NCBI GenBank assembly: GCA_030737835.1
Contig: CM060853.1
Location: forward strand, 21,510,895-21,574,894
Direction: 5' to 3'
DNA: 64,000 nt
From: Acorus gramineus
Taxonomy: Eukaryota > Streptophyta > Magnoliopsida > Acorales > Acoraceae
Part shown: in pieces, positions 1 to 64,000 of the stretch
How the letters are laid out: every line of letters starts with the position of its first letter
How positions within the stretch are numbered: position 1 is the first letter of the stretch
Notes under the pieces: generated by a model
What the model was told of the DNA's origin: nothing
Database searches by the model: none
Seen by the model: only the letters and a program-made list of their open reading frames with translations
Program-made: the position numbers and the translations under genes

Positions 1-311
1 ATATCCATTAAAGACATAAAAACATAAATTTTAATATAGTTAAATAAGTATTCAATATGGTTAAATAGGTTTGTGTTTTGTCTTAAATCATGAGTTATTG
101 GATTTTCATCTAAGGGTTGAAACTAATTCTAACATATATAAATAAAATAACAGTTCGGATACGAATATTTTTCGGATCAGATATAGGCTACATCCGGTCC
201 AATCTGAAAATTTTCAGATACAGATTATTTGGTTCGGATATAGATACAGATACAGATTTTCGGATATCGAATATTTTCTGTATTTTCAGATATGAATATT
301 TTTTCAGATAA
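1..311. repeat. AT-rich DNA with TTCGGAT-type repeats
   Basis: From about 150 to 310 the words TTCGGAT, TTTTCAGATA and GATACAGAT recur in varying order. Such internal arrays are common in plant MITEs of the hAT type. No pair of termini is visible, so the element is incomplete or begins outside the window. No credible gene is seen. Confidence 0.4.
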
Positions 312-325
312 TTGACATGCTTACT

Positions 326-331
<6 letters not shown>

Positions 332-356
<25 letters not shown>
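332..356. repeat. (TA)n microsatellite
   Basis: About 12 TA dinucleotides in a row. Confidence 0.9.
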
Positions 357-357
<1 letters not shown>

Positions 358-1035
358 CACCTGTGGTCAGCAGGGGAGAGACGATCGTCGTCCGTCTGGT
401 TAGGGGAAGGGAAAAAAACAGGGGGGGAGAGAGAATTGATCAACATAGATATTTTGATTCGCATCTGGTCCTGTGGTCTGCCTCGTCATTGTCTGATCTC
501 TGTCTGTTAGCACAGGTTCGTAGGCTCACAGCAGAAATCATGGGAGGAAGAAGGAAAATGGTTTTTAGGTTTCAATGGACCTTTTTTTTTTTTTTTAAAT
601 TGACATGATTAAGGTTGTCTTCGAGCAATTGGGCATGGATTAAAGTGGCTGGTTGGGTTGAGCTGGATTGGACTGGGCAATTGGGTTTGAGATTGGGCCC
701 TATTTCAAAAAAAAAAATTCAAAATTTTAGCCGAGTCTACCTGTAGTTCCACCCCTATACAAATCATATTATTCAAAAAAAGTTTCCAAATGGAGTTTAA
801 TAAGATTTCAAGCCATTTGAAAAGGACATGCATGTGGGTGTTCGTTTTTATTTATATGAGTAGGTGTAACCCCACCAGCCAACTTATTGCTGTCCCCCCC
901 CCAACCCAATTAAAAAAAACACACACACATGATCTCGTTTTCATTTTAGACATTAACCCCACCAACGGGATAATCTCACCAACCTATTTCGTCAAACATT
1001 CCCTCCCCACCACTATCAACTAGCTTAAAAGTGTA
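357..1035. other. Gene-free spacer
   Basis: Low-complexity AT-rich DNA with short poly(A), poly(T) and C runs. The end CCACCCCTA near 748-756 resembles a hAT terminal sequence like the one at 35181, but no partner end is visible. The open frames here are short and have no recognisable protein content. Confidence 0.5.
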
Positions 1036-2106
1036 TCGACACACTTTGGATCGCTAGACGTTGTTCGATTTGACACATTCTTAGTTGAATTGAGGTGTCT
1101 ATCATGACTCAAAATATGTTATCCAACACTATCCAATTGATAATATTTTAATTTGTTTATTCATCATAAATATTATAAAGAAACAATAAATAAATATCAT
1201 AAATAAACAACAAATGCTAATTGAAATAAAATCATTATAATTTTCATAGGTTAAGGAACCAAATTATTTGTTTTCTGTTCTTTTTTTTGTGTGTGTGCAT
1301 ATTGGTTTGACAATGATTGTTTTTTGCATAATCTATCCAAAATATGTTTTCAACCAAGAAACTTAGATTTTCATAAAAAAAAACCTTAGTTGATGATTCA
1401 AACATTAGTTTTCTAAACACTAGTAACAAAATGACAGTATGAGTGGAATGGATCAATTTCGAAGTCTGGCTGACATTGATATGGCCTTGATTGAAGTTGT
1501 TGATCTTAATTAGATTTCCTATAGTGTTGTTATGTAGGCCTTTTTTGTATGTTTTACACACAACAGAAGCAATGTGTCAAATTGTTATTTTTTATAAGTT
1601 AATTTTTATAAGTCTCACAAGGTCGCATAGGTACCAATACATTTTGTAAAATCAAAATGATAAAAATGTGTAGAAGTAGTGGACATGCTACAATAGTATA
1701 ACATGTAGTGTTTTTATCTTGTCAATGTGTTAAATGTAAAGTTTAAATGATGAAAAGTATTAAATATATTATCCATTTGTGTATATTACGGTGTAAACTT
1801 CTTGTATGGTTAAGAGCGCTTAAGATGTATATCATTTGAACACATCCCTACAAAACCCCAGTTTAACATAGACAGAGTCATCCCATTTTATGCAGTTCAA
1901 CGAACACCAAGTCGAACTGTTATTGTCTACCGTGACCCAAGGTGTGTCACCCAACATTATCTAACTGACAATATTTTAAAAGTAACTTGACACACCTTGG
2001 GTTACCGGACGTTGTTCGGCTTGATACACTCTCAATCAAACTGGGGTGTCTACTGTGACCCAATGTGTGTCGCCCAACACAATCCAACATACCATATTTT
2101 AAAAGT
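1036..2106. repeat. Local repeat: about 115-bp unit present twice plus a half copy
   Basis: A unit at 1036-1152 recurs diverged at 1989-2106. Shared words in the same order are GACGTTGTTCG, TTGACACA/TTGATACA, GGTGTCTA, CCAACA and ATATTTTAA. A partial copy lies at 1922-1980. Inside the unit GTGACCCAAGGTGTGTCA is partly self-complementary with TGACACACCTTGGGTTAC at the start of the next copy. No gene is seen between the copies. Confidence 0.55.
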
Positions 2107-2171
2107 GGAGCGTGGGATTAGAAGTATAATAGAATGTTAGGGGTTAGGTATAACATAAATACTTAGCCTGC

Positions 2172-2440
2172 ATGTGGTTGCATGGTTGCAAAATTGATTT
2201 TAGGTAAAAGTTAAATTTAAAACTGATTTTGCATGAAGCTGTCTTCTCACAACTTTTAAAAACGTTTTGGGCACTTTTTCACAAAAATGTGTCTGCAACT
2301 TTTGGTCATAATTTTTTAATTTGAAAACGAGTTTGGGAACTAATAGTTTTCTGTGAATCCAAAAGCTATCAAAACCTGTTTCTAAACCGGCCATGAGACA
2401 TAGGGTTGGTGGGGACAACAAATTGGTATGTGAAAATAGA
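2172..2440. mobile_element. hAT-like MITE remnant (copy a of a four-copy family)
   Basis: The words GCAAAATTGATTTT, ACTGATTTTGCATGAAGCT and GTTTTGGGCACTTTTT match, in order, elements near 27186, 32486 and 43605. The right terminus is not recognisable. It lies less than 100 bp upstream of the UGT start codon. Confidence 0.45.
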
Positions 2441-2521
2441 CGCACCCTTCATCTAATGGGTTCATAATGAACTGTGACAAATCTGTGCTTATACGGAGCG
2501 CAGGAAGTCTATAGTGCTGGT

Positions 2522-2584
2522 ATGGAAAACATGAAGCATGTAGTGCTGTTCCCCTTTATGGGGAAGAGCCATCTCATCCCCTTC
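2522..2584 (+). pseudogene. 5' coding fragment of UDP-glycosyltransferase (21 codons)
   Basis: An ATG at 2522 opens a 21-codon reading that ends in FPFMGKSHLIPF. This is the classic first strand-loop-helix of plant family-1 glycosyltransferases (compare FPFMGQGHIIPF in UGT92A1), including the catalytic His. It stops exactly where an LTR begins at 2586. The rest of the enzyme resumes in frame at 3113 (LAELAQLIERRKGHT). The single extra base G2585 and the lack of a clean target-site duplication mean the joint is not perfectly preserved. Read through the LTR, the frame meets a stop within about 25 codons. A splice from GT at 2585 to an AG ending at 3121 would rejoin the frame, but the donor is weak, so the locus is either a pseudogene or uses the LTR as a new intron. 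Confidence 0.75.
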
Positions 2585-2585
2585 G

Positions 2586-3112
2586 TGTTGGAAGGTTATT
2601 CGGGGAAGTCACCAATAAACATGAGATCGAACACAAGAACGAAACATTAAAACACATGAAGAACACAAGATATACGTGGTTCGGCCTAGGCCTACATCCA
2701 CGAGGTAAAAACAAATAATCCACTTTGATAGTTGAGATACATTAAGAGACTCAAAAACTCTCTCATAGAGTTACCCTCTCTTAGAATCCTCTCAACATTC
2801 CCTTAGGATCTCTATATTGTATACATTGTCTAACCTCGTTATGAAACTCTAATGAAACCCTAAAAGATATTTATAGAGATAAATAACTTTCTCCCAAAAT
2901 AATCTCTCAATTAACAAACAAATACCGTTCCCATTAATTGAGAGATATTCACTCTCCTAATTAACAAATAAATATTATTTTTTATTTTAAGAAATACACT
3001 TTAAATATTAATTAAGATTCAATCTTAAATAATATTCAATACATGTTAAACCTAGTATGATTTTATCATGATCATCCGATGTGATACACCGAAAGAAGAC
3101 ATAATTCCAACA
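2586..3112. mobile_element. Solo LTR (527 bp) inserted in the UGT coding sequence
   Basis: It starts TGTTGGAA and ends TTCCAACA, a perfect 8-bp terminal inversion of TG...CA type. It contains the plant LTR motif ACGTGGTTCGGCCTAGGCC followed by CTACATCCACG. A related copy with the same termini class lies at 21752-22231. No internal domain or second LTR is present, so it is a solo LTR. Flanks are CTTCG and CTGGC, so a 5-bp target duplication is not intact. Confidence 0.8.
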
Positions 3113-4489
3113 CTGGCGGAGCTCGCACAACTCATCGAGCGCAGGAAAGGCCACACCGTAACCATCGTCAACACCCCCGCCAACATCACCACCCTCCGCT
3201 CCCTCCTCCCCCAAACCTCCACCGTCCGTCTCGTGGACCTCCCCTTCAACCCCACCGACCACGGCCTCCCCCCCGGCTTCGAGAGCACCGACGGCCTCCC
3301 CTTCGACCTCCACCCCCGCTTCCTCCAAGCCACCGAGACCCTCCGCCCGGCCTTCGAAAGCTTCATCTCCGATACCCTCTCCCCCAACCCCCCCTCCAGC
3401 ACCCTCTGCATCATCTCCGACGTCTTACACTGCTGGACCGTCGAGACCGCCGCGGATCTCAACGTCTTCCACTCCCTCTTCTTGGTCTTCAGCGCCTACG
3501 CCGCCGCCGTCCTCACCTCCGTCGTCTGGCACCTCCCGCGGTCGGACTTCGCCGGCGGCGACGAGTACTACCCACTTCCGAACCGACCCAACATCCGGTT
3601 GCACCAGTCGCAGCTCCCCAAGTTCCTGCTGTCCCCGGAGAAGTTCAGACCGCTGATAGACTTCCACCAGCGTCACATCACTCTGACCCGCCGGTCCGGC
3701 GGGTTCTTGGTGAACACCGTCCAAGACCTGGAGAGGGAAGGCGTCGAATTTCTGAAGGACTGGATGGGGGGGATACCCGTCTGGACCGTCGGTCCGATTC
3801 TCCACCACCCGGTCTCTGAGTCCGAACACGATTGCATCGGATGGTTGGGGAATCGCCCGCCCAATTCGGTTCTCTACGTCTCCTTCGGGTCGATGAACAC
3901 CATATCGTCTTCGCAGATGATGGAGCTCGCGATGGGCCTGGAGGCGAGCGAGGCGAGCTTCGTGTGGGTGGTGAGGCCGCCGGTGGAGTTCGACTACAAG
4001 GGTGGGTTCAGGGCGGAGGAGTGGCTGCCGGAAGGGTTCGAGGAGAGGATGAGAGGGAAGAAGAGAGGGATACTTGTCCGGGGTTGGGCGCCGCAGATGG
4101 AGATACTAGCGCACGCGTCGACGAGGGCGTTTTTGAGTCAGTGTGGGTGGAACTCGGTTTTGGAGGGGTTGATGAATGGGTTGCCGATGATTGGATGGCC
4201 GATTGAGTTCGAGCAGTTCTACAGTGTGAAGATGCTGATGGAGGAGAAGGGGGTGTGCGTGGAGATCGCGAGGGGGAACAACACGGCAGTTGATAGGGTG
4301 CATGTTGAGAAGACCATCCGATCGGTGATGGATGGTGGTGAGGAGGGGGAGGAGATGAGGAGGAAGGCGAGAGAGCTTGGGAAGGTGTTGAGGGAGGCGG
4401 TTGGAGAGGGTGGGCCGTCGGTCAGAGCCATGGATGACTTCCTCAAGACCGCCCTTTCACCTGTGTCTTCGTCAGCAAAGATTAATTAA
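3068..4489 (+). CDS. UDP-glycosyltransferase, UGT92-like, N-terminus replaced by LTR sequence
   Basis: This 473-codon open frame is a family-1 (GT1) glycosyltransferase that would move a sugar from a UDP-sugar to a small acceptor in the cytosol. The C-terminal PSPG donor-binding box runs from about residue 343: WAPQMEILAHAS, then LSQCGWNSVLEGL with the conserved HCGWNS-type core (Q in place of H), then GWPIEFEQF. The stretches VWVVRPP, LPEGFEERM and SDVLHCWT-like pieces resemble UGT92A1. The first 15 residues (to T15) are LTR-encoded; real UGT sequence starts at L16. The catalytic His lies in the detached fragment at 2522-2584, so a protein begun at this ATG would lack it, although LTR-derived DIIPT happens to mimic the lost xIIPF motif. 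Codon use is strongly GC-rich. The reading frame downstream of the LTR is otherwise intact, so the interruption may be recent or the LTR may be spliced out. Confidence 0.85.
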   Translation: MIIRCDTPKEDIIPTLAELAQLIERRKGHTVTIVNTPANITTLRSLLPQTSTVRLVDLPFNPTDHGLPPGFESTDGLPFDLHPRFLQATETLRPAFESFISDTLSPNPPSSTLCIISDVLHCWTVETAADLNVFHSLFLVFSAYAAAVLTSVVWHLPRSDFAGGDEYYPLPNRPNIRLHQSQLPKFLLSPEKFRPLIDFHQRHITLTRRSGGFLVNTVQDLEREGVEFLKDWMGGIPVWTVGPILHHPVSESEHDCIGWLGNRPPNSVLYVSFGSMNTISSSQMMELAMGLEASEASFVWVVRPPVEFDYKGGFRAEEWLPEGFEERMRGKKRGILVRGWAPQMEILAHASTRAFLSQCGWNSVLEGLMNGLPMIGWPIEFEQFYSVKMLMEEKGVCVEIARGNNTAVDRVHVEKTIRSVMDGGEEGEEMRRKARELGKVLREAVGEGGPSVRAMDDFLKTALSPVSSSAKIN

Positions 4490-4537
4490 TGCTTTCACGT
4501 ACGAGTTTGTGTTTGGGTGGTGGTTCTGGTTCTCATG

Positions 4538-4543
4538 AATAAA
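4538..4543 (+). promoter_or_regulatory. Polyadenylation signal AATAAA of the UGT
   Basis: AATAAA lies 49 bp after the stop codon. Confidence 0.45.
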
Positions 4544-4605
4544 TTGGCACATTTGTTTGGTGGGATTTTTATTTTTAAGTTCCTATAAATCATAGGATTT
4601 AGTGT

Positions 4606-4796
4606 TTGATCTTTCAATTCTTCATATTTTGATTTTAGTCTTCAGATTTAAAGGATATGTTCATTTTTAGTATCTGGAAGGGACCTATCCCTAAATTATT
4701 TGATTTTATTTTTAGTCCCTGAGAGGGATTAAAAAAAAAACATATCTTTTAAATCTAGGGACTAAAATCAAAATATGAAAAAATGAGGGATCGATC
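4606..4796. repeat. Foldback element (MITE) downstream of the UGT
   Basis: Arms of roughly 55 bp at 4606-4661 and 4740-4796 are inverted copies at about 80-85 percent. Core words are CATATTTTGATTTTAGTC on the left and GACTAAAATCAAAATATG on the right. The loop is about 78 bp and repeats the TTTTAGTCCCT word. No coding content. Confidence 0.7.
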
Positions 4797-5681
4797 TTTA
4801 AATAGGTATGTTTATAGAGACTGAAAACTAAAAAACCCTTGTTTGTTTTGTTTTGTTTTGGTGCATTTATGTCCTGTTTGGAATATTAATATAAAAAAAA
4901 TGATATTTTGGTTGTTGGGGATATAAACATTGAGTGGTGGGATTGAAATTTTGGGTAGTGGGTGATGGATGCTCTCATTCAAAATTGGTAGATAAGAGGA
5001 ACATACCATTTGGTGAAGGCCAACCACAATATGATGAATGCATATACCTGCAATACATAAATTTCTGAATCATTTAAATCATCCATATCATCATGAGTGG
5101 TCCTCCCAATTTATATTTGAATGAATAGCTCATTGAGTGAAGTTATTGTCATGACATCCAACCAATCAGAAGCCCCATTTGACGTTCAGAAGTGCAATGG
5201 ACTGTGATTTGTCATTCTTGAATTTTCTGTGGCATAACAATTAGTGTTCATTCAAAATTGGTAGAGTGAGGAACATACTTAACAGGTGAAGCTGAGGAAA
5301 GCAGTTGTTGGAGCCAACCACAAATTTTGGGTTCACTGCCACAAGTTTCAAGTTCATTACCTTTCCTTATGATCATGTCATCTCATTCTATGACTCAACT
5401 ACAAAACTCAACATTACACTTAAATTAATCTGATACAATGATTTGAAATAATAAATAACAAGCAATAGCAAGATTCAGTACAGTAATGAGAAACACAGGC
5501 ATCTACCATGACCATTGACCATAGTTTATCAACTAAATAGTAAAAAATAATAATAATGGAAAAATAAAATAAAAATGTGACTTCCTGAAAACTCATCAGA
5601 AATATTTTCCAAGCACGGGGCATTTCATGAGAGGGGCCAAACCACAAATTTTACAAAAGATACTAAGCAGCTAAGACATTG
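4797..5681. other. Spacer between UGT and beta-adaptin, with adaptin 3' UTR
   Basis: No gene is seen. A roughly 50-bp segment beginning ATTCAAAATTGGTAGA recurs at about 4978 and 5252 and both copies lead to GCCAACCACA. The last few hundred bases before 5682 should be the 3' UTR of the minus-strand adaptin gene. Confidence 0.5.
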
Positions 5682-8600
5682 TCACTTCAGGAGACTCTCC
5701 ATAGCTTCAAAGAAGAGAGGCGCCATTTCAGGATTTGGTGTCTTGATAGCGCATTTAACACCAGGAGTGCCAAAAATGGTCGAGAGCTCTATCAAGAATG
5801 GAATTCCCCGAGCAGCCTTTGCGGACAAATACAGCACTTCCTGATTGGTTCTCCTCTTTGCTATGAAGAACACGTTGGTCGCAGCCAAGCGTTCAACAGT
5901 GGCATCAACATTATGAATCACTGTGCCTGGGAATTCCCTTGCGATCTCATTTGAATCTGGAAGTGACTTCCATGTCTGCAGCAGAGGAACAAATATTAAC
6001 ATTGAGCTATTTTTGTAATGATAATATAGCTAAAGGTGTCAATTAAAAAAATGACGAGAACGTGGCAGTGATGAACTCATCAATGAAATTGTTCCCCACT
6101 AAAACATTTCATTCAATTTAGTTCACGTCTTTCTATCCCTTTTTTTCTTCACATTAGATTCACATTTTAATTTAAACCTCATTTTTCATATCACGTGCTA
6201 TAATAAAAGATAACACTAAAAAAATGGGATTATATTCTACTTGTAAATTTTAAGCGGCATGATAAGTTGCATACTTTATTTTAAATTGCAATGCAGTTGT
6301 CTGAAATAAATGAATTTAATATACAATTACCTCAAGAAAATTTGCACGCTCCATTCGTCCATCTTCAGAGAAAAAAATGTTGAATGGAATTTTATCATTG
6401 AAATACCAAACTGGCTGCTGGCTATTTTTCACTGCAATCTGCAAAAGAGAGGTGGGTGGTCCAGGAGAGAGATTTTGGAATGACACCATTGGAAGAAGAG
6501 TTCTTGCTGTTGAGCCAGGAGGTAATTGTGGGACCTAAGAAATAAAATTATCAGATGAAATATCAATTTGAAACAACAATTATGTTTAATATGTGGGGCT
6601 CCGGATGATGTGGTACCTGAAGTTCTCCAGCATGGGCAAGACCAAATGTATTTTTGTTGAACTGTATCATGAATCCATCAAGAGTTAACTGAGAATTATT
6701 CTCAAACAACATACTGTAGAATATTTGACCATCACGACGTATGAGCTGTGCACTGATTTGTAAACCTTGAGCAGTTGATGATGGAAGCACAACAGGTAGA
6801 GGTGGCCTGTATAAATAGAATACATAAATATCGATCACAGGTAATGAGATTATCCAAACGAGCAGACAATTGGACTAATTTAATGGAGATGTCCACTATG
6901 CTTACCCAGATTCGGTTGTTGGCTGATCCACAGGGACAAGAGCATTATCCAGACCTATCAGATCACCAAGCAAGTCTGGTACAGGAGCAGCAGGTGCAGG
7001 TGGTGTTGGTGCTGGCTGTCTTGTTGAAGCTTGTGAAACACTACTTGAACTTCCGGGTGCTGGCACACTGTCAGACGTATGGGCAGGTGATTCAGAGTAT
7101 CCTGATTCTGCTCCATCCGGGTAGTCCTCATCATCAGGTTTAGACACAGATGACTTGACACGGCTTACAAATGCATCTGGAGGCTTGTGATACACAGACG
7201 ATAGTGTAGCAATGTTTGCAAGAAGCTCATCAAGAAGTGAAGGGTCAAGCTGGTTTGAATCATCACTGATCACTGGCTTCTCTGCCAACACAACATCTTT
7301 AGCTGCCTGAAACATAAAGAGATCCATCATTCATGAATAAGTTGTTAATGAAGTTATTTCTTTAGTTTGAATAAAAATTTCAACCTACCTCTGGATCAGT
7401 TGAAAGAAGACGCCAATATATGTATGCACGATCACGAAGATCAGGATTATCCGTCTCCACGGTGGCATGATTCAGGACTACCTGTTCACACAGGTAAGAT
7501 CAACAGATGGTGAAAACTGAGTACAGGGATAGTCAAGTACAACTACAGAATCCAATATAAATATCTTATATTTTCATAGGACATTCACAACAGAAAACTT
7601 AAGCATGTGAAATAATGTGATAAAAGACATCTGATCATAAATATCACTCCCCCTGCTGGTAATAATTTTGAGCTTAATATTGGCACATAATCAATTTTCA
7701 GTTGAATGGTTCATGAACAATCCCTCCAAAGATGTAACCAATAAATGTTTTGGATAGTGACTGATTTCCTTTAAGCAAATAATTCATGTTTACTGCCAAA
7801 TATAATGGATCTTCTCAAATAAGGATACTGAGAGAATGGAAAAGATAAGCAGAATATTTTTTCATAGAAATCAACTTAAGATCCCCTTTCATCAGTCGGG
7901 AAAAATATGTATTGGAGTTGTCATTACTTATGACAATTCTCCTATGCCACTTATATTTAAATAAAAGTGCTTGTCATGGTCACAAACCTAGCCATAATGT
8001 TTAGAAATTCTATTTAATCCAAGAGCCGTCAATGCAACTTCAATACTGAAAATCTGTAACAACTCATATTGTGTCTGGAGGTATCTGCATCAAGAAGGAT
8101 ACATCAAAATGCATTTTCATAGCAATTTTCCAACTTTCCCAATAAGATACATTCTACATCATCAGTAGTTTCAACATTTGTCACAGAAGAGTACCAAGAA
8201 CAATGCCAATGTTTAAATGGCATACAATAACTTCTTCACAATAAAGGCATGTTTCTTTTACACAGGATATCATTCTGGTACTTGATAATATCTATTGCAT
8301 ATTACCCTGTCATCGCCTTATCCTAGACTGAGGTACTGCTACAACATAAACAGAGTCTGTTGTGCAACAGGTTAATTTCTTTATACATCCCGTTGCACCA
8401 TATATTTGGATCATTCATGTTCTGGATTTAATATATTCTCATCTCTGATCACTGCCTTCATGCAAAGTGCTCCTAGGTATCCTCCTTTTCTCATTGCTGT
8501 CAATCAATTCAGCTCAATGTTTCCTATAGATCCATCCAATGGCAAAACTTCCACACATTCAAAACATCTAAGATAATGGAATAAAGACAGGAGTAACAAG

Positions 8601-11600
8601 TCTTATATCTTATCTATATGGATCAACAATGCAGAACATCTCAAATATCTAGAAGGGTCCACAATAAGTTTCACGACCAACTGGCTACATGATGCCCTCT
8701 ACCAATATAGGAATTCAAAGGAAACCGTTAGACGGGAAGGTAAGGGAGGCACACCATTAGGTCCTTCAACAGGTTCAGCTAAGAATACCAACTCACAGGT
8801 TATACTATTTACTGAATTTCCCAAAAAAAAAAAAAATCACACACTGCCAAACTTTATTCCATTGCACAAAACTGCATAGACCATCTCACATGGATGCAGG
8901 TTACCCCAGCCATCCAAACACATATGGCATTCTAACATAGACTCTAAATGAAATATACCCCTGATGAACATGATGGAAATGAAAATGGTAAGCTGCCATT
9001 ACTTTTTTAGGCACACAGCAGTAAACATGCATTAACAAAATTTAAAAATTAGGAAAATAAGACAACTTCTCAAGAAAAGAAAGAAAAACAGATTCAGAAA
9101 GCTGTGATAATGAAATTTACCTGGATCATCTGCTGTGGGCCTTCAGTTGGCTTTTTGAGAAAGAGCTTGACTGTTGCAGTCAACAATTGCAACTGAACTA
9201 GTGCAGGCTCTTCTGGAAAGCTCTCCAAAAAGCTTTCAAGGAGCTCATCAGCATTGTCAATTCTTTCTGCATACTCTCCAATTATCCAAATCATAGAGGC
9301 CTAAAAGATTAAATCATATTTTACACATGAATATGAAAACCTGCAATATATTGAGCAACCGAAAGGAAAAAAAAAAGGACTACAGCTATCATTCATATAA
9401 ACAGTACCTTAGCTTCTGGCTCATCTAAAGTATCTAAGCTCTCACATAGGGTAGCAATGATGGACTCATATCTGTACAGAAACATGGCAGTGCAAAATAA
9501 ACCTCTCTTGAAGAAAAAAATTCAGTTATTAAGACACCCCAGCATCAAGTTCTCATAACTCACGTATTAGGGTAACGTCTAAAAATGTCCTTAATGACTA
9601 TTATAGCCTCCTGCACAACATAATTTACTTTTATCTTTATCAACTCGAGCAAAACACTGATGCACCGTTCTGCCGCTCTCTCTAACTTTATGGCACAGCG
9701 CCCAATTGCACGAACAGCTTTTCTGACAAAATCAACATCTACTTCTGTGGCATACTCTTTAAACTCCAGAAGAACCTGCATCAAAGTTTATTAGCACCCT
9801 AATTAACAATACGAGAATTTGACAACATAATGAACATAACTGGCCTTTCTACGCAAATTGTTTAACAAGATTAGTGTGATACTAAATATATGCAACTGAA
9901 AATAAATACGTGTTGATAAAAGCATAAGAAATTTTAACATACAATGCACAAGGGGTTGGGGAAGCAGCAAACTATACTGAAGATAGACCATAAAATTAAA
10001 TGTGTTATACGGAACTCAAGGTTGGAAGTGTGAAAACACCAATAACGTAAAAATCATATTATTTCATCAACTCAAAAAAAAAAAAATGTTGGCATCAGCT
10101 TGCATTAAATCATAGAAATATAGGTTCAAAGGATTGGACGAGATTAGATGACCACATAATTTTTACAAACCTGGTCTATATTACGATCAGAAGCAAGCTT
10201 TATCATGATTTCTAGTTTCTCCATCTTGACATAGATTGGATCGTTGTACTTGCAGAAGAAAACCTAATAACAGACATTAGACATATATGATTAGAAATCA
10301 TACTATGCTATCGATGAAATATTCATTTCATAATTACCTTAATTTCATGTGCAAGGATTGTAGGCCGTCTTTGCACTATAAGATTAATATTCCGCAATGC
10401 GACATACTGTATTTCAGGCTCTGATGAAAGAAGTGTTACTAATGGTGGAGCCATTTTTTTGCAAAGATTTCTGACCACATCAGTACTTGTTATAAGTTCC
10501 ATTTGTTGTAAGATCATCTGCAACACAATGAACGGTAAATTAAAAAGAAAAAAAAACTGAGAGAGATATAAAAGAAAAGAAGAAAAAATTAAGTTCAACA
10601 ATATCAGTGAAGTCTTACCTTCAACTAAAATCCTGTCACAAAAGGTTGCAGTCACATGGATATTTAAGGAGCAGGGGAAAACAGTTTGAAAATTTCCACC
10701 CTCAGGTGGCTCATATAATATATTATCTAAGTCAATTTAAGACATCATAAAAAATTTGATTTTATAAATGAAATAATAAAAGATGGCATGGAAATTTCAT
10801 GTCTATAAAGAACACAAATCAGGTGGCACATTTGTAAATCAATTGTTTAACTAGGGCTGCAGTTGAAGAAACCAACCAACTAATAAGTCCAGACTGACGA
10901 GGAATGTGAGATTGTGAACACGGGCAATGCATACTTCAAGAAATGTGAATGTAGTAATTAAAATCAGTCTATCAACATATGAATGACAAATAAAATACAC
11001 AAATAGATAAAAAAAAAAAGAAGAAGACAAACCTTCACGGCAGAAAGAACAACTGCACAATTCGCATGCTGCAGCCGGGGAGTTACTCTCTCCACTATGT
11101 TTTCAGCTTCACGGGCATCAGCTGCCTTGTACCTTGAGAGGGCATCCAAAATGAAAACTTGACCCCACCTGCAAGACATTAAGGGTCCGTTTGGCTTCAT
11201 GTAATTTGATTTCTTAAGGATTTCATTTTATGTGGAAAAACTTTTTCTGGAAAAGGAAATCCATTTCCGGTGTTTGGTTGTATTGAAATCATTTTACAGA
11301 AAACAATATCCGTCGTTTGTTTTCCCGTAAAATGTTAACATGAAATTGTTTTCTAGTGTTTGGTTCCATAAATTCAAAAAATATTGTTTTTTATATGTAT
11401 GCATTAATACAAAATTATGAATATAAAAAATATAATAACAACAAATAGATCAAAATTATTAATAAATACAATTACAAAAATTATTCCTGCATTCCATTGT
11501 TTCAAAATAACAATACCTACACTATTTAACCTTATTAGTCATAAAAAAAGTACTATTTAACATGATTATTTTTCAAAATATATAAGTTTTATAAAATTAT

Positions 11601-12024
11601 AAAAAGTTGACTAAATAAACTTATCACCTAATAAATTAAAATTCAATGTGTCCTTTGTTCTATTTATATTAAAAAAAACATTAAAATTAAATAACATTTT
11701 AAAAAGTTCAAAGAATAACCATATCACCTAAAATTTTTCCTACACAATAGATAGTCTATCCCATTTTTTTTTAAAAATCAAATATATGACCAATTCAAAG
11801 TTCACAATTAACCTATCTTATCAAATCTGATCAATTTTTTACCCATCAATTTCACCGTGGCCTTTTTTTGTTAAAACTATTTTTATTTAGATTATATAAA
11901 TTTAATCGTTTGGGATAAATTCAATTATCTTTCTTTTAAATCATTTTATCAAATATTTATTATTTGAAATAACCTTATCATTTGAAATAATATCATACAC
12001 ATCTTATTATCTATCCCATTTTTG

Positions 12025-12084
<60 letters not shown>

Positions 12085-15000
12085 TCTTCATCTTATCAAA
12101 TCATTCCAATTGATATGAACAAAAAAAATTCAACGTGGCATTTATTGGATCTTATTTTGGATTATTGGATTATTTAGATTCATTAAAATCCCTATGACCC
12201 TTAAAAATTCTATTTTAATAAATTTTAAATCATATAATCTATTATGTATTTTGTTCAATAAGATATCATGTCTAACATGGCATTAATAAAATATACAAAT
12301 CAAATGTTCAAAACATTTTGGATTAAAAACAATTATATGCATCCAACATTTTTAAAATGAGATTTTTTTTTCAGAATTCTTTTTTTAAAATTAAGACATG
12401 AATTCACAAACATAAACTTAACATATGAAAAAATAAATAGAAAGAGAGGAATGATGTACCTTTTCTTTTTTGATGCACTAACAAAAATGAAAACAAAATG
12501 AGGCAGATAAAAAATGGAGGAGAAAGAGAGTTGAGGGCTTTTAAGGATTTCTAGAGACAAGAAAAACGGCGTACACACCCTTCACTCTATATCACAAAAT
12601 TGGGATTTTAAAGTAGTTGGGTATTTTATTTTCTGTTGACTTTATTTTCAAATGCGCCCGAACAGGAATCTGTAACTGATTTCCCCGAAAACTTGGTATA
12701 TGCAGAAGTTTTACATGAAAATAAACAGACCCTAAATGACTTAGGGTCAATCTTATTGCTCAATAAGAAAAGTACCCAAACAAGATAAGAAGAAAAATCC
12801 TTCCTCCACTACAAAACAGACATCAGCTTCTTTTAATTAAATCAATTAATCAAATCAAAGTCCCCAAGATTATCACCTTTGATTTTGACTTAAATTGACT
12901 AATTAAATCAGATTAGGAAATGAACTTAGAACGAGATATCTTTGTTTAAGTGGAATTCCAGATGGAGTAGACTTCTCATAATCCCAAATAAAATTACCAA
13001 CAAAGGCCCCAAGATTATCCCTTTTTGCTAATGAAATATTATAAGGAATTCTGGTTATTTCAAAAATAGGTAAAGGATGATTGTTAAATTTGAAACTTTG
13101 AGAAACACCCCAAATATGTTCCTTTTGCAAGACTAGTTGTACAAAATATCTGTTTAAAGTTCATGCTTTCTAGCTTCTAACAACACATGAGTAAAGATAA
13201 GTGCACTATTTACGTTTGGGAACACAATATGAATAGGAAATTTAATTATTACAAATCCGGTTAGAAACTGATGCTTAGAAAATACTATGGATACAAGCCA
13301 CATAATGCAGGAAAATTCAAAACTGTAGACGGAACTACCAAATGTAAACTTACTCAGTACACTCGTTTAAAGCAGTCAGGAGCTTAGAAAGTGTATGGCT
13401 TGTGATCTCAAAGATTGGCCTATTGCTGTTCTCCTGTATCTCTGCAAGTGCTGCCACAGCATTCGCGACTACCATTGGATTGTTGTCGGATATCAAATCC
13501 TTGAGAGTATCCAAAAATCCCCTATCTTCCACTAGCTCAGCATTTATGTCATACAATTTAGCAACACAAATAGAAGCTGTCTTTCTAACATAAGGATCAT
13601 CATCCTGTTGAGAATGACATAAGTTAGTAAGTACAGATCTACATGTTGAACAATAAAATGAAAGAATAATGGGCATGCTGCAACAAAATCAATAATCGTA
13701 AAGCATGATCTGTTGCTCCCCAGAGGAGTCAATGCATGGAACCAACCCCTTTTTTAAGTAAAGGGCAGGCATCCAACCTCATTTTATTCAAATAGAAGAA
13801 AACGCCCAAAACATGGAAGAGGTACAAAGAAAATGAAAAACAGGACTCCTCTAAAACTAATCACTATTAGAAGGGGGCTCTACTGAAAGATCATGCGGAT
13901 CAAACAAAATGCCAAAATTTATTCCTGAATAAAAAATTGCACCCCCCCCCCCCCCCCCTCCGATCATCATATCATTAAGCTTGCCAGCACAAAATCTCCC
14001 CAAGACTTGAGTGCATCTTACCGGCAACTCCCAAATGTTTTCCACATAAGGGGTCACCCCCTTGAGAGAGTTGGGTTACAGGTAAGCCAAATAGACCACA
14101 CCACTGCAGAAACATAAGACTGGGGGATCTTCACCTTGATGCTCCTATCCCCTTTCCTCCTCAGCTTCTTACCAGCTTCTCACATCACCTCTAGCCCATA
14201 TCCACTGTCGAACCTAGCCATCCCCAGATGCATCTGGCCATCGAGAAAAAAACCATGAGATGCTCCACTGTCTCGAACTCTGCCCTCCACTGTTTCATGC
14301 AAAGGAACCAGCCCTTTTTGAACAATAAATGAAAAGGACCCAAGCAAATCCAAACCACTAACCACACTTACTTATTTTGATAGCTATAAAAGAAATAATA
14401 TTGAGGACATTGACACTGTCAGGCCATATACTAATAAGTCTATTCTCTCTCTCTCTCTCTATCTCTCTCAAAAAAAAAAAAATACAAAACAATATTCATC
14501 TGACAAAACAAATAGCCCTCACAACCACGTGAATTCAAAACTTCAAATAAATGTCTTTTAAGTTTTAAAATCATGTGAAAATTTGTCTTTTGAGTTTTTA
14601 ATGATGAGAAACAATATTAGAAGAACACCTGGGACAATATTATCGGTTTTTTAAAAGTCCAGAGTGTCACCGTTCTTAAAGATGATGGAGAGATCTCAGA
14701 GAGGGAGGATAGATTCATTGTGGAGTAATATTATACATGTATAAGGGAACCGGGGACATTCTTGGCATTCAACCCTCATTTCTCTGTTCCTCTGTATCTC
14801 CCAGCAGTTTAATAAAAAGGTGACACCACATTTTCACAGAACAAGAAGAGTTACTAACATCTAGAATACAGTGAACACCAGTTATGTAAAGAATAATTTA
14901 ACAAATTTCAATTACAGTAGGCAAGATTTTTCTAGTGACACTGTCAGCAATGAATCATGTCTCAACAAATCTTACTTCCTTTCCATTTTAATTGATAAAA

Positions 15001-17143
15001 TAAATCATCTGCAAACAAGATAAATTCTCATCCTAATGCGAATGAAAATTCAAACAGATAGAAGTTAGTTCTTATAAAAAGACACAGAGAGAGATACCTT
15101 GAGACATCTCTGAAGGGGATCACACAAATACTCTGTGATTTTATCAACACGGATGCATCCCATAGTTCGTACAGCCAATGCACGAATCAATGGATTCGGA
15201 TCTTGGGAATCCTGCAAATGCAATCATACTTTAAGTATTAGGTGTTTTACACCATCAGACATACTGACGTGTGTACGCTACTATGCAGAAAAAAAATCTA
15301 AGGATCACCCAAGAGTATAACTAATTGGCAAAACAAATAGGGGATAGGAAGGCCAGCAGAGTCAAACAAATTGTCATAACCTTGCCTTATTGATCAATCT
15401 TGTAACTGTATTTTTCTCTATTCATTCACAAAGTACAAGTCAATGTACATGTAATCAGGATGTTTAGTTCAGGCTATTTTGTCTTTTGCATAATAAAACA
15501 TTTTTTTTAAAGAACTAACATAATAAAACAGTTTTTTGTGTAATAAAATGTTAATGGTGACAAATGAAGGGGCTTCCAATTTCCAGTGTTTCACACTATA
15601 CCAGCATTAGCCACTCCACTAATTAATTAAATAGAATATATTGATAAGAGTTTCTACATCATGCAGTTTTTTGGTGCATATGGCTCACACATAATGAATG
15701 TGTCTTCCAACACAAGAGTTTCTACATTGAGAATATTACTCCTTCGAAGTTGGGTCATCATGATTTTAGAAGAGAAGACGCCTTCCACCATCATGGGAAA
15801 CAATTGGTTTGGAGACTGAGAAGCTTGTGTTATTTGCTGAGGGTTGACTTGCCTTGGAAGTGGTCTTTTTGTTTTGTTTTCTATTTTTTATTTGAATTTT
15901 CTAATGTTTGGAGATCCCTCATCTTCATCTTGTTTAGGGGCTTTTTCATCATAAAATCTCTCCAATATTTTCCTCATAAAACTAAATAAATAGCATATGA
16001 TGATAAAGACTAATGTGGTGTCAAACAGACACTGTATTCAGTAATCAATTCAAGAAACATGTAATGTAGCGACAGAAAACTAAATAAACACACTAAACAA
16101 GAACTTATAATGCTAATTAATCTGAGTAGTGACAGTTGAAGAAACTTATTTTAAAAAAAAAGATGATTTATTCCAGACTCTTGCAAACAAAAACATTCTG
16201 ATGCACTGGAGTTCTAACCTTAACAAATGTGTTGACGGCAAGAATCGCGAGATCTGGTTGGCTTTTCGCATAGTTTATCAGGTACAAATAAACGAGCTTC
16301 TTCAATTCCAAATTCTCCGTTTGCATGCAATTCACCACATCGGTGAATAGTGATGAGACATCCTTCCCCACGGTCATTGCAGCAATCACCTTCTTCACCG
16401 CATCTTTTCTCTTATCCTAAAATGCATGATTAAATGAAAGAAAAAATTAAAACACCAAACACAAACATTGTATGCAATTAAAGAACACAGTATTCAATTA
16501 AAGCGTCTTGAGGTAACATATCACAAAATTAGCATGAATGATAAATCTTAGCTCAATTTATCCGTTTATCCACTCTTTTAATTGATTGAAAATGCAAGCC
16601 TGACACACTGGTACTGTTTGGATGTAAAGATACAAGGCAGTCCAATAGAATTAGCATCAAATAGGAATCAATCAACAATATCAAATGGATGCGATTCATG
16701 TCACAACAATCAATTCGCGATAAAACATCAACACCGAATCGTGCTATGTTAGGTCACATAAGTGAATGAAGGGATTAAACGCTTGAAATGGACTCGCAGC
16801 CTCAATCAGATGCAATTCACGCTGCCTTGAACAGATTCGTTATACAACATCTATCAGTCCTTAAAATTATAGCTTGATTAAGGGTCACAACGCACGGATC
16901 TAGAGGAATCAAAGCAAAACCAGAATCTCAAACAAGGATCTGATCAGATCCAGACAGATCCGAGCAACCGAGAGATCCGAACGAAATGAAATCCTAATTT
17001 TTACAAACGATCAGACGTGAGAGCGAGAGAGGGCGGAAGAGAAGGAGAAGAGGAACCTTGTACTGGGAATTGAGCTCCTCCTTGAGTTCGGGGATCTCCC
17101 CCTTCTTCGTTGTGGAGAAGTACTTCGAATCGTGACCGCTCAT
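5682..17143 (-). CDS. BETAC-AD: Beta-adaptin, large subunit of AP-1/AP-2 clathrin adaptor
   Basis: Exons in transcript order: 17057-17143, 16219-16416, 15098-15211, 13354-13604, 11033-11168, 10338-10517, 10171-10263, 9564-9775, 9408-9471, 9121-9300, 7389-7481, 6906-7306, 6617-6806, 6331-6534, 5682-5975. They total 2697 nt, an 898-aa protein beginning [17 protein letters not shown] and ending EAMESLLK; every junction has GT/AG. Residues 1 to about 585 are the alpha-solenoid trunk of HEAT-like repeats. Residues about 600-690 form the S/P/A-rich hinge with the clathrin-box-like [10 protein letters not shown]. The C-terminal part is the beta ear and beta2-adaptin appendage. The protein links cargo and clathrin on TGN or plasma-membrane vesicles. 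Length and sequence fit the Arabidopsis BETAB-AD/BETAC-AD pair (about 893 aa); the two cannot be told apart here. No break is present. The large introns are inflated by mobile elements. Confidence 0.97.
7482..9120 (-). other. Intron 10 of the beta-adaptin gene (1.64 kb)
   Basis: It is bounded by GT at 9120-9119 and AG just above 7481 on the minus strand. AT-rich; no mobile-element ends or coding matches recognised. Confidence 0.8.
11183..12732. mobile_element. PIF/Harbinger-like non-autonomous element in adaptin intron 4
   Basis: The termini GGGTCCGTTTGGCTTCATG and, reversed, GGGTCTGTTTATTTTCATG form an imperfect inverted repeat of about 22 bp. TAA flanks both sides (11180-11182 and 12733-12735), the usual 3-bp target duplication of this superfamily. 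The 1550-bp body is AT-rich, has no transposase, and carries a long (AT)n tract. Further element-like inverted words near its ends (GTGTTTGGTTG, CGCCCGAACAGG) suggest nested insertions. Confidence 0.75.
12026..12082. repeat. (AT)n microsatellite
   Basis: About 28 uninterrupted AT units inside the Harbinger-like element. Confidence 0.95.
13745..14345 (-). mobile_element. Degraded LINE 3' end in adaptin intron 3
   Basis: Read on the minus strand, frames from 14345 downward give pieces of the zinc-finger-like C-terminal region of plant LINE reverse transcriptases: [19 protein letters not shown], then after frameshifts VVWSIWL-like residues. An AATAAAATGAGGTTGG tail and a short A run (T run on the plus strand at 13750-13755) follow, as at plant LINE 3' ends. 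Stops and frameshifts show it is dead. It is in the same orientation as the host gene. Confidence 0.6.
13942..13958. repeat. Poly(C) tract, 17 C
   Basis: Uninterrupted run of 17 C inside the LINE remnant. Confidence 0.9.
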
Positions 17144-17341
17144 CTCTTATGCTTCTTCTTCGTCTTCGTATTCGTCTTCGTCCTCTCTCTCTCTCTCTCT
17201 CGGCAAGTCGACCTGGGAAGAAGAAGAGGGGAGAGAAACGATGGAGAAATGGAAATCAAAACTGAAAAGAGAGAGTCCATGGAGGGCTTTATTACATCGT
17301 GATGGATCCAATGGTTCATTTTTCGAGTTGGAATGGTTCAT
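17144..17341 (-). promoter_or_regulatory. Beta-adaptin 5' leader with CT/GA tract and a possible uORF
   Basis: A (CT)n tract near 17186-17200 reads (GA)n in the transcript, a common plant core-promoter or 5' UTR feature. An upstream ORF of 64 codons starts at 17341 and stops at 17147, only 3 nt before the adaptin ATG. It would matter only if transcription begins above 17341. A TATA box is not clear. Confidence 0.45.
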
Positions 17342-17664
17342 TGATCAAGACCGTTCATCTCTGGCACCTCAGTCGCGAACGAGTCCATTGTAAAACATCA
17401 ATTGCCTTTGCACCGTTCATATGATTTGGCGCACTAGAAACCACCAACACCACCCCACAACCCCCACCCCAAAAAAAAAATAAAGTGCATATCCCACCCC
17501 ACTTTGCACACACCATCTATGTTCCCATATTTAAAGGATAATGTTATGTTGAATCGTTTTTTCAATCCAAGTGTTAGAATTATTAAATGAGTTTTATGTT
17601 TTTATAAAAAATAAAACATATACTTCAATAAATTACATGAATTCATTTATAAAAAATATAAAAA

Positions 17665-19313
17665 ATTAAAAAAATGATAAAAAAAAGTGTCCTCAAAGTT
17701 AAAAGTACATAAATTAGTCACTTTTTAAAAATTACACAAAAAAAGTCTTATTTCACAATTTAGAAAACACAAAAGATTAAACTACCCTTATGTAATTAGA
17801 TCATTAACATATTTCATACCTTTTGATTTTGTTAAAATATTTCATCATTTTAATTTTGTTAATGTATTTCACATATTCTCGTGTAGAACCTTTTTTTTTA
17901 CTCTAATTCTTTGTGATTATGTAGATTTTGTGAGATATGTACTAATATAATTTGAGTTTTGATGATGAACTCCACTAAATATTGATGCTTCTTAAAAAAA
18001 AGATATGTACTAATGACGCTATAAAAATATGTGAATAAAAAAATGCGAATAAGGATTTAAAATACTAAAATATCATTTGTTGTATTGAGGCACAATACAT
18101 TTAAATTATGTATTATGATTATATATAATAAAAAATGATAAATAACATCATATAAGATATATATAAAAAACATACAATATGTTATATAATAACAAAATAT
18201 CTAAGGGGATTAATTTGGATCATATAAAGAGATATTGTTATTTTGTAGGTGTGGAAGACCAAATTTGCAAATTGGGAATAAAGTTATATGCGAATACCAG
18301 AATCAAACAGGAATAAGATGTAAAATGGGCTATTCGCAGAACCTCGTTAACTCATAGGTCTATCCAATTGGCGGGTCCATAATAGGGCAATGGCCACTCG
18401 GCCCAACAAGTCCAAAGGAGGGATAAAGCCATCCATCATTATAGGGAGCTCATGAAAGGCTGGTCGGGCATCAGATAAGGTGACTACCCAACCAGACCCA
18501 GGGGGACTTATATTTCATCCGACCTGAATGGGGCGATCAGACACGGAGATTTTGATTATCCTAACAAAGCCCGAACATGGAGTCCGACCTGGCAAAGGAG
18601 ATATGCCTATACGTCCACTTTCACGAAGATAAGGGAAACTGCGGAGAATATCCTCTGACATAGCAATGACGGGCAATTGTCAAGAGTCGGTTACGCTCCG
18701 AGATCATACATGACAGCCGATCCAACGCCACTTGGACAATTCCGTCCGTACTCATGTTAACCTCACTCCTAGGAGCGAGGACGGCACGCCCTCTTCGAAT
18801 ATAAAAGGGGAGACCTCGTCGTCCCCAAGAGGTACGCAAGAACACACACTCACACTCCTCCTGCACGAACTCTCTAGACTCGAGTAGGCTTTCACTGAAA
18901 CTGTGATCACTGACTTGAGCGTCGGAGGGGCGTTAGCCGGCACCACACTGATGTGAGTTGTAAGTGGCTAGAGTAGGAGACGGAGCCAGAAAGCTAACCG
19001 GTGGAACCTCGATAGTCTCGAAAGGAAGCTACGCATACTTTTTCTCGGATCCCACAACCAAAGCCCATATCACTTCTAGGATCCGGCTCAGTGAAGGAAG
19101 ATCAGAATTCAGCCTCCACAGTAGGGAAAATAAGTTTTTGGTGTTAAATAACCTAATTATAGGGATGTCATAGATCTAATTATATAATGGTAGATTAGTC
19201 TTTTGTGTTTCCCAAATTGTGAAATGAGATTTTTTCAGGTATAATTATTAAAAATGACTGATTTGGGTATTTCTAACTTTTATGAGATTTTTTTGTCATT
19301 TTCCCTAAAAAAT
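17665..19313. mobile_element. Foldback/TIR element (family E) carrying a solo LTR
   Basis: The left arm (17665-17805) and right arm (19190-19313) are inverted copies: TTTCACAATTTAGAAAACAC pairs with GTGTTTCCCAAATTGTGAAA, and TAGTCACTTTTTAAAAATTA with the reverse of TAATTATTAAAAATGACTG. Its left 230 bp, reversed, match 34115-34345. A related inverted pair lies at 36455-37165. No transposase is seen. Confidence 0.65.
18250..19120. mobile_element. Solo LTR of a Ty3/Gypsy-type element (871 bp) with perfect TSD
   Basis: Starts TGTGGAAG and ends CTCCACA, giving the inverted ends TGTGGA/TCCACA. The 5-bp sequence GTAGG flanks both sides (18245-18249 and 19121-19125). A TATA box TATAAAAG lies at 18800-18807. 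Downstream is the motif TGACTTGAGCGTCGGAGG, familiar near the 3' end of Tat/Athila-type LTRs. No internal region or second LTR, hence a recombined solo LTR. Confidence 0.9.
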
Positions 19314-19430
19314 TTACATTGAAATATATACATCGTTAATGTGAGTATATACTTTGATGATTTTTCGATCGACGCATATAAGATTGAAATTAGGGTTGAA
19401 AAAAAAAATTGCATGTAACAAAACTCTCAT

Positions 19431-21168
19431 TTAAATTTGATGCTCAAATAAGAGTAGGCAATCATTAGTGACATGTGAATCTTCATGTGGCATGGACATG
19501 ATGTGTCAATAGGGAGTTAAACGATTTTCATATAAATTACGTTTAATTATTTGTTCAAATATTAAGTCGTATGAAAAATTTAGATTTTATATGATAAAAT
19601 CGTTACGAAGTTAAAAGTTTAAAAAGTATTGAAATATAAGATTTAATAATTATGCAAAAAAATTTAAAAATATTTCATATTTTTATAAATCTATTTATTT
19701 ATTTATTATTAATCAACATCATTCTTATGTCATGATTCAAATTCGATTAAATGATTCTTAACCTGTTTAATTTTTTAATTCAATGAATCGATTAAGTTTT
19801 TAAAATTAGATTGACCTATGTAAATTTTTTGTTTCTTGTATGTGAGTGGTGGTGCTGATCTTCATGATATCAAACCATTTGATTTTCTCCTCAATCTTTT
19901 CAATGTCTTATAAAATTGACAGTATGATATCCAAATCAAGTAACAAGAGCTACGATCATGTTGTACACGACACATCTCAAGTTGAATATTCTAGAAACTA
20001 AATTTCATGTAATACAATCAAGATCGAACTGAGTCCAAATTGTACACGGGACAACTCAAGTGGAACCTGAGAACACAGACAGCTAGGGAATAGACAATTC
20101 ATAACATGTGAAGGACTCAGATTTTTCTATCAAATTAGATTTTATTTACACTTGTTAAAATTAAAACAATAAACTAAGATAAATAGAAAAAATTCTTATT
20201 TTCATTATATAGTCATTTTTCATTTTATTTTCATTTCAAAGTCAGGACAACTAATTGTATTTTATCTTGATTTTTTTATAACAGACCAAATAAATTGTTG
20301 TCCAATCACTTGTCAAACTAAATCGTTGGGTTTTTTCTCCACTAAAAAAAGTGGTAATGTTAGGACAGTTCATTTCTTGCGTGCAGTTTCTATATGTTTT
20401 GAATTTTTATAATTGTATACTTCATCAAACAAATATGTAATACTCTAAACAAAAATAAGCATATTAGCTAGGGCTGTAAAATATCAAAATGGGGCCCCTT
20501 ATTCATGGTGATTACATAGCCTCATAAAAGTTAAAAATAGTTATTAGCTTTTTTTAATAAGATTAAAGAAAAATAAATAAAAAACGAAAAAACTTTAAAA
20601 AGAAAATGAAAAATCTAATAATAAAATAAAAATCTCTATAATATAAGAAATCAAATATTATTTTTTATTTTATGCCCTCCATAGATAGGCGATCGTTTTG
20701 ATCTTCTATATTCAAGGCTAACTTTAACATTTACTATACAAAAATAAAATAAAAAAAAGTCATTGAAGCATATACTCATATCAACAAGATATATGTTTTT
20801 TTAAAAAAAATTATATATTTTATAAATATATTCATGCAATTGACTAGAGTACATGTTTTATTTTTTTAATTATAAAAACACGTCTGCAACTCCAAATCAA
20901 GAATGACAGAGCATCCTTGAGGATGCGTGTAATCAATCAGGTCCTATGTCAACCGTCTGATCTCCAATCTTCAAATCCCATGGACACGACCACTGCAGTA
21001 CACGCTTGATCTCAACATAGTACAGAGTGTACTCGATACAAATCCCCTCTTGAGATGTAGTACATCAAAGGGAGTACAACAGTAACCCATGAAAGCTGCA
21101 ACTGAAACTATATTTTTTAAAGCCATCCATTGAAGAGTCAGAGAGTGCATGCAGAGAAGTTTGGAAAG
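19431..21168. other. Gene-free AT-rich spacer
   Basis: No coding content recognised. The part at about 20760-20880 resembles an inverted, diverged family-F MITE (AGCATATACTCATATCAAC, ACATGTTTTATTTTTTTAAT). Confidence 0.5.
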
Positions 21169-21256
21169 CGAAGGGAGCTCCTACTGGAGCGACCTGCGAA
21201 CACATGAAGGGTCCCTTCTTTCATGTGTTCTCAGGTCGCCCCTGCAGGGTCTCCGT
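21169..21256. repeat. Strong hairpin, arms about 38 bp
   Basis: GCGACCTGCGAACACATGAAG at 21189-21209 pairs with CTTTCATGTGTTCTCAGGTCGC at 21218-21239 with two mismatches, leaving an 8-nt loop. Pairing continues outward with bulges to GGAG (21174) and CTCC (21253). It could be a tiny foldback element or an RNA hairpin; nothing decides between them. Confidence 0.7.
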
Positions 21257-21751
21257 CCGACCCATAAAGCCCACTCATCGATCCGTTTTAAGAATCAATA
21301 AAACCTTTTTAGGTTCACAATCCATGTTGTTGATTTATATGTTCCCTTTTGAGATTTCGAATCTGGGTTTATAGTGATTGTGAGAGAATTTGAAGCAGAA
21401 TCTCTCAAAATCTCTCCTGTCAAGATCTTATTCAGTGCCTCATGTCATTCAATTGTTGCTTTGGTTGAACAGAATTTACACTTTTATTTTTTTTCGTCAT
21501 ATGAAATAACACTTTTCTTGAATGTTCGGTCAGCATGATATATTTTGTTAAATGTACTTGATATCACCAAGCTTGTCTAATGCAGGGTTAATGATGGAAT
21601 GAAATGATGATTCTGTGATATCTGTCATGTGCTCTTTAAATAGTCCTGGCATGATCTGGGGTGTCGTCTAAGCAAACCGCGGTTGGGTTGGCCTAGGAGC
21701 ACCTATTTTCACAAAAAAAAAATGATCAGTTGAGTCTAAACCTCTGATTAC

Positions 21752-22231
21752 TGTTGGACTGCTGTTGAGAAAGAATTCGTAAAAGCCATCAACAATAAAC
21801 TCGAGATCAAATAAAAGATCAGAACATTGTTCAGCCTAAACCTATATCCACATAATGAAATTGGAGATTAGGTGAGATACAACAAACATGAAGGCCCCGT
21901 TTGGATCCACGATGGGAAAGCCGCAAATCTACTTTTCCCAACACTGGCGTCTCTGCTACGGTCCCAAATAGACCCTCAGAAACTCACAAAACTCTCTTAG
22001 ATTCTCTCTTGACCTCCCTCGGATCTCTATATTGCTGCCTCACATATCCAGTTTTGTCAATGAAATTCAATAGGATATTTACAAAGATAAACACCTAACT
22101 TCTTCTCCAATAATTTAATTTCTTTAAATATTAATTAAGATTAAATCTTAACCAATCTATCAATTGGGTGTCTACTCTAATATGATTTTATCATAGTCGT
22201 ATGATTTGATAAAGACATAAATGACCCAACA
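21752..22231. mobile_element. Solo LTR, same family as the one in the UGT
   Basis: Starts TGTTGGAC and ends ACCCAACA; flanks are ATTAC and ATAAC, a 4/5 target duplication. It is colinear with 2586-3112: TTCAGCCTAAACCTATATCC, AAACTCTCTTAG, CGGATCTCTATATTG, TATTAATTAAGATTAAATC and TATGATTTTATCAT occur in the same order. A small MITE is nested at 21893-21975. Confidence 0.8.
21893..21975. mobile_element. 83-bp mini-MITE nested in the LTR
   Basis: GGCCCCGTTTGGATCC at the left and TCCCAAATAGACCC at the right are imperfect inverted ends of the GGGTCYGTTTGG type. The sequence is absent from the sister LTR at 2586-3112. Confidence 0.5.
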
Positions 22232-25019
22232 ATAACAAGTTACTGCTTTCGTGATCATCAATATAATATATATGATTAAACTGAATTTGATTTTCTGCTG
22301 TAGTGTTGGTTGTTGTTGGTGTACCTCTTCTCCTGTTTTGTAATTCCTTTTAGAATCCAAATTCCCTTGCTATAGGGTTGTGGGTAACAAGTTGTCTTCA
22401 ACACTTGAAAGGCCAAGACACCTATATTATCATACAAGCCAGGAGACCTTTTTTTTCGGTCCAAACGTGTCCCTACACCATGATGGGTATAATTTGCTTT
22501 CTCTGTTTTGCAATTTTTTTTTGTGTTTTTATGGCTTTGGACTTAAGTTCTGCTTAACAACATTGAAGATTTACTGTTGGTTATAATTGTAGTTTATCAA
22601 TGCAAATTTTTTTTTTGGTAGCAAGACCCACGAGGGGAAGGTAGATCAGTGGGCACAAGACCCACAACCCAACATTCAACAGAAAATACTCCCCATGGTT
22701 CGGGTCGTCGTCCAGGAGGACAAGGTGCAACTCTTCCACCTCGCTAACCAAGGGGATGTACAATTTTCCAATGCGGATTGAGTGTACTTTATGTGCTGAC
22801 TTGATTTTCGAGTTTGAGTGATGTCAAGCACTCCATGTATCGACATTACACATGTGCCTTTTTCCCTGTAGATCACAATATAATTTCCTTTTTGATGTGA
22901 ATTATTTGACACATCCATATCTATGTCACATGGATTGCAAAGAATGGAAGCTGCATAGCAATTTGGTTCATTGTGGTTTATTGGAGATGGAATTTGGTCA
23001 ATATTAGATCCCATTAGATCTCGTGAGTCATCAATAAGGGACTTTTAAACATGTGAGGTGACATGTGTCAATCATTCTTTAAGAACAGATGAGAACTAAT
23101 GGGATCCAACACTGATTAGATCTCATCCTGATTAATTGTATTTTTTACTCAGGTTGATGGTCACAAGTAGTCAGACGGACCATGCTATGTAAAATAGAGT
23201 TTAAATCCTTTGTAGTAAAAACAGATAAATCCTCTATGTTAACCACTAACAATAGGACATGTAGGTAATGCAAAAAATTATGTTCACTTTTTTACTAGAC
23301 TCTTCGAAAATTATGTTCACTTTTATAAAAGTCACTCACCCCCATGTGGCAACTTTCTATTGGTTGTCACAAGATTTTCTGTCTTTTGACACAAAAAATC
23401 TCAATGCTGTAATGTGTGTCTGAATGTTTGTCAATATTTCTGTCTAACAGCGATTAAAATGATAATTTTGTCTAACAGTGATTAAATGTCAGATTCTCCT
23501 ATATTGTTTCACATGAAAAGAATTATGTTACTTTTGTCTTCTAGCTGACTCTATGTTATTATACCAAAATAGTTGTAGACTTGCTAAAAGAAAGTTTACA
23601 CCTAAGAAAAGGAAGAAGAATTTTTTGAGTTTGTATGGTTAGGGAATTTGGAAGTTATCAGTTTTTTTTGCTTGGTAAAATTTATCAGATTTGCTTCATG
23701 CATATAATGAATTATTCTACTATTCTTTTGATACCAAACTTCCATTCTATCATTTTTTTAATTGATGAGATCATAGTTGTCTCTTCCCATTAGATGCAAT
23801 TACTAATTCTTTAAGGTTACTATCTGAAAGCTTTGTTTATTTGAATCAGAAAGCTATCAACTTTGATCCCCCCCCCCCCCCCCCTAATTTTGCAGTATGT
23901 TGCCTTGCTGACTGATGGCATAGTCCCAGGCGGTTCACATGGATGTTTTGATGGCCACATATGCCCTGAAATTCAAGTTATTTCATTAATGTTTTGATAA
24001 GTTTGAATAATTTATGTATTATTTTCCATCTAATATCCATATCTTGTCTCACTAAGAGCCTTCATATTAATGAGTAACTCTGAAGATATCTACAACTGTG
24101 TTTCAAAGAGGCATAGTTTTTACTCCATCTATAGGAAGGTGGTCCAATTTGTTTGATCCAGAATGGTGATATAATTAATCACCATTAATTGATGTTCAGA
24201 AGAGAGTAATGGATGTCCAATTGACTGATGAAGCAGTTGGCTTAGAGGAGTTGGAATTGGAGTCCACCTCCATAGTTCATACAAGGCCACTCAAGGAGTT
24301 TTATGCCAGGTTTGTGAAACTTTTCATCAGTTCTAAAATTTGTTTCCTCTTAGACCTGGTGTCACTAAATCAACTGTCTTGCACATACAGTACATCCAGA
24401 ATGTTCAATCTGCTTCAGTGGGTAGTGTGACTAATGAGTAAAGATTAAACCATAAATCAGAAAGGTGCAGAAAAACTATATGTTGGATTTTGACTCCATA
24501 TATAATCCATAAATCAAGAGAGGTGCAGAAAAACTAGAATAACATACCTCGCTCCATGGAATGTGATCAAGGAACTTAGGTTTGTAGATGCTTGATTTGG
24601 ATCTCTCTTCTTTTTCCAATTTGGAAACTCGGATTTCTCTCTTCACTCTTCCTTCATATTGAGATTTCATTTATGTCATTATGAACTACCTTATCTTGAT
24701 GTTGTTGTGATGAGCGGAGAGGAGACCAAAAGACTCCTCCCTTGAATTACTTCCATCATAAAATTCAAGATCCCAAGAGTCGCCAAAAACACTCATTGAG
24801 TATAAATTATTTGAGTAACCAAGAGGCACACTTAATAGCATAACCAAAAATCACACTTAATTGGGTATTCCAAAAGACAAATTGGTTTTAATCAAGAGTC
24901 ATGCATTGAGTAGAAAAAAAACACATGCATGTTAAATTACAGCATGTATGCCAAGATCATATTTAAGCAGCAAAAGCAACAACATCAATCACAGGATGAG
25001 CTGAGCTTACTCATCACCG
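22232..25019. other. Gene-free or unrecognised DNA upstream of the F-box 3' end
   Basis: No gene is recognised. Two short readings look protein-like but match nothing I know: YVALLTDGIVPGGSHG after a TTTTGCAG acceptor-like site at about 23889, and a frame from 24209 containing LEELELESTSIVHTRPLKEF ending at a GT-like donor near 24308. They could be relics of a lost gene. A 17-C tract sits at 23868-23884. Confidence 0.35.
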
Positions 25020-26150
25020 TCAACCGAGCACGCTCGCCGGAGAAACGCAGGAACAGAAGCTAACAACCCTGTGGAACCGATTCACCGGCCCGGGAAGCTC
25101 GGGGACCTTCCTCCAAACACACCCACCACCGACCGCCACCTCGCACAGGCACGCGGGGTACGCCCTGTGTTGCTCCTCATTGAACACATAAACCATCCCC
25201 TCCAACCCAACACACCTCAGGCTCGCGAACTCCTCCTCCCCCTCGCTGTCGAACATCCCCATCAGCATCTCCTGCGGCATCGCCCCAATCTCGACGCACT
25301 CTCCGCTGTCATCGCACACGCTCCACAGCTTGAACAACGGCCCCTTCGTCGTCCCGCACAGCCCCGCCAACAGAAGCCTGTCCGCGCACGCGACCAGGAA
25401 CGAAAGCTGGACCCCAACCGGCCTCAGCGCGCGGACCGCGCTCCACCGCCTCATCGCGACGTCGAAGTGGGACACGTGGCAGGTGTGGATGCCGCACACG
25501 TAGACGCGATGGCCGATCACGGCGGAGGAGAGACGGTGCGAGCGGAACTCCGGGGGCATCGGCGGGCAGAGGTCCCAGGAGTCGGAACCCACATCGTAGA
25601 CCTCGACGGCGAGCCCGTCCTCGATGTCGACGAGTCCGCCGATGTATTTGACCCCGCCGACGACGACGAAGGAGCTGGGCCGGCCCGGCGGGCCGATGAC
25701 GCCGATGAGGGGGTTGGAGCGGGAGACGCGGAGGGGAGGGGTCTGGCGCCAGAGGGGGCGTCGGAGGAGGAGGGGGGAGAAGCGGAGGGAGTGGTCGGCG
25801 GAGAAGAGGAAGCCGGCGGATCCGGAGACGTCGTCGTCGGAGGTGGGGAGGCGGGACCAGGTGGAGGAGTCGGGGTCGAAGGCGAAGGCCTGGTTGTTCT
25901 TGGTGAAGACGTTGTTGAGGCCGTAGAGGAAGAACCAGGGTTTGGGGGGGCGGGAGAGGGCGGCAAGGGAGGAGAAGGAGGGGTGGGTGACGGCGGAGCG
26001 CCACTGCTTGCAGACGGCGGAGGCGATGACGATGGAGCGGAGGGGGAGGTGGGAGAGGATTAGCTCGGTTATGTCTGGGCCCAGGGCGGACCATCCGGGG
26101 TGGGCGGTGGTGGGTAGTGGTGGTGGGTGGGGTGCGTCGGTGGTGGCCAT
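25020..26150 (-). CDS. F-box/kelch-repeat protein (At3g24760-like)
   Basis: Single exon, 376 aa from the ATG at 26150 (MATTDAPHPPP...). The frame stays open further upstream, but the added sequence is low-complexity P/S/T/H and runs toward the hAT element, so this internal ATG, just before the F-box, is preferred. The F-box lies at about residues 20-60 (GPDITELILSHLPLRSI, ASAVCKQWRSAV), the part that docks on SKP1 in SCF ubiquitin ligases. The remainder has kelch-like blades for target binding: VVVGGVKYIGG, VEVYDVGSDSWDLCPPMP, VGHRVYVCG-type and MVYVFNEEQHR. The overall pattern matches Arabidopsis At3g24760-type proteins in length and motif order. GC is very high, which creates long shadow frames on both strands. 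The target is unknown. Confidence 0.9.
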   Translation of the reverse strand: MATTDAPHPPPLPTTAHPGWSALGPDITELILSHLPLRSIVIASAVCKQWRSAVTHPSFSSLAALSRPPKPWFFLYGLNNVFTKNNQAFAFDPDSSTWSRLPTSDDDVSGSAGFLFSADHSLRFSPLLLRRPLWRQTPPLRVSRSNPLIGVIGPPGRPSSFVVVGGVKYIGGLVDIEDGLAVEVYDVGSDSWDLCPPMPPEFRSHRLSSAVIGHRVYVCGIHTCHVSHFDVAMRRWSAVRALRPVGVQLSFLVACADRLLLAGLCGTTKGPLFKLWSVCDDSGECVEIGAMPQEMLMGMFDSEGEEEFASLRCVGLEGMVYVFNEEQHRAYPACLCEVAVGGGCVWRKVPELPGPVNRFHRVVSFCSCVSPASVLG

Positions 26151-26348
26151 GTGAGAGAGTGGGTGGGGAGTGATGGGATGGGAAACGTGGACCGTTGGAT
26201 ATGTTGGGGAGGGTTGGGGAGGGAGGAAGGGTAGGTGGGTGGGATGAGTGGGTAGTGTGTCTGTGGATGTGGGGACCTGGACACGGAAGGCCCTATCAAC
26301 GTGTATGCAGGGTTGGTTGGAAGCGTTAGAATTTGTCCTGCTTTCGCG
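26151..26348 (-). promoter_or_regulatory. F-box gene leader/promoter, pyrimidine-rich on the gene strand
   Basis: Plus-strand G-rich words (GGTGGGTGGG, GGGGAGGGTTGGGGAGGG) make a CT-rich leader for the minus-strand gene. Only about 200 bp separates the start codon from an inserted hAT element. Confidence 0.4.
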
Positions 26349-26356
26349 GTGGAAAC

Positions 26357-27128
26357 TAGGCCTGTGAACGGGTCGGGTTCGAACCTGACCCGACCCCCCG
26401 ATTTGGACCCGACCGGCGGACCCGAACAAACAAACGGGTCAGGTTCGGGTCTATCCCCCCCCGACCCATTGGACCCGAGACCCGATTGTTTTATCAAAAT
26501 ATGCTCATCTATTATAAGACCATTAGTCTTAGTTGATACATAATTTTATTTCTTACTTAACTTATTTTTGTATCTACAAGTTCATAAATCATAATCATAA
26601 CAAGCCTATAAATCAGTTTGTTTTGGACAATTAATTTATTAGCTTTTGAATTTGTATGATTAATTAGTTTGTTGCATGATTTATGTTTATTATTTAGGTT
26701 AATATGTTAGTGTTTATTATTTTGAATGTTGTTTAGGTTAGTTATGTTTATTATTTAGGTTAATATGTTTTTTATGTTAGTGATTATTGTTTTGGATGTT
26801 TAATAATTCATTTACATCTTTTGAATTGTATAAAATTATATTCAAACGTAGTCTCATTAACAATAATGTTTTATTACAAAAAATTTCAAATAGAATGATA
26901 AGGCAAACAAATACATGAGCTCTTCTCTCTCTTTTCTTTTTTTTACCCAACCACCGGGTCGGGTCGGGTTGGACCCGGACCCGACCCGGGTCCGACGGGT
27001 CCGGGTCCGGGTCCACATTTCCCCGGACCCGCTGGGTCCTAGGTTGGACCCGGACCCGTCGGGTCCTGTCACGGGTCGGGTCCAGGTCCACCCCGACCCG
27101 ACCCGGACCCGACCCGTTGACAGGCCTA
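26357..27128. mobile_element. Non-autonomous hAT element (772 bp) with perfect 8-bp TSD
   Basis: The ends TAGGCCTGTGAACGGGTCGG and, reversed, TAGGCCTGTCAACGGGTCGG are near-perfect inverted repeats. GTGGAAAC flanks both sides (26349-26356 and 27129-27136), the 8-bp duplication typical of hAT. Subterminal blocks are dense with GGGTCCGG/CCGGACCC words, as expected for transposase-binding arrays. The AT-rich centre has no transposase. Confidence 0.9.
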
Positions 27129-27185
27129 GTGGAAACCAGTTTAAAAGTAAGTTTTTGTTTTTGTTGTTTTTTTTTTAAGGGTTGC

Positions 27186-27395
27186 AAAACTAATTTTCTA
27201 TGATGGCTAATTTTAAAGCTAATTTTACAGAAAGCTATCTCTCTCTAATTTTTTTTAAATCGCAGCTTTTGGACACTATTTATCTAAAATTTGTTTAATT
27301 GTGATTACAAAACTGTTTGGTTGCATAATTAGAGAATCAGCTTCCTGCAATCACAAAAGCTGCACAATCGCGCAATCAAACACAAACATGTTTAT
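27186..27395. mobile_element. hAT-like MITE (copy b)
   Basis: Words AAATCGCAGCTTTTGGACAC, ACAAAACTGTTTGGTTGCA and CAATCGCGCAATCAAACAC recur in copies c and d. It lies right beside the 772-bp hAT element. Confidence 0.5.
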
Positions 27396-28488
27396 AAACT
27401 ACCTCTACAAAATCAAACTTATAAAAGTATACTTTTAATACAAAAAATATTTTTTAAAAAATAAGCAGAAAATGATTTTTTCAATAATCGAGTTTATTTA
27501 GGCTATTTTATTTAAAATTATATTTTTTCACCGTGTTTCAAAAGGCACTCGTCTGTTTGGTAATGCGTTTAAACACGATTCTGCTTTTTAATAAAGCAAA
27601 AAACACAAACGTGTTAATAAACGTCTTTCAAAAAACAGATTTAATTAAAAAATTACTTACAGTTTTTAATATAAAAAAATTATTTTTTAAAAAGCGTAAA
27701 AAATGTGCTTCATAGGATTGGAGTTTATTTAAACAATTTTATTCAAAATCTTATTTTTCAAATATGTTTCCAAAAACTACCAAAAAGAGGATCGTGTTAA
27801 GTTCATTAAAAGTTAATGTGATTGAGATATTTGTTCATTAAAGATTTTAAAATTAAAATTAGCATTTAATTAAATTCTCAATCTTCCATTTTTAAAAATT
27901 AAGATCTAACAATTATATAGTTGAACCTAACCTCATCTCACCACGAAGAGGTGTTTCAAAAGTAAAATCTAGGTTCAAAAGTGATCATTTTTATAATATT
28001 GTATTTTAAACTATGTTTATGAAATCATATTTCTTATAATTTTTCAATGAAAAATTGGATTTTTATAATCTTGTATTTTAAACTGTGATTATGAAAGCAT
28101 ATTTCTCATAGTTTTTCAACGAAAAATTGGATGTATGAGTTTGGAATGTAACTATAGGATGCGTGTTTTGATCCGTATTTAAGCTTTTGTGATTGTAAAA
28201 CGTAGAATCTGCCCATGGATTCAATTATTTTTCCAAAACCCTATTTTTTCAGTGTGATTTCACGTGATGATTTTTTTTTTGTTACAAAATAAGGATTTCC
28301 TAATACACACTTACCATGACTTCCATTGATTTTTCATCAGGTGCACGACCACTCACACTCATTCCATCTATAACCTCCCCTTTTGCTGGCCAACTATTGC
28401 AAGGATATAAAACTCACAATTAACTAATTTGAATATTTATAATAATAACAATAAATTATTAAATAAACTAACAAATTACCATCCTACG
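27396..28488. other. Gene-free AT-rich spacer
   Basis: Contains two copies of an approximately 75-bp piece, ATTTTTATAATATTGTATTT at about 27988 and TTTTTATAATCTTGTATTTT at about 28060. No gene seen. Confidence 0.5.
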
Positions 28489-29040
28489 TGTAGAAGTCAT
28501 TTTCTGAACCCAATGACACTACATCACGTGCTCACGGTCCATGACCTGATTAATGAGGGTCCATAACTCGAATAGTCTACAATCCATGAGTGCGGTCCAT
28601 CGGCCCATGATCCGTGAATGGGCCTTCAAGTCAGATCTAGGAAAAAATCTCAGTAAATATTTGATTTGGGGCTATCAATATTGATTCTCCAAATTTGATA
28701 TAAATTAATCAGATCCCCTACATCGAGGGATCTCTCCTCATCCATCCGATTGGGGACAGATCATTTGTCGATCCTAGGGCATCTAAACTACTCTATAAAT
28801 AAGGAATCAGTTCTCCCTATTAAAGTATGTGAAAAATTTCTTTTTCAAAAAAAATCCTAGAATACTATCGGCTGACTTGAGCGTTGGAGGACATTTTGCA
28901 GGCCACCCCCTCCCCATGTGAGCGACATTTGAGGTCTCGGATCGCTGACAACTAGCACCAACTAGTCAGAGTGGAGCATACTGATCTCACAATCGAATCC
29001 GGTTAATCGATTTTTGTCCCCTCTATTACGTAGCTCTACA
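28489..29040. mobile_element. Solo LTR of a Ty3/Gypsy-type element, diverged
   Basis: Begins TGTAGAAG; TCTACA at 29040 is the matching inverted end. TATAAATA is at 28794-28801, and TGACTTGAGCGTTGGAGG follows in the same relative place as in the 18250-19120 LTR. The flanks CTACG and AATGA do not match, so the right border is uncertain (TTACG at about 29026 is an alternative). Confidence 0.65.
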
Positions 29041-32000
29041 AATGATGTCTTTTTAATCTTATGGAGCAAGCCTTGGTGTTCACGGTTTCTTTTATTTTTA
29101 TTCGCTAACACCTAAAGTAGAAGTTAAAAATTATCATGGCAACAATTAATCACTTTAAAAAAATTAAGGACGATGTAAAAAAATTGCATACCTTACCTTT
29201 CTCAAAGCCCCAATACTAAATTTGCAGGTCTTAAATCAACATGAAATGATATTAAGGCCACATATAATATCTTAAAGATACAAGAAGATGAAAAGTGCAG
29301 GTCTATAACAGTCCTTTGTGTAAGGGCATTATAGAGCAACATAAAAATCAACAATAACGGTCAATCACATTTTGATGGTTTTTCACCCACAAATGCCCTT
29401 GGTTAACCTGCATCATCGCTCTTATCTTTCTCTGTTTTACCTATCCATCTCTTTGTATCAATTAATATTCAATACCCCCCTCTCTCTCTTCTATTTTCTC
29501 TCCTCTGTCTCTCTTCCTCCATCCCTGTCTTCATCTCTCTCTCTCATCTTTGTTTATTGACATTAAGGGTCGGTTTGGATACCCCTTCCACGCGCGTTGG
29601 CGGTAGCAAATACCGACAGACACAGTCAACCAACCAAACAACCATTTCCATTTATGCGTTTGGTTTCTTACCCCAGCATTTCATGTCTATTTTTCCTAGC
29701 CTCCCTGTCGCCTTAAAAACCCACTTCTCGCATTCAGCCGATGCAGCGTCCCCATGATCTTTGAACAAATGAACCCTCAGTGTCATAATTCACGTCCTAA
29801 AGGGGGTATGAAAGTCATCAATTAACGGAGATTGTGGGATTACACTCTCACAATGTATTAGAAGGGGAAAAAAGAAAGACCTTGACTTTGAACACTGTAA
29901 CCATGTTCTTACTGTTTAACATGTTAAAAAATTAAATCAAAATGAATCTCTCTAAATAAATTAAAACTATACAACATGCCTAAAATTCTTTGTGGGATTA
30001 CATCATCCAAAAACCATGATAAGTGATGCTGTCTTGTGGTACTAGCAACATATAAAGACAAAAAATACTCATAAAGTAATACAAATACATAAATATATGA
30101 TAATTTAAGATAAATTTATGACAGACAAAAAATATCGAGTCTTTGAAATAATAGACGATTGAGATCAAATTTTTTTTTAAAACTTTTTCCCCCCATTTAG
30201 AGATCTCAAAAAAATTATAGATGATCTAGCAAAAAAAATCTTAAAATCTCATTATTTGTCATCACAAAAAGTTTAAAAAGTGAAGCTTGAAAGAATTTGA
30301 AAGAAATAAATATGAAGGAAATAATTGATATATAAGGATATTTTGACACTTTAATTTTGAGAAAAAAATTTAAACCTAACTTTCAAAAAGATTTAGCCAA
30401 TGAAAATAACTAAAAATATTCAAAATTGTGATTTTTCAATTCCTCAAAATAAGAGATTGAACACCCCTTGAAAAAAATACATAGGCCCATGCCTTCAAAT
30501 CTCAAAAATTACAATTAACATTGATACATTAAATCCAATTTATGGACTTATTTATAATCGTCACATCACTAATACATTATATATTTCACTATTCGATATA
30601 CATTCCATTACGAAAAATTGTAAAATATATGTATCTAATTTATTTGAGTATGTTTTTTTTTTTTATAGAAGAATATACATAATTAATTAAATACATATTT
30701 TTAAAAAATTAAAATATGTGCAAGGTGGAAATAAAATAAGGTTGTAAATGGGGTTGAACCAAATATTTTCTAATTCTAATACCCATATCACTTCAGTACC
30801 CGCTAAAATGTCCCATTTCACCATTAAAAGCATATTATTTGGTACACTCGGTCCATGGCTTGAAGCCCCCGAAACATAGTACATCAACAAGAAGGTGACT
30901 TAAAGATGTCTACATATTACCTAAAAGATTTGACATCTACTAAACAATAGGATCATGATCATTTGTTCAAACACCTTCCTCCCCTCTTTCTTTGTTTCAG
31001 TTCTCCAGTTTCTTTCATTCCCTCTCCATCAGACCATCGCTGACTCATATGGAGTCAAAACTTGTACACTCAGTTATACAAATATATAGCTTCAATTTAG
31101 CATATGGATTATACATTTATTTATTTGAAAGTCATACAGTAATAAATGAATTTTCATATAAATAAAATGCATATGACTAAATAAAAAATTAATAAAGAAA
31201 GAAAAAATATAAGAAAATATTCATTCAAAAGATATTATTTTTTATAAAAAAATGTAACTTATTAATGAATTATATATATTTAAAAAAAATAAAATGTATA
31301 TGGATTGCAAGTGGATCTCATACTCCAGATCTATCAGGAGCAAATACTCTTGTCAACTATTGAGCTACAAGTTCAAGTCCCATGTGACCAAACTACAAAC
31401 ATGGTTGGGAATTCATCTTTTTTTTCATTTTTTTTTTTGTGACTAATTGACATGAGTTAATGATTTATATCGTCACACAGTCACACTAAACAATTTTTAT
31501 TAAACCAAGCTTCAAACAAAAAAATCCATTAAATCTCAATCAAATCTGATCTCCTTATAACAGCTCGCATACTACTCCCAGTGAATTGCATTTAGGACTT
31601 GCTCCTCAAAAACAAAAAATAAACTGTTATTTGTTGTGGCCGCTATTTTGTTTGCTTATGTATGATGTTACATTTCATAGATCACACCTTTTTGTTCAGT
31701 TATAAATTCTTCTAAAATCTACTGTGACCTCTTTCGGAACTATCTGTCAAGAGAATTTTGCACTTGCAAAATCAGTTTGTAAACTATCAATTGTAAACAG
31801 TGATATTTAAAATTTAATTCTTGATTTAAAATGTTGTCTTGTTTTTTTAAAGTCAACCAATCAGTTTTTTTTTATATGTAAATTAATTGAGAGTAACTTT
31901 TCCATAATTGATTATCAGGGTTCGTTTGAAACCAATTTTCAATACTAATTTATGTTTTAAATTGATTAAACTAATTGATTTTTTTATTACTTTATTTAGA

Positions 32001-32485
32001 TATACATTGGTTTGTTGTTTTTTTAATTAGGAGTACTAATTAGGTTGTTAAAATATATTGAGTTGTTAAGTGATTAATATATTAGTTTGTTACAGTGGTT
32101 GGGTATTTAGATTAATTATATCCAATCTCAATAAAATGTTTATAAAAAAATGTTTCGTTCGGGTTGTAAAAATTATTGACTTTCTTTTAGAATTGTTTTT
32201 ATGAGTTTTTGGGATATCTTTTAGACTTTTTTTTGCTTGAATTTATAATATATTGAGCAATGAAAGTTTTCAATTTCTGATATCCCTCGGGTTCCATTCT
32301 TTCATCAATTTTTTTATTTATTTCTGATCTCTGCGTCAGAACAAAACTGGCATAGTGTACATAGTTGCCTGGCCCTTATAAGGACCCAAGGCTACTAGTT
32401 GTATAAATATTTAGGTAGAGTTATTTGTATCATTGGTACCATCGCTTAATCTAATGTTTCAGACAATATCTAGGTAGAGTTAGAT
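29041..32485. other. Gene-free AT-rich spacer
   Basis: No gene is recognised. GGGTCGGTTTGGATACCCC at about 29568 looks like a Harbinger-type terminus without a visible partner. CT-rich runs lie near 29480-29550. A segment at about 31920-32150 recurs diverged at 32830-33040 (AAATATATTGAGTTGTTAA, TATTAGTTTGTT/TATTATTTTGTT, GGTTGGGTA/GGTTAGATA). Confidence 0.5.
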
Positions 32486-32770
32486 AGCGGGATTGCAAAA
32501 TTGATTTTTTGTATACGTTAAATTTGAAATTGATTCTGCAAAAAATTGTCTCTCCTAGCTTTCTTCTATAAACGTTAAATTTGAAATTGATTCTGCAAAA
32601 AATTGTCTCTCCTAGCTTTTTTCAATTATAGCTTTGGGATACTTTTTGTATTAAATATATTTTCAGGAAGCTGTAATTGTAAAGCTGTTTGGTTGCACGA
32701 TTACAAAATTAGCTTTCTGCAAAAACAAAAATTGTTCAATCGCAATACCAAATGCTGCTTAAGTATATCT
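32486..32770. mobile_element. hAT-like MITE (copy c) with an internal duplication
   Basis: The left end GCGGGATTGCAAAATTGAT pairs loosely with the right end ATCGCAATACCAAATGCTGC. Inside, a 54-bp piece starting AACGTTAAATTTGAAATTGA is duplicated in tandem (about 32516-32570 and 32570-32625). Confidence 0.5.
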
Positions 32771-34114
32771 CTATCCAAAGAGAGATGTTGAAACGTTGAA
32801 TTGTAGGCCTGCAAAGAATTATACAAATTGATGTTAAAGTTGGTTACTGTTTTTATTATTTTACTAAAATATTAATGTATTAGTATTTTTAGTCAAAATT
32901 AAGAGTAATTAGGATATTAGAAATATATTGAGTTGTTAAATTGTTAATATATTATTTTGTTGGGGGTGGTTAGATACTGAGAGAATAGATAGTATCCAAC
33001 CACAAAAAAAATATATGCATATATAAATTGGTTTTATTAAAGTATTAATGTTCATTAATTTTTTACTTATTTTCCTGAGTTTAAATGAGGTGTTTGAGAC
33101 TTGGCTTAATTGTATTTATGATCGTGTTGAGCATTAATAATTTTCTACTTTGTTCTAACCACCTCTTTCAAAAGTTTGTGTGTACTGTTGCTTCTCAACG
33201 TATATTAAATAATGTTTTAATAAAGTTATATTTTTATTGACCCTCAACATATAATAACATATAAAAACTTGTGGCCGAGTCATGTCAGGTACAGGTGAAC
33301 CACAGAACCAGTGACCGTTAATTTCATGTTGTACAGATAACAATAAAACAAAAAAAATGTTGTAGTAGTTGCTGTGGTTGGTCCATACTGAACTTTTCTG
33401 TCCTTTACTTTGCATGAATAAATCTCTATACTCGATTTGTTCGGCAATCTCACGTGTATTCTTATACATTATAATAATATAATATATATTCTGTTATCAT
33501 AATATATGAAATTGTATAAGAACATATTTGAATGTAGTGATCATTCTTACGTGTTTTTATGTACATACAAATTTTACATTGCATGTGCAAGAAAACATTT
33601 ATACACTGTATACAAATGGAGTTAGTTGGGATTTTGATTGTCCTGTATAATACTGCAAATAAAAACACTCGGATTTTATTTGATACGCCTAATAATCATA
33701 ATCAAACATTAATTTATAATTGACATGAAGCAAATGAGAAACCACCCCTATTTATACCGTATCCAAAAATGCCCTCAGTGTATGAAATTAAAATAGATTT
33801 TTAAAGGTTAAAAATTTAATATTGTATCTCAATATATATTTTATTTTGTATAACATTATATTACATATGTATTTTAATGGAAGAGTATATAATTTAATAG
33901 GGATGGACGTTTTTTATTATTTTCCATCCCAACTTTTCCTATGTTCGTGGTGCATAACTTTCATGAATAATCAACTTGATTTTATTGTCTGATTTTAAAT
34001 TTGAATTTTTAAAGAAACATCAACATTTAAAAGAGTTCATCATAAAAAAAAACTCAAATTATTTTAGCATATATCTCAATAAATCCACCTAATCATAAAT
34101 AATTTAGAGTAAAA
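32771..34114. other. Gene-free AT-rich spacer
   Basis: No gene, RNA gene or element end recognised beyond the repeat noted at 32830-33040. Confidence 0.5.
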
Positions 34115-34345
34115 AAAATTCTACATGAGAATGTGTAAAATACATTAACAAAATTAAGAAAATAAAATATTTTAACAAAGTTAAGATGCATGGAATATGT
34201 TAAGGATCTAATAACATAAGAGTATATTAGTCTTTTGTGTTTCTAAAATGATAAAATAAGATTTTTTTTAATATAATTTTAAAAAATTACTGATTTGGGT
34301 ATGTTTAACTTTCAAGAGACTCTTTTTTAGTCATTTTCTTTATAT
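34115..34345. mobile_element. Half of a family-E foldback element
   Basis: Matches, in reverse, the left part of the element at 17665: ACATTAACAAAATTAAGA, AATATTTTAACAAAGTTAAG, TCTTTTGTGTTTCTAAAAT and ACTGATTTGGGTATGTTTAA. Only one arm is present. Confidence 0.55.
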
Positions 34346-34364
34346 TTTTATTTATTTAATAATA

Positions 34365-36250
34365 ATAATTAACAAAGGATGAGCGGTACAACTGCTGCAT
34401 CCAAGGAAAAAAAAGCCCTCCGGTCTTCTCCGGTGTGATTACATACAATTGACTTCCAAAACAATAGATCGACTACGTTTTTTTAAAGGGTTTTTGTTCA
34501 CGAGTGCCTTTTAAGGCACTTGATAACCTATATTAATTATTAATTTTTTAGGTAATTTAATAAATAAATTATGATATAGTTAATAAAAATAAATGATTTT
34601 TTAAAATACCAATAACACCCCTAATAAATTTATCACATTTTTTTCTTTTTTCATTCCACACCCAATTTTTCCCTTCTATGCATAGGTCTGGTAAACGAGC
34701 CGAGCAGCACGGGCTCATTTAAAGCTTGTTCAGACTCGTTTGATTAGAAAAACGAGTCGAGCTTCAATAATTTTTAAAGTTCAGTTTGTAAACGAGCAGA
34801 GCCCGAGCCAAGCCTAAGCCTAGACGAGCTCGTTGACTTAACAGAAAAAAGGGGAACGAGTCGAGTCGAGCCGAGCCCGAGCTTATGTCACTTTTACATG
34901 TATAAGGTGTTGTGATATGTGAAATGTGACTTCTCAAATGTTAAACAAGTTTTTTTTTTAAGCTAAACGAGTTCGAGTCGAGTCTTGATTCGAGCTTCGG
35001 CTTGGCTTATTTAACAAACGAGCCTATCCGAGCTTCAACCGAGCTTTTCACGAGCCCAACGAGCCGAGCTTAAACACGAAATAAAGCTCACTCCCGAGTC
35101 GAGCTGAGCCGAGCCTGATATTAAATGAGCTGAGCCTGAACAAGTCAAAGCTTAGCTCGTTTGGTTCGTTTACCACCCCTACCCATACACAATGTTTAAA
35201 AATAAAAAGTGTCACAAGCATAAATAAATATTTTCAGGAAAAATGCCTTATATATGTAAAAAAAATATACATGTACCAAACAATTGAACAATATTTTTTT
35301 GTATATAAAGTCAATTTTTTATATATATTATTTTGAGTATTTTATTAGGGGTGTTGTTGGTATTTTAAAAAATATTTTATTTTTTTAGACACATATCATA
35401 ATTAATTTATTGGATTGCCTTAAAAGCTAGTAATTAATATGGGTTAACCAGTACCCTGAGGGCACCCGTTAACAAAAACCATTTTTTAAATGATCCAACA
35501 ATATTAAAATATTTAATATAAGTTGACGTCTGGACTAATTAATTAACTCATTAGATTAATCAAAATTGATGTTTCCTAACAACTATATTTTTTTATTGTC
35601 AAAAGTTCTGTTTTTTTTTTTTTTAATGTGGTCAAATAGAGAGTAGCTTGGTTTGGTATCTCAATACCCATGTATTTATGAGAACAAGTGGATAGAGATG
35701 TAAATTAATTGAGATGGGATAAATGGGAAACGTTAGATTAAGTCTTCTAAATGTTGGATCCAAACTCGAGTTTAAGATTCAAGTGCAAAACCTGTCCTGT
35801 TCACTTAAATCACTTATATTATTGAAATTTAATACGATATATTTATAAAACCAATCATATCATATATTATTATTATTATTATTATACATAAGCATGTATA
35901 AATTTAAGAACATTACATAACATAAATATTTAGTTTATAAGCTAAAAATGATTTTTAAAAAATATTTAAAAATATTTAAAAAATTAGGATTCTTAAAATC
36001 GTTTCCATATAAATTAATAGAACCTGTTTGGTTTTTTTAAAACCCATTGGGTCAAGTTTAGAATGGAGTAACGAAACTAGTCATGGGTTTGAGATAAATT
36101 TATCAAATTAAGATTATTCAAATCCATCCTAACCATTCAATTGCCATCCTAGCACCAAATACCGATTAAAAAAAAATTATCCAAAGATGCTAATTAGTAA
36201 CGAAGAGTGGTAAGTAAGATTCGTTGTTGATCTATATTGAAACATAATTT
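34365..36250 (+). repeat. Copy 1 of the CHS-upstream repeat unit
   Basis: Landmarks in order: CTGCTGCATCCAAG, CTTCTCCGGTGTGATTA, CGACTAC, ATGATCCAACAATATTAAAA, GAGAACAAGTGGATAGAG, CCAATCATATCATATATT, TAGGATTC, CATGGGTTTGAGATAAATTT, GCACCAAATACCGATTAAAA and AACGAAGAGTGGTAAG. The same landmarks recur in the copies ending at 41468 and 49160. A hAT element is inserted at 34683-35181. No coding sequence. Confidence 0.65.
34683..35181. mobile_element. Non-autonomous hAT element (499 bp)
   Basis: Inverted ends TAGGTCTGGTAAACGAGCC and, reversed, TAGGGGTGGTAAACGAACC. Flanking 8-mers TCTATGCA and CCCATACA agree at 5 of 8. The interior is packed with GAGCCGAGC/GAGCTCG words. No transposase. Confidence 0.75.
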
Positions 36251-36454
36251 GTATCTTACTTGATTGATAGTGAGATTGTCACATCATTACAATTAGAATC
36301 ATCTCACAATTAGAATCAAACGGTTACAAATATATCAAATCATGAATGGATAAATGGATCTATTTTATTTGATGAATTTATAACTGTCTGATTGATTAAA
36401 GCACAAAACGAGTACAGAAAAACAAACAGATGATCTAAACCCCTTTATATAAAT

Positions 36455-37165
36455 GAAAAAATATCTAAAAAAATCTTCTAAAAGTTAAAAACACCTAAAA
36501 TTTGGAAACTAAAAAGACTAACATACCCTTATATAATTTTTAAATTAAACTCTTTAATCATATTTAAAACTTTTCATGACCATCATTTAATTAAAAATTA
36601 ATATTTATATAAGAAATAAATTTTATTTGAGAGTGATTTTACATGTTATTAAAAAATTTAAATATGCTATAAAAATTGTTAAAATTATCAAAATTGTTAT
36701 TCATAAATTTACAAAATTTGTTTTTGGATTTTTCCGAACTTTTAAAAGTTTTTCTTAATTTTTTTGTTATTTATATTTTATAAATGCCTTGTATAAGGAT
36801 TTTTTTGTATAATATTAAACATATAAAAGTGTCCCAAAAAACTTTAGAAAGTTTAGAATATCTAAAAATATTTTATAACAAAAAATTAAGAAATTTTTAC
36901 TTTAAATCTTAATATTGTATTTAGTATGCAAAAAATAATAATAAACTTAATGCACAAATTAAAAAATATTTTATTATTTTTAATACTTTTTAATTTGGGT
37001 GTTAAATAATTAAATATATGTGATGATATTTAAATAGTAGATAATATAGAGGTAGTCAGTCATTGTACTTTCTAGACTTTTTAGATATAATTTTAAAAAG
37101 TGACTGATTTAGATATTTTTAACTTTTAAAATATTCTAACTTTTAAAAGATTTTTTAAAGATAAA
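36455..37165. mobile_element. Family-E-like foldback element
   Basis: Left arm AAATCTTCTAAAAGTTAAAA pairs with right arm words TTTTAACTTTTAAAATATTC and GACTGATTTAGATATTTTTA. It lies between copy 1 and copy 2 of the CHS-upstream unit. No coding content. Confidence 0.5.
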
Positions 37166-37475
37166 TTTGGTTCACATTTAGGTATAGGATTGGAGATATT
37201 GTAGTTATTTAGGTACACATTTTGGTATAAGATTGAGTGACTTTTACTTAAATTAGAACATTTGGGTATAGAATTAAATTTGGATACTCAAATTTATTAA
37301 TGTCCTAAACAAATTTTTTTTTCTGTTACCCGATTTATCATAACTCAATTTCTAAAAATAAAAGAATTTTTTATTATGATCCGAGTTACCAGACTCATCG
37401 ATTTGTTTTGTTGCATGCAAGGGCGCATGTGGACATGCTGCATTGTGATACATACCAAGCAGATAATTGATTACC

Positions 37476-37552
37476 AAAAAAAAAAAAAAAAAAAAAGGTA
37501 AATGGTCTAAATACCGGTGAGCCAATTATTCTTTTTTTTTTTTTTTTTTTTT
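37476..37552. repeat. A21 and T21 homopolymers flanking 35 bp
   Basis: 21 A at 37476-37496 and 21 T at 37532-37552, able to pair as a hairpin. This marks the left edge of the roughly 2-kb insertion in copy 2. Confidence 0.75.
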
Positions 37553-37768
37553 GTATCCCTAGATTTTTTTAATTTTTTTTTACCCCTGCAGTGCTCTCCA
37601 TTTTTCTCTTACCCCTCACCAATGCCATCTCATGTTTTACTCCCTAAACTGTCATTTCTTTAATTTTCTCCCTCTCCCCCCAAATTAATTCATCTCTCTC
37701 CAAACCTATTAAACATAAACTACATTTCCCTCCATTTCTTCTCTCTATCCCCCTCAAATGATTCATCT

Positions 37769-37785
37769 CCCCCCCCCCCCCCCCC
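37769..37785. repeat. Poly(C) tract, 17 C
   Basis: Uninterrupted 17-C run within a CT-rich stretch. Confidence 0.9.
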
Positions 37786-40700
37786 AAACCCACCAAACAT
37801 AAACTGTCATTTCTTTCATTTTTTTTTCTCTATCTCTCCCAAATTGATTCATCTCTCCTACAACCAGTAAAAAAATGATTTTTCTCTCCTCGACCCTTCT
37901 CTCTCCCCGGTGAAAAAACAGATCAAGATTGTTGTCGTTGTAGTCGTGATTCCGGCATCAATGATGAAAATTTGGTTGTGGTTCTTTTTTCACCTTAAGT
38001 TTATTCTCTTTGGATTTCTTTAAATGTGGATTTTGTGGGGAAATTTTTTAAAATATTTGATGTTGGGTGATGTTTGGAACAAAAACACAATTTTGTTGGG
38101 TTTCAGTAGTTCTAAGTGGTTTTTGTGTTTAATTTTATTTCTTTTTCCAGATTTTATGTATTAGTAAAAGAAATATGTTGATTTGCATCAACTTGTATGT
38201 TCATTTTTTTTATAAAAAAAAATCCTTTTTGTATTTATGTAAATGTGGATGTTAGTTTTCTTTGATGATTTAGTGATGTTTGAGAAGAAGAAAAAAGTCA
38301 TTTTTTTTGAGGTTTCCATTGGTCCTCATATTAATTTTTTGTGCTTAGTTTGATTTTTTTAGTATATATGCCTTTATAAAACAAATGTGTTGTTTAGTGC
38401 ATTACACATGTATATAATTGTTTATAAAGATTCACATTGTATATCATTAGTTTAATTTCATAGATGATATCACATTTCTGTTCTGTAAATGATAGTTTCT
38501 GTAATTGGTAGTTTTTGTAGTTTTTGTTGTTAAGTGAATGATTCTTGTAAATCATTTATTACATTCTGTAGTTGTTTATAAATTTTCTGTAATTGGTCAT
38601 TTAAATATCTATAAATTAATATTACATTGTTGTAATTGGTCATTACTTTTCTGTAAAGTTGTATGTCTTTAATTTAATTCCATTGGTGATTTTTGTAATT
38701 GATTATATAATGTTGTAGTTTCTGTAATTGTTAAGTACTTCTACGAAAATATTATAGTTGCTAATATTTATATGCTTTCAATTCGATCGGATTCATGTTA
38801 TTATTAATATTGTTCATATTGCCAAATGAATATTTGTGAGGTGTTTGACTGATTGTTGCATCTTTAATATAGCCTAGATAGCGTGTTCTTTGTTACAAAG
38901 CATGTTGAATGTCAAGTTTGAAAGCTTTCAATGGATTCGATTTCACTCAAGAAGACATGAAGAGAATTAAATGAGAGAGAACAACTGATTTTATTAGGAT
39001 AGAAAGACGTCTTCAAACAATTGATATATCTATTTTAATGGTACTTTAGGGATGTATTTATAATCATTTTGTGTACATTAAATGCACTTATTGATGATAA
39101 TGATAATAGTCATTGTTCATTAATATATTATAATGACGTTGGAAATATATTTATAACCATTTTGTGTTTAAAATTATCTTTGTGTACATTAAATGCTTTA
39201 TGTAGTTAACTATTAAATATTTGTAACTATGTATACAATTTCTGTATGTGACACATTATATTTTTGTATTTCTGACTCTGGTTGTAAGTGGTTGTTCATG
39301 TATTATGAAAAGTCAGGGGAAAAAAAAAAGAAAAAAAGACAACTCTGCACGGGTAAATAAAAAATAAAAAAAGTCTAAGAACATAAAAATAATAGAGCTG
39401 CTGGTCCAAGGGCATTTAAGCAATTCACCCAAAAAATAAAGAAAGAAAAAAAAGCTGATAATTATGAAATTATATTACGTGAAATTTGAACATTATTGTT
39501 GGACTAAACTATTACGATTTGAAGATTTTGGAAACTAATAGATCTATAGAATAATAAAAAAAATACAAAAAAATTAACGTGATTTGACAAACTTTACTTT
39601 CGTTCACGGAGTATACCAGATATCAATCCATTATCTAAATTTTTTTTTTATAATAACTAAATAGTAAAAACAAAAACCTTAGAACATTATGAAAACATGA
39701 GATGCGTTTTTAAAATAGCATATCAATAAAAATTAAAAATATCAATACATAAAGCTGCCCCTAGACCTCCCGAGCTAGCCGGACAGCTTGATCCTCACAA
39801 GCTCAGTGAAAAGCTCCACTCCTGTATTCTGATTGTGCGAAAAGTCCACAATACTTACGCACAAGTATCTGACTCCGCAATATATAAACCTATCATGATT
39901 GGAACAATCGTTATCGTGCAAGATTATATATATAATAATAAACAAAGAGAGGCTGTACTGCTGCATCCAAGAAAAAAGGCCGGCCCTCCAATCTTCTCCG
40001 GTGTGATTAAAAACAATCGACTTCCAAAACAATATAGTACAGTTTTTTTTAAAATGATCCAATTAACAATATTAAAATATTATGTGTGTACTAATTAACT
40101 CCGTTTCCTAGCAACATATTTTGTGGTTGTTAAAGGTTTTTTTTTTTGGGCAGGAAATACATCCACCTCCCTTTTTATTTTTATTGGGGGCACCACCTTC
40201 ATAAGCTCACCACCTCTTAGTCTATTAAACACCAAATCCACCATTTTATAAAACCTCCTTACTATATACAACAACCTCACCACGCTTCACACATCATAAC
40301 CCAATTCTCTCTCTTCTCTCTGCTACTTCTCTCATTCACCTCTCCCATTCACTCCCGCTGTGAGGATGCCGACGACAAGCCATCGTGAAGTGTTCCCCTC
40401 ACCCCCACCCCATGAGGTCCTCTCCGTGCCACTCTTGAGGCCGTGAACTCATCTCTCTTGAAATAAATTAATATATCTATTTTTTGAAAATATCTTTTTA
40501 ATCAATTGTTAATTGTAATCTAATGAGTATTATTGTTCATCTTGTAGGTAAGTTAGGACTTTGATAGGGAAAGTTAGGGCTTTGAAAGAGAGCATGGGTT
40601 TTTTGATGTATAAAGCTAGGTTTATTTTTGTTTTTGTTTTTTTTTCCATAATGAAGTGTGTTGGTTGAATTTCAATACATTAGTCAAAAGCTAGGGTTCT

Positions 40701-41223
40701 GTATGAATTTTGGTTTAATTTTCAATAATTTGTATGTTGGTGGCATTGGTTGGAAAAAAAATTCCTCTCATAGAGAAGATTGTTGCATGTTGAATATACT
40801 CATGAGATAAATTAGTATACTGATATTAATATAAAATTGTAAAATGGTTCAATACATATTGTTGATAATTACATTTAAACAATAATATAATTTTAATTTA
40901 TTCATGTTTTATATAACATAATAAGTAAACATAATTGTTTAATTTATAAGCTAAAAAAAAAAATTAGGATTCTCAAACCCGTTTTCTTTTAAATAAAATG
41001 AGACAGAGCGCGTGTTTGGTTCTTTTAAAATCCAATATGAATGAAACGGAACAATTAAACCCGCCATGAATTTGGGATAAATTTAGGACAATTGATTATG
41101 GGGTTTTAAATTGAGATTAATTAAATCCATACCAACCCGTTATTCGCCATCCCTACAATTGGAGCACCAAATACAGATTAAAAAAAATCATCAAGAGATG
41201 CTAATTACTAATTAGCAACGAAG

Positions 41224-41468
41224 AGAGGTAATTAAGATTCGTGGTCTGTATTGAAACGTACGTCACAGTCTCTTAAAACCGGACCACGTGGTTGCATGTA
41301 CATCCCAACGCCCACTAATGAACAACCTTAATTAGGTGATTAACCGTTCACACGCGCGTACGAACGTGCGGAGCTGTCGTTCCCCGCATGATATAAGAGT
41401 AAGCCTGTCAACGGATCAGGTTTGGGTGTGCACGCGTTGGTTAGGAGTCTCTTGCGTGAGGGGTACAT
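41224..41468 (+). repeat. CHS-promoter-like block A1
   Basis: Contains AAACGTACGTCACAGTCTC, GGACCACGTGGTTGCATG (with a G-box CACGTG), AACCGTTCACACGCGC, GAGCTGTCGTTCCCCGC and GTTGGTTAGGAGTCTC. These words also occur in the real promoter at 49726-49830 and in the block at 48958-49160. No coding region follows. Confidence 0.8.
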
Positions 41469-41469
41469 G

Positions 41470-41597
41470 AGCATGTCCACATGCGTACCTCGTAGAAAAC
41501 AAAAACAAATCGATGAGTTTGGTAACTAGGAATCATAATATAAAAATTATATTCTTTTATTTTCAAAAGTCCAGTTCTAACATATTAAAGTAACATT
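41470..41597 (-). repeat. 128-bp inverted-repeat arm 1
   Basis: Exact-length inverted copy of 42032-42159 with about two or three mismatches. It starts AGCATGTCCACATGCGTACC and ends with ATATTAAAGTAACATT. Confidence 0.9.
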
Positions 41598-41841
41598 AGA
41601 GGTAATTAAGATTCGTGCTCTGTATTGAAACGTACGTCACAGTCTCTTAAAACCGGACCAGTGGTTGCATGTACATCCCAACGCCCACTAATGAACAACC
41701 TTAATTAGGTGATTAACCGTTCACACGCGCTTACGAACGTGCCGAGCTGTCGTTCCCCGCATGATATAAGAGTAAGTCTGTCAACGGGTCAGGTCTGGGT
41801 GTGCACGCGTTGGTTAGGAGTCTCTTGCGTGAGGGGTACAT
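41598..41841 (+). repeat. CHS-promoter-like block A2
   Basis: A direct copy of A1 (41224-41468), about 97-98 percent identical by eye. Differences include GTGCTCTG for GTGGTCTG, and GGACCAGTGG for GGACCACGTGG, which destroys the G-box. Confidence 0.85.
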
Positions 41842-42031
41842 CCATGATACTTTTTCACGGTGGGCTGAACTAATAAGAGAGATCTTTTTTTTGGGGGGCG
41901 CTGTCATATTTAATTTTTTTACAGTTCAAAATACAGTTTTATATACTTCGTTTGAAATCTAATGAAGCATATATCTTGTTAGACGATGAATATATTAGAA
42001 CTGTGATAATCATTTGACAATCATGCAATCA

Positions 42032-42159
42032 AATGTTACTTTAATATGTTAGAACTTGACTTTTGAAAATAAAAGAATATAATTTTTATATTATGATTCC
42101 TAGTAACCAAACTCATCGATTTGTTTTTGTTTTCTACGAGGTACGCATGTGGACATGCT
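42032..42159 (+). repeat. 128-bp inverted-repeat arm 2
   Basis: The native-orientation copy: it continues directly into the rest of copy 3 of the CHS-upstream unit and matches copy 2 at about 37330-37450. Confidence 0.9.
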
Positions 42160-42538
42160 ACATTATTATACACACCAATTAAGCAGATAATCATGAAATT
42201 ATATTACGTGAAAATCGAACATTATTGTCGGACCAAACAAATAACTAAACCTTTCATTATTGGAACAAGTGTTATCATGCATGATTTTTTTATAATAATA
42301 ATAATAAAAGAGAGGCTAGACTGCTGCATCCAAGAAAAAAAAGCCCTCCCATCTTCACCTGTGATTAAATACAATCGACTTCCAAAACAGTATCCTACAT
42401 TTTTTTAAATGATCCAACAATATTAAAATATTTAATCTAAGTTGACGTGTGGACTAATTAATTAACTCATCAACAACTATATTTTTTGGTGTTTCATATT
42501 TTTTGGTTGATAAAGTTTTTTTTCTTCTTTTCACGAGG

Positions 42539-42540
<2 letters not shown>

Positions 42541-42581
<41 letters not shown>

Positions 42582-42612
42582 AGGAGAGAGAGAGAGGTGT
42601 ATCTTAGTATTG

Positions 42613-42645
<33 letters not shown>
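42541..42645. repeat. (AT)n/(GA)n/(GT)n compound microsatellite
   Basis: AT repeats at about 42541-42573 and 42625-42645 surround GAGAGA and GTGTGT runs. Confidence 0.9.
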
Positions 42646-43604
42646 GATACATTGGTATCTTAATTAGTACCAATAATGAGAACAAGTGGTTAGAGATGTA
42701 AATTAAAATGAGATGAGATAAATAGATAACATTAACCCGCTGGATTAGTGGATTATATATGTCTCCTCAATGTTGGACCAAAGCCTGTCAGGTTTAGGAT
42801 TCAAGTGTAAAATTTGTTGTATCTATTTAAATCCCTTATATCATTAAAATTTAATATGATATATTTATAAAACCAATCATATCATATATTCAAGGGCGGA
42901 GACAAGGCTGCTGGGGTAGGCCCCCGCCAAGCCTTACATAGGTGTATATGTTACGTCTCTTTTTTTTTGGGTACATATCAATTCCCTTATAAACAATGAG
43001 AAACGTATCAATTATCTGGAGTCCCATCATTTATGAACTTAAGTTGGGCTGTTTTAAGAATTCGCTGTGTTCAATAGGCTATATATCATGTTTTATTTTA
43101 GTATACTTTATTTCATTTGCTAGTATGTATTTTAATTGATGAGTGTATATCTTGTTAGACGATGAATATACCTCATTAAATATTTTCTTATACTTACTAA
43201 AAATTGATTCATTCAACTTAAAATTGAACGATATATATTTTTTATCAAAATATATGTATCATTTGATAATGCTTACTATTTTAAAAAAAATAAAAAAATG
43301 CGTGGTCTTAGTTTTAGTTGATAAAAATGACTAAGTCTAACATTTTTTTTTTTTGGGTAAATTTAAATTTATAAAACAATGATATTTTGAGATTTTTCTA
43401 AAGGTTGAATTAATATTTTAAAGTTTTTCTAAAAAATATGGACCGGACTGTATTAAGGTTTTTATAATAAAATTGGATTGAGTTAGTATTTTAAAAAATT
43501 TCTAACAAAATCTAGGCCGGGCTTGGCCCACCCAAACTCTTGTGTCTGCCCTTGCTTGCGCACGTGTGAGCTTTGAAGGTGGTTTTACAAAGTCTCAACT
43601 AAGG

Positions 43605-43815
43605 TAGTGTTTAATAGTGAGATTGTAAAATTGATTTTTTTGTAAACGCTGGATTTCAAATTGATTTTGCATAAAGCTAACTTCACCAATTTTTTTAAAT
43701 CGCAGCTTTTGAGCACTATTTATATGAAAATCTATCTACAAAAAATTATGATTATAAAACTGTTTAGTTACACAATTTTAGAATCAACTTCGTGCAAACA
43801 GAACAGCAATACAAA
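43605..43815. mobile_element. hAT-like MITE (copy d)
   Basis: AAGGTAGTGTTTAATAGTGA at the left resembles the reverse of the copy c right end. Internal words TTGTAAAATTGATTTTTTTG, GATTTTGCATAAAGCTAAC, AAATCGCAGCTTTTGAGCAC and AAAACTGTTTAGTTACA match the other copies. Confidence 0.55.
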
Positions 43816-44939
43816 AAATTAGTTGACTTTCTTGTAAAAAATTAAATATATAGATACCTCATCATGTACAATGTTAGCATAACTAATCCTCCCCATCCTA
43901 TGTGTAATCTTCAATTCCTTTCTACTTGCTTTGTTTTTTTCACTAAGCTCTTGTTAAAAACAACATACATTTTTGCAAGGTTATGACCAAATAACTTCTG
44001 ATTGTGTTTTTCAAAAAATATTGTCATACCTTGGACTCAGGGGAGCTCCAATAAATTTTTGCTTAGTCCCATTGATCTTTATAGACTCTAGCTTCCCCAA
44101 CTTCAAAAGGAGTTTTCTCTTTGAGGAAGTATTCATTGTACAATCGATGTTTCCAATTCTTCCAACAAACTGAGACAGACTTCATGACCTAGTCTTTACC
44201 ATCTTCGGGACAGTTGAACTTGTTCTATATTATTCAAATAATTAAACATAAAATAATCACATTTTCAAATATCAATTAAATAAAATATCATTCCACTAAC
44301 ACGTACCTAAATACAATTATTATATTCAGACACTCAACTAAAAAAAAAACCAAAATCTACGAGATACACTATAATTACTTGAAAGTTGCTTCAAATAAAA
44401 TGCCTAGGGTAGCTGATCTCCATATTAAAACCAAACCAAAAATACCCATAAAAATTATTTTGTTTTATCTTTGTCATTCATGTTTCTTTCACCTTATTAA
44501 TGATAAAAAAGATATAACAATTCATTGAAAGAAGTAAAAATAATATTATGATGCACAAATGAATAATTTGATATTTTATGAATAAACCCAAATACACGAT
44601 ATGTGTGACGATAAAAACTATTTATAGATAAAAATAAATAAATAAAATAAATTTATTAGTGAGTGTTGCAACAAGTCACAAATAAAAAAGAATTAAAAGA
44701 GAAGAGGAGGACCTGGTGGTTGTTTTGCCGCGCGGGATTGGAGGACACAGAGGAGATGACGGAGATGGATGGGACGTAGAGGAGAATAGGAGATGGTGGG
44801 GGTTTAATATCACATATTTATTTGAATCTTTGGTGGTGGGTTGGTGTAATGTAAAACGGAAAAGAGAGATAAACCTTTTTTTTTTTTTCTTGTTTTATGG
44901 GGAAGCACTCATGGCCAAAGAATTGTAGTAAATCAGGAG
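43816..44939. other. Gene-free spacer
   Basis: AT-rich with no recognised gene. A short G-rich block at about 44700-44790 and another at 45350-45490 sit on either side of the CACTA-like remnant and may be one sequence that it split, but neither matches a known protein. Confidence 0.4.
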
Positions 44940-45346
44940 AAATACTGATTTTTTACCTCTTGATTCACATATATTTTATAAGATTTATAATTACAATATG
45001 ATTATATGGATACTAAATATAGCTTTTAAATTTAATTGTGAACATGTTTTTTGTGACATTCCATTAGTGTTTGTCACCTAATAAATACAAATTGTAACAT
45101 TCTAATTATGTTTGTCACCAATAAATATCATTTGTAACTTTTTTAACACATGTGTCACAATAATTGATATTTATGTTACACACATTTTAAGCAACTGTTA
45201 CAAAAATAAAATTTTGTGACAAATAAATATAGGGGTCACCAAAAACTATGTTTATTGTGACATACATTCTTGACCGTCACCTAACAATAGTTTTAGGTGA
45301 CAGCTATTCAAAATGTATGTCACCAAAACCTTGTTTCGTTGTAGTG
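44940..45346. mobile_element. CACTA-like element end with subterminal GTGACA repeats
   Basis: The right border reads CGTTGTAGTG, which reversed is CACTACAACG, the CACTA terminal type. Upstream are more than ten short words TTTGTCACC, TTGTGACA, TTTGTAAC and GTGTCACAA in both orientations. The matching left terminus was not found. Confidence 0.5.
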
Positions 45347-45562
45347 TGTAGAGTGGGGGAGGGAGTGACACGGGAGATGGAGGAGTTGCTGCCCAAGTCA
45401 AAGATGATGACGGCGGATGTGGAGGAGGTGTTTATGGGATGCAATGATGATGCGGAGATGGGGATGAGTTGGGTGATGAAAACGATGTAAAAAATCTAAA
45501 TCTCAAATAAATATAAAATAATACAGGGAAAGAAGATAAACAAAAATATAAAGAAAGACTAT

Positions 45563-45792
45563 GGGTGCGTTTGGATGTGAGATTGAAACAAATAGATTAT
45601 TAAAATCTTATGTTTCAAACTTAGCTTTTGAAAAACTATGTTTTATTAGATTTTCAACCGTAAGATTTTTTAACCTAAAAAGGAACATTGTGGTTTGAAA
45701 AGCTGAACAATAAAAATGTGTTTGGATCTGAGTTTGAAAATTTTTAATTTTTCTAACGCAAAATCTATCTAAACTCATATCCAAACAGACCC
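45563..45792. mobile_element. Harbinger-type MITE (230 bp)
   Basis: Inverted ends GGGTGCGTTTGGATGTGAG and, reversed, GGGTCTGTTTGGATATGAG. Adjacent trinucleotides TAT and TAC approximate a TWA target duplication. AT-rich interior without coding content. Confidence 0.75.
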
Positions 45793-46000
45793 TACATCTC
45801 CAATATTCTATATAATAAAAAGAGATTACATGAATATTATTTATAGACTCAATGACTTAAGTTTGGATAGAAACAAATCTTAATAGAATTTGTTAATTAA
45901 TTGCGAGAGAGATCTTTTGGATTTATAGTTTGGGTTTTTGTAAGAATTTCTCATTGAAGGGATGCGATTTTGATTTTCTTGCACCTCCCTCTTCTTCTCC

Positions 46001-46286
46001 AACTCCCTCCTCCAAGCCTCCCCCGATGACATCCTTCGCCTGTTCGACGAAATGCCTTACTAAAACATCTTCTTCTACATCACCCTCATCGACTTCTTCA
46101 TCACCTCTGACGACCCCCTCCCTACGGTCTTCTCCTTCCCCACCACCCCTTCCTAGGACTCCTAGTACAACGCGATCATCTCGCGATGCAATGCCTTGCA
46201 AGGACGTCTCGACGTAGACACGCGTCATTCACGGGTGCGTCTGCTGTGGGAGGCCCGAAGAGGCTTTTAAGTTCTTCAAGCAATGA
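46001..46286 (+). pseudogene. PPR-protein pseudogene, 5' part
   Basis: In one frame the sequence reads SLLQASPDDILRLFDEMPY, then after stops FYITLIDFFI, DTRVIHGCVCCGRPEEAF and KFFKQ. These are pieces of pentatricopeptide-repeat motifs (LFDEMP, N-x-FSYNTLI, G..EEAF.FF..M). PPR proteins bind organelle RNAs. At least four in-frame stops show it is dead. A LINE is inserted after KFFKQ; a PPR-like remainder follows at 47616. Confidence 0.6.
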
Positions 46287-47615
46287 ACCGCCGCGGTATG
46301 CAAGACTAAAAAGGAGGGCGGATTGGGGGTGTTGGACCTTGGCATGATGAACCGAGCCCTACTGTCAAAGTGGGTTTGGAGATGGATCAATGGGTGCAAT
46401 CAGTTATGGTGTCACCTCTTTCGAGATCGATATGGGGGAGGGGGCATAGGCGAGAGCCGCTGGCCTGGGATGAACGCGCGCGCCACACAACTCGCTAAAG
46501 GGCTGTTCGCGGACCAAGGGGCGCTAGAGACGGTCATTGGTTGGAAGCTTGGCAACGGGTGCAAAGTCCACTTCTGGATGGACCGGTGGAGCGGGGAGGA
46601 GCGACTCAGTGAATTGGCACCCGACATCTATCGACTGGCTACCCGGAAGGAGGGCACGGTGGCGGAGTTCCTCACACCGGGGTCAGGGGGGTGTTTGATC
46701 GAATTGGCGCATGCCAGACTTAGTGTGTCGGAGACAACGTAGCTCACAAAGCTGTTGACACGTCTGGAAAGCCAGAGCCTAAGCGAGGATGCGGAAGACC
46801 AGGTCGCCTGCAGGCCGCGGAAGTTGAGGAAGCACTCAGTAAAAAGTGCTTACAACTGGTAGCGTACAGGGCTGATAGGGAACGCAGGGATGCATGCAAA
46901 GTTCTTTGAAATATGGAAACCTAAGATCCCTATCAAGGTTAAGGTGTTCATGTGGTTCTTCTACTTAGAACGACTAATCACGAGAGAGTACAGGGCACGG
47001 TAGGCTCCAGCGGACTCGACAGCATGCGGTCTATGCTCGGCGGCCACGGAGAGCCTTGCACACCTGTTCTGCGTATGCCAAATCACACAGGAATTTTGGG
47101 ACAAGGTGGGAAGAGAGACGGGTATCCGCACCACATTCCAAACGGTGGACGAGATGTGGGAGGCTGGAAAAGAAATGAAGAGGGCGGGGGACTGCAGTGC
47201 CAAAGCAGTGATCTCGCAATCTATTGTTCCGGCGGGGGCATAGACGATCTGGAAAACAAGGAACGACGTCGTTTTCAACAAGGTGCGAGTGTACCAAGAA
47301 TACATGTGGGATACGTTTATAAAATGCATACACGACTGGGGAAGATACATTGTCGAGGCGGGCGAGATCCAGGTTCGAGGAGGGCGTCTGGGACTGGTGA
47401 GGCTCGCTCACAAGGTAATCGACAAGGAGGGGACGGTGTCCCTCCGTGGTTCATAGCTCCTCGAACTTGAGATGCCTTGTTGGTTCTTTTTTTTTCTCAC
47501 TCATTATGTTCTTTTATGTTTAATTCTGTTCCCTTCATTCAGAATTTGTAATTCGAGTTCAATAATAAAATCGGGTAGTAACCATCTACTTTTTCAAAAA
47601 AAAAAAAAAAAAAAA
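46287..47615 (+). mobile_element. 5'-truncated LINE with poly(A) tail and 16-bp TSD
   Basis: GTTCTTCAAGCAATGA occurs at 46271-46286 and again at 47616-47631, flanking the insertion. The body encodes the end of a LINE ORF2 after the RT domain: KKEGGLGVLDLGMMNRALLS, WKLGNGCKVHFWMDRWSG, then, after a frame change and a stop, KIPIKVKVFMWFF, CGLCSAATESLAHLFCVC (the CxxC...HxxxxC zinc finger) and TIWKTRNDVVF. AATAAAATCGGG and about 20 A (47596-47615) end it. Stops and frameshifts make it inactive. It was 5'-truncated by incomplete reverse transcription. Confidence 0.9.
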
Positions 47616-47740
47616 GTTCTTCAAGCAATGATGACGCTTTTGTGCTTGTGATAGCTGCGCACGCGTGGATTTGGGCGGCATTCGATGTAGGGGGCAAGTT
47701 CATGCGTGGAACATGGAGGCAACGCAAGGAAAGTGGAAGG
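47616..47740 (+). pseudogene. PPR-protein pseudogene, 3' part
   Basis: After the repeated target site, frames give DAFVLVIAAHAW and FDVGG, with GQVHAWNM in another frame. This resembles the PPR consensus D.FTLV.V..AC..LGA.D.G.QVHAW. Frameshifted and short. Confidence 0.45.
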
Positions 47741-48221
47741 GCATTTTTGTCATGTGCGGGATGATTTTTTTACATTTTTTTAAAATTTCATAATTTTAGG
47801 GCAAATGTTGAAATATTTTGTATTTTGTTAAAAAAAATTTACATTTTGTTAAAATTTTATAATTTTTTTTACATTTTGTAAAATTCTATAAGTAACATAA
47901 TATTCTGTGAATATTCCTCACAAATTAAATAAAAAATTTAAGTCAAAGGGTATTTATTTAACCAGAGAAAGGGGGGTTATGTAGATTTTTAGAAAAAATA
48001 AAAGAAAATATGAATATTAGTTCACTTTCAGATGGTTGTATACATTTTTTTTCTTGTAAAAAATATTTAAAAACGTTTAAAAACTCAGGATTCTTGAACC
48101 CCTAGGGACAAGTTTAGGGAATGATGAAGCCACCACCTTCGGCGCAAGGGGATCCCATGCCCCCTAAAACTTTTTTTTCTTTCTAAATTTTTTTTTTTTT
48201 TTGATAGATTGATTTTAATTA

Positions 48222-48500
48222 GGATAATGTTATGTACAGTTTTATTTTCAGTTCTAATTCCAGTTTATACGTGTTTTGATTTTTTTTTAAATAATATATT
48301 TTATCTAATGAAGTACATATTTTTATAATAAAATGAAACATATATTCCAATGAATTGCATCGATGCATCTATAGAAAATGTAAGAAAAAATTATTGAAAT
48401 ATAAACCTCATTAATATAAGTATATGCGCCGCCATTAATTTTCTATCAACGCATATGAGACTGGAATTGGAGCTAGATAAAAATGGTGCATAATAGCATT
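48222..48500. mobile_element. Family-F MITE, uninterrupted copy
   Basis: Begins AGGATAATGTTATGTACAG and ends near GTGCATAATAGCATTCT, which reversed resembles the start. It is the intact counterpart of the interrupted copy at 17538-19430. It is inserted within copy 3 of the CHS-upstream unit. Confidence 0.6.
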
Positions 48501-48957
48501 CTTTTAATTAGAACCCATAGGTCTCGGGTCCCACCTATACAAAAAATTCTTAAAAAGATATAGCCCACCAATAAAATAAAATAAAACATTACATTTATGT
48601 TTTGAAATTTTTTTGTGAATCACCGATTTGAAATTTATCATATTGTTTTAAAATATGACAATTATGTTTTAGAATTACTCAGTAATATGTTTTATATGGA
48701 TGTCTTTATTTCATTTTATAGATATTTATTTTTAATCTATGTTATTGAAATTAAAAAAAAAACATAATGATATAATTTTAAAAAATATTTATAAGTCACA
48801 TTAGACCCCCTTTTATAAAAATCATAGCTCTTGTCACTGGAAGTCAGTCATGGGTTTGAGATAAATTTAACAAATGAATATTAATCAAATCCTTCATAAC
48901 CTGTTTAGTTGCCATCCCTAGCACCAAATACAGATTAAAAAAAAATCACTAATTAGT

Positions 48958-49160
48958 AACGAAGAGAGGTAGGTAAGATTCGTGGTCTGTATTGAAACGT
49001 ACGTGTATTGAAACGTACGTCACAGTCTCTTAAAACCGGACCACGTGGTTGCATAACGCCCACTAATGAACAACCTTAGTTAGGTCATTAACCGTTCACA
49101 CGCGCGTACGGACGTGCCGAGCTGTCGTTCCCCGCGACTTCGTTGGTTGGGAGTCTCTCG
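48958..49160 (+). repeat. CHS-promoter-like block (copy 3)
   Basis: Shares with A1 the words AAACGTACGTCACAGTCTC, GGACCACGTGGTTGCAT, ACCGTTCACACGCGCGTACG and GAGCTGTCGTTCCCCGCG. It contains a short tandem duplication TGTATTGAAACGTACG. It carries a G-box CACGTG near 49043. Confidence 0.8.
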
Positions 49161-49725
49161 CGCGCGCGTGAGCTATGAAACTAATATTAAGCCAGTAAAT
49201 TTTTCAAAAAAATATCTTAAATATTATGATAAGTATCTACTCTATTGACATGCTTAACTGATATATGGTTGGCCATACCACCGTTAGGATGGAAAATTAA
49301 GTTTTTTTTATGTTTATATCTGTTTTAGTATCGGTAAAAAATAAGTGATTTTTTATTTGATGTGTTTTTAATTATTCTAATTAAAAAACATAATAATAAA
49401 ATTTTTATTGTTTGGTTAACTATTGATAAACTGTGGATAAAATATGAAAATAGGGCGTGCATATGAATTTATAAATGGTGAAAAAATAATTAGATATGTG
49501 AATTCCTTGATTTATAAGAGTTGACGACAGTGATTTGATAGTGAGACCCGCATAATCAAATGAGTTGAATAGCTTGGAATAATTTAATTTTAGTGTATAA
49601 GAGAAATAATTATGTTATTTTATTTCAGTTAATTATAATATACATATTCTCATTTATTCCAGTATTCCAAACATTAATTTTATCACTGTGCCACCTTCAA
49701 TGCCCCGACCAAACATGGGTTAGTG
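49161..49725. other. AT-rich spacer between promoter block 3 and the CHS promoter
   Basis: No gene or element ends recognised. Confidence 0.5.
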
Positions 49726-50050
49726 TTTAAACCGTTCACACGCGTGCACGCACGTGCCGAGCTGTCCTTCCCCGCGGATGCGTTGGTTAGGAGTCTCTCG
49801 CGCGGGTGAGAGCTATGAAACTAATATAAATGGATGGATATATAGTTTGCCACACCACGCGCGAGTGACAACCATTCAACCCAACAAACCAACCCCCCTA
49901 AAAAATTATTAAAAAACAATTAAAAAATACAAGGTTTCCTCCCTTATATTAAGCCCCACAACACATCCCACACTCCTCACAATCCAAAGCTTTGCCTTTC
50001 CATAGATATCTCTCTTTGTCTGTCTTCTGAACTTTCACTTGCGTTCTTTA

Positions 50051-50079
<29 letters not shown>
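49726..50079 (+). promoter_or_regulatory. CHS promoter and 5' UTR
   Basis: The G-box CACGTG at 49751-49756 and a MYB-type ACCAACCCC element near 49888 are the usual pair in CHS light-regulatory units. A TATA-like TTATATTAAG at 49944 would place the start of transcription near 49975. The leader ends in a CTTTAGTGTGTGTGAGAGAG run whose (GA)n tract (50059-50080) runs straight into the start codon. The distal part is shared with the blocks at 41224, 41598 and 48958. Confidence 0.65.
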
Positions 50080-50081
<2 letters not shown>

Positions 50082-53000
50082 GGTGAGTGTGGAGGAGATC
50101 AGGAAGGCTCAGAGGGCGGAGGGTCCGGCGACGATCATGGCGATCGGGACAGCGACGCCACCGAACGCGGTAGACCAGAGCACCTACCCGGACTACTACT
50201 TCCGCATCACCAACAGCGAACACAAGGCCGAACTCAAGGAGAAGTTCCGTCGCATGTGTAAGCCCATCCTCGTAAATCGTAATCTTTTATCGCACACTGT
50301 TTGGTTGTGCCTGCATGGAAAAAAAACAATGGTTTAGTTTAATGTTTCTTTAGTATTAAAATAACATTTTCACTTAAAAACTATTTTTGAAGTTGGAGTT
50401 GACTGGTGTGCGTTTAGGGGAAAAAAATAAAATCACCGATTAGAAAGCTATTTTTAACAAAAAAAAAAAAACTATTTTTTATAATTAAAAAATTATTTTT
50501 TATATACGAAAATAACAGGTGATGTTTGGGAACAAGCACAGATTATCATTTTTCTATCATCCCTATAAAGAAAAACTCTTCAATTTTTTTTTTTTATGGG
50601 TCTATTTGGATATGCGATTGAATTGCAGCTTTGTTGAAATTCAGTCTATTTTTGAAAAACATTATTTTCAAAATCTTTTAAAGCGTTAAAAATTTAATAA
50701 AAAAGTTAAAAATATGTGAAGTTTATAAAAAAAAAACTGTTTGGATCATTTCACATTTTTGCGTCAGCGTGAACCAGTTTTTACCTTAAACTATATTCTC
50801 CTTGAATTCTTAAAAATCTTTTAATTTTTCATAAACCGAGACATTTACGACAAGGCATTACACTTAAATATCTTTTAACAAGGACTGATCACTAGACTTA
50901 ATGTTATTGTTGCAGGCGAGAAGTCGATGATAAAGAAGAGGTACATGCACCTGACAGAGGAGATACTGAAGCAAAACCCAAGCATATGCGAATACATGGC
51001 CCCCTCCCTCGACGCGCGCCAAGACTTGGTCGTCGTCGAAGTCCCCAAACTCGGCAAAGAAGCCGCCATCCGCGCCATCAAAGAGTGGGGCCAACCCAAA
51101 TCCAAGATCACCCACCTCATCTTCTGCACCACCAGCGGCGTCGATATGCCCGGCGCCGACTACCAGCTCACAAAGCTCCTCGGCCTCCGCCCCTCCGTCA
51201 AGCGCCTCATGATGTACCAGCAGGGGTGCTTCGCCGGGGGGACGGTCCTCCGTGTCGCCAAGGACCTCGCCGAGAACAACCGCGGCGCGCGCGTCCTCGT
51301 CGTCTGTTCTGAGATCACCGCCGTCACCTTCCGCGGGCCCTCCGACACCCACCTCGACAGCCTCGTCGGCCAGGCCCTCTTTGGCGATGGCTCGGGCGCG
51401 CTCATCATCGGCGCGGACCCGATCGATGGGGTTGAGAGACCCATCTTCGAATTGGTGTCAGCTGCGCAGGTATTAAGCTGGTCTATTATCCAAAAAAACA
51501 AAAAAATCTAAATCCAAAAATCAGAAATACATATATTATAAAATTATATAAGTTTATATTATATATTTTTCATATTTATTATCTTGTATAATTAATAATA
51601 TATTATATTACTATTAAATTTTTAGTACACGGTACGAGAAAAGAGAGAATAAATCTTAAAATCTTAATTTTAATTTTGTATCTCTTTAAGGCCCGTTTCA
51701 AAACGGGTTGGGTTTGAAGGAAAATGTATCTTCACATATTTTGAAAAATTAGCTTTCAAATACTTTTATGTAAAAATATGTCTACATCTTTTAATGATTA
51801 AATTGTATCTTTTTTTCTGTTTAGATATGAGTTTGGGTAACATAGCTTCCTATAAACTCAAAAACTCCCAAAACCTATTTTTCAAATAGTAATATTTAAA
51901 TATAATAATTATCTAAAAATATGTATCTAAATCCAAAAATTAATATTAATTTATATATGAATTTCTAGGATATAGCATGTATATTTTTTTTTTTAGTCAT
52001 GATACCCAGGCCCCACAATATAAGCCCCACTCACAAACCCCATGAGGTTGATTTGTTTGATTAATTGACTTTTTCAAAAAATGGTAAAATGATAAAATAC
52101 AAATTTGCCCTTCATTAAAAATTTGTCTCATTAACCCAAATCCCCCCATTTTTTCTATTCAGTTATGACTATATGAATCTTAAAATTCATTTACATATTT
52201 TAAATTTGAATTTTAAAATCATTACCTGAATTATAATTGAACCTAGATTACACAAAAATTATCGAAAATGTTTTCATCAAAATCCTTCAAACGACCCATT
52301 TTTTCTAGGTATTTATTGTATTCAAATTTAAATAAAAAACACATATAGTTAACATATGAAACAGTTACATTTTATATTGATAGTTACAAATACATTTTTT
52401 AAATGTTTACATCTCTCACAACGATTTGTTACATTTATATAAAAACTGATACATTTACATAGATGGAACAAACAATTACATTTACTTAAATGTCAAACAG
52501 TTATATTTACTCTTTGAAATCATGTATTTCAATTTCTAGTGCACTGCCTTCCAAAGAAAATGTATCAGAATCCTCTGCAAAAGTATGTACTTCACTATTA
52601 CATTTATACGTCATTTCTATTTGCATTGTTAAAAGAAATGCACAATATGAGATAATGTTACATTTCAGAGTATTACATTTATAAATGTAACAAAATTGTA
52701 AATGAGTATCCGAGTTCGGGAGTCTAATATAAACATCACACGAACCATTAACAATTAAATGTAACAATATTAAAAATTACATTTATGAAATCATAACGAA
52801 ATAAATATAAAAAAAGTGTGAAATAGTGATCAAAACATAAAAAAAAATTCATTTTCTGAATTGAAACATGTAACATAGATTGAATATTTGATCATCAAAA
52901 ATTTAATTTAAAAAATCATATGACTTTCATTCAATAAGATCAAAAAATGATAAAAAAATAATTGACAAACCTGATCCGTAAGATATTGTTGGAGATCCAA

Positions 53001-53996
53001 CTCGATAAAGAACAAATCAGTTTTTCAAACTTCTCGGGATTAAAATTTCGGGACTGCTACGAATATGTTCATCGTAAATTATTAGGTTACTCTTACCTAC
53101 ATAAAATAGGAATGAATGATTTTACACAATGCAAGGAAGAAGAAATACAGTAATTAATAAATCAAACTGTTTTCTTTGTTTAGAGGTGGTTATCAATTAG
53201 AGGGTATAATAGATAATGTTCTATTACCACATCATGGGGCCTGTGATGGGGTCTAGAAAGTTAGGGCTTAAGAATCATTATTATTATTTTTTAATCAAAT
53301 ATTGGCATATCTATTTTAAAAAACAGGCTATGTCTAAAATTAGAGAGGTATAATGAGAAGATGAAAATGAGAAAAAAAAAAAAAAAAAGGAAGGAAGGAA
53401 GGAAGGAAAGAAAAAAAATAAGGGGGGTGCAGAGCCGGGTACATAAGGGATCTATCCAAACCAGTACGATATCTTGACCTATCTTAGATAAGGGATCTAC
53501 CCAGCTGGGTAGATATAGTAAGGATATTGACGTATACGATCCGGCTTATTCGCAGACGATACTCCCGGACAGCGACGGCGCCATTGACGGACACCTGCGC
53601 GAGGTGGGTTTGACGTTCCACCTCTTGAAGGACGTTCCGGGGATCATATCAAAGAACATCGAGAAGAGCCTCGTCGAGGCGTTCGCGCCGATCGGGATCT
53701 CCGACTGGAACTCGCTTTTCTGGATCGCGCACCCGGGGGGGCCAGCGATACTGGACCAGGTGGAGGAGAAGCTGGGGCTGAAGGAGGAGAAGCTGCGCGC
53801 AACGAGACAGGTGTTGAGCGACTACGGGAACATGTCGAGCGCGTGCGTGCTGTTCATACTCGACGAGATGAGGAGGAAGTCGAAGGAGTCGAACGCGGCG
53901 ACGACGGGGGAGGGGCTCGAGTGGGGGGTGCTTTTCGGGTTCGGGCCGGGACTTACTGTTGAGACTGTCGTGCTTCACAGCGTCTCCGCCGTCTAG
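50080..53996 (+). CDS. CHS: Chalcone synthase
   Basis: Exons 50080-50257, 50916-51469 and 53556-53996 give 390 aa. The enzyme condenses p-coumaroyl-CoA with three malonyl-CoA to naringenin chalcone, the first committed flavonoid step, in the cytosol/ER. All landmarks fall at standard CHS numbering: nucleophile C164 in [11 protein letters not shown]215 in [11 protein letters not shown]303 in WIAHPGGP, N336 in YGNMSSAC, the CHS-specific T197 and G256, and the GFGPG loop at 372-376. This supports a true CHS rather than a stilbene synthase or divergent type III PKS. Intron 1 splits the Cys60 codon (T|GC), as in nearly all plant CHS genes. A second, 2086-bp phase-0 intron after Gln244 is unusual. 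Both splice junctions give an uninterrupted CHS sequence ([18 protein letters not shown]). GC-rich throughout. Confidence 0.97.
51470..53555 (+). other. CHS second intron (2086 bp), possibly insertion-derived
   Basis: Begins GTATTAAGCTGG and ends CCGGCTTATTCGCAG. CGCAG also ends exon 2, so the intron body is flanked by a 5-bp direct repeat. Just inside, ATTAAGCTGG and, reversed, AATAAGCCGG form an imperfect inverted repeat. The interior is AT-rich with recurring GTTACATTT-type words at 52360-52790 and no protein domains. Confidence 0.6.
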
Positions 53997-55113
53997 GGGT
54001 GGTGGTTGGTGGGTTCGGCGGGGGTTGTTGGTTTATTATTATTATTTATTATTGTTGTTCGGGTATTGTGCGTACGTGTTAAGGTTTGCGTGGGCTTTTC
54101 TTTCTGTGTATCCCCTCTTATGTATTGTATTGTAGATGAAATAAAATTGAAAATGAATTAGTTTTCCTTTTTTCTCTACGTGGCTTATAATATTATTATA
54201 TATATGTTCACACGCAATTGCAGTGCTAATCGAGCATATTCTGACTACATTCTACGTTGAGTGAATACATATATACTTCATTAGGGAGCTGCAAAGAGAG
54301 TATGCATTCAATACATACGGCAAAGAGAGCTCTATCATCTAAAAAATATATATATTATTTATATATCAATATATACTTCATTCATATAATATTATATACT
54401 TCAATAAATAGTGTATAATTTTTTTTAAAAAAAAAAGAAAATCGGTATGCACTGAAGAAAGAATCCCCGTATAAAGGCATATGATAACAAACTGGCAGAG
54501 CTGCAACTGTGATTACATGTTGGCACACCATGGGATTATACTAAATGCATCAGGTCTGTTTGAAGGAGAAATTGATTTTGTGTACATGACACAAATTGGG
54601 GGAGGGACCTAAACACAGAAATTTTAATGCAAATTTTGGTTGGGTACCGTTTGAGTTATTCCATTTCTTTATAAAGTTAATCGTCCATAAACGTGTTTGG
54701 TAAACAACTTCGAAACATAAATAACTGAACCGGTTAGTGGAGGTTCAGTGGCTTATATACTACTATACCAGAACCATCCTTTGCTGTCAGATGCAATCAA
54801 ACTTGCATGAAAACCCCACACCAACAGCACATGGGACAAGTAAATGATGCCATTAATTCTCATAACAAACATAAATTTAATACAATCCCCAGTCTTCTTC
54901 ACAATGAAAAATACCTTTAAATTAATACCAGACCAGCTAGGCCACCTCTCAATCTATTAAATCAACGGTTTCCGTTGCTTGATGTAACTATTTATATAGA
55001 TACTCATATTCATACAGTGCATATATATGTAGAGTAAATTTAAATTAGTGAGACCTCATACAAAAAAAATGTTAGCAACATATACATACCACGTATGTGG
55101 CGTGTTGCGTGAT
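53997..55113. other. Spacer between CHS and GT14 (convergent 3' ends)
   Basis: The CHS polyadenylation signal AATAAA is at 54140-54145. The rest is AT-rich; no further gene seen. Confidence 0.6.
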
Positions 55114-58100
55114 TCACTCCCATATGCATTTATTATTTCTGAACGATTCATTGGAGAGGAGGTCCACAATTGCCCTCTCCAGCCTTCTAGCTCCTGGTCC
55201 AGGTCTCAAGATGTCTGGGTCCCCCCAGACTCTGCATGGGTCACCACTTCCTCGACCCAGGCACCAGCCCCCCGGCACGAACTGGCCAGGACCGCGGTTC
55301 AGCACCACCTGATCGATGAGATCAAGGACTGGATCGTCTGCGGAGAATCGCATTGCGAAAGCAGCCCCACTCAGAGTCATGTTTGTGAGATCGTCGACGC
55401 CAAGCACGCGTGGATCCACCTTGGAGGAGTTGTCCCACTGGACGTGGTGTAAGTTGTGGTTGATTATGGATCTGTTGAACTGCACGGAATTGCAGATGAC
55501 AGTCTGGAAATAGTTTTTGTGTGCTGCTGGAGTGTTTGCGTAGTACATCAGGAGAGTCCTGGGAAGGTTGTCCACACCCATGATGCAGAACTCTGTGAAT
55601 TCACGACTCAGGATCACGGAGTTTGGACCTGCACGGAAAGCATGAAAGACAGTTTGAATCTAGGTATTCTTTATAAATCATATACGAACGTCAAGGTAAC
55701 AAAATAGCTGATACCATAAAAGCACATTTCTTATTCCACCCAAAGAGACGTGCTAAGATTCAAATAAATGTTTCTTTTTTGTTCAACCAACACCAAAAGG
55801 TGCTTGTTGGGGGGAATGTAATTTTTGTATACTTGAAAGAGGGAAAAAATATACTGTGGAATTGGAATAAGTCCAATGCGCCAAATGGTTATTCCAGATT
55901 ATCCCAGTTACTAAATTTTATTTCTCCTTTTGTGGTCCATAATTTAAATAGATATCCATGAGATATCTATTTTAGATAATGAGATTTGTTTTAGAAGAAG
56001 GTGATCCATCAAGAGACAAAAATGATCAATTTTATGTCTGCACTTCCAAATTGTCCATTGGGAAGAAATAAACAAGGGGGGATTTGTAATTGAGTCAGAC
56101 TCTATTATTTTCCAAGTATGCTAGGATGCTTCCGGTGTCCTACCAGCTTTTTCTTTGCTTTGCTCCTTTTCTTTTCTGTGCCTCTATTCATACTTTTTAG
56201 CAATAAAAGTTGGTGACACAAACTTATCTCTAAAAAATGCATTCCATAAAAAATACACATTAATTACTGCCAGCTTCCAAACCCTCCTATCCACAACGAT
56301 AAACTACCATGCTATCATATCATGGAATGTAAATTTTGTATTAAAACCTAAAAGAATGCAGTCAAAGTTTGATAGAGTAAGCATTCAAGGACCAAGGTAC
56401 TATGCAATTGGCCATTAGACAGCCACATCTCACACAATGATAAGTAATGAAGGAATAAAATTAAGGATAATTGCCTTGAGTAAAAGGATTATGGCATGGG
56501 CATGATGTGGATGACACATGTTGAGATTTATCTCTCAAATCACATGCAATGATGTATGTGTCAAACAATACAGATTTGCAGTGTGAAAGTTGAAAGGCCT
56601 TCCCTATCCTTCTGCCTCTTTTCTGTTTGTTGGTTCCTGTCTTTGTTATGCTCCATTCTTTAATAGAATTTGGTGGATACCACCCCCATTCAAAAAAAAT
56701 AAAAATAAATAAATAAAGGTAAAGAAACCTTCACCAGTGATTTACAAGACTAACCATTTAGGTCAGTATCAAAAAGAAGACCGACTTTGTATGTCAGTCT
56801 AAGAGCACGGCACTCTTAGTTCAGAAACCATCAAGAAGAAAGCTATTAGGATCCTTCAACATCTAGGGATGCTTTATATGCAAGATGCAGCCCCATTATA
56901 TATATAAATATATAATTAACAGATTGATTTTTATCGAGTGAGATTCAATATCTATCATTACAATCAATCTATAAGGAATCTAACTACACATGAAACAACA
57001 TTCAGTGGATCTATGTATTAATAATATATATTACACATATTTAACAATGAAGGGTTCACAAGAAGCATGGCATTTTGATCATTGAACACCTTTTCTAAAC
57101 AGGCAGTTACTAAAAAAAATGTCTATCCCTTATTCACTCTTTAAATATTGTTAGTGATTTGGTCTACAAGGTGACAAAGTCACTGTTAGGCAGTTTTCGG
57201 CTCCAAAAGAACTGTTGGCATGCGATTGTTAATACCTTTACATAAGGAGGCATGTATATGTTGAAGGGAGGATCCTTTAACATCTAGAGATGATGTATCA
57301 AGATGCAACCCTATAATTAACAGATTGATTTTTGATGAGTAATATTCAGTATCTATTATTACAACCTACCTATAAGGAATTTGACAATACGCATGATTGA
57401 ATTGAACCAGCATTTAGTGGATCTATGTATTAAATAATGAATATCAACAATAAGGAGGGGTTTGCAAGAAGGATGGCATTTCGAGGAAGGAACATTTTTT
57501 CTAAGAAGTCAGTCAGTAAAAAAGTCTATCCCTTATCCCCTCAGTAGACACTGTTAACGGTTTAGTCTACAAGGTGACAAAGTCACTGCTTTCAAAGAAT
57601 TGTTGGCATGTGATTGCTCTCACCTTTACGTAAGGAGGCATGTGTATGTTAAAGGGAGCAACATCAAGGAAATAAAATTATGTTGTAAAATAATAGAGAC
57701 AACCAGAGTAATTTCAGTGCTTTCAGTCAAATTTCACCAAGTAAACTGATAAAATTTCAGGTATACTGATTACTGAGGACAGAAACGGTATATATATTCA
57801 AGGATCAAGGGATGGTAAAAAAACACGAGGAGATAATGAAGGCGTACTGGATGATGAGGAACAACTTTTAAAAATCTAGTTAATGCTGGAGGCTGACCTT
57901 GGATACAATCATTGTAGCAGAAAAAGGATGGCGGGGGGGAGGGGGGGGGGGGGGGTGATGGGATGAGGTAAGATACTCTTTCTGCTTAACTAATAAAATT
58001 TCCAATCAGCAAGGACAAAGAACACAGATTCTCTCTCTAAAAGGTCAAGAAAGATGCACAAAGGCAAGGGAGAATGGGTGGCCAGAGAGGTCGGAGTTGG

Positions 58101-60842
58101 GATAGGGGCTGACAATATCTCAACTTGAGGGAGAAGAGATTAAAATAAAATTCTGGCTAGGAAAATGGCTTCCAGATACACCCTCACTAACATGTTCACA
58201 AGATTGCTAAAGGAAGCAGTGGACAAGGATATGGCAAACAAAGTCTAAACTGGAAGGGGGACAGATTACATGGGTTCCAAGAAAGAAGAGATATCGCCAA
58301 GTAAGAAATATTGGAAGCTCACTCCTGAATGCTTGTTGGGGGTGCTTCCAAGAGGTGCTAATCGAGATCAGTAATAAAGATAAGTGAGCTGGGAGAGGAG
58401 GAAAATTTTTTTTGAAGGTGAAGTCCTTTTACTTCTTTTATATGCCTCTGGGTGGAGTCAATATGCAAAGTGCAGCAAGATTATACAAGGAAGAATAGGG
58501 AGGGATATCTCATCTAAAGGTACAATTCTTCATGTGGATGGTCTATTTGGAAAAATTCTCACAAAAGATAGCAAAGAGGAGAGGACTTGTGACTAGAACA
58601 TTATATGTGACCATTGTTGATCCCCTTTGAATCCGTGAGAAAAGGGGAAGTTCTTCCATAGGCTAAATAAAAAGAAAAAAAAAACAAGAAGGTAAAGTTC
58701 ATCGAAAAGTATTTCTCATGTTGCATCATGGAAAGTTTTGGCTGACCAGAGAAGGAAGGATTCTTCAAAGAAAAAAAACTTGTTATGTTGACAAAAATAC
58801 TTTGGAGACAATTGTAGCCTTGTAGGGCATAGGCTGCCTAAAGAATTGGGATAAAAACATTATTTTAATAGGAAAAAAATTTTGAAACCAAAACCTATCG
58901 ATTGCCAACATCATCGCAATCATTGAGCTACGAGCATAAACATCATTGGGGCTGAGATTTTATGTATTAAAGGGGATGAGAGTACAGAGGATTAAAGAAC
59001 CTAGGGCTGACAAAAGAGATATCTTGTTTCCCTCCTCTTTTTATGTGTGTTCACCCATTTGTCTAATATTATTAATAACGCCCACTCCTTTTCAGGGATT
59101 AAAAGACATCAGTTCAAGAGGATAGGATATTTTTCAAGAACAGTAGTTTCATAAAATATATTAAAATCATAGGAGGGAAAAAATTAAGACAATTTAAATA
59201 GTAAAATGTCAAGAAATATGAAAATCTAAAGATGATGTTGGTGACAGAGAAACTAAAGAAAAAAGATTTACTTCAGGAAGAATACCTCACACTGATAATA
59301 GCCTTGAAATTTGATAATGAGCGAATCTCAATTATAAAAAATGCAAACTGGCGTACATCCATATAATCCTAAGTGCCTAAAATATTATAAACTGGACCCC
59401 TAAAGGACTATCTAGATGAAAATCAGTATATCATTTACATCATATTACAAAATTAAGATGGGTGGATTAGTGAAGCTCAACTTAAATTTCACTGCAGATG
59501 AATTGAGCCATTGTAGAAAAGACACTTGCCCAATCAAAGTTGGGCATTTAAGATCCAGTTCAGACTGCGGGGTGATAACATGAGAATATAAAAGACGCTC
59601 ATGAGAAAATATATTCTCATATATAGTATTCCAACTACAAAGTATGATCTTCCTTTCTTTCCAAGCCATGAAGGGCTAAACATATAAATAAGTCGACGGT
59701 CATGAGAAAATATATTCTCATATATAGTATTCCAACTACAAAGTATGATCTTCCTTTCTTTCCAATCCATGAAGGGCTAAACATATAAATAAGTCTGCTG
59801 TCGCTGTACAACTAACATCACATTTTACTTAAAATGGGAAAACTGAAAAACACAAAACTTGTAAAGGTTATGTTTTTCCTGATACACACTAAATGATCAC
59901 AATCAGACCTAGATTCACTGCACATAAGAATGTTGTTAACAATTTCACGCACAAGCATACAAACACTGACCTGTAAATATCTTGTACGCATCCGGCAAGT
60001 CACGCCTCTGCGTAGCATAGAACACAGCACCCCTGGCCGACAAGTGGAGTCCAGGATCAACAATGATCGGTTTCAATCTCCGTGATCTATCAAAACCAAC
60101 ATGAAATTCAAATCAGAATACATAAACAGACACACTGATAGAGAGAAAGATCGCGATGTACTCACTCTCTCCAGCCAATGTGACTGGAATGCTGAACAAA
60201 GTTGAGATCCCTCGGCAGGTATGAGAACACATGGAGGAGATCTGCAAGGAGACTAAGAACAGATCAGAACCGTCAAGGGTTTTCATGTCCCCCTTTCAGA
60301 TCCACCAATCGGAGAGATCACTCACCATCCTGCGTGACGATCGGGTACGCGCTAGCGTCGAGGGTGACGAACCAGTCCCAATCGGGCCAGAGGCGGAGGG
60401 CGGCGGCGGCGCCGTGGAGGGAAGCGGAAAGGGTGGAGGATCCGCGGGGGTTGGAGTGGCCGGGCCTGCCGACGACGGCGACGTTGGAGGAGGAGGGGGG
60501 GAAGGAGGAGCGGATGGAGGAGGCGAGGCGGAGGCGCTGGTCGTGGGAGGCGGAGAGGTCGAGGTGGAGGAGGTAGCGGTTGCGGGGGTGGTAGAGGGCG
60601 GAGAGGAGGCGGAGGAGGCGGGGGGCATCGCCGTCGGAACCGGAGAGGAGGTAGGCGAAGGATGGAGGGGGAGGAGGGGCGGAGGAGAAGTTGGATAGGA
60701 AGGTGAGGGTGGTGGAGCGAGGGGCGGAGGAGGGGGAGGAGGAGGAGGAGAGGTAGAAGGAGAAGCAGAGGATGAAGAGGAGGGAGACGAGGGAAATGGT
60801 TAGGATGCTTATGCTGTATATGCTCTTCTTCTCCGCCTGCAT
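55114..60842 (-). CDS. Glycosyltransferase family 14 protein (GlcAT14-like)
   Basis: Exons 60326-60842, 60166-60241, 59971-60086 and 55114-55628 give 407 aa, starting MQAEKKSIYSISILT and ending NNKCIWE. A type II membrane anchor lies at about residues 10-32 (hydrophobic, before a Ser/Pro-rich stem). The core-2/I-branching (GT14) domain follows: FAYLLSGSDGDAPRLLRLL, HPRNRYLLHLD, VGRPGHSNPRG, DWDWFVTLDASAYPIVTQDD, HIGWRESRRLKPIIVDPGL, DLPDAYKIFTGPNSVILSRE, EFCIMGVDNLPRTLLMYYAN and WDNSSKVDPRVLGVDD. Plant members such as AtGlcAT14A add beta-linked glucuronic acid to arabinogalactan-protein glycans in the Golgi; that activity here is inferred. All junctions are GT/AG and in frame. Intron 3 is 4.3 kb. 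It converges on CHS, tail to tail. Confidence 0.94.
56849..57656. repeat. Diverged tandem duplication, unit about 400 bp
   Basis: 56849-57268 and 57269-57656 share, in order, GGATCCTT(C/T)AACATCTAG, ATAATTAACAGATTGATTTT, GTGGATCTATGTATTAA, GTCTATCCCTTAT, GTCTACAAGGTGACAAAGTC and TAAGGAGGCATGT. Confidence 0.8.
59600..59795. repeat. Recent tandem duplication, period 101 bp
   Basis: 59600-59694 and 59701-59795 are nearly identical; the visible difference is CCAAGCCATG versus CCAATCCATG. Each copy starts with ATGAGAAAATATATTCTCAT, a near-palindrome. Confidence 0.95.
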
Positions 60843-62403
60843 CGTCTCTCTCTCGCTCGTTCGCTCGCTCGCTCACGAGCGCGCGCTTTTAAGGGTTGGT
60901 TCGCGTGGATTGATGTCGGTCATATTTGAGTACTGACACGCTGGACTCCAACCATCTTGTAACATCCTGCAATTTTTATTTTTTATTTTTTCTTCGGAAG
61001 TGAATATTTCCTCACTCTTAATTTTAAACCCACCAACCCAAAAAAAAAACATCTTAGGGTGATGGTTTTGAAAAGATGAGAGGGCGGATAGAAGGAAAAA
61101 AGAAAAGGTAGGAGAGGGTGGCGACTGGAGGGTGCGATTGCGATGACGGCGACAGCGATCAAAGAATATTAGAAAAGGGTCAGGATAGAGAAATAAAGAG
61201 GGAGAGAGAGCAGAGGATGATAGGGTGGCGAGACAGAGAGGGTGGAGTAGAGGTGGGTGGAGGGCGCGACTCTCCCTCTATCTTTCTCTCCCTCTCTTTC
61301 TCACCCTTTTCTTTCCCTTTATCTATCTCTCTACCCCACCCCTTCTCTCATCTGACCACTCCCACACCCTCCGGCCACTACCATCTCTCGCTCTTCTTTT
61401 CTTTACCTTTTATCTCCTTTCTCACATTTCCAAACCCACCACTCCGAAAAAAATTTGGATGGTGGGTAGTCAAGACAGTTTTATAAATCGGATGATGTCC
61501 ACCTAGTCTGTTTTCTCATTAAAAAAATCATATGTATTTATTTAGAATATATGTGTTCATTGTATGCTTTTTAAATGAATGTACAACATTTTTAGAGTAG
61601 TAAAACAAACTAAAAATAGAGTTGGATACATTGGTATTTTTATTATAAACCAAATAATATTACATACGATTCAAGTTATATTCTCATGTTCAATCTCCAC
61701 GTGTTTATACTTTTTTATGTATATATTTAATGTAACAAATTATATTTTTTTTATAAAATAAAGTACTTATTCCAAGAAATTATATATATGAATTCTTTTA
61801 TGATATATTACTCACAGTGGGACTATAACCAGAACTATTTATAACACGATCTTTTATGAATTTTGTTTATAATTATTGAGATATTTGTATCTTTATCTTT
61901 ATTGAAAATGAATTTTCATGTAATGATGAAGTTTAATTGAATGATCATGTGATTATTAAAGACATGAGCTGATCTAATAGAAAAAATTAAAAAGTGGAAT
62001 CAACCCTTCAAAGCTTTTCTTATTTCTTAGAGATATATTAGAAACATTATAAATTTATTTAATTTGATAATTATAATTAATCATGTGATATCATTGAATT
62101 TATACAGTATATGATATGAACACATATAATATTATAATACATTATTTTTGAGACACATGTATGAAACTGATATGGAATTTTTAAAATAATTTACCGATTA
62201 ATTTTGTGGATGACGCTTTTTTCTTTTCTTTGTTATTTTTTTAATCTGATTAAATTTTATATTTCTGATTTTGAAAATGTGTCACCTCATTAAATTAACA
62301 TACGGTTTCTAAACAATGGATCAAAATCTTTTTTTACCTGCAATAAAATAATATAAACAATTTAAACTTTATTGTAAAGTATATTGTTAGAGCATTTTTA
62401 TTG
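60843..62403. other. GT14 upstream region and gene-free spacer
   Basis: Immediately upstream of the GT14 ATG the leader carries CTCGCTCGTTCGCTCGCTCG-type repeats on the plus strand. A purine/pyrimidine-rich stretch (GAGAGA then CTCTCT runs) covers about 61190-61400. The rest to 62403 is AT-rich without recognised genes. Confidence 0.5.
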
Positions 62404-63037
62404 GGGTCCACATGTTTTTTTTAGGGAAAAATGCATGTACCCTCAAAGTTCACTAATATCCATATTTTTACCTTTTTTTTTTTTTAAATCTATATAACCC
62501 CTTGAAAGTTTATTTGGTTAAGCAAAAAAAAAAAAAAACCTAAGTTAAATTTATGTTAATTTAAAAAGAATATTCATGAAATATTCTGTTACTTAACGTC
62601 ACCCCAAAATATATATTCATATAACCCCATAATACATTTTGATGGAAAGAATGTATCTAAAATATTTCTTAAAATGTTATAGAAAACTAACTCAGGATTT
62701 AAAATTTCATCCATGAAAAAATACAAGGGGTTACATGAATTTGAGAAAAAAAAAAGGATTACTATGGATATTGGCAAACTTTAAGGGGGTTAAATGAATT
62801 TTTTTTCCTTAAATGCGGATACAAGTGATGAGATAAAAATGTAATTTGTGTAGTTAAATTAACCACACCACAATTTCAAAATGTTAACGGCACTGGAGTA
62901 TATCAATATAACTCAACTAATCAAGAAGTTATATGAATTTAAAAAAAATACAAGAAGATATATTGATATTAGTGAACTTTTAAGGGGGTCCACATTTTTT
63001 TTTCTATTTTTTTGAGAGAAATTCGGGTCCACATGTT
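62404..63037. mobile_element. Foldback-type insertion flanked by a 13-bp direct repeat
   Basis: GGGTCCACATGTT occurs at 62404-62416 and 63025-63037. Inside, CAAAGTTCACTAATATCCAT (about 62454) pairs with the reverse of GATATTAGTGAACTTTTAAG near 62963, and another inverted copy (TGGATATTGGCAAACTTTAA) lies at about 62764. No coding content. Confidence 0.55.
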
Positions 63038-64000
63038 GAGCAGGATTGTCGGATTGGAGATTCTATACGAAAGACATACTTTCAAGCAAAGGTGGGAGTT
63101 GTGTGCAAAGACACTCCAACTCTCCAAAGTCAATGTTTTTTTAATGATCTCCCATTAATTCTTTCAAGTGACAGTGTGAAACCAATAAGAGCAAATTTTT
63201 ATGATTCCTCGTGTATGATGAGACTGTACATGATGAGATTGTGTTGAGGTTTATTTTATTAATTTATAAAATATTACAATCTATTAACCTGAGACAAAAA
63301 ATAATTAATTCCAGGTACACAAATGCATTGAACACCCGTCGTCAACATTTTGGGGCATCTATCTTTTTAAATGGGTTCTGTGACTCAAAATTTAATTATT
63401 TTTTAATTAAACACATTTTAAACTAATTATCAATGTCATTCTATCACTTTTGAACGGGAGTTGAAAATGTTAGTGATGATTTTCTTATGATTGTGGTCAA
63501 ACTTTAGGCCAATTTTTTTATTATTAAATATTTATCATTTTAATATTATTCTTGTATCAAGGGATTTATTGTAATTCATATACTACTTTATACCGGTTCA
63601 TTCTGACATACTTTATCCTTAATTATTTTGTGTTTTTAAACATCCAAAAACCATTATTTCCCTTTATACCAGATTATTCAAGGGGTTATTCCCATTCCAA
63701 ACACTACTACAGTGTATTTCATTAAAAACAAACAATTAATATTCATAGTAACAAAAGTCAAAAGTGATTCAGAAACAAAACCAAAGACATAAAAGAAAAC
63801 TCAATTCTCATAATCACAAGTTTCCATATAAAAAACAAATGATAATGTTAAGTATAGCTCCATATGTAGTTTTACAATAATTCGAAAATGTTTTAATTTT
63901 TTTAAAATAATAGACATCCTCAAATGAAATATTATATTGCACTGTTTCGAATTGAATGCTTTGACCCGTTTTTAACAAGTTTTAAAAAATCAACAAGACA
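63038..64000. other. Gene-free AT-rich end of the window
   Basis: No gene recognised. GATAATGTTAAGTATAGCTC at about 63841 resembles the start of a family-F MITE that would run past the window end. Confidence 0.45.

What the first reader, a model, noticed from the sequence alone, without database searches (positions are those of the whole stretch)
34365..49160. Three degenerate tandem copies of the CHS upstream region and no accompanying coding sequences
At least ten landmark words recur in the same order in units ending at about 36250, 41468 and 49160. Copies 2 and 3 end in a G-box-bearing block shared with the active CHS promoter at 49726. This may be the remains of a CHS tandem array whose coding parts were lost, or repeated duplication of a promoter. 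The promoter blocks stay more similar to each other than the surrounding DNA seems to.
Basis: seen in the sequence. Interest (0 to 1): 0.7.

Follow-up and report, generated by a model that had tools for sequence, protein, structure and literature searches.

The report
Tripled promoter upstream of plant CHS
Upstream of a plant pigment gene (chalcone synthase) lie decayed tandem copies of that gene's own promoter without any gene attached, and the copy nearest the gene keeps promoter parts that the gene-adjacent piece lacks, so this looks like ordinary promoter duplication with a possible, untested, regulatory consequence.

Summary
The repeats are real. Three collinear copies of one unit, riddled with transposons (c1 34352-36250, c2 37325-41468, c3 42029-49281), lie head to tail upstream of an intact 390-aa chalcone synthase gene (ATG 50080). 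The gene's own promoter carries only a short fourth piece (c4, about 49712-49858). Blocks f, a, b and e matched nothing else in the plant's 398.6-Mb assembly; about 340 bp inside the unit is a high-copy MITE. The end block really is CHS promoter: GGTAGGTAAGANTCGTGG occurs exactly twice in the genome, in c3 and 333 bp upstream of the closest CHS paralog (93% aa). No convincing CHS exon, intron or 3'-flank remnant was found between copies, and the c2/c3 and c3/c4 intervals are almost wholly dispersed repeats. Tandem duplication of the promoter segment alone is therefore favoured over a decayed CHS gene array. In c2/c3 the promoter block is 96% identical against about 85% elsewhere; exchange between copies is the likely cause. 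Of the upstream copies only c3 keeps a CCTACC box together with a G-box and close MYB site, so c3 may still serve the gene (inferred, untested). New member of a known kind (tandem promoter duplication); moderate interest.

The parts
34352..36250 (+). Copy 1 (c1): blocks a, b, c, d and the start of e; e core absent; interrupted by 34485-35484
34485..35484 (.). Element with about 145-bp inverted ends (81%) and a 9-bp flanking repeat TTTTTTAAA; MULE-like by recalled criteria; nested in c1
35766..36107 (.). High-copy dispersed MITE-like sequence inside the unit (c/d); homologous parts in c2 and c3, so older than the duplications (inferred)
   Evidence: 38 of 41 matches elsewhere; 40 of 248 candidates scored
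36444..37167 (.). High-copy dispersed element filling most of the c1/c2 interval
   Evidence: 40 of 1455 candidates scored
37325..41468 (+). Copy 2 (c2): f, a, b, d, e with insertions or replacements at about 37475-39445, 39515-39870, 40148-40905; G-box 41285
41470..41600 (-). Inverted copy of the start of f (42029-42159), 97.7%
41598..41841 (+). Second copy of e in c2 (c2b), 97.5% to 41224-41468; G-box lost by a 1-bp deletion
41842..41996 (.). High-copy dispersed element that makes up 155 of the 187 bp between c2b and f of c3
   Evidence: 40 of 41 matches elsewhere; 40 of 706 candidates scored
42029..49281 (+). Copy 3 (c3): f, a, b, c, d, e, split by large insertions (about 42895-48050 and 48120-48842); runs past its TATA equivalent (49260-49281 matches CHS 49837-49858, 19 of 22)
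   Evidence: (0 of 500 shuffles)
48911..49200 (+). e block of c3: CCTACC (minus strand, 48968), G-box 49042, MRE AACGCCC 49055, CCTAAC (minus strand, 49079)
49276..49705 (.). High-copy MITE separating c3 from the gene-proximal piece; matches cover 49276-49719, most end by 49697
   Evidence: 42 of 44 matches elsewhere; 40 of 4447 candidates scored
49712..49858 (+). c4, the CHS gene's own proximal promoter: G-box 49751, CCTAACC (minus strand, 49785), TATAAA 49825; no upper half of e
50080..53996 (+). Intact CHS gene: exons 50080-50257, 50916-51469, 53556-53996; 390 aa

Best explanation
The feature is a locus-specific tandem duplication of the promoter segment (f to e) of this CHS gene, not of the gene. 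One promoter-only duplication followed by unequal crossing-over would give c1-c2-c3; a separate small duplication of the e core would give c4 beside the gene. Later the array filled with MITEs and other insertions, c2 underwent a local rearrangement (e and inverted f copied), and the e blocks of c2 and c3 were probably homogenised by exchange. SHOWN: the copies, their order, the uniqueness of f, a, b and e, homology of e (c2, c3) to the paralog's promoter, absence of convincing CHS remnants, the identity change-point. INFERRED: that the duplications never included coding DNA; that exchange rather than selection keeps e similar; and the working role (odds about 0.35 on its own), namely that c3, 0.8-1.2 kb upstream of the ATG, still acts with c4 as a split CHS promoter, supplying sites that c4 lacks, while c1 and probably c2 are decaying relics.
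For: Unit at this locus only: f-a-b 7 of 7 matches; d-e 4 of 7, the other 3 touching only the d part. GGTAGGTAAGANTCGTGG occurs twice in 398.6 Mb, in c3 and in the C11 CHS promoter in gene orientation, reversed-pattern control 0; about 0.015 expected by composition. e of c3 and of c2 against the C11 promoter: 0 of 648 control windows as good, each; best 18-base match 17 of 18, reached by 0 of 648 windows, 4 had 16; profile top hit E 0.01, next 4.8. No convincing CHS remnants; c2/c3 and c3/c4 intervals almost wholly dispersed repeats. Change-point at 41145/48910, 84.3% to 96.2%, 0 of 2000 shuffles. Mosaic: d2 has c1=c3 at 11 sites and c2=c3 at 4; d2r+e0 has 2 and 13; Fisher p 0.0025. Site map read against the CACNNG(N1-100)ANCNNCC layout of PMC4473980 (passages).
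Against: Against the C11 promoter, c1 end (10 of 648 windows as good), c4 alone (11 of 648) and c4+leader (2 of 648) are weak, and c2b does not align in register (13 of 300 shuffles as good). The profile hit has a bias term as large as its score (9.9 and 10.1 bits). The 18-base word was chosen after the match was seen. f, a and b have no detectable counterpart upstream of the C11 gene, so the ancestral unit is not established. One weak match of the c1/c2 interval to the CHS leader/exon-1 stretch beat most shuffles (6 of 200 as good); it is A+T-rich and lies in the dispersed element. Of the other two blocks, a gives c1=c3 3, c2=c3 14 and b gives 3 and 1, so the mosaic rests mainly on d2; values for a depend on the alignment. 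Unit edges are blurred by insertions, so event counts are inferred. No expression, chromatin or relatives' data.
Confidence: 0.68

Rival explanations
1. Remains of a tandem CHS gene array: whole genes with promoters were duplicated and later the coding parts were deleted, leaving promoters.
For: c3 runs past its TATA equivalent into leader-like sequence (49260-49281), as a former complete promoter would. CHS-like genes occur in clusters elsewhere in this genome (C5, C32). Clean deletions can leave nothing. A 33-base A+T-rich match of the c1/c2 interval to the CHS leader (6 of 200 shuffles as good).
Against: No convincing exon, intron or 3'-flank remnant in any interval. The c2/c3 spacer is 187 bp, of which 155 are a dispersed element; its match to intron 1 of the C11 CHS gene (62 bp at 81%) is explained by that element, which also lies at unrelated loci. 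The c3/c4 spacer is about one MITE. Several clean deletions are needed, unless coding was lost once before re-duplication.
Confidence: 0.15
2. Selection, not exchange, keeps e similar: the e blocks of c2 and c3 are both active CHS enhancer modules under constraint.
For: e 96% v 86% elsewhere (6 of 155 v 74 of 513 mismatches); c3/c4 core 4 of 46 v flanks 19 of 78 mismatches, p 0.033; 17 of 18 bases kept between c3 and the C11 paralog.
Against: The high identity covers some 200 contiguous aligned sites from 41146 on, beyond any motif; c2 lost CCTACC and c2b its G-box; relationships look mosaic; indels of 16 and 9 bp are tolerated.
Confidence: 0.12
3. Silencing locus: the promoter repeats, with the 41470-42159 inverted repeat, make small RNAs that dampen CHS, as in b1 paramutation.
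For: Tandem repeats unique to the locus upstream of a pigment gene; 41470-42159 folds into a stem of 131-bp arms with an e copy in its loop (z -29.8 on 20 shuffles). The b1 repeats both raise reporter expression and silence (PMC3798267 abstract).
Against: The stem is f, not the promoter core; no transcript or small-RNA data; copies are diverged; the gene is intact.
Confidence: 0.05
4. The unit is a dispersed transposon that happens to lie beside CHS.
For: 35766-36107 is a high-copy MITE-like repeat.
Against: f, a, b and e matched only this locus, and e is homologous to another CHS promoter.
Confidence: 0.02

Closest known systems
Maize b1 tandem repeats (paramutation; PMC3798267, abstract and section list seen)
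   Same: Tandem repeats carrying regulatory sequence upstream of a flavonoid-pathway gene; 853-bp unit per section title
   Different: b1 repeats are near-identical and about 100 kb upstream (recalled); here three diverged, transposon-split copies ending in the gene's own promoter block; no epigenetic data
Cotton RLC1 promoter, two 228-bp tandem repeats (PMC3812142, abstract and section list seen)
   Same: Promoter segment tandemly duplicated beside an anthocyanin-pathway gene; light-responsive
   Different: Allelic duplication in a MYB gene promoter with a tested effect; here older, larger, decayed, effect unknown
Soybean I locus, CHS inverted repeat cluster (PMC3804491, start of abstract in a listing)
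   Same: CHS locus with repeated DNA and an inverted repeat
   Different: There the repeats hold CHS genes and the siRNAs target CHS mRNA; here no coding DNA was found
MYB/bHLH cis layout CACNNG(N1-100)ANCNNCC of anthocyanin gene promoters (PMC4473980, passages seen)
   Same: c3: CACGTG then AACGCCC 7 bp on; c2: 16 bp on
   Different: c4 has CACGTG, but the nearest same-strand ANCNNCC downstream is 131 bp on, past the TATA

Membership tests
Tandem promoter (cis-regulatory) duplication | Head-to-tail copies of a gene's promoter region beside that gene | tested here: met
   e homologous to the CHS promoter in cis and on C11 (c2 and c3 pass, c1 end and c4 alone do not)
Tandem promoter (cis-regulatory) duplication | No coding sequence within the repeated unit | tested here: met
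   CHS coding. Other genes were not searched for systematically; a PPR-like remnant seen by eye lies in the large insertion in c3
Tandem promoter (cis-regulatory) duplication | Altered expression of the gene | not testable with these tools
   no expression data
Relic of a tandem CHS gene array | CHS exon, intron or 3'-flank remnants between units | tested here: not met
   the one intron-like match is a dispersed element
Dispersed transposon family | Unit present at many unrelated loci | tested here: not met
   met only for the interior MITE
Paramutation-type repeat (b1-like) | Repeat-derived siRNA and heritable trans silencing | not testable with these tools
   only a hairpin-forming inverted repeat seen

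The most novel reading that the evidence does not exclude
The CHS promoter has been split by its own duplication: the gene-adjacent piece lost the upper half, and the neighbouring copy c3 (with c2 as spare) became an obligatory upstream module of CHS, still homogenised by exchange; in its boldest form the array with its inverted repeat also feeds small RNAs back on the promoter, as at maize b1.
Probability: 0.15. Interest if true: 0.65.

Novelty: new member of a known kind. Interest (0 to 1): 0.4.

Why it matters
CHS opens the flavonoid pathway, and its promoter is a textbook system. A natural array of gene-less promoter copies, with a second CHS gene in the same genome whose promoter gives an outgroup, allows a direct test of how duplicated promoters decay, exchange sequence, or become upstream modules.

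Tried and rejected
High-copy transposon reading: rejected for f, a, b and e, kept for the interior MITE. CHS coding or intron remnants: weak, mostly low-complexity matches only (whose blastn list was cut in the middle). The c2/c3 spacer matches intron 1 of the C11 CHS gene (62 bp at 81%), which at first looked like a CHS remnant; the same stretch matches an unrelated C5 locus (21 of the loci held were searched) and 40 of 41 genome matches lie elsewhere, so it is a dispersed element. f as a former CHS 3' flank: no (164 of 500 shuffles as good). Leader sequence after c1 or c2b: none (c1 361 of 500; c2b an 8-bp match, 19 of 500; spacer 438 of 1000; c1/c2 interval 6 of 200, A+T-rich). c3 49030-49090 against 49690-49730: no (385 of 500). 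CHS leader at 49690-49726: no (370 of 1000). f/a/b and left c upstream of the C11 gene: no. More unit copies within 10 kb on either side of the window: none; five short matches (23-251 bp) in repeat-like parts. F-box and Branch protein pieces in the 40-kb C11 region: none. A second promoter copy in that region: none. Paper searches for gene-less promoter copies at a CHS or anthocyanin locus: listings only, 15 of 118 and 12 of 673 papers shown, none such among them; weak evidence.
Full report
SETTING. The window is plant DNA from an unnamed 398.6-Mb genome in 137 contigs (C7:21510895-21574894). An intact CHS gene lies on the + strand: three exons, 390 codons, both Pfam chalcone/stilbene synthase domains.

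OBSERVATION. Self-BLAST and MAFFT show one collinear unit, blocks f-a-b-c-d-e, in three copies. c1 34352-36250 lacks f and the e core; c2 37325-41468 lacks the left part of c; c3 42029-49281 has all blocks. c2 carries a second e copy (97.5%) and an inverted copy of the start of f (97.7%). The gene's own promoter, c4, shares only the lower part of e (c3/c4 81.5% of 124 sites; core 42 of 46). c3 also shares 22 bp beyond the TATA region with c4 (19 of 22; 0 of 500 shuffles), with about 63 bp of extra sequence before it.

IS IT A TRANSPOSON? Genome searches: f-a-b, 7 of 7 matches at this locus; d-e, 4 of 7 here, and the other 3 (68-79%) touch only the first 199 bp; in both of 6 candidates were scored. 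c-d of c1: 41 matches, 3 here and 38 elsewhere, all 38 within 35766-36107 (40 of 248 candidates scored, so the left part of c is less well tested). That stretch is a MITE-like repeat already in the ancestral unit. The c3/c4 interval is a high-copy MITE (42 of 44 matches elsewhere), most of the c1/c2 interval is another dispersed element, and 155 of the 187 bp between c2b and c3 are a third (40 of 41 matches elsewhere). Blocks f, a, b and e are thus specific to this locus.

IS IT CHS PROMOTER? The closest CHS paralog is on C11 (93% aa; 364 of 389 residues, fourfold-site distance 0.38 from 55 differences in 184 sites). Its promoter aligns with e of c3 (48921-49149 to -379..-171) and of c2 (0 of 300 shuffles each; 0 of 648 real-DNA windows each). 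Other pieces are weaker: c1 end 3 of 300 shuffles and 10 of 648 windows; c4+leader 0 of 300 and 2 of 648; c4 alone 11 of 648; c2b 13 of 300 and out of register. A profile of the e copies ranks the C11 promoter first in about 145 kb that left out 34-50 kb of the window (E 0.01, next 4.8; score 9.9 with bias 10.1 bits). The best 18-base match is 17 of 18; none of 648 windows reached 17, four reached 16. GGTAGGTAAGANTCGTGG occurs exactly twice in the genome: c3 and the C11 CHS promoter, in gene orientation (about 0.015 expected). The word was chosen after seeing the match, but its confinement to the two CHS promoters is not explained by chance.

GENE ARRAY OR PROMOTER ARRAY? No convincing CHS exon, intron, leader or 3'-flank remnant lies between units. 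Two matches argued otherwise. A 33-base A+T-rich match of the c1/c2 interval to the CHS leader (6 of 200 shuffles as good) lies inside the dispersed element. A 62-bp match of the c2/c3 spacer to intron 1 of the C11 gene belongs to the dispersed element. Once these elements are set aside, about 30 bp remain between c2b and c3, and next to nothing between c3 and c4. Promoter-only duplication needs the fewest events; a lost array cannot be excluded.

HETEROGENEITY. c2/c3 identity changes at 41145/48910 from 84.3% to 96.2% (0 of 2000 shuffles). Three-way site counts, c1=c3 against c2=c3: d2 11 and 4; d2r+e0 2 and 13 (Fisher p 0.0025); a 3 and 14; b 3 and 1. Block a depends on the alignment, so the mosaic rests mainly on d2. 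I read it as exchange between copies; selection on e is the rival.

HOW IT MAY WORK. Site map: c3 has CCTACC (H-box-like, name recalled), G-box, and AACGCCC 7 bp after the G-box; c2 has G-box and AACGCCC 16 bp on, no CCTACC; c2b lost its G-box; c1 has none of these; c4 has G-box, CCTAACC (minus strand) and TATAAA, but no same-strand ANCNNCC within 100 bp after the G-box. PMC4473980 (passages) reports, for Ipomoea, little transcription without either site type, and weaker promoters at wider spacing. The inference, untested, is that c3 still supplies sites that c4 lacks. The hairpin-forming inverted repeat leaves a silencing reading open at low probability.

KNOWN OR NEW. Tandem promoter or upstream repeats with regulatory effect are known (cotton RLC1; maize b1; abstracts). 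This is another case by structure, older and more decayed, with an informative paralog. Two paper listings showed no like case at a CHS gene (15 of 118; 12 of 673), which is weak evidence. In this revision the odds of the lost-array reading were lowered from 0.17 to 0.15 because.

Noticed in passing
51470-53555: Second CHS intron (2086 bp, GT..AG) is absent from the C11 paralog and is flanked by a 5-bp direct repeat CGCAG (51465-51469, 53551-53555), so that the AG acceptor lies in the repeated target: it looks like intron gain by insertion. PMC3036070 (passages) says CHS genes have one intron except in Antirrhinum, and names two-intron or three-intron relatives in Physcomitrella and Polygonum. 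The genome search of its end did not complete.
   Followed up: partly
41470-42159: Inverted repeat with 131-bp arms (97.7%) folds into a strong hairpin with an e copy in the loop.
   Followed up: partly
46289-47616: Insertion with poly-A and a long target duplication (AGTTCTTCAAGCAATGA on both sides), LINE-like by eye, inside what looks by eye like a PPR-gene remnant.
   Followed up: no
42895-43556: Element with inverted ends CAAGGGCGGAGAC / GTCTGCCCTTG (by eye) that begins the large insertion in c3.
   Followed up: no
25020-26297 (-), 55114-60872 (-), 3071-4489 (+): F-box/Kelch gene, two Core-2/I-Branching enzyme pieces, and a UDP-glycosyltransferase gene (Pfam).
   Followed up: no
L029, L032, L033, L037, L041, L042 (C5); L026, L034-L036, L040, L043, L044 (C32): Clusters of CHS-like genes, 55-71% identical in the matched pieces, three pieces with an in-frame stop.
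   Followed up: no
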